Assembly (NCBI GenBank): GCA_949317995.1
Contig: OX439036.1
Coordinates: 86,341,920-86,405,919 of the forward strand
Source: Acholoe squamosa
Taxonomy: Eukaryota > Annelida > Polychaeta > Phyllodocida > Polynoidae
DNA length: 64,000 nt
Direction of reading: 5' to 3'
A model generated the notes under the pieces. It was not told the origin of the DNA. It did not search any database and saw only the letters and a list, made by a program, of their open reading frames with translations. The position numbers and the translations under genes are program-made. Shown one piece after another: positions 1 through 64,000 of this stretch. Within the stretch, counting starts at the first letter, position 1. Every line of letters starts with the position of its first letter.

Positions 1-1044
1 CAAACCTATGTTATTATGTATCGGAGAATTGAGAAGACCTCTTTCACAAAATTGCCAGCCTCTATACAAAGGGGTGATATATGGCATCGTTGAAATGCCT
101 TTGTTGTCATAGTAAATAACCTGTACTTAACGGGATTAATGGAAGATGCAAATTGAATAAACCATTTACTAAAATGCCTCCTGTCAACGGTCGCTGGGAT
201 GGGCACCATTGATGTCGGTTCTTTAGGGGAAGATGGCCCATTTTTCTTTTCAGACCCGGTATGCATTGTTCGATCGATCCGGCATATATGCAGATTTCAA
301 AGAACAGCTTCGGGAAAACAAACGCCTAGTGGATAATTGGTTTATGGTGTTTATTGATTAAAAGTTTTAAACATACACATCTCTGGGGCCGAGGCATTGC
401 GAAGCCAACCTCCCGAGGAAATCACTACCAACGTGATAGCTCGTCGCAATCGCCTGTCAAAGAGGTAATGACACCCTTCACATTGAATAATCTGACGTGT
501 TTGTCAATTGGCCCCTAAAAGAGACAGAATAGGCATAACAGATGAAAAAGCAATGACTGTGGATGGAGTGCTGGCTGTTGCCGACCGGTGGGAGAGAAGG
601 CAGAGAAGGATGACATGGGATGGAGGAGATGGGAGGAGTCAGGAGTAACAGGAAATATAGACGAAGCCATGAGGGAGCTGCTAAGAGCTTGAGATGGGCT
701 GCTCATGGTGAGCTGTGAGCAGCTGACTGCTTGTATCTGTGATGGACGAGAGGCAACTTCTGGCTGCCATTGGGATACATTGAGCTCCGTCCGACCTCCT
801 ACCTGCCGATCGACAGCGTGATATAAATCCCCAACACCCTGTGGGGGTAAGGGTGTGTCCGTTCGATCGGAGGGGTGGTGTGACTGGAGGCGTCAAAAGC
901 TTTCAGGTGCCTAGTGGGGGAAAGAGGCGGTAGGCTATTTCAAATAGTCTTAGGGACGATTAGGGTTTCAGGGGTGAATGGAGGAGGGAAACTATACTTG
1001 GTTAATTCCGGCATTCAAATCCGCTTGACAAGGTGTTTGTGAAA
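1..1044. other. no recognisable gene
   Basis: Only short ORFs without family resemblance occur here. The composition is mixed and I see no repeat structure or RNA gene. Confidence 0.5.
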
Positions 1045-2172
1045 GCAACACTGGAGGCTGGTGCGAAAAGATTGAATTGTTGCTTTTCAGGGTAGGTACC
1101 TCACTTCCCACGTCCCTCCTCTACATAACCACTCTGATTCACTTCCGACACTGTAGTCCAGGTGGCTGCTGCTAAACCCTTGGAAGTCACTTCTGTTGGA
1201 GGTGTACTTCCAAAAACGGAAGGCACTCATCTTTGGTAGTCTCTTCTCTATTGCATTGCAAAATGACACTTCCCAACAGAAGTGGTCCAGAAGTGGTTAC
1301 TAACAACCCCTCAACTGGAAGTTGCTCCCTACACTCTGTCGCATAAGTATATAGTTGTGGGCAGTCTGGGAAGCACTCAGGTGTGACCACTTTTTGCAAC
1401 ACAGTTTGATATACGGGAAAGTGACTACTTCTGGACTACAGTGTTGGAAGTGATACTGAGTGGTTAAGTAGAGGAGGGAAGTGGGAAGTGAGGTACCTAC
1501 CCTGGAAAGAAACAACTCAATCTTTTCGCAACAGCCTCCAGAGGTAGTCACTTTCCCTCAAATCAAACTGGAGGGTGTTGCTCCTATAGTAAAAGGAAGA
1601 GCTGGCTAAAAATGCCCTTGTTTCCAGTCCTTTCTTTTCATGTAGCTATGACTTGTCCCTTTTGTTGCTCACAAGTGGACATTCAAGTATGGTGCTCAAA
1701 AAGGGGAATTGAGTAGGTACCTAGTTAGGAGAAGTCAGTCAGTATAATATACTATAGAGTGTGTGACATGAGTAGGTATCTGATAATGCAGCTCTCTCTG
1801 TTTTAAACAAGACAGGGACTTTTCAGACTATTGTGGTGAGTGCAAGTTGAATGGTGAAGCAGAGCGTGACTTTTTTTGAAAAGAGGGTACCTACTGACAG
1901 CTCTTTTTACCATAGGAGCAACATGCTCCTGTGTTACGAAAAGTGGTCACACCTGAGTGCTTCCCAGACAGCCCACACATACATACATATGCAACAGAGT
2001 GTAGGACGCAACTTCCAGTTGAGGGTTTGCTACTAACCACTTCTGGACCACTTCTGTTGGGAAGTGCCATTTGGCAATGCAATAGAGAGGAGACTACCAA
2101 AGATGAGTGCCTTCCATTTTTGGAAGTACACCTCCGACAGAAGTGACTTCCAATGGTTTAGCAGCAGCCACC
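1045..2172. repeat. nested fold-back (inverted repeat) element
   Basis: Two pairs of inverted arms interlock. Positions 1161-1404 are the near-perfect reverse complement of 1930-2172 (about 240 bp each). Positions about 1045-1150 are an imperfect reverse complement of about 1430-1540 (about 100 bp). Short ORFs on both strands here are shadows of the mirrored sequence and have no recognisable domain. The arrangement fits a long-TIR MITE or fold-back element that has been rearranged. I could not find a convincing target-site duplication, so the class is unknown. Confidence 0.7.
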
Positions 2173-2183
2173 AGGTTAGTATA

Positions 2184-2184
<1 letters not shown>

Positions 2185-2252
<68 letters not shown>
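2185..2252. repeat. (TA)n microsatellite
   Basis: About 65 bp of nearly pure TA dinucleotide immediately follow the right arm of the fold-back repeat. They create low-complexity Tyr-Ile ORFs on both strands that are not genes. Confidence 0.95.
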
Positions 2253-2254
<2 letters not shown>

Positions 2255-3594
2255 CTTGAGACGTCCACCCCACAAAATTTATCTTATCAACAAGGGGGTT
2301 GGTGGGTTTTCGCGTGGACACACGGAAATTTTCTACGACTCCCCTTGACGGCAGTCAAAATTCTTTGTGCCTCCTTTTTTATCTATAGTAGCAGGCTTTT
2401 TTACGCCCCCCCCCCCCAAGAGGGGTCAATTTTTTTACACCCCCCCTCTAGGAGGGGTCTGAAATTTTTACACCCCCTCAACCTCCCCTCCCCTTTTGAT
2501 AAATAATGACCACTCCCTAATACGTCCCACGCTGCCCAGCCCATCCCAGGTAGCAAAAATGGTGTGGCCCGAGTCTGGGCCAGAGCGGGCTCCTGATGTG
2601 GGCCACACTGGGTTAACACAGTGGGCGCCCGATGGGTTTTGTCCTCAGCAAAGGGTCTGGGCCACACTGGGCTAACCGATTTGGGCACAGATCTGTTTGA
2701 AATTGGGCTCACCAATTTGGGCTCAAAGTGAGTTTAACATGGGTTTTTGGTGTGGCCTAAAGTGGGCTGCCCGATTTGATGAAAAATTAGTTGTGACATG
2801 TTAAAAATTCTTTTTGAGAAATTTATCCAAAATCTTTTCTTTTTTCTTTTAAAGTCAATAAGCAACAAATCCTTGAGCTAATCTAACCCCCCCCCCCTAT
2901 CACCAAAGCAGTAATTGCAATATCTACCCAAGTGGAAAGGCAGAGCAGTACCATTCATTTGAATCAAACTCATTCAGCCAACACAAGGCACTTTGATTCA
3001 TTAAAGTGACATTCTGGCCTCAATCTTCCCCCACTAATTCCCTATGTAGGAGTAGAGAAGAGAGCCTTCAAGTTCATAATGACTGTACCTCTGCATATCT
3101 GCTCTTGTTCCAAGTTCAGTGCAATAGAAATGGTGTTGCCATTCCACTACTACTCAGATGACCTTGATTTGCACTTTTGACTAGAAACATCTAAGTATTT
3201 CCAGACTATGAGAAAGTCTGCACATTATTACTTCATATCTGATTTAGTAGTCTATTCCAGTTGTCCTATGTCTAAAAGAAATAAGTTTGGTATGGGTAGT
3301 AGAATTCTGCCTGGAGTGCTGTGAAACCACTTTGTAGTGAGTCTGCCATGGACTGGCCTACAGGGGCAGGGGATATTTTTGGTTTCTCAATTGCCTCTAT
3401 ATATAGTCCTCTTATACCTGGCCAAGTGTGGGACCTGTTTGCCCCCACACCACAAATACACCTTGCAAGCCTACTAGTACAAAGAAAGACATGAAGCTGT
3501 TCTTTCCAGGACTAGTCAGTGTTGCCTTTTACATAAAATATCTGGATCCCTACTATGAACCTACCTGTGTATTAATGGTATAGGGAAAGTGAAA

Positions 3595-4045
3595 GGGGGG
3601 AGGGCAGGGCAGGGTGAGAGGAGGGCAGGGCAGGGTGAGAAGAGGGCAAGGCAGGGTGAGATGAGGGCAGGGCAGGGCAGGGTGAGAGCAGGGCAGGGCA
3701 TGTGAGCAAAGGAGATGCCAGGGCAGTGCAGGGTGAGAGTAGGACAGGGGAGGGTGAGAGCAGGGCAGGGTAAGAGCAGGGCAGGGCAGGGTGAGAGCAG
3801 GGTAGGGCAGGGCATGTGAGCGAAGGAGATGCCAGGGCAGTGCAGGGTGAGAGTAGGACAGGGGAGGGTGAGAGCAGGGCAGGGTAAGAGCAGGGCAGGG
3901 CAGGGTGAGAACAGGGCAGGACAAGGGTGAGAGCAGGGCAGGGCAGGGTGAGAGGAGGGCAGGGCAGGATGAGAGTAGGGCAGGGCAGGGCAAGAGCAGG
4001 GCAGGGCAGGGTGAGAGCAGGGCAGGGCAAGGCAGGGTGAGGGCT
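3595..4045. repeat. G-rich minisatellite (GGGCAGGGTGAGA units)
   Basis: Short units of the type GGGCAGGGTGAGAGCA are tandemly repeated. A higher-order duplication of 114 bp is visible: the TGTGAGC-(A/G)-AAGGAGATGCC block recurs at 3701 and 3815. The plus strand carries many closely spaced GGG runs, so it has G-quadruplex potential. The long Pro/Leu/Ser ORFs on the minus strand are by-products of the repeat. Confidence 0.9.
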
Positions 4046-4236
4046 TAGAGTGAGAGTGAGTGAGTAATAGATGTTTAACGCCATTTCGACAGCTAAGGTC
4101 ATATTCATGGCGAGATCCTCATTACACAAATTCACAGAGGAATGTGTCAGTGCCTGCGCATATGTGCACCACACACATCCTGAGGGGATAGGAAAGAGGA
4201 GAAATAGACCCTTTTAAGTGGGCTAGGGAGGCCCAG
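4046..4236 (+). repeat. dispersed repeat family R1, copy 1
   Basis: This about 190-bp sequence recurs at 28694-28875 (same strand) and 30170-30346 (opposite strand). Landmarks are GTGAGTAATAGATG, TTTAACGCCATTTCGACAG, CTAAGGTCAT, TTCACAGAGGAA, TGTGCACCACA and CTTTTAAGTGGGC. The core resembles interspersed repeats I recall from molluscs and other lophotrochozoans; I cannot confirm this without a search. No ORF is conserved among copies. It may be a SINE 3' domain or a MITE. Confidence 0.75.
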
Positions 4237-4789
4237 GGAGGGCAGGGTGACAGAAGGGCAGGGCAGAGCGGGGTGAGAGGGGGAAAGGGCAGGGCAGGTT
4301 GAGTGGAATGAGGAGGAGATGGAAGGGGTAGGGGATGGATAGGGGAGGGACGAACAAAAAAGAGAGAGGGAGGGGGAACACTCATCACAGAGTTTAGAAC
4401 AGTTCAGAAGATGAGGCTGCCCTGTCCAAACCCACTCTCACCCCAGACTGGGAAGACTTTATGCAGCCAAGTACCCATCTTGGGATGCCCATTTTGAAAC
4501 CATCCTGGGCCCAATGTGGTTGCCCATTTTAAAGCTGACCAGTGCCCAAATCGGGCGGCCCAATGTGGCCCAGACCGTATGCTGAGGACAAAACCCGTTG
4601 GGAGCCCAACGGGCTCAAGTGGGTTTGCCCGATTTGGGCTGCCCTGTGTGGCCCTGACTGGAAACCCAGCATCTGCCGAACCTAAAACCCATGTACTGAA
4701 TACTGCCCGCTTTGACCCACCTTATCCCGGGTAAAACCAATTTGGCCCCGAGCGGGCTTGCTACATGGGATTGTGAAATGCCCACAGGG

Positions 4790-5068
4790 CCTGGAGGGTC
4801 TTGCCAAAAGAAAATGAAGTATATCTCTAAATCTTTTCAGAGAGTGCTGAGGAAAATGTGTATATCCTAAATCGTTTTCATAGCATTGGCCAAGAAAAAC
4901 GCACAGCAGAATAAATGGAAGACTCTTTTCGAGCTGAAAAAAACTGTGCATGTTTCATCTAAAGGATTATCCAAACAATCTACATGTATTTCTATAAAAG
5001 CAATACAAAAACGTGCACGTTTTCCTTCATGGTTCATATTTCTTTTTTGGCAAGACTCTCCTAGAGGT
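4790..5068. mobile_element. MITE family M1, copy 1
   Basis: Inverted ends of about 30 bp are visible: GGAGGGTCTTGCCAAAAG on the left and TTTTTTGGCAAGACTCTCC on the right. The interior shares AAACGTGCACGTTTT and TCGTTTTCAT with a second copy at 29241-29494. No ORF of note. It is a short non-autonomous DNA element of unknown superfamily. Confidence 0.7.
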
Positions 5069-6351
5069 TAAAACAGTAAACAGGTCACCAATTCTAATGG
5101 TGCTGTAGATGTTGTATAATTCATCGTATATTAATACTCTGGCATTCAGAAGAAGTCTAGAGAGTGTACTATAAATTGACCGGAGAGTGAATAGTGTTGA
5201 TATCAAAATGCAAACACACAGCAGTACTATAAAGGGAATAGCTGCATGGGATCTGATCACATGACGAGCCACGCAGTAGCAGCGGCTTTCTGTTTAGAAA
5301 GCGGATATGCTAAGTTTCTCAGGGATATCAAGTTCATTAGATCTATGCTTGTAATTACATGTGTTTGAATAAACGCTGTATCTCTTGCACCTTTAAAATA
5401 TATCAAAGACTTATTCCCATTAGCTGATAAAAATACCCTATTGACGAAGTACGAGAAATATAGCGTGTGAAGGGCCCAGATAACGAAGGTCATATATGTG
5501 CAGTGTAGAAAGGTGTTTGCAAAAATGTACAGAAGCAAGATTGCCTATTATTGGAGGCAAAATGTGTAAAGATGTCAGATTTCTGCCATGGAGGTGATTG
5601 GAAGATACCACAGGCAGTGGTAGGGCGTGAAGGGGTGTTAAGGAACAGCTAGTTAGTTGGAATCATTGCACGGTAAGTCGGAGAGGAGCATGTGGTGAAT
5701 AGAGGTGATTTATGCCTGAAGCCCTGTTGGCCTCACGCAGGGGATCGATGCCGCCGACAGGTGCACCTGCCCTGCTGGGGGCGCCCTCCAGGCGGTCGGT
5801 ATAGCTATAGCGCCCCTTCTAGTTCCTCCAGTTCCCCCTGACCCCTCGCCCTACTTCCTCCTGCGTGTTGTCCCTCTGGTCGTGGCCTCGTTTGGACATG
5901 ACCGATGGTTGAATGTACCACCAGGAAACAAGAAGTCGTGGGTATGTGTCTCTCTAAGGACATCCCTTGTATCTCTGTACTCAAGCCCCACCCCTAGTCC
6001 TCCAGCGTCCTCCATGTAATACACATACCTCCTCCAAGGGGGGGGGGGTGGCATAATGAGGACCCGGCGCCGCCAGTTGGTGAGGATTATTTCAGGCCGG
6101 TGGTGATAATCCCGCCGGTAACGGCCGGCGACCCATCATTGTCGTCGAGGATCAAGAACAAATCCCAAGGCGCGCTGACCTTTCCACGTCCCACGCCGCC
6201 CAACCCGCCGTCGCCGACCGCCGACCGCCGTCACGCGGTACAATGGCTTTCCGGTTGGTGGGTTTACGGCGGAACCAAGTCTTAATCAATATTCTGCTAT
6301 ATTGGCTGCCCGTCCCTTCCCGCCCCCTTTCAGTCGCCCTTTTTATTTTAC

Positions 6352-6352
<1 letters not shown>
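5069..6352. other. no recognisable gene; GC-rich stretch near 5.7-6.3 kb
   Basis: From about 5720 to 6300 the sequence is richer in G+C and CpG than its surroundings. That could mark a promoter-like island, but no ORF, splice pattern or RNA gene here is convincing. Confidence 0.4.

Positions 6353-6412
<60 letters not shown>
6353..6412. repeat. (TA)n microsatellite
   Basis: About 60 bp of uninterrupted TA dinucleotide. Confidence 0.95.
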
Positions 6413-6414
<2 letters not shown>

Positions 6415-8301
6415 CAACTAGTCATCATAAAGGATAGACAGATAGAGACGCTCACTCTGTCATATCCACAGCGGCAGCCCTATATTCCAGCTATAGCTAG
6501 CTCCTTAACCGCCTTCAGTCCTTTTCGTCGCTCTCCTCCGTCAGTTACCAAATAACAGTTTCATGTGGAGCGTATAATGTACAGTCTGGGCCGATGGCCG
6601 CTTTTTCACCCCTTGACACAAAGTAACGTCGGGAGAGCGGTCCTTTTAAACGAGCCCACTGAATCAGCCCCATCGCTGCCGCCCCGGTGCTTTACTAGCC
6701 GGAAGTCGGCGCTGCCGTCCGGAATTAGTATGTGGCGTAGATCGTATCAGCTCCCCCACCCTACCCCTACCACCAGTCGCGGTGGGCTCCTATGAAAAAA
6801 GGTCTTTTAAAAAGATAAGAGAGGAAAACGACAGTCCCCAAGAAAGCAGTGAGGAGTTAAAGCTCAGAGACTGAAGTAGGCCAGGAAGTCATTTCTCAAA
6901 CGCTAAGTTTTGAGTGCCCCCAGATCGTACTACTCTGACCTGGATCGTAAGGGTATTCTAGTGTTGACAGGATCAATCACTACGATTGGTGCAGATATAG
7001 AGGGGAAAGGCATGCACCTGCATAGGCAATCGTAGGTAATACATGATCACCAAGGGTCAATCACTATGATTGGACTGGATTGTAGGGGTGGTTGGAATTG
7101 GAGGGAGAGGGGTAGGATCGTAGTGTTTGAGAAATGGCTAGCAGTTGACATAATAGACCCACGCGACACATGCAGACAAAGAAGCATGCGTCATCTTCTC
7201 CTATAACACGTCCGGTAACGCGTACAACAGATGTGTTTTACATTTTTATAGTTGCCACACACATGGTGATTACACGTGCCTTTATGTGTTATTACATAAA
7301 CACGAAACTATTTTCTACATCCTGATATGCATCAGATGAAATCTAATTCAATTACTAAACATATTTCAATGTGCAGTGTGGAAATGGCTTTTTTTCTACT
7401 AGTGCTAGTACTAAAAAGGTTCCGGTCACCGGACCGACCTCAGCTTAAAGGGGCCGACCTCAGAATTTTTTATATTTTTTTTTAGACTTTTTTTCAAGAT
7501 TTTTCAAGATTTATTCAACATTTTTCAAAATTTCATCTCAGGGTCTTTATTCGAAACATGTACACCTATTTTACTTTCATTTTCCGTCATGTCATACAGG
7601 AAACGAAACTTTGTTATTAACCAGTGAAAACCTAGCAAAGTTTGACCATATGAGGCCTTAGATACTACCGATCTGTACTAATGGTCTGGTATAGGGGCAT
7701 ACATTTGCCACATTCAAAATTGGACAATAGACCCTTTAAATAGTGTATATCTAATTACGTATGATGGTGCATGAGACCCTGGAAACAACGTACATTGTAT
7801 TGTAACTGTAAGAGCATGTATGTGCATGCCCATTTGTGTTTATGGTGTTATTACACTACTGACAATGAGGAACTATAAAAGAGGATATTTATAACTAGAA
7901 TTATCACAGGAACCAGTTATTTCCATATGGGTTGACTGGGTGACAGATGTGGGATGACAAACCATCCTAGCCCTGTGTTAATGAATTAATCTTGGTTGCT
8001 TTTCTGTATGTATAGGCAGTCCATGGGAGGCACTATAATGTATACATCCTCCAACACCCTATGGATCATTCTCACCATCCTTCCCTATGCTTAGGCCTAT
8101 ACATTATCACATCCTGCTCTACCACTGCTCTGACTCCACCAGCAGAAGCTACTCCAGCATGAACCTTTGCTATTTCACATATATGTTACGATATACACGT
8201 TAGACCCTCAACGAAGGCTCTTTATCCTACCACATCCTTTTGGGATATCCAAAACCTCTTTCACACACTACCCCCTACCCATACACACTTATCATATGGC
8301 A

Positions 8302-8309
<8 letters not shown>
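6413..8309. other. no recognisable gene
   Basis: AT-leaning sequence with only short random-looking ORFs. No inverted-repeat element or RNA gene was seen. Confidence 0.45.

Positions 8310-8341
<32 letters not shown>
8310..8341. repeat. (CT)n microsatellite
   Basis: A run of C is followed by about 30 bp of CT dinucleotide. Confidence 0.9.
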
Positions 8342-8344
<3 letters not shown>

Positions 8345-8455
8345 AACCCCATCGCCCCAACCCCTCACCCCATATTACAAGTCTCACAGAGAAGCTTTCT
8401 GATTGGATGACAGGCATACAGCAGCTGGGGGAAGTTAGGATAGAGAGATAAAACC

Positions 8456-8593
8456 ATGGCCCGGATTCATCACCTTACCGGAAATGCATCGGGAGGCATT
8501 ATGGACGACATGCCGACAGACGTGTCCCACAAAAATCCGCCCCTTGACAGATTGGACGTTTTCAACGGATGCGTCTTTAGCTACAGCATCCGC
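8456..8593 (+). CDS. possible first coding exon, unidentified
   Basis: An ATG in a good context (ACCATGG) opens a reading frame of about 45 codons. It then meets a donor-like GTGAGT just after 8590. The peptide begins MARIHHLTGN and shows no domain I recognise. No acceptor or continuing exon could be assigned downstream. It is listed only as a candidate; an ORF of this length with a GTGAGT nearby can occur by chance. Confidence 0.12.
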
Positions 8594-8599
8594 TGTGAG

Positions 8600-11500
8600 T
8601 GGGTTGTGCCTGTAAAGTTAGTGATAGTACTACTAGTTGTAGTTGTAGAGTAGTAAAGGACCAGGAGAAGGTGATGGGGGATCCAAGCCTGGTAAAAAGG
8701 TGATCGCTGTCAGATCCTGCAGAGCCGCCCTGGGTCTGGTCCTCCGGAAGGTGCTCGGCTTTGTTTATATACATAGCAGAGGTCGGTGCCTGCTTGATAC
8801 TGCCTGCAGTTCGCCGCACAGCCCACTGATTATTTTGTCCTAAGTGGAGGCTTCTACCAACCCTACAACACCTCCAGGGCTTTTACCCTTGCATCTCTAC
8901 CCTCAAGTACAAACCCTATTCCTAGCCTATACCCCAGTTCTAGCCCCTTGTCTGGTACAGGAAAATGTGGAAGTGACTGACCCACAGCTGGTGGCCATCA
9001 GGGACGTGCGTACACACATCTGGGTCTGTGGGCTGTTCTGGGTTAGATGGGAGCAGTATGGGACAGGAGAGGTGGTGTGTGGAGGGGGTGGAATGAAGCG
9101 GTCTAGCGTGCCAGAGGCCAGCATCCCCGGCCAGCATCCCGTTATACTGGTACACAGAGCCGACCCTCACGACCCTCCTATCCACCCGACGCCAAGCAGT
9201 ACCACGGTGTTGTACTGCATGCAGCATACAACACCCTACTCTGTATGTTCTCTGGGTGTGCCATTATGGATATGGTCGCCCTTTTCTCCTCTTGTCCCAG
9301 AAAGCTAGCACCCATAAGCCGATCAATAGCTCCAGCCGACTGGACTATGAAGATACCTGGCACCTGCTCAAAACCAGTTTTGCACCATGAGCTGAAGGGG
9401 GCTCGTCCAGCCAGCACTTTTCTGGCACCGATACCATTCTGGGTGGATCCCTAGATGGATCCTATCTCTTGGGCCGACACCTCCCCTGCCCCACCCAGCC
9501 TACCGTTCACATTCTACCCTGCCGAGATGGAGCACCCAAGGCCTAGGTGGGGTTACTTCTGGCTAATGGCTTCACGCCAGTCATTGCATAACGACTCTAG
9601 GAAATGAAAAGGGTCTAAACATCCCTGGCGCCAGTTGGTGCCGTTATCTTTGCCCCTCTGGGCATGCGGTATTACATGCTATAGCGGGACTTGTAGAGGA
9701 TAATGGGGTACCCTGATGGAAAACATGTGTGCTGATGTATAAGTATAAGCACCACCACACCATGGCCTTAATCTATATGGAATGTTAGATAGGCTGGACT
9801 GGGTTTCAAAAAAGGTTATATCATAGAAACAAGGGTGTGACTACATTGATGGGATCGTACCGTTTTGTCAAGTATATTGGGAATGGACGTTATGCATCTT
9901 TTGGAGAGATAGCTAACAGTGTAAAAATATTAATGATCAGTTTGGTGATAAAGCAGTGTGTTGGGTACTCTAGGTATCAAGTATGTACATGCACTTATTG
10001 CTAATACAGGTTCTTGTCTCTCAGAGCATGGATATTCAAAAGAACTGAATAGACATATATAATGCAATGTATAGACAGACACATACAAACTAGCAAGATG
10101 GGTATGAGCTTGTTTAAACCAGGTCAATACTCGAGTCTTGTACAAAGGAGAAGACTATGCATACCGTCATAGATAAAGAATGTGACTAGATGGCATTCTG
10201 GCAGACCTGGCTGACCTCATGGTGTGGCCACAACTTTATGATCAATACCACTGTACTCTGATACGCCACAAAGGGCAGACTCCAGTTCAATAAAAATGCA
10301 GTGACACTCGCATAGACATTACATCCATAAATAATGTTGGCACGCGTGGGGAAACTACTACTACCCTCCCTTTGTGCATCCACACTTTATAACCATTATA
10401 TATAGGGTCTTTCCTAACACCACTTTGCAGTAATACTAAAGGCAGAGGGCGCTGCCGAAATACAGTATGTATGTAGTCCACGTTAATCCTTGCAGCAGCA
10501 ATCCTTTGGTGGTTTATACAATGGTGTGACTATAAGCTGTGGAGGTGTTTAAGATGAGTTCTTGTCAGACTCAGGTGCAAAGGGGAGCAGAGGTCAGGGG
10601 GTGTATAGTACTACAAGGTAACCTACCTGGATCTGTTCTCTGCGAGTCACACACGTATCCGAGCTGCCAGAGGCAGAGTAGAGAAATCCAGGGTAGCTTC
10701 CTGAAGTAGCACTCTGTGGTATCCATGGTGGAGTGGTGATGGGTGAATGAAACAGCAGTCAAAAGCTGTGCTTGTTATAGTAGTTGGTACTATGTGTAGT
10801 AGTAAAGGAAGTTATGATGCCGGTGCTGTTGATCCTGAGTGTAGCGGTCACTCCTGTTGACTCCGTGGTACATGTCCCCCCTGAATGGCAGCTAGTCCTC
10901 CTGTGTGGCACCTACTGTAGCTACTGGAGGAGGTGCTGTTAGGGGTGAAGGCACTAGCCGGCATGCTGACTGATAGAAAAAGTAGTGTTCAGCTTGGGCG
11001 TGGTGCCGGGTAGGGCTTGGAGCGTGGACGGGTGTTGGCGCCAAGGCCTCCTGGTTACATCTGACGTGGGCCAGGAGGAGTAGCTCCTCCTGCTGCTACA
11101 CCAAGCCACACTCCAGCATACTCCAGCGCCTCCTACTTACTCACTCCTCCTGCCGCTGTTCCTCCTGTGAGAGGGGCGGCCTCTATCTCTGGCAGTTTGG
11201 TGGAACCGCGCCTCGTGTCGCGCGTAGGGCCGCGTAGACAGCACCCTGGAGGATGTGGAGATAGTAGGGGGAAGCGCCAGCTGCTGCCCAGCCCTACACC
11301 ACAGGAGGAACTCGTAGTAATAGTAATGGTAGTCAGGGGGCTAAAAGTAGTGCACCGACCCGCTTGGCTCTACCCTCCTGCTCCTCCTCTAAATAGCTCT
11401 AAATCCTCCTTTTGGCACAGCCAACTGAACACGCCTCTCCCTGGATAAAACCCACACTTCTAAAAACACCGACACATAGCCAACAGCAGGCCAACACGCC

Positions 11501-14500
11501 TAGTTAGCGCCACTCGTCCTACTAACGTCTCCAAAGTCAATAAACAATTAAAGGCACAAGAGGTGCGGCGTCCAGAGGTCGGAGAGCAACTCATCAACGG
11601 CCACTAGGTCTGCTCAGCATTCAACTCGTGCCTCTCGTAATCGGCACCCTTCGAAATGCAGTTCTCTAGAGTGTTCCGGTGGCGGTGGCACCATCCCTTC
11701 TAACTTCTAACGCTGCCACCAGTGGCATAACGTATATACTCCAGGATATATGGGGTAGTATAGAGCTATAGCCTCCTACCACTCTCCCAACCTGCTGGTT
11801 GTATAGTGCTCAGCTCGCCTTGCAGTGTCCTGAGAGCCAAGTGACCCTGCTATTCACATAATGTATATGTTGTTGGGATCCCTCCCATTAGGATCGCCCG
11901 CCGGGCCTGAAGACCACCAGCCCTGCTGCCCTGCGATTCGTCACGGCGACGTTTGCCCACTCAGGGAAGGCACTGAGGTAGATAGGGTCAGAGTGGGGCA
12001 GAAGCAGAGTAAGACGTGGGCAATAGAAACCCAGTGAGAGCATTGAGACTTGAGCAGGCAGGGCGGGGGTGGGTCCTGTGGGCAATTCCGGTACACGCCG
12101 ACAACCACCACCCACCAAGTAGCGTCAAAAGGCGCCACCTGCGCCCATCGTTACCACCTGGAGCGAACATTTCCGGATCCGCCCACCCACCCTGGCGCGG
12201 CTGCTGCCCCCTGACGGCCGTTTTCAGTGGCTACAGAGCTTTGTGCTGCGTCCGTGGACAGTGAATAGGAACCGTTATTATAGGCTTTAGTGGCGGCTGA
12301 CGACTTCATAATGTCCCATGGAGCGCCCATAGTGCGTTATGCTACAGCAGAGGGACTTAACCGTCTGTATAACAACCAGGAGAGCTGGGGAACATGAGTA
12401 GGAGGGGGAGGGGGGGGGGTGCAGCGACAGCCAACTCTCATAAATAAAACGTCAACTCTTTCTGCCAAAAGAGCGTCGCAAATGTGGCACATTGGCAGGG
12501 AAATGGCAGTTCAAATGTGGGGATTGAGTTCCTCTATGTTTCCAAGTACAATAAAGCATAAAAAGTATACTTTTATGAGGGTGTAGCACAATTTTGTAGT
12601 GAATGCCTACATGTACGGGAATGACAATAGGTGGGCTTTATCTTAGTACCTGTATCACATTCATGAAATCATTGTGATATATAATTTTGACATCAAACTT
12701 TATGTAGTTTGAATTTGGAGTTTTACAAGCTGCAAAATAAGTTCATGATTGATGACCTCACGAATAGCCGATCAGTACCCCTACAAACAGCTAACGTTCG
12801 TTTTACCCACTAATGTTGGTATGAACCGATTTCCAACATATAAATTATATGAACTCTGTCGATCCCAATTTATTTTTGCTGCCAATCTGGTTTCAGCTAG
12901 TATTAGTTTTGGCCATCCGGAGTGCCTACTCTGGACACATCGGACATTGACGTTTGCCATACACAGTACTCCATTTACCACGTGGGGCTCTTTTTGTTTC
13001 AGTTTTAATCGGAGCCTCATTGATTTTTACCAAGCATTAAGCCTACTCTGATTATAGACATTAGCCTTTCGGTCTTGTGGCCAAATCCCCTACTGCTCCC
13101 CCCTATTGCATCCCCAAAGTCTATATGCACCAAGTGACCCCCAAACCGAAGCCTCCTCCCCCTGCAGCTCAGCAACTTCACTTCACACGGGGTAGGGGGA
13201 GGAGGGGACCCACAAACAGAATGTGATATGTGAAAATCAGGCAGAGTGGTGTGAATAAGCAGGATTGATGAACACTATATTTTATCAATATACCTGACCT
13301 AGCCCCTTTTTCATCACATCATTCCAGCACCCACAATCTACCCTGAGTCAACTACCAGTCACCGACAATATTTCACACTGCATACGCTCAACCCACTCCC
13401 CATGCCATTCAAACCCATCCCGTCCATAATACACACATTATACTTCCTGGCAATACCTTCAGGATCCCTTCACTTAGTGCAGGACAGAGCAGGGATTTGT
13501 CCCAGCACGCAGGGTCCAAGTGCACCCTCCCATATCCCACATGCATAGCTCACCCATCAGCCTGTCATGCCCCACCCCCACCTCTCACGCTTCACCACAA
13601 CCCCACCCAACACACCTAACCAGGCTGTACCTTCTCGACTGGGAAACAAATATTTAGCCCTGGTCGGACCGAGGCCATGTTGACAAAGGGATGACTATTT
13701 AGAACGGGCATATTTGTAGATGACGTTGACATCTGGTTGGCATCGACCCGGCGAAAGGTCCATTAGGAAGACGATCTGTTTGGATCCCCATAGGAAATTA
13801 ATGTGGTCGTCCTGCGCTACAGGGATACCTCACAACCCTAGGGAGGGAGACTGGAAGGGTGCTGGTAACCTCCAGGGATTTATGATCTATGCATGTTAGT
13901 GTTTTAAATGGATATTTAGGATGCCTCCAGCTGTGTTATTTGGGAGTGATGTATGTATGTATGTTATGTGTAACACAAACAATAGTAGCATACATATAAC
14001 CAAGGGGTAATATATATGAATACTTTATGATAGAGGTAATATAACCCGTGCAATATGGCCTGTGATTTATCTATATCTTAGTTCTACCATTGCTACATGT
14101 TTTACGTAGCACTAGGCCTGTAGACGATTTGGCTGGAGTGATGGATTATTGGCCGAATATATATGCACATGTGTGTGTACACGGCCAACATCTAAATGTG
14201 ACTATCGTATCACCACATATATTGGTCATTCAATACTTTATGATAGTTATCGGGTAGGCCTATACAATCCTCAAGACAATTGACACCGGAGGTACTCACA
14301 CTGCTCAAGGCAAAAATTCCATGAGGTACACATCTCAATTGTTGTACACCAATGAGCATTCCGTGTCTTCATTCATCTTGAAACAGTTGGAAAAGACGTA
14401 TAGATGGTAGGAAATGATAGCAATCAAGACATCTATGCTTACAGTTTCAGTGTAAGAATATAGAATTGACGAGGCAATCATTCATGAAGCAGACAGATAT

Positions 14501-15514
14501 TTATAATGAGAAGTTAAGTGAGAAACTTAGCATGAATTTAAGTGATTAAGAAAGGGAGGAGGCGGTTTTTAATGGAGTGAATTACACACCAATCTTTAAT
14601 TCTAATCACTGTAATATTTGGAGGAAGCTAAAACTTGAGAAATCGAGATTTTACAGCAGCCACCTTTTACCGGAGTGATACTTAATTATCTATTTCTAAA
14701 TGAAGGTACTTCTCACCTACTTAGGAGTCTGCTGCAGAACATCTATAAATAAGTGATCACACGGATGGCATCCAAATTAGCATCCCTCCTATATCAACTT
14801 TATCAACATTTTGTTACAGATCTAAAGGCACCAGCTTTTGCCTCTGAATCATAATGGACTACTCTGTTGAGTCAGCATCAATATTTGTCCTGCTTTTTGG
14901 TTTTATTTGTGGCCTTCTATTATTTGAGCCAAACAACTGTCGCCATTCCATTAAGTCCAGCAGTACTTTTTGTAAAGTGAATGCCAGTTACATTTAGTAA
15001 TTTACTCACAAATATTAGCTTTAGATGTATTTTTTTAGATGTGTCAGTAAACACTGATGTAACAGAGTATCACAACAATGCGAGGAGAAATAATCAAGCA
15101 TAACTTGGTTCATTGGCAATTCTTGCCCATGATGACCTCTACAAAAACAATGGACTTTTTAAATCGTGATGGCATTTGTAGAAAACCGGCTTCCCAGTAC
15201 ACTAATTACGATTGCAGAGGATGCAATTTTTCTATTGATGCTGAAATGGGACCAGTGCCATTTGAATCATGCAGCTCGGCTTAAGGTTTTAAGAACCCAA
15301 GGTCCAATGACAGCTTTTCTGATAGTCAAGTACCCCCGAGCATAATATTAAATCTACGAGTCACCCACCATTCAGTATTACCCGGTTTAGGTGACAGAAT
15401 TCATGATTCAGAGAGTAAGTAGTATACGGAAACGTAGAGCATACTCAGGTGTATGACAGCCGCCCGGCTCAGTATCTCTGAAGCCTCTGAGGCCTGGTGT
15501 GGGCTTCAAACGTT
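8600..15514. other. anonymous region with GC-rich islands
   Basis: No gene is recognisable. About 8.9-9.6 kb and 10.9-12.3 kb are relatively GC- and CpG-rich, with overlapping short ORFs on both strands and no domain. The ORFs at 8844-9308 (+) and 12749-13051 (+) do not resemble known proteins. About 13.1-15.4 kb is AT-richer and without features. Confidence 0.4.
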
Positions 15515-15535
15515 CATTATCGTCGTCGTCGTCGC

Positions 15536-15581
<46 letters not shown>

Positions 15582-15617
15582 GTCGTCGTCGTCGTCATCG
15601 TCGTCGTCGTCGTCAAC
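15515..15617. repeat. (TCA/TCG)n trinucleotide repeat
   Basis: About 100 bp of ATC/GTC triplets give poly-Ser, poly-Ile or poly-Val frames. The short ORFs over it are repeat artefacts. Confidence 0.95.
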
Positions 15618-16224
15618 ATCGTCAGAGTTTATTGAGCATTTTAGAATCTACCTGGAATTTATGAACTGGCAATGTAAATAGCTAGGGTAATACCATCAAT
15701 CATTCCCGTAGAGCTGTTTTGCTAGGTGGTGTTCTGGTATTTACAACTCCCTGTCGTATGACATAGGGCATGGTTTCTTTGTAAAGGGCTTTGGCATTCC
15801 GCTGAATAATATTTGTACATCATCGATGTTCTATTGAAAACTGAATTAAACTGTGTTCACCCTTACTTACTTAGGTTTGAAAAAGCTCCCCCAGGAGCGA
15901 TTCAGAAAGGCATGTCTCCTAACCACAAAGTGAGGAGTGTAGTTACATTAGGGACATCCCCATGTCATAAAGCTGTCAAATATACTAGTAGAACATGACC
16001 AGCAGCTGTTGTATCACAGAATATTCTATGCCTGGAAAGCAAAAGTTATTGAATCCTTCAATAAGTTGCTATCATTGGATGAGTGTATCAAGCATGGGTT
16101 GTGCTCCATTTGGGTGTTTCAATTAAGTCTGTAACCCTATTAGAAGTAGTATTATGCAAAGGTCTTAATGTACAGAGATTGATAACAATATCCTGAACAT
16201 AACCCAGCAAATTGTCGTTATCTG

Positions 16225-16830
16225 TCGCCATGATTGGTCATCAATGGTGACTCCTTTTTGAGTGATAACTCACTGCGTCATCTTTCGCCACTGTGTGTCA
16301 GTCTCACATGGCAGGGCAATTTATCACAACAGTCACCAACATGATCTCACTCACTGCGTGAGTATGTGCCACCCCTTGTCATCCCTCACAAAGCATGGTG
16401 ACTTATCACCACCATCGCCAACATGGATCTAACTCACTGCGTGAGTATGTGCCACTGCCTGTCAACTCTCACTCAGAATGGCGGCTTATCACAAGCATCG
16501 CCAACATGGATCTGACTCACTGTGTGATTATATACCACTCCAGTGCCACTGGAATCAACTCTCACACAAAATGGCGACTTATCACTACCATTGCCAACAT
16601 TGGTCTCACTCAATGCGTGAACTTGTGTCACTCCATGTCAATGCTCTCTGAGGATTGCATCATCTGTCACTCACTCTCACTCAGAATGGCAACTTATCAC
16701 CACCATTGCCAGACTTTGTCTCACTCAATGCGTGAATTTGTGTCACTCCAAGTCAATGCTCTCTGAGGATTGCATCATCTGTCACTCACTCTCACTCAGA
16801 ATGGCAACTTATCACCACCATTGCCAAAGT
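16225..16830. repeat. satellite array 1
   Basis: Diverged tandem units of roughly 90-130 bp contain TTATCACCACCATCGCCA, ACTCACTGCGTGA and TGTCACTC. The 123-codon ORF across it at 16395-16766 is produced by the repeat. Confidence 0.85.
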
Positions 16831-17204
16831 TGTTGAGACAGCACCACTGTTCAACATGTAGCCTATCTAGGAAGGGTGGGCATGAAGTATAAGTCCTATA
16901 CTTATCAAATGTGCTTTGTTGCACACTGATTTCCATGTAATACTTCAGGGTTGAATCAAACAAGATTATATAGAGAAAATATCAATTGAATTTAGATAGA
17001 GGTATCTCTAAAATAAAAGCAACTATCCATAAACACCTTTTCTCTGGTTACAGGAAAAATACATAAGGAAGTATCTACATGAACACCTTGTCTGTGGTTA
17101 GAGGGAAGATACATATGGCAATACCTTCTCTGGCAAAACATACATTGATCTGGCAGATGTGAGGCTGCATGATTACCAATGTCAATGATCATGAGCTTTT
17201 CATC

Positions 17205-17790
17205 TAACAAGATGAGTGATCACCAGCATCGCCATCACTGGTGAGTCTGAGTGATCACCACTCTCGCCATCCATGGTGAACCTGCACTATGACGTGGTGC
17301 GCATTTCCTCTAGCGAGGTGAGTGATCAACCACCTTGCCATCCCTGGTGAGTGTGAGTCATCACGATCCTCGCCAACCGTGGTGAACGTGCATTATGGCA
17401 TGGTGTGCGTTTCATCTAGCGAGATGAATGATCACCTGAGTGACCATCCCCCGTGAGTGTGAGTGCTCACGATCCTTGCCATCTGTGGTGAATGTGCATT
17501 ATGACGTGGTGTGTGTCTCATCTAGCGAAGTGAGTGATCACTCATGTCGCCATCCCTGGTGAGGATGAGTGATCACTCATGTCGCCATCCCTGGTGAGGA
17601 TGAGTGATCACGATCCTTGCCATCCCTGGTGAACATGCACTATGACGAGGTGTGTGTTTCATCTAGCGAGGTGAGTGATCACCTGCGTCGCCATACCTGG
17701 TGAGTCTGAGTGATCACCATCCTCGCCATCTGAGGTGAGGCCATGTGATCACCACCATTGCTATTCCTGTTGATCTTGTGCTATAGCGAC
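17205..17790. repeat. satellite array 2
   Basis: Units of about 105 bp recur with TCTAGCGAGGTGAGTGATCA at about 17311, 17413, 17521 and 17661. One copy holds an extra duplication of about 38 bp. Every unit contains the palindrome GTGATCAC or a close variant. The ATCACC..C.TCGCCATC core links it to array 1 in the same orientation. Confidence 0.85.
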
Positions 17791-17900
17791 GTCGTGTTCC
17801 AGCTAGCGACATGTGTGAGCCACTTCACACAGGTTGACGAGGAATCACAACAATTTGCTGGGAAATCTGTATTATTACTTCTAGTAGGACTACAATTATG

Positions 17901-20168
17901 ATCAAAATGTCTATATGGAGCTATGTTCATGCTTAATTTCCCTGTTTGGGGATAATAACGGCTTAATGAAGACTTTTGTCACATTTTGTTATCAGGCAGA
18001 TACTCTGCAGTTTGGTGTTATCTACATACCCTGGCTCAGGTTACACTATGCGGTGTATAGAGAAGAGACTGTGACCACAGTTTAACATTTATTACTTTTT
18101 TATCTGCCTGCATGAATGCAGAATTTGATGCTCCTTAAAAATCTGGACTGTTTTGGTATGAGGGAAAGTGAAGAATAGAAATAACATAAACGCCAGTAAT
18201 CTCATTTTATATAACCCTTCACTTTCTTATATTAAATCATTATGATGCTATTAAAAGCTCAACTATTACATACGGTCGGAAGAGTCATAATCTAAATAAA
18301 GTAACCTGTAGTTCCCTCTTCAGTATCATTCATTGACAGCTATGAAAGAATAAGAACAAATTGCGATTCAATAGCAATTAACTAGACATTAGGCTCCCTG
18401 TCTTAAGTTAACATTGGTTCCATATCGTGACAGATTCTTTTTAAACTACAGTCGATATTCTATCCCCAGCACACTGAATAATTGAAACAGCACCATATCG
18501 AGATTAATTGGACCACATAATATTTCATAGGGATCTGGCAAGACACACAGAGTGCAGTCCTTTTATTTTTTGGCATGTAACTATCCATGAGAACAGCATG
18601 TCCCCTTCATATTCACATCAGTTAAGAACCACCACAACGCCGGTGAGTAACTCCCTGACACTGCATTGGTGCATCATGCCGATCCTTCCAGAGCACGTTC
18701 CCCTCTCATGCAGTGTCGATATGATGCATGCCCATGGCTGCTGCATTTAAGCATAATAAAACGTCATGTTGCATCTAATCGCTAGGCTGCCCTAACGGAA
18801 TTATAATCTTATTACTTCCTGCTATTTCATATGACATTGTATGTGCCGCTTATATTGCGAGTGTAAAAGAGAGTATGTGTATTTTTAATGGATTTTATCA
18901 GCTATGAAGCACAAATCAAACACATGAAGCTGGATACGAACTTTTCATCACTCCTACAATAATCTCCTATCCTTTCTATTAATGTGACGCCCATTCAAAT
19001 TGGACGTTAAATAGCCACTCAGAATGACTACAAAACAACTATTTACTATAATTACCCAATAGTTCAGGCAGCATTACTTCCATTACAATAAAAAAAAAAA
19101 CACGTCCAAATTACCAAGAGGCTATTCATCATTCATTCAATAACTGAAGTCAATGTAGTTGCTCAGGAAATGGAAGTGGGTTAAGTTGATGATATTTGAG
19201 ATATTTTTTTACATGACACATCGTTTTTCTTTATTCCCATGTGGAACTATAAGCTGGGATTCGCTTCATTGTTTTTTTTCTCCCCGCGGACGCCAGCGCC
19301 AAAAATAATTTTTCAAAATGAGAAATTATGCTTTAGTACCACTGTGGCTTAAAACCTCTGTTGTTGATCCCCTCAGAGAAGACACAACAGAACCTTGAAC
19401 GGAATCATTATGGTTTATTGTAATGACTTTAGGCAGGCCTCCATGTTGTATTTAGATATACATCTATATGTCACATATTACAAATGGATATAATTATTGT
19501 TGTTTTGCCACCTACTGCTGGCATTTTCTGATTTCAATAACCTTCAGAGAGCGATCTACATAATTTTCTGACAATGTTCTGGTAATTAAGAATCCCTAAT
19601 GTAATGAAACTGTTTGTGCAGTGGAAAAGTGTTGGCTACAAATACAATCCCAAATCCCTTCCTTTGGATTTTTATACCTGTTCATTCATTCCGACACAGC
19701 CAAGCAATTATGGTTAGGGGGTTAATGAGCGGGACTGGTAAGAGGAGCCTATGGGAAGGGAATATAACTGTAGGCTATTCTTAACAGGCTACGACTGCAC
19801 CCTCCTAGTCGTACCAAAATTCCCATAGGAATAGCCTTGTCATTTTGCAGTCGTAGTCCTGTGTGCGATCATAGTGCCTTGAGAAATGAGCTCCCGAAGG
19901 GATTTTAATAGTAGGAGAGAGAGCAATATAGATAGGTCTGTTGGAGTAGTGATAAGAGCAGGAAAATATGAGAGAAAAAAATACCGAGGAATAAACGTAT
20001 ATACACCCGTATACCGTGCACCAGACGTATCAGTTAAACCTGGCACAGGTTCTTCAAGAGTCAGTGTATAGGCCCTATTATGTGTCAACTCAGGTTGTAA
20101 ATTAAAAGACTATGCCGGGAGACTATGAATGTAAATGCCAGTCCCAGTCTTGATCTGATCTACCATTG
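17901..20168. other. no recognisable gene
   Basis: AT-rich sequence with only short ORFs. No clear repeat, RNA gene or coding exon was seen. Confidence 0.45.
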
Positions 20169-20419
20169 CACTGAAAACATGGAAGATCCGAAACTAGTCA
20201 GCAGTGACCACTTTAGGTCCTCAAGTTGACGATACCTAAAACTACAGCTTTAGGTAGTCAAAATGATGACTTTAAGTCGTCATCCTGACGACCTGAGTCT
20301 GTAACTAATGTCGTCATTAAATATTTTTGACTACCTAAAGTTGTAGTTTTAGGTATCGTCAACTTGAGGACCTAAAGTGGTCACCGCTGACTAGTTTCGG
20401 ATCTTCCATGTTTTCAGTG
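20169..20419. mobile_element. MITE with about 94-bp near-perfect TIRs
   Basis: Left arm 20169-20262 is the near-perfect reverse complement of 20327-20419. Termini are CACTGAAAACATGGAAGATC and its complement. A short central segment is itself partly palindromic. There is no coding capacity. A target-site duplication is not obvious, so the superfamily is open. The high arm identity suggests a young copy or gene-converted arms. Confidence 0.85.
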
Positions 20420-22413
20420 TGACAGAAGCAGTGGTCTTTTACTACTATACAGTGGTGATATACGTGTACATTATGATAAGTTAATGACCCCACCTAAGGG
20501 GCAAATCCGTCTTAGAAGACGGGCTTGTGACGGGTTTTGTATTCCAAGCTATTCCTGTGCAGTAAATAGCCATGCTGTTCGGGTATGTACCTACGTCACA
20601 AAGTAACGTTATGTCGTGACTTATCGGCCCACATCATTAGTTACCTACTTACGTCATGACGTGGTTGAGGCTCCACATACAAGGCAGGGGATGATCGACA
20701 TAGAGTATGCTTGTCACGTGACCCTTTCTGTAAGCCAGTGCTAATCCGAGCACCCTCAGCTGCCTCCCTACCTCTCCTCCTCTCCCTCAATGATTTCACC
20801 CCCGGGGAACGGGGGTATACTCGGCCTAGGTTTGGGTACCAACTGTGGTATGGGCCCAGAGTGGTGTAACTGTCGAAGCATCTATCAAAGAAAGAAAAAA
20901 AGTTTAAAACAGAGGCTGTAAATGTGTGTAAAATCACATATGGGGGAAAGAAACTGAAATATGTCTAGCATTCATCCCTGAATTGTCCGATTCCTTGCCA
21001 GTTGGTGTTATCAGAGAATCCCCTTCATGCTCATTTATGCTCAATTAACCAAAGAGAGGGCTGTAGTTTCGCAGTTGCTACCTTCCACCAAAGATTCAAA
21101 AGCACCCCCCCCCCATCAACCCCCTCCTACCCTGTTGGCCACACACTGGGCGCCAAGACTGACGCCCACTAAATTGGCTGCAACCTGGTGGGCAGGAGTT
21201 GGCAGGTTGCGTTCTTGCAGTCATTTAGTTGCTAGCTGCTGGAGCAGGTGGGCTGAAGAGCAGGGTGGAGAGCAAGGTGGAGAGGGGGATATACTATTGT
21301 ATCACGTAACACCAATCATCCCTTGGAAGGCACTTCCCTTTAGCACGCACGTTGGCTGTTTTCTAATGGTTCAGTGTCTGGAAATAAGACATTCTGAGCA
21401 ATCCCCATCCAGAAGGCACTTCCTGCGTTGTTTACGCATTGTAAGCACCGGCGGGCCTCCACCTGGCAAAGCCATTAGGTTAACTATGCGCATGAAGTTT
21501 TGATATTTAAAGCGCAGTAATTTTATGAGGCTTTTTAATCCTAGTTTTTATGTTGCATCCGACTCTGGTGAACATTAAAAACAATATTGCCTGGCCTAAA
21601 GAGCTTGCCACTTTTTGCAGAAGAAAGTTAAGAACCACAGGAAAAAGATTACGAGCAAGACATTTCACGTGATTTTGGGATATTGCTTCCGTTAATTCGA
21701 ACATAACTCACCATTCTTTCAAATAAAAAACAGCTATTCTTCTTATTCGGATATTCCACGTAGTATAATTTCTACCGCGTGGGAAAAAACTGCCGTGGCA
21801 TGTGCACCCTATGTCACGTGTTTTGTTTTTTTAATGAAGTTTTCAGCGACAGAGAAAAGGGTGACCGGCTTGTTTTTCTGTTTTTGAAAATTGAATGGTA
21901 CCTTAAAATAGCCTCTTTTATTTCCCTTGTTTTATGTTCTATAAATACGGAATTGAAACCGTAAATACCACGGCTGTCGACGACTGCGTGACTAACTCTG
22001 ATATTGACTGGTTGACCAACCGAGAAAACCACAAAGCCTGAGATCCAGTTCGGAATAACCTCCACGTTAAATTCAGTTTGTATTGGCATTACATTGTAGC
22101 GTTTTTAAAGCATTGAACAGACCAAAATTCGATTTAGAATGTGTTTTGGGTGTACTCATCGATATATACTGTTTCAGTGCTGAACAGTTCTCACGTGACT
22201 ATTTTGTATGGTTCTTCTCTTTTGCGTCCTGCTAAGGTTTTAATCTATCTGAGCGATTACGAATAACACATTATGTTACTCATGATTCCTGTTCCATGTT
22301 ACACATGTATTATGTAAGAAAGACATTTGTCACACAGATGATGTCATGCAGCTGTTCTTCCTTTTTCCATCTGAAATCCGGGGATAGGTGCTCAAGTGAA
22401 AATATCTGTACTA
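20420..22413. other. no recognisable gene
   Basis: The ORF at 21027-21503 (+, 158 codons) begins plausibly but is proline- and tryptophan-rich with no domain I can name. I treat it as chance. No repeats were resolved here. Confidence 0.4.
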
Positions 22414-23016
22414 CAGTGGCCCACAAGGGTCAAATTGAAGTTGGAGCAAAGAGTTGACTTTCACAAAAAAAAGTCCAAAACCAAAATCAATGTTCAAAGT
22501 CAATTTCATTTCATTGCTGTCAAGGTGTCAACTCATGAAAACCAACTTGTGACAGGTATCTTTTAGCATTGCATGGTACACTCTATGTCTTTCTATATGT
22601 CTTTACCAGCAACTACTGGGTAGCTATCGGTTCCCTCACACAAAACTGATGGTTCCACAGCAACTAATGTGCATGGGAACCACCAAGTGCTTGGTGTGGG
22701 AACCAGCAGCTACTTGGTATGGGATCCAGTGCCAGTAGCAGATAGGTGTGGAACCATCAGTTATTGTGTGAGAGAACCGATCGCTATATACCCAGTAGTT
22801 GCTGGTATAAACTTTGTTCATATAGAAAGACATAGAGTGCACCATGCAATGCTAAAAGATACCTGTCACAAGTTGGTTTTCATGAGTTGACACCATGACA
22901 GTTTGACAGCAATGAAATGAAACTGACTTTAAAAATTGATTTTGGTTTTAGACTCTAACTTTTTTGTGAAAGTCAACTCTTTGCTTCAACTTCAATTTGA
23001 CCCTTGTGGGCCACTG
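22414..23016. mobile_element. TA-flanked MITE with about 250-bp TIRs
   Basis: The arms about 22414-22665 and 22755-23016 are inverted copies. Termini are CAGTGGCCCACAAGGGTC and its complement, each flanked by TA. The dinucleotide TA duplication is the hallmark of Tc1/mariner-type insertion. No transposase is present, so it would be non-autonomous. ORFs inside are mirror-image artefacts. Confidence 0.85.
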
Positions 23017-23377
23017 TACAATACATATTATGTTTTGATTAATCATGCAATAACATGAATGTATACTGCCATAATGAGCGCTCGGTGTTTATCATAAATA
23101 ATTTTATGCCGTGGTCAAAATTTAATAGTTCAATATTTCATACACTTCCTTACCATGCTATCGTGTTCAGAAGTCATACGAAATACAGAAGTTTTGAGCT
23201 GAAATTGAGAGCTTTCTTTGGGATGAGATAATGCAGGCGCTTGTCTCAATCACCTTCAGCTTGTGCACACGTATCACATTTCTATAAAACAACCCGGTTC
23301 TGTTACATTTGACACTGGCCCATCCATAGCTTAGTGTTCTTGTGTATCTGGACGCTTCTGTATGGTTGGTTTCAGCG

Positions 23378-23830
23378 TATACACTCTAAAAAACGTGTTT
23401 AGTTTCTAAACACTTTTACCCCTATTTCTAAACACTTTCTTATCACACTTTCTAAAACACTTTTTTTATCTAAACACTAAACAGTTGTGTCAAAAGTGTT
23501 TAAAATAAAAAAGCGTTTAATGAGAAAAATGTTTAAAATGTTAAGTGTTTATACGGACATAGCTGGTTTGATTATCAGCCAATGAAATGACACCAACTAT
23601 TCACTGCGGTCCTCTCGGGGGCCAACTGGTACCCATCTGATAGGTGTTATCAGTAGAACTCACTGGTAACAAGCTCCAGCAATGGCGGCGCCCATGGGAC
23701 AACCTGCTACCACGGAATAGATTTGAATGTGTTTAGTCACGAAAGTGTTTAGATGCATTGGGCAAGAAAGTGTTTAGTGATAGAAAGTGTTTAGAATAAT
23801 GTGTTTTGATTATAGAATGTTTAGAATAAT
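23378..23830. repeat. AAACACTTT-rich repeat, partial inverted structure
   Basis: The motif TAAACACTTT is repeated near 23400-23475. Its complement AAAGTGTTTA is repeated near 23490-23560 and 23740-23825. The left edge, TACACTCTAAAAAACGTG, looks like a TA-flanked terminus. I found no matching right terminus, so the element is probably truncated or rearranged. Confidence 0.5.
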
Positions 23831-24059
23831 TCACATGTTTGGAGAAGGAGGAGGTTTTCTTTATTTTTCATCACTTTTCATCACTTCCATTATTTCCTTG
23901 TCCCCTGGATGCTGGTATCTGAATGCTACATGTATCTGTAGAAAGTTATGTAGCCCTACTCCACGGCACCATCATGAATGTAATGAGACAAAGTAGACCT
24001 GTAGCAGAAAAATTGCATGTTCATACTTTTTTAATGTATCAAAATGCAAGAATCTTTAG

Positions 24060-24735
24060 GACTGGGTGTGAGGCAAGTATAGTTAATGTCAGTCAAGTAC
24101 AGTTGATATCAGGCAAGTTTTGATAATGTCAGGCAAGTACAGATAATGTCAGGCAAGTAAGGATGACGAGAGGCAAGTACTGATAATGTGAGGCAAGTAC
24201 AGATAATGTGAGGCAATTGCTGATAATGTGAGGCAAGTACAGATAATGTGAGGCAAGTTATAGTTAATGTGAGACAAGTGAAGATGACATGAGGCAGGTG
24301 AAGATGACATGAGGAAGGTACAGATGACGTGGGGTATGTACAGATGACATGAGGCAGGTACAGATGACGTGGGGTATGTACAGATGATATGAGGTAGGTA
24401 CAGATGACATGAGGCAGGCACAGATGACGAGGGGTATGTACAGATGATGTGAGGCAGGTACAGATGACATGAGGCAGGTACAGATGACATGAGACAGGCA
24501 CAGATGACGTGGGGTATGTACAGATGATGTTAGGCAGGTACAGATGACATGAGGTAGGTACAGATGACATGAGACAGGCACAGATGACGTGGGGTATGTA
24601 CAGATGATGTTAGGCAGGTACAGATGACATGAGGCAGGTACAGATGACGTGGGGTATGTACAGATGATGTGAGCCAGGTGCAGATGACGTGAGGCAGGTG
24701 CAGCAGATGACGTGAACCAGGTGCGGAGGATGCGA
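24060..24735. repeat. 20-bp minisatellite (about 33 units)
   Basis: Units of the type GTACAGATGACATGAGGCAG are tandemly arranged. The left part uses GATAATGT-type variants. Because the period is about 20 bp, it yields long Ser/Val/His/Leu ORFs on the minus strand; these are not genes. It is not a CRISPR array, since units abut without spacers. Confidence 0.95.
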
Positions 24736-25930
24736 AGCTAGTGCAGTTGATGTCAGGCAGGCATATTCCCGCAAAACTGAAAGATAGTGCCAAGATTGAT
24801 AACATAATCCAACCTAATGCAAAATACCTCGTAGTTCGACCATGGCTTCATTGGCTCCATCATGCTCACTATTACATTATCAGCCTGTCCTGGGCATGTG
24901 TACATTGATAACTTTGAGACATAATTGTTTGTCATCCTTTCTTATCACAGTTTTTCTCTATCAGTAAACTCGTAAGTACTAAAATAAAGATATTTGGTCT
25001 GAAATATTTGGGATGTGGTAAACCGTCCCACTCAGCTTATGCCCAGAGTAAAAACAAATAAAAAAAACATGATTGCCCTAGTCAGATTTTTCAGGGGGTG
25101 GTGATGAGAAACCAAGTTTGTTTTTCTTGAGTGATCTTATCATGTGATTCAAATGGCCTTATCATGTGATTCTTGGATTTTTATAAGCTCAACATTAGTA
25201 AATGGGAATCCTGAATAAAATCGCATTCAATCATTATCATTTTCCGAAAAAATTAACAACACTAATACAAAGTAATAGTCATGTTAAAACACTAAACCCC
25301 TGAAAGATAACTTTATGTTTCATACGACACATCCTCTATAAGCTCTATATTCCACCAGTAATACCAGATTTTATATAGAGCCTGTTGAGGTTCCCGAAAA
25401 CAGAGCACTTTCTCACCTCGGCTCTCCAATTTGGCAGAATTCCGGTCACGTGACCTATACAGTAGTAAACTAGTGTAATTCCATGACTAAAGAATAAAAG
25501 CTGGTATTTACATGTGGGATTCTGAAGTTGGAACGTGGAGGAAATGCATGGGGGAGGGGGTGGTACTGGCTGTCTGCTCCGTAAGGGCAATCAAAAAGTC
25601 TAAGGAATAAAATCACCGAGAGTACATGGATCCATCATCAATATTTTGTCTAGTCAGTATAAACTTCAAATTGGGAAGCATGGGAAATACACATACCTAT
25701 TATTATGTATACAGAATTATGGAGTGACAACAATATTTTGAGCAAGTTTAACCATAATGATTTGATCCTTTTTCGTGTTGAATATTTTTTTCAGACTAGA
25801 ATAAGGCCAGCTATTTAGGTTTTTGGATATGGATATAATTATCTGCATGACATTCTACAATACTTGCACCGCATAATTGTATAGGGAGGTGTTACTATTC
25901 ATTAACGTTTGAAGGGTTGTGTATAACTTA
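24736..25930. other. no recognisable gene
   Basis: AT-rich spacer with no feature that I can support. Confidence 0.45.
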
Positions 25931-27998
25931 GGGAGCGTTCATTATTTATGGCAGGGGGGGGACGACAATCTGTCAGAATGAATACGTCAGAAAAAACTGA
26001 CCCCCCCCTTCAGAATGGGTTGAAAAAAAATTACCCCCCCTCCCTTAGGAATGGGTTGAAAAAAAATGACCCCCCCCCTCAGAATAAATTGAAAGAAAAT
26101 GACTCCCACCACATTTAACTATGTTCAACAGAGGCTACATCAGGTCCATTCATTATACAAGGTGATATTAGCAGCTTTAGAACCATTTCAGTTATGTGTC
26201 ATCTTTTGAGCAGTCAAATTGTGAATACACTGCTGTTGATTGATTTACCTCTAGGTAAAATATCAATTTGAAGGCTAGCATGGATAAGACGTACTTGCGT
26301 GCACATTTTTTTAGCTGGTTTCTGTGAATTTGTAAACGATCTTTGAGCAGGTACCCATATGTGACCCATCCTTACAAAATGGTACGGAAGTCGCACATCC
26401 AAAATGTTTAGTTATTGGCATATTCATTTACAGCTCATCAAGAGCTTTCATTTGGTATATAACACTTGCATATTTGAACCAGGTGGTCCACTATGGATCT
26501 TCCGTCAGTAAATTCAGTTGGATGAATTAAAAATTGATTAAACTGAGGTTATTGACATATTAAACATATGATAATTTATGAATCCTATGTAATTCCTATG
26601 TAATTCTATATATCCAAGAACACTATGGCTATGTCTATCAGGCATTTGAAGCTTAAATTCCGTTCAGTAAGCAAGGATCCTGAAAAATATCTACCCATAG
26701 GTTAGAAAAATGCTAAAATATCAATCTAAAAAAATCTGATATTTTTGACACTATACCACTTGAGAAGCCTATATCTAGGCTTCTAAATGTGCGACTTCAG
26801 TACCATTTTGTTAGGATGGGTCACATATTGTTTTTTCCCGTGCTAGCCCTCCTTTAAGGGCCGGCTAGCATGGGCTACTACTGATGCAGCTAAAATAGAT
26901 ATGTCTTAGTAAAATATTCCATGTGACCTACTCCTGACCAATGGAAAAATTGTTCTGATTGAGGGACTTGGTTCTGGTTTCTATACGGTACAGAAATAAA
27001 CTTTTGTAGCTTGTCTTTCTCTTTAGATTTCATTGTAATCTCAGTTTTTATATCAATTTGAAGGGCGTTATAGACATAATTCTTGTCAGGGTTGATTTCA
27101 TCAATGGGTGAAAACAAGAGTTAAATCTGGAAAGATCTGATTGCGAGTTACGGTGATTTTAGCATGTAACATTTTTTACTACTGACAACTTTGTTGGTGC
27201 CCCGTTCACTCTCGTGAGGTGTATGGTGTAGCACCACAAAGTGTTGTTTGTTGTGTACCATACCCTTCCCAGTACCCGTTTAAAGGAAAGTACTTATTTT
27301 CATGATGACATCTTTTGAAACAATCAGCAGGGCGAGCAAAAGAACAAGGAACATTGTGTCACAAATTGGGCCAAATACTTCAATCTCAAGAGCTGAACAG
27401 TGTTACACCCCAGGGAAAACTGTATACATATACCATAATGGTAGTGACTGGCCTCATCCATGTTTTAAAGGGGGCTTATCATGTCAAATTTTAATATGGG
27501 TACCTGCCAAAAGATCTTTCACAAATTTGTAGGAACCAGCGGAAAAATTCCGATGCCCCGTTTGGTCAAGGAGTGGTCATGTGAGTTGGTAACACAGGTA
27601 CCGGTACATCTTATCCGTGCTAACCGCCCTTTGACACACAAAGGAGTAAGACTCCGATCATATACCGGTAACATAATCAAATGGATTTGAATTAGAGGTA
27701 GCTGGTAACAAAATGTTGGGCAGAATTATATCTAGAATTATTACTGAAAACCAAATAGTTAAAATTCACGACATGTCGCGAAAATTTTTGTTCCTTTGTC
27801 ATAAAATTTGCATCACATTGGCAAATACTCCCCAACAGGAAACTACCTGGCCCTCGGGAATGGGTTAAAAAAAAATGACCCCCCCTCTAAGAATAGGTTG
27901 AAAATAAATGACCCCCCCCTTTGAATACCTCCAAAAAAAATGACCCCCCCCCTTCATTTGGTCATCCCCCCCCCTGCCATAAATAATGAACGCTCCCT
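25931..27998. mobile_element. non-autonomous DNA element, TIR GGGAGCGTTC, TSD TTA
   Basis: The left end GGGAGCGTTCATTATTTATG is exactly inverted at the right end. Both are followed inward by C/G homopolymer runs with AATGGGTTGAAAAAAAAT-type repeats. The flanks are TTA on both sides. A 3-bp TTA duplication is typical of PIF/Harbinger elements. No transposase is visible in the about 2 kb interior. Sub-terminal inverted blocks (about 26275-26357 and 27490-27625) share GCAGGTACCCATAT. Confidence 0.65.
26359..26827. mobile_element. nested TA-flanked MITE
   Basis: Termini TGTGACCCATCCTTACAAAA and its near-complement lie at 26359 and 26827, flanked by TA on each side. Inverted similarity runs about 41 bp. 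It interrupts one sub-terminal block of the surrounding 2-kb element, so it inserted later. Tc1/mariner-type insertion is inferred from the TA flanks. Confidence 0.7.
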
Positions 27999-28062
27999 TA
28001 ATGATATAGAAGAGCGGTGGGAAGGCACTCATCTTTCAAATTGAAATATCTTTTTAACGTTC

Positions 28063-28148
28063 AAGGACTATTGTAATATTGCTCACATGATGTATCACAT
28101 GTAGGTTACCGGTATGTTCCGTTCATGTGAGCAATATTTCAATAGTCC
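28063..28148. repeat. short hairpin, 26-bp arms
   Basis: GGACTATTGTAATATTGCTC and following bases are inverted at 28123-28148 with one change. The arms are separated by about 34 bp. It may be a very small MITE or the remnant of one. Confidence 0.6.
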
Positions 28149-28319
28149 ACGAAATAGTGCGATGTCTATTTCGCGTGTCTAATGGATATCATACAGAGTT
28201 ATACTGACAACAATGCTCTGGCCACCATCTCAGCTTATTGTGAACGTTCTCTTAGTTGAGCGTCATTATGCCTTTTCGGTATACAGTATAGAAAAAAATA
28301 AATTGAGGTCTCTCTCCCT

Positions 28320-28324
28320 TCCTC

Positions 28325-28387
<63 letters not shown>

Positions 28388-28570
28388 CTTCCTCTCTCTC
28401 TACTTCCCTCGTTCTCTATAAGTTTCCCTTTCCTCTCTCTCGCACCCGCTGTCTCTCACTACCTTCATTTATTCCCTCTCTCTCTCTCTATTTCTCTCGC
28501 CATCTCTTCTCTATCCCTACCTTCTTCGTTCTCTCTCACTAAGTGATTCCCCACCCTCTCTTTATTTCTT
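28320..28570. repeat. (CT)n microsatellite and pyrimidine-rich tract
   Basis: A pure CT run of about 60 bp (about 28327-28386) is followed by CT-rich sequence. The Leu/Ser ORF across it is low complexity. Confidence 0.9.
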
Positions 28571-28693
28571 TGATGTCGTTCTCTCTTTCTAGCCTACTAA
28601 TTCTATAAGGGGAATTGAAGTTGTCAGTTTGTTATTCTCTACTGTGTCGGACATTCTCTTCAGAGAACCTTTAATGAGTTTGTCGTTGGAAGA

Positions 28694-28875
28694 GAGAGTG
28701 AGAGTGAGTAATAGATGTTTAACGCCATTTCGACAGCTAAGGTCATATTCATGGCAAGAACTACATTACACAATTTCACAGAGGAATGTATCGATGCCCG
28801 CACATATGTGCACCACATACATCCGAGGGGATAGAAAAGAGGAGATATAGAGCCTTTTAAGTGGGCTAGGGAAGC
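28694..28875 (+). repeat. dispersed repeat family R1, copy 2
   Basis: It matches the 4046-4236 copy over nearly its whole length in the same orientation. A GAGAGTGAGAGTGAGTAA lead-in is shared by copies 1 and 2. A partial ORF (28629-28850) crosses its left edge and is not conserved. Confidence 0.75.
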
Positions 28876-29240
28876 CCCTTTGGAAGAGACACTCCAAACT
28901 AATTAGCGGGGAATTTCAAGCTACTTTGAATGTCACCTATAGCATAGATTCTTGTTTGAAGTCTATTTTTCTGTTCCCTGACACTGCATCATAACATACC
29001 TTTCTTCCTTAATTGATTTTAGAAATTCTGTTGGAAGTTCCTTTCAAGAAAACGCACCCCTTCTACTGCATAGTAACAAGTCTTGGTGAAATCTTAGATT
29101 GCATTCAAAACGAAGAGTTCATGGTCATGGTCAGATGTGATAATCATGATATAATAATTCTAGTATATTTTGCAATATTGCACCTCTGTTGTCAGTTAAA
29201 GCAATGCGAGAAACGTGATGATGCAGTACTGTTGCCAGTC

Positions 29241-29494
29241 TATCAGGAGGGTATTGCCAATAAATAACCTCTAAAGTACACTTTTCAAAGAGTAGTGATG
29301 AAAACGTGTATGGCCTAACTCGTTTTCATGGTATTGACAAAAGATTCACAGCAAAATGTATGGTAAACACTTTTTCAGTAGTAAACAAACATGCACCTAA
29401 ACAAGTTTGTGGAAATCTTTTAGCAATACCGAAACGTGCACGTTTTTTGGGGGTTCTCGTTTCCTTTTTGGCAAGACCCTCCAGAGTGCTGTGG
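29241..29494. mobile_element. MITE family M1, copy 2
   Basis: Inverted ends AGGAGGGTATTGCCAATAAA and TTTTTGGCAAGACCCTCC, and the internal ACTCGTTTTCATGGTATTG and AAACGTGCACGTTTT blocks, match the copy at 4790-5068. The left terminus is more diverged than the right. Confidence 0.65.
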
Positions 29495-30169
29495 TTGAAA
29501 TACTACCCATCCTTTGTCCAAAGAATGGCTGATTGCTTTTCCCCTTCTTGGGCTATTCATACTTTGAGTTATAATTACTGATCTCCAGCAGCCTGATTTC
29601 AATTCAATCCAGGTACTCCCAGCCAATGAAATACCGTCGTGTTTCTTCAAAATGACGTTACTTTTAAATACAGCTTTAATAAAGGAAACGGTTTTGCTGA
29701 AAGAAGAGCAAAAACTTCCTATCCGGATTTGAGCCACTTTTTTGTACATAATACTGCCCGAGGCAAGGGATGTTTGCCTTTTAGGCAATAGGCAATAAAG
29801 AGTTTAAAGGATGGTCCTTTAAGAACCTCCCCCCCTCCCCCAACCTGATCGTGCATAACCCCCCCCCCCTTGCTTTTCATTGGAGGTAAGCTTTGGTCAG
29901 TGCAACACTTCATAGGTCCATTATGATAAGAATCGCCCTCTCTGTGATCCCATTGGTCCCTGAAGAAGACATGATGTGCCAGGAGAGCAGTTAAAGACAT
30001 GATTCATTGTGTGAAACCTAATACCTGGCCCCTGGTCACTGATGTCATGTACTCTGCTTTGGCATGATACACAAGGCAACAGAACAGCGACCATCTACAT
30101 TACATCTCTTTCATCACAATCTTAGCATCGTCCATCTTCTAAACCAATTTCTGGCTTCCATATCCCACT

Positions 30170-30346
30170 TAAAGGGGTCACTTTTCCTATCCCCTCGGAT
30201 GTGTGTGGTGCACATTATGCTCGGGTAATGACACTTTCCTCTGTGAATTTGTGTACATGTAATGTATTTCTCGCCATTAATACAACCTTAGCTGTCAAAA
30301 TGGCATTAAACATAATTATATTACTCTGTCACTCTAAACCAACATT
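30170..30346 (-). repeat. dispersed repeat family R1, copy 3
   Basis: The reverse complement matches copies 1 and 2: TTTAATGCCATTTTGACAG, GCTAAGGT, TTCACAGAGGAA, GTGCACCACACACATCC and CTTTAAGTGGG. It is more diverged than the other two. Confidence 0.7.
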
Positions 30347-30421
30347 GTAAATTATATCTAAATGCTACAGACACAGGCACATTGCAGCTTATACCCAGCT
30401 TGGTAAAAAAATCCGCTTTGT

Positions 30422-30930
30422 ATGGAAGGCTGGTGCGACATGCTAATTGCCAGTCGACATTTGCCCGTTGCCTGTTGCCAGTTACCAGTTGATGCTCCTG
30501 GTGTCTAGTTGCCATTTGGCATTTGCCAATTACTATGTCATGCCAATTGCGGTTTGCCCCTGAGATTTTGATGAATGCTTGTCTCAATGGGTGACCCAGT
30601 TGCTGTTTGCCACTTAATTTTGATGTAGACTTGAAATGATAGCCGAAAACTTTGAAATGGTACAAAAGGAAGTAATGTACAGCCATAACTGGCAATTGGC
30701 AAACCCACAATTGATGAATGGTTATTGGCAAATGGCAATTGGCAAGCTACAAGTGACAATTGGCAATTGGCAAATGGCAATTGAGAATAACAATTGGCAA
30801 ATGGCAAGACGTAAGTGGCAAATGGCAAGTGGCATACAGTTATTAACAAATTGGCAAATGGCAAGATATAAGTGGCAATTGGCAATTGACAAATAACAAA
30901 TGGCAAATAGGATGTCGCACCAGCCTTCCA
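30422..30930. mobile_element. TA-flanked fold-back element filled with TTGCCA repeats
   Basis: The termini TGGAAGGCTGGTGCGACAT and its exact complement (30422-30440, 30912-30930) are flanked by TA. The left half is built of TTTGCCA/ATTGCCA motifs and the right half of TGGCAA/TGGCAAATGG motifs, so most of the element can fold back. ORFs on both strands are repeat artefacts. TA flanks suggest Tc1/mariner-type mobilisation. Confidence 0.75.
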
Positions 30931-31120
30931 TAGCTTTGTTATCCATTTCAAATTATTCATATGTTAACAGTTGCTTATAATGGCACTTCCCAAGGGTACT
31001 TCAATACTTAAATACAACCATGCTAAATATTATCTTCTTCAGCTTTAATGCCTTAACGATTCCTGATGTAACTGTGGTACTGACTACAGGTGGATTAAAA
31101 TACATTTTAGTGCACTGTAA

Positions 31121-31388
31121 TTGAATATTAAACCTAACATTGTGCAGTTTAATATGAATTATTCCTAAGAGTCATGGCATTAAGCCATAGGGGTAGCTAT
31201 GGTATATAGCAGGACCTCGCTTGCAGGTTGTCATGTATTTGTCTTAGCCGTTTTTGAGTTAAATTATCCCGTGAAATAGGGCAGGTAGAGAGTAAAGCGA
31301 ATGGGTGGGCTACCCCTATGGCTTAATGCCATAACTCTTAGGAATAATTCATATTAAACTACACAATGTTAGGTTTAATATTCAATTA
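31121..31388. repeat. fold-back built from DIRS-type termini
   Basis: Positions 31121-31197 and 31306-31388 are inverted copies separated by about 108 bp. The loop segment 31198-31233 plus its flank (from 31182) is the near-exact reverse complement of 45421-45471, the terminal repeat of the minus-strand DIRS-like element. The structure therefore looks like two DIRS-type ends brought together with almost everything between them lost. Confidence 0.65.
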
Positions 31389-31421
31389 TTTCACAGAGTG
31401 GCATTTAAGCCAGGAGTAGCT
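31385..31421 (-). repeat. DIRS-type terminal motif, left side of nest
   Basis: Thirty-seven bases starting ATTATTTCACAGAGTGG match the reverse complement of 45457-45493 with about two differences. Orientation is opposite to the copy at 45.49 kb, as expected for inverted terminal repeats bracketing 31.4-45.5 kb. Sequence further inward does not continue to match. Confidence 0.55.
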
Positions 31422-31817
31422 ATTTTGTCTCGTTTGATAATCTAACTCAGGGTGTATATCCTAATTGAAGGACCACAAGTTATAGATTCATGTTAAGGTA
31501 GACAGGTTTCTATTTACCCTTTGTAAATTGTCTGCACAAGCAGAATAGGTATACATGTTTGCATGGCTTTTGATCATAAATGCTTTATGCAATATACGTA
31601 GATCTCATGTATAGTCTTTAATCTATGTATGTGGGACGTAGTGTTGTCACTCGTGATGTCTCTCCCCCCCCTTGTTCAAGAAGAGATGTGGTCGGGGCCA
31701 CCTTTGATGGTGGTCCCCCCCCCTTTTCTTCTGTACATGTTAATTGACATGTTTCTGAGAAGGGTGTCAAGGTGTTCATGTTTATTTTAACATGTGTGTC
31801 TCTAGTGGTAGAATGCA

Positions 31818-31819
31818 TA

Positions 31820-31860
<41 letters not shown>

Positions 31861-31861
31861 G

Positions 31862-31901
<40 letters not shown>
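31818..31901. repeat. (TA)n microsatellite with TGTA interruptions
   Basis: About 85 bp of TA dinucleotide with regularly spaced TGTA interruptions. Confidence 0.95.
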
Positions 31902-31902
<1 letters not shown>

Positions 31903-32244
31903 GACCAATAGTCACGGATCATCGTCAAATAGCTGGTCAGAGGGGTCCAAAAAAAATTTTGCAGTATGGTAAAATCCTTTTGTGTACATAATGTATATAT
32001 GTTGGGCTACAATGACAGGTTGTCTTTGATCGCTTATAAAAACGGATCCGCTAGGAGTTGCTGCGTATGTCAGGTGTTTTTATGGAGCCAAGACATTGCC
32101 CTTTGAATGTAATAAAGTTGTTTTAACTTATTTTGAGTTTCACTGATTTTTCTTTGCCAGGGCCAAAAGAGCTATATTCAAAAATTTGGCCCATATGAGG
32201 GAAGGTTAAATATATTTCATAGGATGCCCACAGTACAATGCCTT

Positions 32245-32990
32245 ATTACATGGTCGTAGATGTGTCCATGCACTATATATTCAATGCCATAGCTCAGAGT
32301 TGCAATCAGGCAGAATATTCTCACTAACATGCAAAGTTCCTCTCATATCAAGGAACAACTAACATATAATGGTTTTACTTAAATACAAAATCAGCTTGCT
32401 GTATGACTACATGTATGGTCGTAGACGTGTCCCTGGTCGTAGACGTGTCCTTGTTTTTGTATTCAGTGTCATAGCTCAGAGTTGCTTTAAGACAGAATAA
32501 TCTCATTAACACTCAATGTTGCTTTCATATCAAGGTATAATTCACACATAACAAGGACAGTCAAGTATCAAGCATCTTGCAATATAACTGTAGACATGTC
32601 CATGGTCGTAGACGTGTCCTCGGTCGTAGACGTGTCCTCGTCAGTACTTTTGTTATGATATCTCTGGTTCTATGTGGAATCTATTAACCAAACTTACAGG
32701 GCTTTTTGCTGTCATATGAAGGTATAAGGCCCACATAATAAGGATAGTTAAATATAAGATACTTAGCTGCTATGAGTACATGTATGGTCGTAGACGTGTC
32801 CTTGTGTAATCTACCCCAAAATCATATCATAGCCTCTGGGACATACAATTTAACAGGCAGGTTCAATTTTTTTTGTGGGCTACTTAGGTACATGTAATGT
32901 CTCTACCTGGTAAATTTTATTAGTCCATCCACAGTATCTTTCACGGTGCATGACAACCCTAAAAAGGTTGTAGACGTGTCCTCACAACGA
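32245..32990. repeat. diverged tandem repeat, about 175-bp unit
   Basis: Each unit carries GGTCGTAGACGTGTCC, at about 32252, 32414, 32430, 32599, 32615, 32785 and (variant) 32967, sometimes doubled. Between them recur TCATAGCTCAGAGTTGC, CAGAATA.TCTCA.TAACA and CATATCAAGGTATAA. The 16-bp motif is better conserved than the rest of the unit. No coding frame is maintained. Confidence 0.8.
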
Positions 32991-33218
32991 TTACACCAAA
33001 GGATTTATGCACCCAGTGATCACAAAAGATAATGCCTGGACCCACAACTGTTACAAAAAGATTCTCTACCCTAGGGGGGATATCCCAAATGAAATAAATA
33101 AAGGTTTGGCCCATTATTTTCTTTTTGGTAGCAAGGGGAAAAAATTAGTTCCTCAATTTTACCCAAAAAATGACCCTTTTTGGCCCTTTGCACCCCTGTA
33201 GCTCACTTATTATGCATA

Positions 33219-33252
33219 GGAGATAGGCAAAACCATGGTTTTGCCTATCTCC
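33219..33252. repeat. perfect 34-bp palindrome at truncation point of Ngaro-like copy 1
   Basis: The half-site GGAGATAGGCAAAACCA is followed directly by its exact complement. Recognisable Gag coding sequence of the retroelement begins immediately to its right. A perfect spacer-free palindrome of this length is unlikely by chance and may be a repair or integration scar. Confidence 0.85.
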
Positions 33253-33547
33253 ATACGATAAGTCAGTTAGAACCAGGGCAAATAAGGATGGTATAGAGGC
33301 CTTTGGGATTATTGATAATTCTGACATTCTCAGATACCTCTCTTATGACGGTACTATTCAGGCACAGAAGGCATACGCCACCAAAACTAGAAATGGGACC
33401 AAACAAAAGATCTCAAATAATTCTTGCTATGCTTTTAATAGAGCAGAGGGGTGCTTAAGGGACCCCTGCAAATATAGGCATATCTGCAGTGTATGTAATG
33501 CTTCTGGACATGGTAAAACTGAATGCCAAAAATCCAGGAACGAATAG
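33253..33547 (+). pseudogene. Gag-like C-terminus, copy 1 (truncated)
   Basis: The frame aligns with the last third of the copy 2 Gag, including SYDGT.QAQKA. The end carries a CCCH finger (C-x8-C-x4-C-x3-H, in CYAFNRAEGC...CKYRH) followed by a CCHC knuckle (C-x2-C-x4-H-x4-C). Such fingers are expected to bind the element RNA. The frame ends at a UAG codon at 33545-33547, and the RT frame continues in the same register after it. Most of the N-terminal region is missing. Confidence 0.8.
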
Positions 33548-35440
33548 GAAATTGTAGGTGGTCGATGTCCCATAGCTGGCAATGATTTTTGTTTGGTGCC
33601 CGATCCGGTTATGGTAGGTGTGGTAGATGTCGACTTGCCTCCACAAACTCCAGTACAGGGGGTGGATGATACAGAGAGGGTCAATGGTTATATTCATTCG
33701 ACTGAGTCCGTGTCTAAAGAAAGTGTTTCCCAAGAATTTAATTTTCCAGGAAATGATGTAGATGTTACTTGTAATGATCTAATACAGGTCGAAAATGAAC
33801 CACTATTTACTGTTAGTGTCAAAGACTTGCCTAGCATCAGGGTATATGACAATTGTATAAAAGGTGTATGTATGTGTGTTCATTACATTGGTGGGGAGAG
33901 AGCTCAAATTTTACCATGTAGAGTAGCTTCTTTCCTTCAACAAAAGGGTCTCATTGATATTAGTGGTACGGAGGCTGATTTTCTATGGCATGGTATTGTT
34001 CAAGGGTTTAAAATTGTGGATCCGGATTGTCAGACTACTTATGACTGTAAAAATTATAAATCAATCCGCGAGGGAAGATTCTACAATGAATTTTGTGGTA
34101 TATTATTGGACGAGCTAGAGGCGGGTCTAGTCTCGAAGAGGGATAGTAATCCTCGTTGTATCCATTCTCTAGGTGGTGTAGAAAAATTGAATGGCAAATT
34201 AAGACCCATAACTGACTGTAGTATGCCCGAAAAGATATCTATTAATAACTTTATGGATACCACTAGCTCAACTTTTTCCTATAATAATATTAGCACGGTG
34301 ACTGCTCAATTGGATAGAAATGATTATATGTGTGTAGTTGATTTAAAGTCAGCTTACAGGTCTATAAATGTATATGGCCCCCATACAAATATGCAAGGTT
34401 TCAGTTGGAATTTTGGACAGGGTGAGGAATACTTTGTTAGCAACAGGTTGACCTTTGGTCTTAAGTGCGCTCCATATATATTTAACAGAATTTCTGATTT
34501 CATTGTGGAGGTAGCAAAATTCTACGGCGTAAAGAAAATTGTTAATTATTTAGACGATTTTATACTCATTGCAGACTCTTATGAGGAGTGTCTCAGTCAG
34601 AGAAATTTGTTGATAGAATGTATGGAGTACATGGGCTTTGAAATTTCTAAAGAAAAAGTAACCGAGCCAGCACAAGAGTGCAAATTTCTAGGTATTTTGA
34701 TTAATTCTATTGAACTAGAGTTATCTTTACCTAAGGATAAAGTGGAAAAAATGAGAGGAATTTTATTCAACAATGTAAATAAGAAATATTACCAAAAAGG
34801 ACCTTGAGAGAATCGGTGGTCTCATGTCTTTTTGTTCCCAGGTTGTAAAAGGTGGGAGAACGTTCAGTAGAAGAATTTTTGATTTGTGTGCCTGCACTAG
34901 ACCAAGGGGTTACATTAGGGTGTCAGAATGTACCAAGCAAGACATGCAGTGGTGGTTGGATTTTTGTGATACTTTTAAAAGTTTAATCCTAAACGATGTG
35001 GTTAATACCCCTATGTACTCAGATTCGTCTATTAAGGGCTTTGGAGCCTGGATGGGTAAGGATTTCCTGTAGGGAGACTGGACATCTTTTGATAAATTTA
35101 ATCTTGGTGAAGACCATTTTACTGTTCCCCCAATACTTGACAATCTACGGAACCATCATAGAAATATCAATGTATATGAACTATATCCTGTTATGATGGC
35201 TTTAAAACACTGGATTTCTAGTTACAGAAACAAAAGAATTCATTGTATAACAGATAATATGCAGGTTCTAGCTATGATTAACACTGGCAGATCTAAAAAC
35301 AAACTTTGCATGGAATGGCTAAGAGAAATCTTTTGGCTGTGTTTCATTAACAATGTAGAAATATATGCTACTTATACTAAGTCAGAGGATAATGTCCTGG
35401 CTGACCAGTTGTCATGACTTGCATATAAAGGTATGCCTGG
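33548..35440 (+). pseudogene. reverse transcriptase-RNase H, copy 1 (decayed)
   Basis: The RT part is open to 34807 and carries the catalytic YLDDF box at about 34546-34560 and the preceding GLKCAPYIFNR segment. A frameshift lies at about 34790-34805. The frame resumes with SFCSQVV and the RNase H YSDSS box. An amber codon at 35070-35072 interrupts RNase H just after its first strand. The later NVYELYP and TDNMQ motifs survive. An opal codon at 35415-35417 falls in the last motif (ADQLS). The enzyme would copy the element RNA into DNA; this copy cannot be functional. Confidence 0.88.
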
Positions 35441-36405
35441 TAAATGTATAACCTCTCTCCATGATAATAATATGTGCTGCTTCAATTCCAGAGTGGGAGA
35501 GATTACAAAACAGAAAAAAGTTTCTTTTAGCCCATGGTGTGTCAGACAATACTAAGAGAACGAGGAAACAGCAACTCAAAAGGTATAAGAAATTTTGTAA
35601 TATATTTAAACTACAACCCTTTCCTTGTTCTCCATCCCAAGGTTCAATTTATGCAGTGTATTTTTCTGAATTTATGAAGCCTTCATCTGTAAAAATTACA
35701 TGTCTGCAGATTGGTATCAACAAAAACTTAATGGTTCTGTGGATTACAGTGGTAATTTCATGGTAAAGAAAACTCTGGATGGGATCGGAAGGTGTAATGC
35801 TTATCCTTCTAAATTAGTCCATCCTTTTAATCCCCAGGAAATGTTAAGGTTAAGGTCAAATTTAGACCTATCTAACAGAGCAGATATGAAATTTTGGTTG
35901 GCCATTTTAACATGTTTTAGAGGTGTGCTTAGGGTAGGCCATGTGGTTAGATCCCCTCACTCTCTAAGGGTAGGTGATGTTAAATTTGAAATGGATTATG
36001 TTAGCTTGCATGTTAGAACTTCTAAAACTGATCAACTTGGTAAGGATTCCTTCCATGTATTTTTGGTTAGGAATGACGACTCTCTGCTGTGCCCTTATAG
36101 AGGTTTACAGCGTCTGTGTAGGGGTAGATGTAAAAATGAGCTCTTATTCAAATCCGGTAGGGATGGTATGGAATATCAATATGTCAACTCTAGGTTAAAT
36201 CTTCTAGCCTTATAGTCTAATATAAAAGGCTGTGTTTCTCACCATTCTCTTAGGCACGGTAGTGCCACCTTATTAAAGGATTCTGGCCTCAGTAAAGAGG
36301 ATATTAAGAAAAAAGTTCATTGGAAATCCAGTGCTGTGTATGGTTATATTCATAATCACAAGGATGAATTATTACATTTGGACAGGTTGTGCCAATCTCA
36401 TTTGT
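35441..36405 (+). pseudogene. tyrosine recombinase, copy 1 (decayed)
   Basis: An N-terminal helical part (KRTRKQQLKRYKKFC) is followed by a frameshift at about 35695-35702. Then comes the catalytic domain with LRVGHV (Arg I), TSKTDQ (Lys), HSLRHG (HxxR) and a final GYIHN tyrosine. An amber codon at 36213-36215 separates the first half of the domain from the HxxR box. Family knowledge: such recombinases integrate a circular DNA intermediate. This copy is dead. Confidence 0.85.
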
Positions 36406-36458
36406 AATGCTGATTGGTATGTGTTTTACATGTGTTTGGCATGTTTTTGTGTGTTTTT

Positions 36459-36641
36459 GGCATGTATGGTGCTGATAGCCCCAAGGTCAGTAACCCACCA
36501 AACTCATGTGTCTCTGTGATAGATCATTTATTATATATATTATATTAATATCCCTTTATTACCGGTACAATCTGGTATCTTGTATTATATTATCATCCGT
36601 ATATTACCGGTATATTATTCCCTGGTAGCGAGATAACTTAT
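36459..36641 (+). repeat. B1 repeat, copy 1
   Basis: One hundred and eighty-three bases from GGCATGTATGGTGCTGATAG to AGATAACTTAT recur almost exactly at 36968-37150. Only a few substitutions separate them. Confidence 0.9.
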
Positions 36642-36845
36642 GGAACTATATACACTCGTGTATATTTATATAATTAGCCGCGGACGGTTAGGGACTACTT
36701 GCAGCTCGTATGGATACCTATGATGTCATAGCATGACGTCATGGTAAATAACTCCTCCAGTATATAAGGGGCTGGTCCAAAGTAACCGTCAATCGGGGAA
36801 GCTCACCTGTTCAGGTAACACCACGCTGGGTGTTTCCTTGATTTT
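36641..36845 (+). repeat. A2 repeat with internal promoter, copy 1
   Basis: It aligns with the A repeats of copies 2 and 3 at GGAACTATATACAC, CTCCAGTATATAAG, TAACCGTCAA and CACCACGCTGGGTG. The octamer TGACGTCA is at 36734-36741. TATATAA starts at 36761, and the initiator-like TCA has its A at 36791, 30 bases downstream. The A1 partner is missing because of the 5' truncation. Confidence 0.85.
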
Positions 36846-36967
36846 TAATTTTTACTATGTTAGTACTATTGTTATCACTATTGTTGTTCCTTATACTATT
36901 GTTATTATATTATGCATTTTACTGACTATGCTTATTGTCAACTAATTATTATAGTTGTTTTGATAAA

Positions 36968-37150
36968 GGCATGTATGGTGCTGATAGCCCCAAGGTCAGT
37001 AACCCACCAAACTCATGTGTCTCTGTGATAGATCATTTATTATATATATTATATTAATATCCCTTTATTACCGGTACAATCTGGAATCTTGTATTATATT
37101 ATCATCCGTATATTACTGGTATATTATTCCCTGGTAGCGAGATAACTTAT
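36968..37150 (+). repeat. B2 repeat, copy 1 (right end of element)
   Basis: Second copy of the B block; the match ends at AACTTAT and TA-rich flank follows. A GATAAA hexamer immediately precedes it, in the place where copy 2 has AATAAA. Confidence 0.9.
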
Positions 37151-37152
37151 AC

Positions 37153-37197
<45 letters not shown>
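37151..37197. repeat. (TA)n microsatellite
   Basis: About 45 bp of TA dinucleotide directly abut the right end of Ngaro-like copy 1. Confidence 0.9.
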
Positions 37198-37199
<2 letters not shown>

Positions 37200-37319
37200 A
37201 TGTATATGTATTTTGGGATAAGTATTTTGATAATTATATCTTTATATATTTTTAAGACTCATGTTTGATAAGACTACCACTCTCTAGGTGTCTGTAGTGT
37301 GTACTGTCTGGTTGGTGGT

Positions 37320-38217
37320 TTAAGAGTCTGTTTCACGGTTCATAATGACAGTTATGAAGTTAGTCTCATGTGAATTGTCCTCTATATCTTCCAGTCGCGG
37401 TCTGTTGTAGAACCTGGCAAATGTATTGGTTCTCGCCCATCCTGCCGAACTGAGTATGTCATTTATTGGCACATTTAGCCTGTCCGCTGCACTTATAGCA
37501 GCGTGTCTTGTGCTATATGCCCCAAAAGTGTTCCTCAATGACTGTGGCCTTTAGGGTCTCCTTAATGTATCTTAATAAGGTGAAGGTGCTGGCTGGGGTG
37601 GAAGGTGTTTTTATGGTGCCAAACACTCTGGGGTGTGCTCTTTTTGTGTCCTCCCTGTCCAGGTAGGCCTTCAGGTGTGAGTAGACACATATTCATGTGT
37701 CTTCATATTTGTCAAACCTGAGGAGTAGTGGGTTCTTTTTAGGGTGGTTGACTTCAGTTTTATGGAGTATTTGATCCTGATGTTATCCTCTGATAGGCAC
37801 TCTGTATCCTCTGACCTGTTTCTAGCATGAAGAGTAGTAGGGTTCTCCTTGTTAGTTTATCCAGATCTAGCTCTTCTATGTCGCCCCACTGTGCCAGTTT
37901 GTGTATTACCAGTGCTGGGTCCCAAATGTATTCATAAGGTTCCTGTGGTGGGTTTAGGGCTTTTGCCCCTTTTACTAGTTTTGCCTTCTATGTAGATGAA
38001 GCGTGACATTAGGGACCTGGTGGTGGCTACTGATGAGTGACCCACCCCACTGTTGGCGATCTCTGTTAGGAAATCTATGCATTGGTGTATGGTGGTGTGG
38101 GTGATGCTGACATTGTTTTTGCTGGTGTGTTTTAGCCACTTCCTTGCTGCTGTTGCATAGCAGGCTATGATAGATTTAGACCATGAAGCCATGAGGAGCT
38201 CCAAGGATGTCCTAGAT
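37320..38217 (-). pseudogene. DIRS-like tyrosine recombinase fragment
   Basis: Read on the minus strand, the order is as follows. A SAM-like N-terminal domain contains YATAARKWLKHTSK and TTRSLMSRFI. Next are WDPALVIHKLAQW and LLLFMLETGQR with the first catalytic Arg. After broken frames come YSTRHAAIS and SSAGWARTNTFARFYNRP with the terminal Tyr. The HxxR position reads Tyr-Ser-Thr-Arg. Frames are interrupted between about 37539 and 37931. The style (TGQR, TFARFYNRP) differs from the plus-strand Ngaro-like recombinases, so it belongs to another element. Its N-terminal edge meets the Penelope-like element. Confidence 0.8.
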
Positions 38218-38455
38218 AAAGAAGGAGCGGTGTGTGTGCACCCTGTCACGTCACTACCACAATGTGTCAGTTTGACTTGAAAGGATCCACTGTGTAAACT
38301 ATGGCAAACAATGCATTGGCCAATGAGAGGGCAGTGCATTGTCATGTGACCAAAAACAAATTCTCAGAAGGAGGCTTCCCACTAGATATAGAGGGGGGAG
38401 TGTATCATTGATAAATAATTCATCAAGCTGATTTTTGGTTAGTGGGAGAATTTGT
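38218..38455 (-). repeat. 3' terminal repeat of the Penelope-like element
   Basis: It matches 43455-43682 from AAAGAAGGAGCGGTGTGTGT to GAGAATTTGT. A few indels separate the two, including an extra TGTGTAAAC-like stretch in this copy. Confidence 0.9.
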
Positions 38456-38885
38456 GGGTGGATGGCACAGATATGTATATCCCTGTAGTGGGGGTTGGAG
38501 TGTGGGTTCAAACTAAAAGTCTCATCAGGCGTGATCTGTTAGATTTATTATTTCATTTCTAGTTGGAAAATAATGAATCTAGGGAATTATTTTAAATATT
38601 TTATGTTAAATCATTTTTGAAAAAAAGTCAAAATCTATTTTTTGTAGATTTTTTAAAACACAAAATATTTGGTCATATCTGTGGAATAATTTTGAGCTTG
38701 TCATGTTTACAAGCCGCCCTTTAGAATGATTTTGAAAGTATTCTCTAATTATTTAGGATTTATTAGAGTGTAAAAAAAACCCAGGATTTCATATTCTCTG
38801 GGGGTGGTATGACTCCTGGGGTTATTATCCTGGGTGGCAAGCCCTGTTTAGAGAGTAGGGCTTGATACTTTCTGCAGCTGTGGTC

Positions 38886-41215
38886 TTAGTGTGGTAAGAC
38901 AATGTCCGAATTACAGTAGTGTTGTTTAATTTCGCTATTGGGTGATGGATTCTGTCTGCCTATGGCATTGTTGAGGAGCAGTTTTTTATGACAAAATTGG
39001 TCTCTCAATTTGTTAATATTCCCTCCCTGGAAGTGGCAGGTTTTTTTATGAAACTTAAAATTGATATCATGGGTCCCTCTTCCCAGCATTCTTCTGGGGT
39101 TCTAGTGTTGTCCAGACAAGACCGGAGGTGTCTGCCTACTGTAGTGTCCTGTCCCACATTTTTTATAGCAAACATGTGGCCTTTGAACCTCTCCAGTAGC
39201 ATTTTCTGTTTGTCCCATGTATTGTATGCCACAGAATTTGCAAGTGATGACATAGATGAGGTTAGCAGTGCGACAGTTGACTAATGTCCTGTAGTACTTA
39301 CCATCGCGCAGAGAAAATATATATCTGCTCTTATTGAGTTTAGGGCAATAGTTGCAGCTGTTGGGTCTCTTGCAAGGATTTCTGATGTAGTGTGGTATTT
39401 GGTGTTTCTCAGGAGTGCTTGTGGAGGCCCTCACCAGCTCATCTTCTAAAGATTTATTTTTGCGTTTTCCAAATACCAGCTTTGCACCATGGAACACTCT
39501 TGTCCTTTTGGATTTTAGCATAAGGTCCCAATGTGAGTGTACTACCTCTTCAATGGGTGGGTTAGCTGGGTTATGAGTAATAATGCAATAGAAGGCTTTC
39601 TCTTGTTCAGAGGGTTTTTCCTTGATTTTTACTAAATCAGTGCGGTCTTGTTCTTCTGCCCTGACAAGCGATTTTAGAACAAGTTTCTTGGGATACCCTC
39701 TTCTTAAGTGGGTGCATAGCATGAGTGCATTTTGCCTGAACTCCAGAGTGTTAGAGCCTATTCTCCTACCCGGAGGAATTGGGAGTAGGGAATTCCTCTA
39801 AGTATGTGACGTGGATGTTCAGATGAATATAATAAGTAGTTGTGGCTGTCTGTTGGTTTGCAGTAAAGTGTGGTCTCCAAGTTGCCAAGTGAGTCATGTA
39901 ATACTTTGATGTCCAGAAAATTAATTTCTGTTCTGGAATGTTCTAGCATGAATTTGATGGTATTGTGGCAGTTATTTAGGTGACTGACAAAAGCTAGAAG
40001 GGATTCTTCTCCCTGGGTCCAAATCAGGCAGATGTCATCAGTGAATCTTTTCCAGATCAGTGGTTGGGTTTTGTAAGAATAAACAAATTTTGATTTGAAG
40101 CTTCCCATAAAAATGTTGGCATAGGATGGGGCCACCTTTGTTCCCATCGCTCTGCCAGTGATTTGTAGGAAGCGTTTGTTGTCGAATTCAAAATTGTTGC
40201 AGGTTAGTACTAGGTATAATAATTCACATAAAGAGTATGTGGTTGGGTTTTGGAAGGGATGCCTATACTTATTCATTATCTCCCTTGCTGCTTGTATACC
40301 TTCATCTGTAGGGATGATGGTATACAGACTCATCACATCCAATGTAGCAAGGATGGAATTGGATGGTATTTTCAGATCCTTAATTTGGTTCAGAAAATCA
40401 CTGCTGTCTCTCAAATAAGATGGTAGAGTAGTGACTATAGGTTGTAGGAAGTGATCCACTAATTGGGAGATTCTTTCTGTGGGGCAGTCATTGGCTGAAA
40501 CAATGGGTCTGCCTGGGGGTGGTAATGGATTCTTATGAATTTTTGGGAGTAGATACAATTTAACTGTTCTAGGTTTGGGGACTACTAGATAATCTGCTGC
40601 TTCTTAGCTTACTTCACCCTGTCTGTGCATTTCAGAGATTTTGTTTTTCACCAAGGTTTGATGGAAACTGGTAAGGTTTGCTTCCTGCAACCTGTAGAAA
40701 TCTCTATCATTTAATTGGTGGAGCCCTTCTTTAATGTAATCTTCACGATTCTGTACTACTACTGCAGAACCTTTATTGGCTTTCTTAATGATAACATCTT
40801 TATTGGTAGATAGGGAGAGTTCAACCTCTTTTTCTGATGGGGTAATGTTTGATTGATGATAGGGGGTTATGATAGTGTTTTCTAATTGTGTCTGATTTAG
40901 TCAGCACATGTGTTCCACAATGGCTGGGCCTGGGGGTTTCCAATGAGATGGATTTTTGAATTTATTATTGTGGAAAGGGGCCTCTATCTGAGTAGGGGGA
41001 GTATGAGGTGTCTGAGAGTCTTCCCTCTTATTGTCTTTGAATTTTGCTAGTGCAACTTCCCCCTAGATGCTAGGGTGAAATTTAGCTAGGTCTTCAAAGA
41101 GAATGCCAGGATCAGGGGGTCATGGGGTGCAGACAAAAGTCAAACCCTTTTGTAAGAGGCTATAGTCTTCATCACTAAGTTGATGGTCAGGTAAATTAAC
41201 AACACTTGAGTGATT
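38886..41215 (-). pseudogene. Penelope-type reverse transcriptase with GIY-YIG endonuclease (decayed)
   Basis: Minus-strand order: VVNLPDHQLSDED and LLQKGLTFVCTP (typical start of the RT polyprotein), then a broken stretch, then NKGSAVVVQNREDYIKEGL. Next are YLLPKIHKNPLPPPGRPIVS, TLDVMSLYTIIP, GRAMGTKVAPSYANIFMG and the catalytic RFTDDICLIW. Further on come INFLDIKV and YCKPTDSHNYL. The endonuclease part has LIYVITCKFCGIQYMGQT, then, in another frame, LLERFKGH and VGRHLRSC. Stops or frameshifts occur upstream of 40559, near 39770 and near 39190. RT would prime at nicks made by the endonuclease; this copy is non-functional. Confidence 0.88.
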
Positions 41216-43364
41216 GTCAGAAGGGATGTTATTTTTACTTTTGTCACTGAAAGCGTTACAATTTATGTTCCTTTGTTCTTGTAGGATAGGTAAATATTCT
41301 ACACAATAGATTGACATGCAGGCTAGAAAATCTACATCGTGGAACAGGTCTAAATTGAAATGTTTATGATAAGATGGTGGGCCCAGCATGTCTGAGTGGG
41401 CTGTTCCTGACAACAGAAGTTTGTCATTTACTGGTGTCACTGTAGGAACTGTCATAGCTGGTCCAACTCGTCCCTGCTTAAGTTGCTGGGGTTGGGAGCT
41501 CTGTTGTTGCCCTGATTTGATGTTGTTTGTCGGTTGCGAGATGTGTTTGTTGGCTGTGGTGCCTGTCACTGCTGAGTATTGCGGCGGCGGTTGTTTGGTG
41601 AATTTGGAGAGCTGTCCTGCCTCCGACGTTGTCTCCGGTTGGTGGTCGGTCTTGCCCAGGCCGTGGCTAAAACCGCCGACTGGGGGAGATTAGCATTAAT
41701 GCTATGGTTCATGAGAGGTTGGACATAGTTAGGTTGGATACTCGGTAGTTGTGAGGGGATGAGGTTGGGTGGTTGTGTGCTTGTTAGAGGATCATAGTTA
41801 GATAGGTCCATCTGGACCACTCCTGCATAGGTGGGAGTGGATGTTGTGGCGGCCACTGAGGTGGGCTGAGGGGGTCTGCTGAGGTAGGGTAGATTGGAAT
41901 CCTGGCCTCAAGTTTGCCGGGATTCCCACCCATAGGGCATCCTCGGGGGCTTTCTTTAGGTTGTTACCTTCCTCACATAGCTTGGCATTAAGTGTTGCGC
42001 TTTCGCGCTCTACCAATGGGCAGGATTCCAATCTACCCTACCTATGTCCAATCTTCCTATGTCGTCACATGTGGTATCTCTGAGTGTTAGGTTTGTTTTA
42101 CCTTCCAGATTTAAGTTGCTGAAAGTTATGGGTGTTGCATTCTGTCCCTTCTGGTCTGGCACAAAAATGGAATTGGAGAATGTGGAGCCCACTGTGTTGG
42201 GAGGGTCAGCTGTTGTAGAAGGTGTCGGTGAAGTGATGGTTACCATGGGTTGAGTTGGGGGGCTGATGCCTGTCTGGGTTTCCATCGGTTCCGTGGTCTG
42301 AAAGACAACAGAACGGGGTTTGGTGAGATCAAACTCTTCATTCATGCTGAAAGATATTCTTAGTGGTATTTCCGTGGGTGAATGGAAGTTAGAAATGACC
42401 ACAGGTAATTGTTTGGCAGCCTGAGGGACTGTGTTTGTGGTTGGCAGAAGGGGTTCCCGAATGGTGGATGCCAAAATAGAGGTAGTGGTGGTGGCTGTGA
42501 GGAAGAGGGCAGGGGATTCAATGTGACATCATAGCACTGGGTGCTGCTTCTTGGAGACGCCCCCTGGGTGTCAGGGATCTCATGCCCAGAGCCGGGATGT
42601 TTGTGTCTGGATTATGAAGGTTTAATTTACTAATAGGATCTGTGCCTATTGACCTGAATACTGGAGGGCTCGCAGGGGTAGGTGGTTTAGTACTATTAGA
42701 GCTAGAGTGTAGTCTCACCATCTCCTCAGGTACATCATGCCACCAGATCGGATCGGCTTCACGACTGACATTAGTGCGGTTGTAGACCATCTGATTTGGA
42801 TCATTCCAGAACAGCATTTCGAGCTGGCGGGCTCCAGAGGTAGTGGCGGTCTGGGAAGGGTTGGAAAATCGTGTTATTGTAAGGTTAGTGACCCTGGGGG
42901 TTGAGGGATTGTGCATAATTTCGTTTTCAGTGAGTGAAATCGATTAAATGAACGACGATGACGCAACTATCAGGGCAACGTTATTGTCGTCATGGGAGCG
43001 CGTCATCGTTGCTAGGTTACGCATTTCATGAGGCTTGGCTGGGGACAAAGGGACGTGTCTAGTTTTAGTTTTTCTTTTATGAAGATCGCTAGGTGAAGGG
43101 CCGTTCAGAGTGAAGTATTTATGTAAAGAAATTTTGGCGTAAATCGCTCACCTGATTAGTTGGTGGTGTTTCAGTTGGTTGTGTGTCCACAATAGAGATT
43201 CCAGCCATATGAGAGAGTTGGGTTAATCCAACCGTGTCCGAGTTCGACTCCAGAGAGGAGGCAGAGTGTTGTTGGCTGAATTCTGCAGTTGAGGGTTCTT
43301 CATCATTTAGGGATGGATTGGTATTAATATCACCTTCTGATGCAGTCTGTCTATCAGTAGACAT
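41120..43364 (-). pseudogene. N-terminal / ORF1-like region of the Penelope-like element
   Basis: A chain of overlapping minus-strand ORFs (43364 to 41120) encodes low-complexity Pro/Ser/Thr/Asn-rich sequence. A basic patch, NRRQRRRQDSS, lies near 41600. The first ORF starts with an ATG at 43364, just inside the 5' terminal repeat. The last runs into the RT polyprotein start. I recognise no domain. It may be a Gag-like or linker protein broken by frameshifts, or an unusually long N-terminal extension. Confidence 0.5.
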
Positions 43365-43454
43365 GATTGCAGGTAGGGATTGTTTTGTTTTGTTTTAGAA
43401 AGATTAACACTGTAGCGAAAATGTCTAGATGGGTTTGTTTGTCTAAAACTCAAC

Positions 43455-43682
43455 AAAGAAGGAGCGGTGTGTGTGCACCTTGTCATTTGCTAACACAAAG
43501 TTTCAGTTTGACTTGAAAGGATCCACTATGGCAACCAATTCATTGGCCAATGAGAGGGCAGTGCATTGTCATGTGACCAAAGACAAATTCTCAGAAGGAG
43601 GCTTCCCACTAGATATAGGGGGGAGAGTGTATCATTGATAAATAACTCATCAAGCTGATTGTTGGTGAGTGGGAGAATTTGT
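43455..43682 (-). repeat. 5' terminal repeat of the Penelope-like element
   Basis: Direct partner of 38218-38455. Together they define the boundaries of the insertion. The sequence outside 43682 resumes Gag-like coding sequence of the host DIRS-like element. Confidence 0.9.
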
Positions 43683-44990
43683 TGAGTGCTGATATCAGCA
43701 GTCTGGCTGCAAATTGGAGACCCCATTGCATAGACTTATAGGGTGCATCTGTGTTCACAGTCTGCTGCTTGTACTTGGGGTCCTTGGCTTCTAGCTCATC
43801 AAGGATCTCTTAGTTTATGCTCGTCTTGTGGAGGCTGTCCAGGTTGTCTGGGGTATTTCTCATACAGCGTTGCCGTGTCCGTCTTCTCCAGGGGCACCTT
43901 GTAAATGTTGCTGATCAGTGTTTTTACATTGGCCCTTACAGGGCCCATAGTCTTATCCATGGGCTCTCCTTTAGGGATTTTTACTGCCGTTAGTGGTGAA
44001 TCCTCCAGCTCCCCTGTGTCCATGTCTATTGTGGGCTGAGTGGGTGGGGCTGGTCTGTTGGCTGGGGCGTTGGGTGCCGCTAGGTGGCAGTTTAGCGCCT
44101 CCAGGTGGCGTGCCGGCCCTGGCGTTGGTGCTGGGGTATGCTGTGGGGGCAGGTTATGGTGAGGTAGGATCCTCCTGTGTGGTGGTGTGTTCTGTGTCCA
44201 CTTGGTATCTAGGGTGCAGGTAGTAATCCATGTCTGCCTCAGGTGATATGGAGTGTGTTGGCCTTCTTGGTCCTTCCTCCTGTAGGTTGCTGTGGTGTGG
44301 GGCTGGATAGCCACTTTGTCTGTGGTCGAAGGTGATATCCCTATAGCCCTGGAGTAGCATCCTTCGGTAGTGGTCCCCAAAGGTAGGCTACCCTGCCTCT
44401 AGGGTCATCTAGCACTGGGGAGTCAGGTGTGTACCTCGTATACCCCTCTCTTGTGTGATAGGGTTGGTGCTGTGTGAGGTGTAGGTGTCTAGGCCTCTTC
44501 CATTATGCTCCGGTGTTTTCTGCTGCAACTCCCACTTCTGTTCGGCTGATCTTTTGATGGAATATCTTGGGTCAGGTCGCACTTCCTGTGGCCACTTCAC
44601 CAGTGGTGCACATTGGAAGTCTATATGGGCTCCTGCAGTGGCTGCAGTATGGGCATCTCCATATTCCCTAAGGATTTGTATGGGATTCTCCGGCTGACCT
44701 AGCCCGCTGACACTGGGCTGCTCAGTTTCTGGTTCCATCCCATCCTCAGATTCTTATTCTTGTGTTGGGGTGTAACCCTGGGCATCAGCGTTAGTACTGT
44801 TTACAGCTATGATGTCCTCCATGACGCTCTGATTAGACTCTGTAGCTTGGGTATGATCCCCCTGAGGGGTACCCTGCCCACCAGGAATGTTGGAGTCTGA
44901 GCTCGGAGTGGTAGCTTGGTGCTCCACTTTTGCGAAGTGATGCTAAGTGTTTTGTGTTGAGCTTTTTATACATCTTCTCTGCCCCATCCA
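43683..44990 (-). pseudogene. DIRS-like Gag/ORF1 fragment
   Basis: Minus-strand frames at 44738-44409 and 44380-43799, continuing to 43683, encode a proline-rich protein. Segments include KWELQQKTPEHNGRGLDTY, DMDTGELEDSPLTAVKIPKG and ANVKTLISNIYKVPLEKTD. It continues with MQWGLQFAARLLISALN up to the Penelope-like insertion. Upstream of 44738 the same type of sequence continues to about 44940, interrupted by a TAA near 44753. The position before a YR gene and the composition suggest Gag of the minus-strand DIRS-like element. I rely on context more than on a domain. Confidence 0.55.
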
Positions 44991-45420
44991 TTGTTTTAAT
45001 TGGATTCATCCTCCAATCGAATAAGATTTTATATATCTGATCTGATCAGGATGGGGAGGGGTGGGGCCTCAGGGCGGTGTGATGGGCAGTTTTATGGCCC
45101 TTCGCCTGGTTTTCTCTGATCCTGGGATCAGAGAGAGGGGCTCGCTTGCTCTGTTTGCTCAGAACGGCAGCCGTTGGTCGCGCTTGGTTGCACACACAGT
45201 GTCCAGAGGTGTTTATGGCCTCTAGACACTTTGAAGCCGGTCCCCTTGGTTGTAGGGTTGTATAGGGCTAATCCCTATAGCCACCCCCGACCTTGGCCCC
45301 TACCGGCCTGAGGCCATGTAGGTTCCGTTGAGGCCACCTTGTATGGCCGGCCTCCTGCAAGCTTTGTGCCGTGAAGGGGGAAGGAGCCTAGCTGCTACCT
45401 CCACGGTGGTCGCTGTAAGA

Positions 45421-45493
45421 ATGACAACCTGCAAGCGAGGTCCTGCTATATACCAAAGCTACCCCTGGCTTAAATACCACTCTGTGAAATAAT
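45421..45493 (-). repeat. DIRS-like terminal repeat, right side of nest
   Basis: Positions 45421-45471 are the reverse complement of 31182-31233, with one substitution and a 2-bp indel. Positions 45457-45493 also match the reverse complement of 31385-31421. The DIRS order has inverted or split direct terminal repeats, so inverted copies here fit the ends of the minus-strand element. The leader between 44990 and 45421 shows no gene. Confidence 0.65.
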
Positions 45494-47312
45494 CACTTTA
45501 CAGCATTATTACAATAGCTTTAGCGATTAACTTAAGATGGCCCGAAAGGATCTGGCGTTTATTAAATTGTTCAACAGGTGATTGTTTTATTATTCTATAA
45601 CTAAAACTAATAGTTTTGACTTTCTGAGCATTAAGCTTTAACCATCTGGGTGCCATATAGTGTTGTAAAGGAAAAATAGAACTCAATGCATGTCCAACTA
45701 CTGACGTATTCTTGCGGTAATATATTGAAAAATCTCCTATTCTTTTAGCCTAAATAGGAATGTAAAGTACACTGTCAGACTGCGCCAAGTTATTTACAGT
45801 ACATTGCTTTTATTTTGGAAAACGGTAGGAGCTGCTGTTAGTACAAATCTAATGACCCTAGAGTAGCTTGCCCGGACCCAGTACAGGGCAAGTTACTGCC
45901 CATTTGCAATCGGGGCTGAGAGTGTAGCACGAAGAACTATTTTCACGGCCATCAGCATTGCTTTACTCGTTGCTTTACTGTGGATATATTCAGAGGCATC
46001 AGGTAGTTCTTGCATGATGTAACGGTATAATATATGGAGTAGTCTAAAATCTTTTCTATGATCTGTCAAGTTGTATTGTTATAATTGGCCTTATAATTCC
46101 ACAATACCTATTATGGGTGAAAATCTGAGATCTGCACCAATTGGGTCGGAAAGGTGCTAAAAAATAAAAGTTGAAAATGTATTCTTTTTACTCCATAACC
46201 CATCTATATATGTGACAGCCTATACCATTCCAAGAGGGGACAGTACCGAAATGATTATTTGAGAAATAACAGCAGGGTGAAAAAATACTCCCATGTTAAA
46301 AGATAGGAGGCCAATACGTCCGTTACCACGATTTGGAACACTCTTATATGCCTTTGGTTAGCTGAGTGCTGTATAAAACCTGTTATAGATGGACCAATGG
46401 AACTGACAGACTAAATAGAAGGATAATACAGGTACATTCATATATAATGATTTAACTATTCAGATATCATTATACCCCTAATCAATTTTCACCTAATATC
46501 TCATGTAAATATACTATCCATTTGCAGCGTCCAACTGCACATCAAGGTACTTAATGGAATGTGTAGCTGGGGCCTTTGTGTTATCCTATTCCTCGATACC
46601 ACCCATTTTAATGGACATCTGAAGATAAACCATAACATGACTTATTCTAAACACGCCATGACTAAAAGGCTTGGGATGGGTGCAGTACGTACAGATTACA
46701 CACGAAGACATGTGTCCTCAGTCTTGCAAACATCAGCTAAAGGATCGCCCACTAAAAGGGGGCCTCCTACATGCATTAAGTCCAGATTCCAGACCATCTG
46801 CCAAAGTTCCAAAGGAACAGGAGGCATGGCACAGACCATAGGCCTCTCTTGTTACTGAATGTTGGCGTCAGGTTCCCCACTACCTAGTAAGGGATCCCCA
46901 GAGTAGTGGGCACCAGGCTCCCCACGACCAGCAGGACATGTCAACTTCTCAACTCCTCCAGGGCTGTGCACAGGTTCAACCAGGGAATGGATACGACCGG
47001 TGTAACACTTATTGACAGGACATGACATGACTGTAACATTGCAAGGGTCCCCAACACGCACATACAGTCACAACAAAACAACCGATACTTATATATGAAC
47101 AATATTATATATGTTATGTGCCCGGTGCAATCGTAAGTTTCATAAAGTAAGTTGGGGGAGAGAGGAGGGACCGCATTTCACAGAGCAAAAGTACAGTTTT
47201 GAGATTGTGTGAGTTGTAATTAAACTTAGATCTAATATCTCCTGTAATGACTGACCAAACTTTTTATCAATAGCTATTTATCACAGGAACTCCTGACCAC
47301 TGTGTAGTGAAC
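45494..47312. other. no recognisable gene
   Basis: AT-rich sequence with small ORFs lacking domains. A minus-strand ORF at 46852-47061 has three cysteines and a proline/glycine bias but no recognised family. Confidence 0.45.
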
Positions 47313-47406
47313 AAGTATTCAATGGATAATTCATGACTAGTGTGTGTTAGCAAAGGATAATTACACGAGGGCATAGCACAAGTCATGAATTATCCATTGA
47401 CTACTT
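47313..47406. repeat. short hairpin element, 26-bp arms
   Basis: AAGTATTCAATGGATAATTC at 47313 is inverted at 47381-47406 with about two changes. It may be a tiny MITE. Confidence 0.65.
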
Positions 47407-47504
47407 ATTTTATTCCACGAAACCAATAGATAATCAATAGAATATCAATAAATTCAAGTTGAAAACAAAAACTGTTCCCCCTCCCCGGGACTCGAAGACA
47501 GCCA

Positions 47505-47800
47505 TAGTGTGTACACGATCGGTACAAACACCTCATCGCCCAGCAGCGGACAGCTACAGCACCTGTCTCGGCTTGGCTTGCTTTGAATGCGTCTTGCGGT
47601 TATGGCAGCGGGCACACGGCGAAAGATTGTGTTCATACACGATCGATACACACACCTCTGCGCCCGGCAGCCGTGGCTTTGTTTGAATGCGTCCCGCGGT
47701 TATGGTAGTGGACACACGGCGAAAAATAGTGTTCGTACACGATCGGTACACACACCTCGTCGCCCAGCAGCGGACAGCTACAGCACACATGGCGAAAAAA
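47505..47800. repeat. tandem repeat, 100-125-bp unit, about 2.5 copies
   Basis: CACGATCGGTACACACACC-type blocks recur at about 47514, 47637 and 47738. Each is followed by CAGCAGCGGACAGC-like sequence or its shortened form, and GCGGTTATGGCAG recurs. Short ORFs on both strands come from the repeat. Confidence 0.8.
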
Positions 47801-47809
47801 GATGTGCCC

Positions 47810-47882
47810 GGACCAGAACTCGTCCCGCCTACCTCTAACGACTGAGCGCAATGCGCTATCCACTAGACCACCACGTCTCCCT
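47810..47882 (-). repeat. degenerate tRNA-like sequence (SINE head?)
   Basis: On the minus strand GTGGTCTAGTGGATAGCGC matches an A-box/D-arm. GACGAGTTCTGGTCC sits where the B box would be but departs from GGTTCGANTCC. Acceptor pairing is not evident. I read it as a tRNA-derived relic rather than a functional tRNA. Confidence 0.4.
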
Positions 47883-48104
47883 CTACGGCGCCCAGCCTGG
47901 CTTGCTTTGGTTTGAATGCTTCTGCGTCTCACGGTTATGGCAGCGGACAGCCCGCCGTTATGCGAGCAGTAGCGACAAAGCTGGGGGGGTCACAACCCAG
48001 ACTGCCTGGAATTTTCACACTTTGAATGTATAAATGTTATATGTGAGTACCCTCCCCGGGCTTTGTATATCAAGATCTGGTTCTAGCCTACCTCTTCTCG
48101 TCAG

Positions 48105-48176
48105 TCCCTGTGGCGCAATGCATAGGGAGTTGGACTAGGGATCTGAGACTGCAGGTTCGAGCCCTGCCCTGGCCAT
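48105..48176 (+). repeat. tRNA-Arg-like sequence, probable SINE promoter
   Basis: CCTGTGGCGCAATGCATAGG resembles the 5' half of animal tRNA-Arg (GTGGCGCAATGGATAACGC). GCAGGTTCGAGCCCTGC gives a perfect T-arm with a canonical B box. GACTAGGGATCTGA occupies the anticodon arm. The D-arm and acceptor stem are degraded, so a working tRNA is unlikely. A tRNA-derived SINE head with Pol III boxes is the simpler reading. The tail after 48176 has no clear end. Confidence 0.55.
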
Positions 48177-48439
48177 GAAATTTTGTGGGTTTTCACATGT
48201 AACATATGACATGTAGGGACATGTAAGGTGTGCAGGTCATCCATGGATAACAGCACGGGGTGCCTGTTATCCTTGGAGTCATGATGCAGGCATCATGGTG
48301 TGCAATATCGACAGGTATGTGCATGGGAATATCCAGGAAAAGCACTCAGAATCCCAGAAATCGTGGAATAAGTTGTGATACTCTATACTCACAGTTGGTG
48401 CCAGAGGAGGGTAATGTTAAGTTAACAATATGGATATTT

Positions 48440-48640
48440 TACCAAAATGTCATTACTTTGTGTTGAATATAAGAAATTCCTTCATTTTCATCTTTATGTC
48501 CAGTATCTACCATAGCAGCTAGAATCAAACTAGGAATTCCAATTTCCTGTGCCATGAAAAAGCACCTCTCAATCTGCGTAGACGTCATTCGATTATAAAT
48601 AAGAAGGAGAGAAAACAAATATTTTGGAGATATCATCAAG
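48440..48640 (-). CDS. unidentified exon-like ORF
   Basis: A minus-strand frame contains RMTSTQIERCFFMAQEIG followed by acidic and polar sequence. Composition is protein-like and a pyrimidine-rich tract lies upstream (minus strand), but I see no clean AG acceptor and recognise no family. The continuation on either side is unclear. It is offered only as a candidate. Confidence 0.12.
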
Positions 48641-49904
48641 CACTTGTCCAGAGTAGTGGAAGGTCGCCGCTAAAGACAGGCCCATGACTTTTACGCGAAA
48701 CACGCACAAGAAGCTGAAAGAGCAAGTCAATCCAATCCAGACTGATAAAAGTTTCTCCAAGTCCACTGACAGATGCGCAATATCGGGTAGGATCTCCTGG
48801 TGATGGATGGGAATGGATCGGATTGGGAACCCCAATAGCTAAAATATCGTGTATGTATTGAAGGATGTGGGGATGGCAACATGGGAAATATAGAGTTCTT
48901 CCCAATAACAGGGAGGGGTAACTGCAACCTTGGACCTTATCGAGGGATTTTTTTGTAGGAGTATGCTGTGTATGTCATTTATATTTGTCTGTAAGCTTTG
49001 TCACATTATGATGTGAATATTCCAAGGAAGGGAAAATAAAATTGGACGTCAGTCATGTACATAAAAGGACTTCAGAGGAAAGAATGCATATCCTATACAT
49101 ACCTAGACTGATTGAGTTTAGATCATCCTGCCGTCGACTGATTTGTTTTTCTATGCTCCTTCTAACTTCAGTACACTCTCAGCCCAAACTGTTGATCGGC
49201 GCTAACTACCCCTATTAAGTAGGCAGTCGAACCACAGGTAACTACAGTACAATATATACATCCAGTTTAGGCCTTCATGCCTATACAAGGTAATACTGTA
49301 AGGCACATTATACCATGGTTATCACGTTCTTGAATGATTTTATGATGCCTGGAGCGGATAATGATGTTCGAATAGTACGCGCTAAGTGAACGGATGTTGA
49401 CACTTGAGACGAGACGACGTGACAGCAAGTTGACAGTGAACAATTTAATTCGATAATAAAAAAACTATAGCAATAAGACCTTAATGCATATAGAGGATGA
49501 ATCTAGATATTATAATCTATCACCTACCTTTAATTCACCATGATTTAAAGTGTATTTTCAACAGGACTGAAGAAATAAAAATTGAATCGAGCGACAATTT
49601 CCCCGTCATGTTGACTGCGTAGCGCACAGATTATTTACTGCGGCGAGACTCAAGTTGTCACGTTGGCATATGCTCTAAGGGTATTCTGGCTGTCGCGTGC
49701 ACTGCTTACCAGTGGTACTACTATGAAAATGCCCCTCGGACACACGTTGACGTGATATTTTGCGTCTGGTCCGCTCGTTGAGGAAGACTGTGTTTTGATT
49801 CAAATCGGAGCTCTGTCGTCAACTTGCAACAAAAATCAGTGCATTTCATGGCTTTATAAGGTAAATACATTTAATTTAATGGTGAAAACCATGGTATGAA
49901 CGTC

Positions 49905-50032
49905 ATATATAACGAGTAGAGGTGCACACGGTGATTCTATGGGCTAGATAAGAAGACACTCAGCCTACGGCCTAGTGCTTCTTATCTGACCCTAGTCTAG
50001 AATTACCTAGTGCACCTCTATTCGTTATATAT
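49905..50032. repeat. palindromic hairpin element (about 125 bp)
   Basis: The outer parts TATAACGAGTAGAGGTGCAC and GTGCACCTCTATTCGTTATA are inverted. The inner parts AGATAAGAAG and CTTCTTATCT pair around CCTACGGCCTAG. The whole sequence can fold into one long interrupted stem, as in small MITEs. Confidence 0.7.
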
Positions 50033-50427
50033 ATATATCTATTTACGTGGACAGGCTGACAGTGTATAGTATATGGATCAGAGCAATGTGATGATGATGT
50101 ATGTTACACGAGATACCTGTATATACAGCTGGTTATATGTAGAAAGAGAGGAGATGGTCTATATTCATAAAAGAGAAGCCACTTCAGTTCTGCCATCAGA
50201 GAGTATGGCGACAAGAGGGCAGTCATGCTTTAAGGACGGGATGGCTGATTATCTGCTGCCATTTGGATCACAATCATACTATTCTAAACGATCTGTCTCC
50301 TTTTGAATATCAATCCATATAACAGGATACATAATTGAACATCTGATGTATCTCTGTTTCAAAGATCTCCTATCTATATGATCAAAAAGTGATATGGGCA
50401 TGGTAACCCTGCTTTCTTGACTAGATC

Positions 50428-50682
50428 TATGTACCGCTAACAAATGTATCATATTCTAAGGCAATGTTTAGAGCTATTCTGTTGGCGGGGATGCTGCATA
50501 TCATGTCTTTGAGGAACTGCCACTTAGGTGGTATCCCCAAGTACAGTAGACAGGTCCCACTCGTTATCTTCCACGCCAACAGACAGACATACTTACAGCC
50601 AGTTGTAGATGTGGACATCTCCATTTCTCTCACGCACTTTAAGAAGCGTACCAGCGCCTTCGGCGCTGGGATAGTGTAAACA
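50428..50682 (+). CDS. possible terminal exon or gene fragment, unidentified
   Basis: The plus-strand frame reads through HIMSLRNCHLGGIPKYSRQV and TYLQPVVDVDISISL to end FGAGIV at a TAA. It is short (about 71 codons from the ATG at 50464) but has balanced, protein-like composition unlike the neighbouring low-complexity ORFs. I do not recognise the family. The opposite-strand ORF is its shadow. It could be a last exon of a host gene, a retrocopy fragment or chance. Confidence 0.2.
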
Positions 50683-50859
50683 GCCCGCATAGTGTAAACA
50701 GCCCTCTTGTACAGGTCCTCTTACAGGACAATTTAGCTATAAAAAAATTTTCAAGGCCCCCCCAGTCAAACCCCTTAAAGGGAGTGTTCTTTTTTAAAAA
50801 AACAGGTCAGGAGTGGTGGATTTTCAGGCAGGCACATCAAACACCCCACGCAGGAGGCT

Positions 50860-51420
50860 CATGCAGTGTCTGACTTCTATGCATCCTGCCCACCCCGCGT
50901 AGGCCCTATGACTTCTACCCACACTGGCCACCCCGTGTATGACTTCTACACACCCCATGCAGCCACCCCCACGTCTGACTTCTACACACCCTGGCCACCC
51001 CCACGTCTGACTTAGAACTACAAACTCTGGCCACCCCCGCATATGTCTTCTATGCACCCTGGCCACACTGCATATGACTTCTACGCAACCCAGCCATGCC
51101 ACGCATGACTTCTATGCATACTGGCCACCTGGCGTATGACTTCTACGCACCCCGGCCATGACTTCTATGAACCCCGGCCACCCCTGCATATGATTTCTAT
51201 GCTCCCCAGCTACCCCCACGTATGATTTCTACGTACCCCAGCCACCCTGCGCATGACTTCTATGCAACGCGGCCACCCCACGTATGACTTCTACGCACCC
51301 GGGCCACCCCCATGTATGACTTATGTACCCTGGCCACCCTGCGTATGACTTCTATGCAACCCTGGCCACCTGGCGTATGACTTCTACGCACCCCGGCCAC
51401 CCCTGCGTCTGACTTCTGGG
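50860..51420. repeat. minisatellite, about 32-bp unit
   Basis: Units such as CACGTATGACTTCTACGCAC followed by CCCGGCCACCC are repeated with many point differences. Minus-strand ORFs rich in Arg, Val and Gly across it are by-products. Confidence 0.9.
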
Positions 51421-52034
51421 GGGAGGCATAAAAACTTTTGCACCCTCTTGATGGGGTTGGCATAAAAAAAATTTACCCTCTTTTTGGCAAAAAAACCTGC
51501 ATGTTACTATAGATCACAGAGGGCATGAAAATTCTCTATAACAAAAAAGTATGCATGCTACTATAGATCAAAGAGGGGCACCCTCTACCAGCAGTAAAGA
51601 ATGGCAACTGACACTGTCATTTTCACCACTCCCTGACAATTCACTTGTCATCTACACATCAGAATGACCACTCTTTGACAATTTAATCATGACTGACACT
51701 GTCAGCTACACATTTTACAGTGCTGCAGACAGTGGCCGAAAAACCTCAACAAACTTGGCCGAAAAATGTAAACAAACTCAGCCTGACCTGAGACTGAACA
51801 GTGTCTCCAGGTTGAAGAATTTAGCACCACCTGAGACTGAACAGACTGTCAGTGTCCCCAGATTGAACAATTAAGTTGCGGCTGAATGACGGTAGACATA
51901 AATTTAAGCCGATTGACGACACTTTACAACATTACATGTGGTGCCACCGGACGCCCAAAGCACTGCAACTCACTGGGCCACTTTCGCTGGTCGCTGTTGG
52001 AGTACCTCTCATCGACAACACATAGTGAACGAGG

Positions 52035-52475
52035 AACCCCCGGGGGGCACTTCAATTTTTTTTTATACGGGTGTGTGGCTGAACCCCCGACTACACTTAC
52101 CCTTGCTAGGGCACTTGTTCGCGGGGTTTTTCTTCCAAACCCTACCCTTGCTAGGGAACTTTTTACATAATAGTCTTAGATTTTGCTCAAAATATCTTAA
52201 AATGACCTTGTTTGGGAGAAAATTGTATTTTGTTCATGCTATTTTCATGAAAACTTGGAAAATATTCATGAAAATTTCAAAATTTTCCGTGTGAATCAGG
52301 GTATTTCGCCAAAAGTTGACCCTTGCTAGGGACATTTTGCTCAAAAGTAGACCCTTGCTAGGGACATTTGTGGCTGAAACAGGAGGCTTGCTAGGGACTT
52401 TTCCTTGAAAAAGTAACCTTGCCAGCCGCACATATGTGTATACATTACATACAGAGTGCCCCCCCCCGGGAGGGA
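52035..52475. mobile_element. MITE with CCCCGGGGGGCACTT-type ends and CTTGCTAGGGAC repeats
   Basis: The left end CCCCCGGGGGGCACTT and the right end AGTGCCCCCCCCCGGG are inverted. Between them CCCTTGCTAGGG-(A)-C recurs about five times at roughly 30-50 bp spacing, separated by TTTT-rich linkers. I recall a similar layout (CCCCGGGGGGCACTC ends, internal short repeats) in other marine invertebrates, unverified here. Confidence 0.65.
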
Positions 52476-54618
52476 CCCAGTGGCAGCGAGACTTCAGAGA
52501 GATTGCTCAACTCGTCCGCGCCGATTTGGTAATAGAGGGAACAACATAGCTCCTCTTTCCCTTTCTCCTCCACTGATGACGTATCCGAAGACAGGCCTGG
52601 CGCGGGAGACAGCCAAGCAGAGGGGTCGGAAAGGGGCAGGGTCGGCCCTGGTCTCATGTTTGATGTGGTTGACGGGCTGGCCTTTTTAGTGAACACCTGC
52701 GTCCCCTAAGCCTACCCTTGGTGGCGCGAGGGGCGGCCTCTGGCGCCCTGGTGCTCTCATGTGGTGTCGGCTGGCAGAGCCCCTCCTGGCAGATGAGGGC
52801 AATGCCACTCATATCACATTTATATTCTGATATATTGATGCAGTATGAATTAGTATCATGAAGATATGATTATGAAGCTCTCTTATAGGCTGATACCAGG
52901 AAAGTTCGCACCAGTGGTCTCCACAAAAGCCATAAGCCCCTCCCCCCGCCCATTTCCCCATGACATTTACCCCAAAGGATATTTCCCCTTGAGGGCAGCA
53001 TCCTAAGGCCATGATGGCAGGCGTGTCCCTAATATGACATTTCCCCTTTGGTAAACATACTTCCCATTTACATGATATGATAAATGACGTATGGGAAAGG
53101 TTTGTAAAAAGTTCTGTTATCAATTTATAAAGATTCCGATTTCTCTAAAACAGAGGATAATATCATAGGATGAGGGGAATATTATAGAGGGGAGATATTC
53201 CGACGGCAGATGTCCGCCCCTAAGCCCATGTAGTGCTCTGGAGGGCTGCAGAGCTGTGGATGGTGTCCCTTTTTAAATCTCAAGTGCAAAATCCTGTAAA
53301 TTCTATGTAACTTTTGAGACTTCATAAGAGAGTATTTATTGTATAAACTCGCTATAGCGTTAACATAGGCCCACTTGTCCACTCTACAAAAAAAATGATG
53401 CATAGGCATTAAGCCTAAGGCTATACAGAAGGCCAAGGTACATGTATCTACACTATAAAGAGCAGGGACAGAGTACTTTGACTGCCCGAGGTCCCTTCTC
53501 AATATCAATCGATACTTTATTGCCCACCTGAGCCGCTATAATTATCACAATCGATTGTAAAAACGTACCAAGGCTCCTTTGGTGTGTGAAACACGCACCC
53601 ACAACAAACGTTGAGACAAAAAGAACCTAATTGTTTTGTTCCTGTTAGCCAAGTAGTCGTGTTCTGAAACTGTATCTCGTGGCATCGTTTTTTTTTAAAC
53701 AATAATGTTCAAGAAACAGGGTTGATCTACTAACGGTACAGCCTCTATTGAAAAAAAGTTTACCTGGCCAATTCCTGGAGAGACTGGGCATGGGTTTCAT
53801 GCATGCCTAAGTTATCCGAAATTTCGACTTTGTTGTCACGCAATGTCAATTTCATGAACAATTTATCTAAGCCTCGTGTTAGATGATAATTAGTTTACAA
53901 TAGATCACATAAATAAGAACAAGGTACACGCTTTCTGTTAAATAATATCATGTCCCTAAATACTTATTTAGATATAGCATCTATAAATTCAATATGTATA
54001 TTCCGTTAAGTATTGCAATCCTCAACGTTTTACAAACAATTCAAACAACAATAGTTTAACCTTGTTGAAATCAACAATATTTCATTGTTTTGCTATAGTT
54101 TTAGTTGATGCCCATTCGTTTCTATATTAGCTAAGGTAATATTAAACTCACTTTGATAGAAATTGAATACATTGGTTCAAGACTAATCAACATATTTAAG
54201 TTCTATGTCTAAGTGTATTGTGAGCCATACTTTCAGGCATCAACGTTGTTCAGAGTTAAGGTAGGTTTCTGGGCCTGCACCCAGGTGGTACCAAACTTTT
54301 CAGGTACCATCAAATACCACAACCTTTAAATGCTTCTCGATATAATGATATTATATGCTACAATTGAAACTAGATTTCGTGACATGCAGGCAAGAATCAG
54401 ATTAAAATAACCCTTACGAGCCACGGTGGCACTTTCCCAATTACATCCCACCAAAAGCCTGAAGCGTGGCCACTTCAAATGGGTACTGCTATTTCAGCCT
54501 TGTACATGACCTGCATGTCAGATTCTCCCCTCCGGCCAGCCCAGTATAAAGGAAAATCAGAAGAGGAGGATAAGGTGTCCAACTTAAAACCGCTATCCCA
54601 TTATAGCTTTTGATCCTA
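52476..54618. other. no recognisable gene
   Basis: A GC-richer stretch (52480-52800) is followed by AT-rich sequence. No ORF shows a family signature. Confidence 0.45.
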
Positions 54619-55549
54619 CACTGTTAAAAATCTTCCGTAGAAAAAAACGAAGAATCATTGGCAACAACGGGTGCCAATCTTTCATCGTTTTTTTAATGGT
54701 CACTGTTTTTTAAAAGTCACCGTAATTTTGACGGACTTTCACCGTTATTTCTAAACAATGACTCACCGTATTTTTGACAGACTTTCAACGTTATTTCTAA
54801 ACAATGACTAAGGGTAATTAATTACACATTGTTTTGGCTTAAATGTCATCAAAAATTGGCTTTTCATATGAATATTCAGCATATGATATGCCATTCTAAG
54901 GATTTCACTATAAATCCACAATGGATTTTATTATCTTCATATATGTTTTGGCTCCACATTTAATTCATCAGGATATCTTAGTGCCAAGACAACAGAATCA
55001 CTATGATCATGAATGAGTCTTTGGAAGACACATCATATCATTGATAGAGTCACAATCTAAGAATATAGATTACCTCTGACTTGTGATATAGTTTAAGAAC
55101 TGCAGTGATATGCCTATGTATCTTTTTCTATTCTCACTAAATGGGTGTCTAAGATACCTCTGCTACTCCCCTTTACACCATCGAGATAGATTGTAGTTTC
55201 ACAGATTTCTCATAATGAAAATAATGAAATATACTTGCAGTTTAATAACATGGTGCATGAATCAAAGTGGAAGCTCTTTGAATTTTGTGACAGTTTGGTC
55301 TGTTTAGTATCTATGACATTGTAGAAAGTCTCAAAGTGAGCCTGAGGCCACCTAGTGGGAAGATATGAAACTTCCGAAAAGACAAAGTTTCACTGTTAAA
55401 GAAATAATGGTACTGTCCTGTAGTGTTTTACACAGATTCACTGCACCATCACTCATTCTAAGGGGGTTTCATTGTAATAGAAATTACAGTGAAAACCTGT
55501 AAAATCTAACAATGATTCTCTGTAAAATCTACAGAATTTTTTAACAGTG
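54619..55549. mobile_element. TA-flanked non-autonomous DNA element (931 bp)
   Basis: The ends CACTGTTAAAAATCTTCC and TTTTTTAACAGTG are inverted over about 45 imperfect bases, also sharing AGAATCATTG. Each is flanked by TA. Near the left end a block of about 52 bp with CACCGTTATTTCTAAACAAT is tandemly duplicated (about 54718-54810). No transposase is present. The TA duplication suggests Tc1/mariner-type mobilisation. Confidence 0.8.
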
Positions 55550-56731
55550 TATGTTTGGAGCTGCTGTTGCTGCAGTTCTAGAATCTAAATTAGGACGGTA
55601 ACTGGTTGGTACATGGCTGCTAATGTCAGGGGCTCCATGCAAAGAGAGTATACATTGTGACATGTTTTCTAAAATATCTGGGAGTTTTCTAAGATATCTG
55701 GGGTTTATTTCAATATCCCTGAATCGGCATCAATAAAAGGCGTCTTAGGGAGGAATGTCAGGTGACAGCGCGCCTCCGCAGTAAGTTTTGAGAAGATCAT
55801 GAATAAGAGATAAGATAAGGGTCCAATTGAGGCCTCCTACTTCTGACTCCTGGTTTACAAATCTCCCTATTTTTCATAAAGGAGTTATTTCTTTTACCTA
55901 ATTGGCTGTATTTTTTCTACATATCCTAAGGTTTAAAAATTCCTGATTTATTTTCGATTTTTCTGTTCATTTCCATCTAATCTTTCAATGATTTTGTGAT
56001 TTTGATAAATTTCTCTCTTATTTTCTATGACCCATATGTTTAGAGCCCCACTGCCCATGCCCACACCACCCTCCCGGCTGGGGAGGTTTCAGAAATGACT
56101 GACGACTGACTGCATAGTCAATTCATTGGTGAATTTTTGGACCTTCAGCTATATTGAAATGAGTCAACATTTTTTCAAAATAAGTTGTACTTGTTTGCAA
56201 AATTGCTTTAGCATTGAGTCATGCACGATTTTTCATGTCATACATGTATGATATATATATTTCACTCCGTGGGGGCTTATTTTACAATAGTATGTGCTAA
56301 TAGTGTAACCCCCCAGCACCATCACCACTGTTCTTAATGTAGGCCTATGTGTGCCTTTGTGAGACATTTATGCATTCGAGATTTCTCTGGAACGTGCAAG
56401 AAGTTCATTCAAGATAAGGCGTTGGATGTAGCAAAATAGTTATTGTATTTCTTCGCAAATATTGTTTGAAGCATGGGCGTCGACTGGTTACCTGTCTAAG
56501 TCTGTGAAGGTGTTTTCCTATCAGACTCAACCTGGCAAGCAGTCCACGCCCGTGGTTTGAAGAGTTCATCCCTCCTTCATCACCCTCTTTTATACTGGGG
56601 GTTTAAAAATCATTACATACATTGTCAGCCCAACTCACCAGTTTTACGGCGGATTGCTTATTATTCGGGACTACAGGGGTAGTTACTGTTAGCACAAACC
56701 CAATGACCTGATTTGGGTTCGTGTGTGTGTG
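55550..56731. other. no recognisable gene
   Basis: AT-rich flank of the Ngaro-like tandem. A GT microsatellite-like run lies at 56720-56732, directly before the A1 repeat. Confidence 0.45.
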
Positions 56732-56934
56732 TATGGGACTATATACTCCCAGGTATATATATATAATTAATAAGTGATACATTGGTACTACTTTGTCTGG
56801 GGCGCATGATTTTCTATGACGTCACACATAACATTTCCTCCAGTATATAAGCTCCAGCAGTTGAACTAACCGTCAATTGGCTTTATATACTCGGACAGCA
56901 TACACCACGCTGGGTGGTGCTCGAATTTTTAAAC
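56732..56934 (+). repeat. A1 repeat, copy 2
   Basis: It runs from TATGGGACTATATACTCCC to GAATTTTTAAAC. It matches A2 at 61002-61204 base for base except a few changes, such as GACGTCA versus GACATCA. Confidence 0.93.
56817..56880 (+). promoter_or_regulatory. internal promoter of copy 2: CRE, TATA, initiator
   Basis: TGACGTCA lies at 56817-56824, TATATAA at 56844-56850, and CGTCAATTGG has its initiator-like A at 56875, 31 bases after the TATA start. The same order and TATA-to-initiator spacing of 30-31 bases appears in copy 1 (36761/36791) and copy 3 (61581/61612), whose surrounding bases differ. A Pol II start at the TCA is inferred. A transcript from here would run through all ORFs to the second A and B repeats. 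Confidence 0.75.
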
Positions 56935-56980
56935 GGTTTTATCCGGTTTTTCGAGTTAATACGGTATTCACCCTAACACT

Positions 56981-58009
56981 ATGGGTAGGAAAGGAGCAGC
57001 TGGTAGCGGACCAAGGTCTAAAGCCAAGAAGTCTCCTAGAAAATCTAGGAATATAGCCAATTCGAGGAATTCGAGCGGTGTGAGATCCAATGGGGGTGGT
57101 CAAGGACCATCTTCCCCAACTGCTACAGGGGTTGCATTGGACTCGGCCATTGACCAGACGACGATTGGGGAGTTGGAGGATCGTACTGCTCGTATGGAAC
57201 AGCAGCTAGTTGATATCAAGTTCCTATTGGAGGGGCAGGCGTTTAGTCATACAGCTACTACAGCAGCGGGTGGCGAGACGGGGACAGCTCGAACACGTGG
57301 CGATGTTGGTAAACATTCGATTGACAACGCAGTAACCAAGCAACGGGGGCGTGGCCGGCAGCGCTCGCCTGACTACCGGGGTCTCCACGGCGACAAGAGG
57401 ACACGTCGCCATTTTGGATCTTCGAGCAGGTCGTCTTCATACCGTAGTAATTCAACTAGTTCCTCGGGTTCTATTGGGTCTATCTCCTCCAAGAACGGTC
57501 GTCGACATGCACAAAAGACTAGAGGTATGTTTGATCAGAGAAATTTCTTGAAGAAGGGGGAGAAATTAGATAGTATCGAGAAACTGCTGCTTGTCAACGT
57601 AAGAATGATGAAACAGTTGATAGAGGAGGGAGAAGATGTTTTCGATGTAGTTAAACATATAGAGGTGTTAGTGGAGAAATCCTCTACTAAAATATACACT
57701 CTCAAGGCTCTCGTAGCATACAACTCATCTGTTAAGAACAGGGCAAATTGTGAGGGTGTTGAGTCTTTCAGGGACGTTAAAAGTGAGGATATTCTTAGGC
57801 ATTTATCCTATGACGGAACGGTGCAGGCTCAGAAGGCGGGTGTGGTAAAAACAAAGTCGTTCAAGTCTAAACAATCCAACCGAACCTGTTATGCTGTCAA
57901 CAGGGCCGAGGGTTGCAAGGAAGACCCGTGTAGGTATCGTCATGCTTGTGATGTTTGTGGCATGTCAAACCATGGCAAGGACAAATGCCTGAAAAACAAG
58001 AAAGATTAG
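56981..58009 (+). CDS. Gag-like protein with CCCH and CCHC zinc fingers
   Basis: The frame is open for 342 codons from an ATG about 106 bases after the inferred transcription start. The N-terminus is basic (Lys/Arg/Ser/Gly). A short predicted coiled coil (IGELEDRTARMEQQLVDIKF) lies at about residues 65-90. Residues about 115-185 are Arg/Ser-rich, resembling SR domains. A helical part from about 190 to 290 may be the capsid region. The C-terminus has a CCCH finger (C303, C312, C317, H321) and a CCHC knuckle (C323, C326, H331, C336). The role inferred is RNA binding and particle assembly. It ends in TAG at 58007-58009 with the RT frame open in the same register beyond. Confidence 0.85.
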   Translation: MGRKGAAGSGPRSKAKKSPRKSRNIANSRNSSGVRSNGGGQGPSSPTATGVALDSAIDQTTIGELEDRTARMEQQLVDIKFLLEGQAFSHTATTAAGGETGTARTRGDVGKHSIDNAVTKQRGRGRQRSPDYRGLHGDKRTRRHFGSSSRSSSYRSNSTSSSGSIGSISSKNGRRHAQKTRGMFDQRNFLKKGEKLDSIEKLLLVNVRMMKQLIEEGEDVFDVVKHIEVLVEKSSTKIYTLKALVAYNSSVKNRANCEGVESFRDVKSEDILRHLSYDGTVQAQKAGVVKTKSFKSKQSNRTCYAVNRAEGCKEDPCRYRHACDVCGMSNHGKDKCLKNKKD

Positions 58010-58036
58010 GATTTTGTTCTTAGGCAGGGTCCTATG
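58007..58036 (+). promoter_or_regulatory. candidate UAG readthrough site, copy 2
   Basis: The Gag stop is followed by eight sense codons and then ATG at 58034, all in one frame. Context is AAA GAT TAG GAT. The same single in-frame TAG followed by G is present at 33545 (copy 1) and 61834 (copy 3). Residues between the stop and the first ATG are partly conserved between copies 2 and 3 (the QGP..L.SD pattern), which suggests they are translated. Internal initiation at 58034 is the alternative. Confidence 0.55.
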
Positions 58037-59623
58037 TTAGAATCTGATATTTTGGTGCCTGATTTTAATGTAGTACATGTGGTAGACCTTCCTGAGCCCC
58101 CCGTTCCAATCATTTCGGGTGAAAATAATGAAAATGATGTTAATAAGTCTTGTAATAATAACAAGAATCTTTTTATGTCGTATAGTGGCCCAGTACAGGG
58201 CGAGTTTGAACCACTGTTTACTGTGGAGTGTGTTAATAGACCCAGCATCAAGGTCTATGATAGTTGTGTCAATGGTATTTGTGAGTGTGAGCATTTCATT
58301 TATGGTAGGAAAGCTCAAATTTTACCATGCAGACTGGCTAATTTTTTGAGGCAGTCAGATATTATTAATATAAACCAGGTAGAATCTGATTTTCTATGGT
58401 GTGGTTTTACTGAGGGGTTCAAAATAGTTGACCCGGGTTGTGATACAGCATATGACTGTAAAAATTATAAGTCTATTTTAGAAGGTAGATTTTATAGCGA
58501 AATGTGTGATATTATTAATGACGAGTTAGCCCAGGGCCTTGTCACAAAGACAGATTATAAACCTAGGTGTATTCTCTCCTTAGGTGGTGTAGAAAAGTCT
58601 AATGGTAAATTGAGGCCTATCACTGATTGTAGCATGCCTGCAGGGATATCTATTAATAATTTTATGAACACTACATCTAAAAGTTTCTCTTATAACTCTA
58701 TTAACACTGTTACATGTCAGTTGGATAGGCATGATTATATGTGTGTGGTAGATTTGAAATCCGCCTACAGGAGTATCAATGTGTATGGTCCGCATGTGGG
58801 GCTTCAGGGTTTCAGATGGGATTTTGGTAGTGGAGAGGAATTTTTTGAGAGCAATCGATTGACTTTTGGATTGAAGTGTGCCCCATATATATTCAATAGA
58901 ATATCTGATTTTTTTACTGCAGTAGCAAAATTTTATGGTGTGGATAGGGTAGTTAATTACCTAGATGATTTCATTGTCATTGCTCATACTGAAGAGGAGT
59001 GTTTACGTAAGAGGAACATCCTCATTGAGTGTATGGAATATATGGGTTTTGTTGTATCCAAGGAAAAAGTAACTGAGCCTAGTCAAGTTTGTGTATTTCT
59101 AGGTATAACCATTGATTCCACCTGTATGGAGCTGTCTCTACCACAAAAGAAATTAGATAAAATGAGTCTAGCATTGGATGAATGTTTGGGTAAAAAATTT
59201 GTATCTAAGAAAACTCTCCAGAAGATTGGTGGTTTAATGTCCTTCTGTTCCCAAGTAGTATGTGGCGGGAGGACCTTTAGCAGGAGATTGTTCGATCTTT
59301 GTGCAAAGGCTAGAAATAGATGTGTTATTAGGCTAAATGAGGAAACCCAAAATGACCTGTTGTGGTGGAGGGATTTTTGTAGAATTTTCAATTGCAGAAG
59401 TATCATTTTGAATGATAATGCATGTACCCCTATGTATTCAGATTCATCTATACAGGGCTTTGGTGCCTGGTTTGGTAAAGATTATTTGTATGGGACTTGG
59501 AACGATACTAATCCTATGTTAGACTGTGTGGATCATTTTACTCATGCACCCAAACTGGATAACCTAAAGATTCACCACAGGAATATCAATGTATACGAGC
59601 TTTACCCCGGATGGTGGGCCTGA
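58034..59623 (+). CDS. reverse transcriptase and first part of RNase H, copy 2
   Basis: The 529-codon frame carries a DIRS-order RT. Segments are FLWCGFTEGFKIVDPGC, GKLRPITDCSMP, DYMCVVDLKSAYRSINVYG, NRLTFGLKCAPYIFNRISD and catalytic YLDDF at about 58957-58971. Next come FLGITIDS and SFCSQVV (connection), and RNase H starts with MYSDSSIQGFGAW (catalytic Asp) and NVYELYP (catalytic Glu). A single missing base at about 59606 shifts the frame, and it ends TGA at 59623. The start at 58034 is conventional; the protein may instead be made as a Gag fusion by readthrough of 58007. As read, the enzyme is truncated within RNase H. Confidence 0.9.
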   Translation: MLESDILVPDFNVVHVVDLPEPPVPIISGENNENDVNKSCNNNKNLFMSYSGPVQGEFEPLFTVECVNRPSIKVYDSCVNGICECEHFIYGRKAQILPCRLANFLRQSDIININQVESDFLWCGFTEGFKIVDPGCDTAYDCKNYKSILEGRFYSEMCDIINDELAQGLVTKTDYKPRCILSLGGVEKSNGKLRPITDCSMPAGISINNFMNTTSKSFSYNSINTVTCQLDRHDYMCVVDLKSAYRSINVYGPHVGLQGFRWDFGSGEEFFESNRLTFGLKCAPYIFNRISDFFTAVAKFYGVDRVVNYLDDFIVIAHTEEECLRKRNILIECMEYMGFVVSKEKVTEPSQVCVFLGITIDSTCMELSLPQKKLDKMSLALDECLGKKFVSKKTLQKIGGLMSFCSQVVCGGRTFSRRLFDLCAKARNRCVIRLNEETQNDLLWWRDFCRIFNCRSIILNDNACTPMYSDSSIQGFGAWFGKDYLYGTWNDTNPMLDCVDHFTHAPKLDNLKIHHRNINVYELYPGWWA

Positions 59624-59952
59624 AGCGCTGGTTGAAAGATTTTAGTAATACGAGGGTTCATTGTATCACAGACAACATGCAGGTCTTGGCTATGTTAAAC
59701 ACCGGTAGATCCAAGAATAAGTTGTGCATGGCTTGGTTGCGAGAGATTTTTTGGCTATGTTTTATCCATAATATTGATATATATTCTACATATATCAGGT
59801 CGGAGGACAATATTTTAGCTGATCATTTGTCTAGGCTAAATTACAAAGGTGTTCCGAATAAATGCAGGAATGTTTTGGTGGAATATAACAGGTACTATTG
59901 TGGTTACAGGCCTCAGGGAGCTGGAGAGGAGAAGGAGAAAACTCTTATATAG
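59611..59952 (+). pseudogene. RNase H C-terminal part, copy 2 (after frameshift)
   Basis: This frame continues the RNase H domain with the catalytic TDNMQ and ADHLSR aspartates, and ends shortly after. Copy 3 keeps the same sequence in one uninterrupted frame, which shows that the break near 59606 is a lesion of copy 2 and not a family trait. Confidence 0.85.
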
Positions 59953-60217
59953 GGGTGTAGCTGAGTCTACTCATAAAACTCGCAGACAGCAATTTAGTAG
60001 GTATAAAAAATTTTGTAAAAAATTTAACTTTACTCCTCTACCTTGTTCTCCTTCTCAGGCTTCCTTATACTGTGTTTACCTGTCTGATTTTATGAAACCT
60101 ATTTCAGTAAGAAATTATTTGTCTGCTGTGTGGTATTATCAGAAGCTAAAAGGTTATATGGATTATAGTAGTAGCTTTGTGGTTAAAAAAACCCTGGATG
60201 GGATAGAGATTGTGTAA
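59869..60217 (+). CDS. tyrosine recombinase N-terminal part, copy 2
   Basis: This lies in the +1 frame relative to RNase H and overlaps its end by about 80 bases. It begins at or after an ATG near 59869. It shows an Arg-rich start (LRELERRRRKLLYRG) and a SAM-like helical domain (RRQQFSRYKKFCKKF, PCSPSQASLYCVYLSDF, NYLSAVWYYQKLKG). The frame ends at 60217 owing to a one-base change near 60200. The equivalent of copy 1 passes through this point in frame, so it is a lesion. The N-terminal domain would clamp the recombination site DNA. Confidence 0.8.
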
Positions 60218-60812
60218 GGGGTCTGTCAGTACAACTTACCCTCTGAGTCCTAGGGATATGGTTCAAATTAAAACAAAACTGAATCTTAATGTTATGGAAG
60301 ACGTGGTATTTTGGTCTGCTATATTGCTATGTTACAGTGGTGTTTTTAGGATTGGACATGTAGTCCAGTCGCCCCATAATTTCTTAAAGAGGAACGTTAA
60401 AGTTTCTTCTGACTGTATAGAGGTCAGAGTTTTTTCTTCTAAAACTGACCAGTGTGGCAAGTCTCCATATGTTGTGTATCTAAAAAGAGATGATAGTTCT
60501 GATTTGTGCCCGGCTAGATATATTAACATGTGTGTTAGAGCCTGTAAACATAACAGGTTTCTATTTTCTTTTCAATCTAGACCGTTGCAATATAACTATG
60601 TGAATACGAGGTTAAAATCTACTGCTTTTCAATGTGGTTTGTCTGGTAAAGTTTCAAGTCATTCTCTTAGGCATGGTGGTGCGACTCTGTTAAAAAATGC
60701 AGGTTTGAGTGTTCAGGATATTATGAGACGAGCCAACTGGAAATCTAATGCTGTTTTTAAATATCTACATGAATCAAAGGATAGCTTGCTAGCTTTAGAT
60801 GTAATGATTTAA
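60210..60812 (+). pseudogene. tyrosine recombinase catalytic domain, copy 2 (after frameshift)
   Basis: The catalytic set is visible in this 200-codon frame: Arg47 in GVFRIGHV, Lys78 in SSKTDQ, His151 and Arg154 in HSLRHGG, Trp177 in ANWKSNAV and the nucleophile Tyr185 in FKYLHE. It ends TAA at 60812, about 45 bases before B1. Family chemistry: the tyrosine forms a 3'-phosphotyrosyl link during strand exchange. All key residues are intact, so only the upstream frameshift disables it. Confidence 0.88.
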
Positions 60813-60855
60813 TGTTTTTACTATGGAATGTGTTACATTGTGTTTGGTGGTTGTT

Positions 60856-61001
60856 GGCATGTATAGGATTGGTATTGACAAAATCAATTCTCACCAAACC
60901 CAATGTCTTCTTAATTATTCCATATCTACTGTTATAATGTATCTATTAATGTAACGATATAGTTATTATTATTACCGGTACTTCGGATCAACACATTAAC
61001 T
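60856..61001 (+). repeat. B1 repeat, copy 2
   Basis: One hundred and forty-six bases from GGCATGTATAGGATTGG to CACATTAACT match B2 (61319-61464) with about one change. They sit directly after the YR 3' end. Confidence 0.93.
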
Positions 61002-61204
61002 TATGGGACTATATACTCCCAGGTATATATATATAATTAATGAGTGATACGTTGGTACTACTTTGTCTGGGGCGCATGATTTTCTATGACATCACACATA
61101 ACATTTCCTCCAGTATATAAGCTCCAGCAGTTGAACTAACCGTCAATTGGCTTCATATACTCGGACAGCATACACCACGCTGGGTGGTGCTGGAATTTTT
61201 AAAC
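61002..61204 (+). repeat. A2 repeat, copy 2
   Basis: It follows B1 without a gap, as in other split-direct-repeat elements. It repeats the promoter elements of A1, but its CRE is mutated to TGACATCA (61087-61094). Confidence 0.93.
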
Positions 61205-61312
61205 CTTACTGTGATATTGTGATTACCTGTATATTACTATTATATTGTATTATATTGTTATTTCTATATATTGCTATGTTATTGTATTATATTGTAAATT
61301 ATTGTCTTATTT

Positions 61313-61318
61313 AATAAA
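61313..61318 (+). terminator. probable polyadenylation signal AATAAA, copy 2
   Basis: AATAAA lies immediately before B2, after an AT-rich stretch that follows A2. Cleavage would place the 3' end of the transcript within B2, leaving B1-A2 and a little of B2 on the RNA. Copy 1 has GATAAA at the matching place. Confidence 0.55.
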
Positions 61319-61464
61319 GGCATGTATAGGATTGGTATTGACAAAATCAATTCTCACCAAACCCAATGTCTTCTTAATTATTCCATATCTACTGTTATAA
61401 TGTATCTATTAATATAACGATATAGTTATTATTATTACCGGTACTTCGGATCAACACATTAACT
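61319..61464 (+). repeat. B2 repeat, copy 2 (right end of element)
   Basis: The right boundary is set by the end of the B1 match at AACT/TATGGG. The next base starts the A1 repeat of the following element. Confidence 0.9.
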
Positions 61465-61657
61465 TATGGGACTATATACACCCGTGTATATATATATAAT
61501 TAATATGTGCAGTGGTTGGATCTACTTTTCCTCCAGGGCGCGCATTGGTATGTGTGACGTCACCGTAAACATCCAGCACCTATATAAACTGCGGGATCCA
61601 AATTAACCGTCAGTTGGCGAGTTTCCTCAGGTCGGCATACACCACGCTGGGTGGTGC
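61465..61657 (+). repeat. A1 repeat with promoter, copy 3
   Basis: Shared blocks with the copy 2 A repeat are TATGGGACTATATAC, TATATATATAATTAAT, TGACGTCA (61555-61562), TATATAAA (61581), AACCGTCAGTTGGC (initiator A at 61612) and CACCACGCTGGGTGGTGC. The rest is diverged. It is cut off at GGTGC and fused to Gag codons, so the A1 tail and Gag start are deleted. Confidence 0.85.
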
Positions 61658-61836
61658 AGAAGGCGGGTGGGTCTAAGCCTAAGTCCTTCAAATCAAAACA
61701 ATCCAACCGAACCTGTTATGCTTTCAACAGGGCCGAGGGTTGCAGGGAGGACCCGTGCAGGTATCGTCATATTTGTGAGATTTGTAGTATGTCAAACCAT
61801 GGTAAAGACAAGTGTCAAAAGAACAAAAAAGACTAG
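61655..61836 (+). pseudogene. Gag C-terminal fragment, copy 3 (internal deletion)
   Basis: The frame starts abruptly at QKAGGSKPKSF, equivalent to about residue 283 of the copy 2 Gag, and has no ATG. It retains both zinc-binding modules: CYAFNRAEGC...CRYRH and CEICSMSNHGKDKC. It ends at TAG (61834-61836), after which the RT frame continues in the same register. The deletion joins GGTGC of the A1 repeat to CAGAAGGCGGG of Gag. Confidence 0.85.
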
Positions 61837-61863
61837 GAAAATTCACTTGGGCAAGGTCCTACA

Positions 61864-63801
61864 TTGGGTTCTGATAGTTTGATGCCTGATTCTAGTGTAG
61901 TATGTATGGTAGATCTTCCTGAGCCTCCCGTTTCTATCATTCCGGGTGATAATGTTAATAATGATAGTGTAAATATTTATAATTCTTGTGATTTGTCAAA
62001 GAATTTATTTATTTCCCATAGCTGCCCAGTACAGGGCGAGGTTGAACCACTTTTTACGGTGGAATGTTTAAATAGACCCAGCATCAGGGTCTATGACAGT
62101 TGTGTAAATGGGGTATGTATGTGTGAGCATTTCATTTATGGTAGAAAGGCTCAGATACTCCCGTGTCGGCTAGCTAGTTTTCTCAGGCAGTCAGACCTTA
62201 TTAATATCAATCAGATTGAGTCTGATTTTCTATGGTGTGGTTTTACCGAGGGTTTCAAAATTATTGACCCAGGGTGTGATACAACATATGATTGTAAAAA
62301 TTATAAGTCTATTTTGGAAGGTAGATTTTATGACGAGATGTGTAGCATTATTGTGGAGGAGTTGAGCCAAGGCCTGGTTACTAGAACTGAATGTAAACCC
62401 AAATGTATTCACTCCCTAGAGGGTGTGGAAAAATCTAATGGTAAGCTTCGTCCCATCACTGATTGCAGTATGCCTGATAAAGTCTCTATAAATAATTATA
62501 TGAGTACTACCTCTAGTCCATTTTCATACAATTCTATTAACACGGTTACAGCTCAGTTAGATAGAGACGACTTCATGAGTGTGGTGGATTTAAAATCAGC
62601 TTACCGGTCTATAGGAGTTTACGGTCCACACATCAAGTATCAGGGTTTTCGCTGGGATTTTGGTAATGGTGCGGAATTTTATGAAAGTAACCGCCTAACC
62701 TTTGGTTTAAAATGTGCTCCATACATTTTTAACAGAATATCAGATTTTATTGTCTCAGTTGCAAAATTCTATGGTGTTGAAAGGATTGTAAATTATTTAG
62801 ATGACTTCATAATTATTGCTAATTCTGAGGAAGAATGTAGACGTCAAAGAAATATTCTCATCGAGTGTATGGAATTTATGGGGTTCAAAATATCCACAGA
62901 AAAAGTAACTGAGCCTAGTAAAAAATGTGTTTTTCTTGGCATAAATATTGACTCTACTACTATGGAATTATCACTCCCCCAGAGTAAGGTGGAAAAAATG
63001 AAACTTGCCATAGATGATTGCATAGGTAGGGCGTATGTATCTAAAAAATCCTTGCAGAAGATTGGTGGTTTAATGTCGTTTTGCTCCCAAGTAGTTAGGG
63101 GAGGCAGAACTTTCAGTCGTCGTGTCTTCGACTTGTGTGCTAAGGCCAGGAACAGGGGTGTGGTTAAACTTAATGAAGAGATACACAAAGACTTGAAATG
63201 GTGGAAGGATTTTTGCAAGGTTTTTAATTGTAAAAATATCATTCTGAATGATAACGAATGTACTCCTATGTATTCCGATTCCTCTATACAGGGCTTTGGA
63301 GCCTGGTTTGATAAGGATTATTTGTATGGTACTTGGGACGATTCTAACCCTATGTTGGACTGTGTGGGTCATTTTGTTCATGCCCCTAAACTTGATAACC
63401 TGAAAATTCACCACAGGAATATTAATGTGTACGAGCTCTACCCGGTAATGGTAGGTCTTAAGCGCTGGGCGAAGAAGTTTTCCAACACGAGGGTTCATTG
63501 TATTACAGACAACATGCAGGTCTTGGCCATGTTGAACACTGGTAGATCCAGGAACAAATTGTGTATGTCCTGGTTGAGAGAAATTTTTTGGCTATGTTTT
63601 ATACATAATATTGAAATATATTCAACATATATTAAATCTGAGGAAAATGTTTTAGCAGACCATTTGTCTAGACTAAATTACAAAGGTGTTCCTCTGAAAT
63701 GTGAAAATGTTTTAACTAGTTATAACATGTGTTGCTATGCTTCCAGATCTGAGGGAGCTAGAGCGGAGAAGGAGAAGGTTTTTGTACAGGGGCGTGGCTG
63801 A
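61864..63801 (+). CDS. reverse transcriptase-RNase H, copy 3 (intact frame)
   Basis: The frame is open from the Gag amber codon to TGA at 63801; numbering here is from 61864. The first in-frame ATG is at 61882. RT segments: FLWCGFTEGFKIIDPGC, GKLRPITDCSMP, VVDLKSAYRS, GLKCAPYIFNR and YLDDF with Asp313/Asp314 (62800-62805). RNase H has the full catalytic set: Asp472 (YSDSS), Glu524 (VYELYP), Asp549 (TDNMQ) and Asp599 (ADHLSR). It makes element DNA from RNA and removes the RNA strand. No stop or frameshift is seen, so this enzyme could be active if expressed. Loss of Gag makes the element as a whole dependent on other copies. Confidence 0.93.
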   Translation: MGSDSLMPDSSVVCMVDLPEPPVSIIPGDNVNNDSVNIYNSCDLSKNLFISHSCPVQGEVEPLFTVECLNRPSIRVYDSCVNGVCMCEHFIYGRKAQILPCRLASFLRQSDLININQIESDFLWCGFTEGFKIIDPGCDTTYDCKNYKSILEGRFYDEMCSIIVEELSQGLVTRTECKPKCIHSLEGVEKSNGKLRPITDCSMPDKVSINNYMSTTSSPFSYNSINTVTAQLDRDDFMSVVDLKSAYRSIGVYGPHIKYQGFRWDFGNGAEFYESNRLTFGLKCAPYIFNRISDFIVSVAKFYGVERIVNYLDDFIIIANSEEECRRQRNILIECMEFMGFKISTEKVTEPSKKCVFLGINIDSTTMELSLPQSKVEKMKLAIDDCIGRAYVSKKSLQKIGGLMSFCSQVVRGGRTFSRRVFDLCAKARNRGVVKLNEEIHKDLKWWKDFCKVFNCKNIILNDNECTPMYSDSSIQGFGAWFDKDYLYGTWDDSNPMLDCVGHFVHAPKLDNLKIHHRNINVYELYPVMVGLKRWAKKFSNTRVHCITDNMQVLAMLNTGRSRNKLCMSWLREIFWLCFIHNIEIYSTYIKSEENVLADHLSRLNYKGVPLKCENVLTSYNMCCYASRSEGARAEKEKVFVQGRG

Positions 63802-64000
63802 GTCCACACGTAAGGTTCGCAAACACCAGTTTGGCAGGTACAAAAAATTTTGTAAGAAATTTAACTTTAGTCCCCTACCTTGTTCTCCTTCTCAAGCCTC
63901 ATTGTATAGTGTATATTTATCGGATAAAATGAAACCTGTATCTGTTAGAAATTATTTATCCGCAGTGTGGTACCATCAAAAATTGGAAGGTTTTTCTGAT
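63737..64000 (+). CDS. tyrosine recombinase, N-terminal part, copy 3 (cut by window end)
   Basis: In the +1 frame, overlapping the last 65 bases of RNase H, an ATG at 63737 opens MLPDLRELERRRRRFLYRG. It continues with KKFCKKFNFSPLPCSPSQAS, YLSDKMKPVSVRNYLSAVWY and QKLEGFSD to the last base of the window. An in-frame TAA at 63713-63715 sets the upstream limit, so 63737 is the only plausible ATG. The catalytic domain lies outside the window. Translation could come from internal initiation or a +1 frameshift. Confidence 0.82.
   Translation, partial: MLPDLRELERRRRRFLYRGVAESTRKVRKHQFGRYKKFCKKFNFSPLPCSPSQASLYSVYLSDKMKPVSVRNYLSAVWYHQKLEGFSD

Follow-up and report, generated by a model that had tools for sequence, protein, structure and literature searches.

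A single in-frame UAG stop codon separates the Gag and reverse transcriptase (RT) frames of tyrosine recombinase (YR) retrotransposons in the Acholoe squamosa genome. The stop lies six codons past the CCHC zinc knuckle of Gag and is retained in four diverged families (F1 to F4, with F4 known from one copy), and the hairpin predicted just downstream carries compensatory changes. Judged from the sequences, the UAG is very probably a programmed readthrough stop which, helped by this extended stem-loop, would give Gag and a minor Gag-RT fusion. The first-pass annotation had raised UAG readthrough for Gag-Pol from three copies; the conserved stop and frame and the covarying downstream stem support that suggestion.

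The window, which is the whole stretch of DNA analysed, consists of 64,000 nt from a 1.48-Gb genome that is rich in related elements. The features of the three copies studied (1, 2 and 3) are as follows.

56732-56934, plus strand: split direct repeat A1 of copy 2, 98% identical to 61002-61204.
56981-58006, plus strand: Gag ORF of copy 2, an open frame of 342 aa.
57947-57988, plus strand: CCHC zinc knuckle (C-x2-C-x4-H-x4-C) from the translation, with the same spacing in copies of the other families.
58007-58009, plus strand: UAG between Gag and RT of copy 2, from the translation and the junction comparison.
58010-58018, plus strand: 9-nt spacer from the UAG to the outer stem of copy 2, from the folds, with four pairs inside the spacer in copy 2 alone.
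58019-58031, plus strand: predicted outer stem of copy 2, 5′ arm, partner 58085-58096, from covariation.
58032-58044, plus strand: predicted inner stem of copy 2, 5′ arm, partner 58061-58073, from covariation.
58061-58073, plus strand: predicted inner stem of copy 2, 3′ arm, from covariation.
58074-58084, plus strand: 11-nt one-sided bulge (columns 71-81 of alignment A4), equal in length in the four families as aligned.
58085-58096, plus strand: predicted outer stem of copy 2, 3′ arm, within the V-D-L-P-E coding stretch, from covariation.
58010-59622, plus strand: RT/RNase H frame of copy 2 (RVT_1, E 1.3e-16), lost near 59605 by comparison with copy 3.
59849-60812, plus strand: tyrosine recombinase of copy 2 (PF00589), in two overlapping pieces with a break near 60210.
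60856-61046, plus strand: split direct repeat B1 of copy 2, 97% identical to 61319-61509.
61002-61204, plus strand: split direct repeat A2 of copy 2, from the repeat comparison with A1.
61319-61509, plus strand: split direct repeat B2 of copy 2; the repeat run reaches the start of copy 3.
61655-61833, plus strand: Gag C-terminus remnant of copy 3, from repeats and translation.
61834-61836, plus strand: UAG of copy 3, from the translation.
61846-61923, plus strand: predicted extended stem-loop of copy 3, from folds and covariation.
61837-63801, plus strand: RT/RNase H frame of copy 3, 654 codons (RVT_1, E 1.8e-19).
33257-33544, plus strand: Gag C-terminus remnant of copy 1, from the translation.
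33545-33547, plus strand: UAG of copy 1, from the translation.
33556-33640, plus strand: predicted extended stem-loop of copy 1, different in primary sequence with the core helix in the same register, from folds and covariation.
33548-34807, plus strand: RT frame of copy 1 (RVT_1, E 6e-20).
36459-37181, plus strand: repeats B1 (36459-36672) and B2 (36968-37181) of copy 1, 93% identical.

The TAG codons at 33545, 58007 and 61834 are each in frame, by translation, with the upstream Gag C-terminus and the downstream RT frame, and there is no further in-frame stop from the Gag zinc knuckle to RT in copies 1-3, as the first-pass annotation had stated. The Gag-TAG-RT layout it described is present in all three, but a complete Gag (342 aa) only in copy 2. 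Copy 1 is truncated at the 5′ end and keeps the last ~95 codons of Gag; most of Gag is gone from copy 3, with ~60 codons left. Copies 1 and 2 are broken elsewhere in their frames. The motif that we take to be a CCHC zinc knuckle, read by eye in the translations, ends six codons upstream of the stop in the inspected copies from all four families. The codons between the stop and the first ATG are open, as noted before for copy 2 (8 codons) and copy 3 (15), and copy 1 has 21; the QGP..L.SD pattern ascribed to this stretch is common to copies 2 and 3, with a weaker match in copy 1 (GRCPIAGNDFCLVPD). Copies 2 and 3 lie head to tail (61002-61836), the 3′ repeat of copy 2 abutting the 5′ repeat of copy 3.

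All three copies have an RVT_1 match in Pfam, and copy 2 has a tyrosine recombinase match (PF00589, E 2.5e-09, 60210-60809). RNase H gave no Pfam match at E 0.1, and its region is placed there judging from position. No Pfam family was found above the cut-off for the Gag of copy 2, nor a protease or a methyltransferase in the submitted ORFs (one library). On the sequence features we call these elements Ngaro-type YR retrotransposons, because the split direct repeats of copy 2 are ordered A1-B1A2-B2, its internal B1A2 follows the recombinase, and no methyltransferase match was seen; lack of that enzyme distinguishes Ngaro from PAT/DIRS. The available text of PMC4157794 defines the Ngaro type by this repeat order, with the internal repeats past YR, and ascribes split direct repeats together with a zinc finger in Gag to PAT elements as well. 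The recombinase ORF is in the +1 frame relative to RT (overlap 63740-63801 in the window) and must therefore be made by another route than readthrough. Most copies place its ATG 62 nt ahead of the RT stop, or 50 nt ahead if RT has 650 codons; among L002-L050, which were compared, L034 and L039 are without it.

Junctions were collected from relatives, and both stop and frame are retained. In total, 110 Gag-RT junctions were examined, three from the window and 107 fetched. They fall into the classes TAG (101), TAG with a later stop (1), TAA (3), TGG (1), deleted (2) and frame-displaced (2); L051, L079, L096, L097 and L108 were classed by hand. An in-frame TAG is found at the same place in 102/110, the site is in frame in 106/110, and TGA occupies the stop site in none of the 110. 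With the RT frame of copy 3 as query, 68 relatives were scored among 20,656 first-look candidates, and the junctions of all 68 were fetched. TAG is at the identical codon in all of the first 50; the remaining 18 have TAG (15), TAA (2) or have lost the site by a short deletion (1). The RT frame of copy 1 gave 100 scored rows (window copy included), and 20 fetched junctions divide into 18 TAG, one TGG and one out of frame. Two database proteins, ~44-54% identical to the genome copies, were also used as queries (66 and 71 rows scored, 20 junctions fetched) and added families F3 (eight copies) and F4 (one copy), all with TAG. The other 11 of these junctions belong to F1 and F2; among them are one TAA, one lost site, one junction out of frame and another that meets a later stop. 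The base after the stop, which the first-pass annotation gave as always G, is G in the three window copies; genome-wide it is G in 80 and T in 24 of the 104 junctions with TAG or TAA (L096, which has a further stop, is excluded).

Retention of the in-frame TAG exceeds chance. Only 2 of 68 copies have A as the third base of the stop, whereas third bases are mixed at nine two-fold purine codons close by (median share of the rarer base 0.29), one of which (minor share 0.015) is as uniform as the stop. Between families, dS over the RT core runs from 0.8 to saturated, with most pairs saturated or nearly so, and dN/dS is 0.12 or less; the stop has thus been retained while synonymous sites changed. 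A database protein 50% identical (P0101) runs from Gag into RT in an uninterrupted 966-aa frame. The stop may thus not be a universal trait of such elements, or P0101 may be one copy that lost it; P0101 is the only protein longer than 830 aa among the matches listed (120 of 263). No DNA of relatives was found among viral and prokaryote contigs.

An extended stem-loop of ~80 nt is predicted past the UAG, with the outer stem typically 8-9 nt after the stop. Numbering from the U of UAG, each of the three window junctions folds into one long hairpin that runs from about nt 3-13 to about nt 90-100 and has its outer stem beginning at nt 12-13. A core helix was scored when at least four of six pairs formed between nt 20-25 and the stretch starting at the Asp. 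It is present in the best fold of 64/69 distinct 100-nt junctions (F2 38/41, F1 20/20, F3 6/7, F4 0/1), and in 63/69 when 50 nt upstream are added. The F4 copy, one of the five junctions without the core helix, pairs the same arms with the bulge shifted. The first paired base follows the UAG after 9 nt in 23/38 F2 junctions (the others are shorter via extra short pairs), after 5 nt in 17/20 of F1, and after 8 or 9 nt in 6/6 of F3. The outer stem itself is offset by 9 nt in F2 and F4 and by 8 or 9 in F3; F1 has the long helix at 8 nt, preceded by a two-pair start at 5 nt. The first-pass annotation had proposed a test for a pseudoknot or stem within ~10 nt of the stop, and a predicted, covarying stem is found just downstream; its form is an extended stem-loop and not a recognised gammaretrovirus-like pseudoknot, the fold tools used being unable to predict pseudoknots. 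The 11-nt one-sided bulge (58074-58084) is constant in length in the four families and may make a tertiary or pseudoknot contact.

The folding energies are modest, with z-scores for 100 nt from the UAG of -1.05 (copy 2), 0.27 (copy 3) and -2.29 (copy 1). Synonymous resampling was done for 13 copies (codons 4 to about 31, 1000 resamples each). Resamples as stable as the native sequence make up at most 2.6% in eight copies and 7-46% in the other five. Eleven copies had enough RT sequence for comparison with other segments of their own RT frame, and there the stem-loop segment takes ranks 1 to 8 of 175. When copy 2 is folded with 50 nt on each side, a rival hairpin forms that holds the stop in its loop (z -2.79). 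It was rejected: copies 1 and 3 do not have it, and copy 2 retains the core helix once the fold spans 50 nt upstream of the UAG plus 100 nt counted from it.

The two sides of the predicted hairpin have changed together. For F2 and copy 1 (33 distinct junctions), 94.9% of cells are paired and 13 of 24 pairs have changed on both sides. Shuffled alignments give 2.8 such pairs, and sliding the partner strand gives 1-4. A single sequence, copy 1 in nearly all cases, accounts for each of 11 of the 13; the other two are backed by 8 and 15 sequences. For a hand-picked set of 30 sequences from the four families, 94.8% of cells are paired in a core of 14 pairs, which joins columns 20-25 to 82-87 and columns 26-33 to 63-70, the 11-nt bulge separating the two blocks. 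Its covariation score is 0.647 (shuffles 0.251) and it has 104 double-change cells (shuffles 33.1); counted by pairs, 10 carry a double change where shuffles give 8.3, which is nothing out of the ordinary (47/500 shuffles). A caveat to these counts is that kinship among sequences can by itself outdo shuffles in the absence of structure, and that the structures were derived from the same sequences. Arm exchange and model search are partly independent of them. Among 35 distinct arm pairs, positions 21-25 pair in 34-35 and position 20 in 27. These come from 103 of the 110 junctions (L051, L079, L082, L096, L097, L099 and L108 dropped; L095 kept in the count although the motif picked the wrong 3′ arm). 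Arms bind their own partners with means of -15.2, -17.3, -20.6 and -13.3 kcal/mol for F1 to F4 (range about -13 to -21), and when exchanged between families at -4.6 to -11.6 kcal/mol. A covariance model built on 29 F2 junctions finds window copy 1 and all 19 other-family loci searched (19 of 34 fetched; 70,719 bases in total) at E 3e-9 to 0.018; besides these, only its own two window members match at E up to 1. A sequence-only model finds 9/19 of these loci and not copy 1. The junction has no match in Rfam.

Under the readthrough model, most ribosomes would terminate at the UAG and release free Gag. A minority, aided by the predicted stem-loop, would decode the UAG as an amino acid, presumably glutamine, the usual amino acid inserted at UAG, and would continue into RT to give a Gag-RT-RNase H fusion. 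The modelled stem would form in the RNA and stimulate this step, and the minor fusion would carry RT into the Gag particle. YR elements of this kind are without an aspartic protease according to the available text of PMC3783388; the fusion would therefore stay uncleaved unless a host protease acts.

Alternatively, ribosomes could reinitiate or start internally at an AUG further downstream to make RT, with the UAG an ordinary Gag stop; we consider this quite unlikely. In the first set of 52 copies (49 loci and the three window copies), an in-frame AUG is at codon 16 in 48, and 45 have no out-of-frame AUG ahead of the first in-frame one. Also in favour of this account, amino acid constraint right after the stop is weak or absent. 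The first-pass annotation had looked to purifying selection between the TAG and the first ATG, and this turns out to be slight or absent: dN/dS before the AUG is 0.64 between two subfamilies (0.10 for RT), 0.73 and 1.25 for copy 2 against these same subfamilies, and 1.62 for copy 1 against the rest, with positions beyond codon 15 (out of register, unequal length) left out of the comparisons of copies 1 and 2. Such weak constraint could fit a linker whose letters serve RNA pairing, and could equally fit a linker without protein constraint. However, the position of the first in-frame AUG is not fixed, which argues against reinitiation. In F2 (n=73) it is codon 16 in 63 copies and codon 15 in seven, with single copies at 9, 24 and 56; it is codon 17 or 22 in F1 and 9 or 15 in F3, and the F4 copy has none within 60 codons of the stop. 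Nor would reinitiation require the frame to be conserved, or the stem to hold the same register with the UAG from family to family, as it does in all four. The cross-family nucleotide alignment (A4) has internal gaps of only 3 and 6 columns. The 3′ arm is marked by a Val-Asp pair, found 24 codons past the stop in F3, 25 in F2 and 26 in F1 and F4; this whole-codon spacing is partly by construction, because the pair was sought in frame only.

An internal promoter or splicing could yield an RNA that starts RT without the stop; we rate this lower still. The junction DNA of Candida Tca2 showed promoter activity (PMC2194720, available text), but either route would leave the conserved UAG and stem unexplained. 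By eye, no splice-like motif is common to the junctions of copies 1-3, and deletions across the stop occur in only two of the 110 junctions (L051 and L108); the two differ from each other, so no recurrent spliced copy is seen. The same low probability goes to a stem that is a real RNA element for packaging, priming or replication and lies near the UAG incidentally. Covariation indicates paired RNA and not its function, as this account would have it, but in all four families the 5′ arm stands at a fixed distance from the UAG (nt 20-25 in register), the stop is conserved too, and the spacing is near that of known signals (PMC3542737, as far as its available text goes). That the stop is decay, or a copying relic from one ancestor, is scarcely credible: window copies 1 and 2 are damaged elsewhere, but in 29 of the 52 copies a single TAG separates an open Gag of 310 codons or more from an open RT of 640 or more, and most family pairs are at or near synonymous saturation. 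Decay, AUG reinitiation and splicing are all judged weaker than readthrough.

If the UAG is read through, the gammaretroviruses (murine leukemia virus type) are among the closest comparisons. In gammaretroviruses the protease follows Gag; in contrast, no Pfam protease is found here in the submitted ORFs, and T follows the stop in 24/104. The likeness lies in the UAG, the same-frame RT, the G that is usually next and a structured RNA after an 8-nt spacer, but the gammaretroviral stimulator is a compact pseudoknot (PMC3542737, available text) and ours a predicted extended stem-loop with an 11-nt one-sided bulge. The conserved in-frame UAG and the stem at about 8-9 nt fit viral signals described there: UAG is the type III stop, and the extended stems of type II start some 8 nt past theirs. 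Type III signals are marked by a 3′-adjacent G or a purine-rich octamer; because T follows the stop in some copies here, we describe the signal as one that would work like type III without assigning it to that class. The nearest layout is that of the epsilonretroviruses, with RT made by UAG-R readthrough and an extended stem-loop (PMC3542737 Table 5), although this is a retrovirus, compared by description alone, and some copies here have UAG-U. Type II signals (alphavirus, tobravirus, coltivirus) share the extended stem-loop, often ~8 nt 3′ of the stop, but mostly have UGA-CGG or UGA-CUA (available text of PMC3542737), whereas all four families here have UAG. Candida Tca2, also a retrotransposon, has gag and pol parted by a single in-frame stop, and a structure was proposed there; it is an LTR element, though, and the stop is UGA. 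Its junction directed no readthrough in yeast (PMC2194720, in the part consulted), which calls for caution with the similar layout here. For Ngaro-type elements the available text of PMC9210276 and PMC3266345 describes separate or overlapping ORFs and no readthrough signal.

The literature searched, with the founding Ngaro papers outside it and some sources in part, contained no report of readthrough in tyrosine recombinase retrotransposons, and the portions examined do not account for the way in which these elements produce RT relative to Gag. On balance we lean towards the broader view that UAG readthrough, through a new covarying bulged stem-loop, is the standing route to a Gag-RT fusion across a whole clade of YR retrotransposons, and that it arose outside the known retroviruses. 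If this is true, retrovirus-style Gag-Pol readthrough extends to another order of retroelements. These elements are described as lacking both a protease and a DDE integrase, and the Gag-RT fusion would have to function without a known protease. The RNA signal is short and transferable, has strong covariation and is directly testable in a reporter; the genome would offer a natural set of many variant stems for the study of stop-codon leakiness.

Several further features were seen. The Gag C-terminus differs between two subfamilies (TGT-group and GAA-group) with pS ~0.9, far above the ~0.38 of RT; since synonymous divergence is so much higher in Gag than in RT, this suggests, at the level of sequence, that Gag was exchanged between the two by recombination near the junction. 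On the minus strand, 38298-43682 contains an RT ORF (39761-40558; RVT_1, E 4.7e-07) between 158-nt direct repeats that are 95% alike, and presumably resembles a Penelope-like element, with a GIY-YIG-like frame alongside for which Pfam gave no match. Also on the minus strand, 37935-38345 holds a fragment like the phage-integrase SAM-like N-terminal domain (E 0.0013, below the cut-off), possibly the relic of another YR element. Two tandem arrays are also present, at 3570-4076 with units of ~21 bases and at 24015-24755 with units of ~20 bases.
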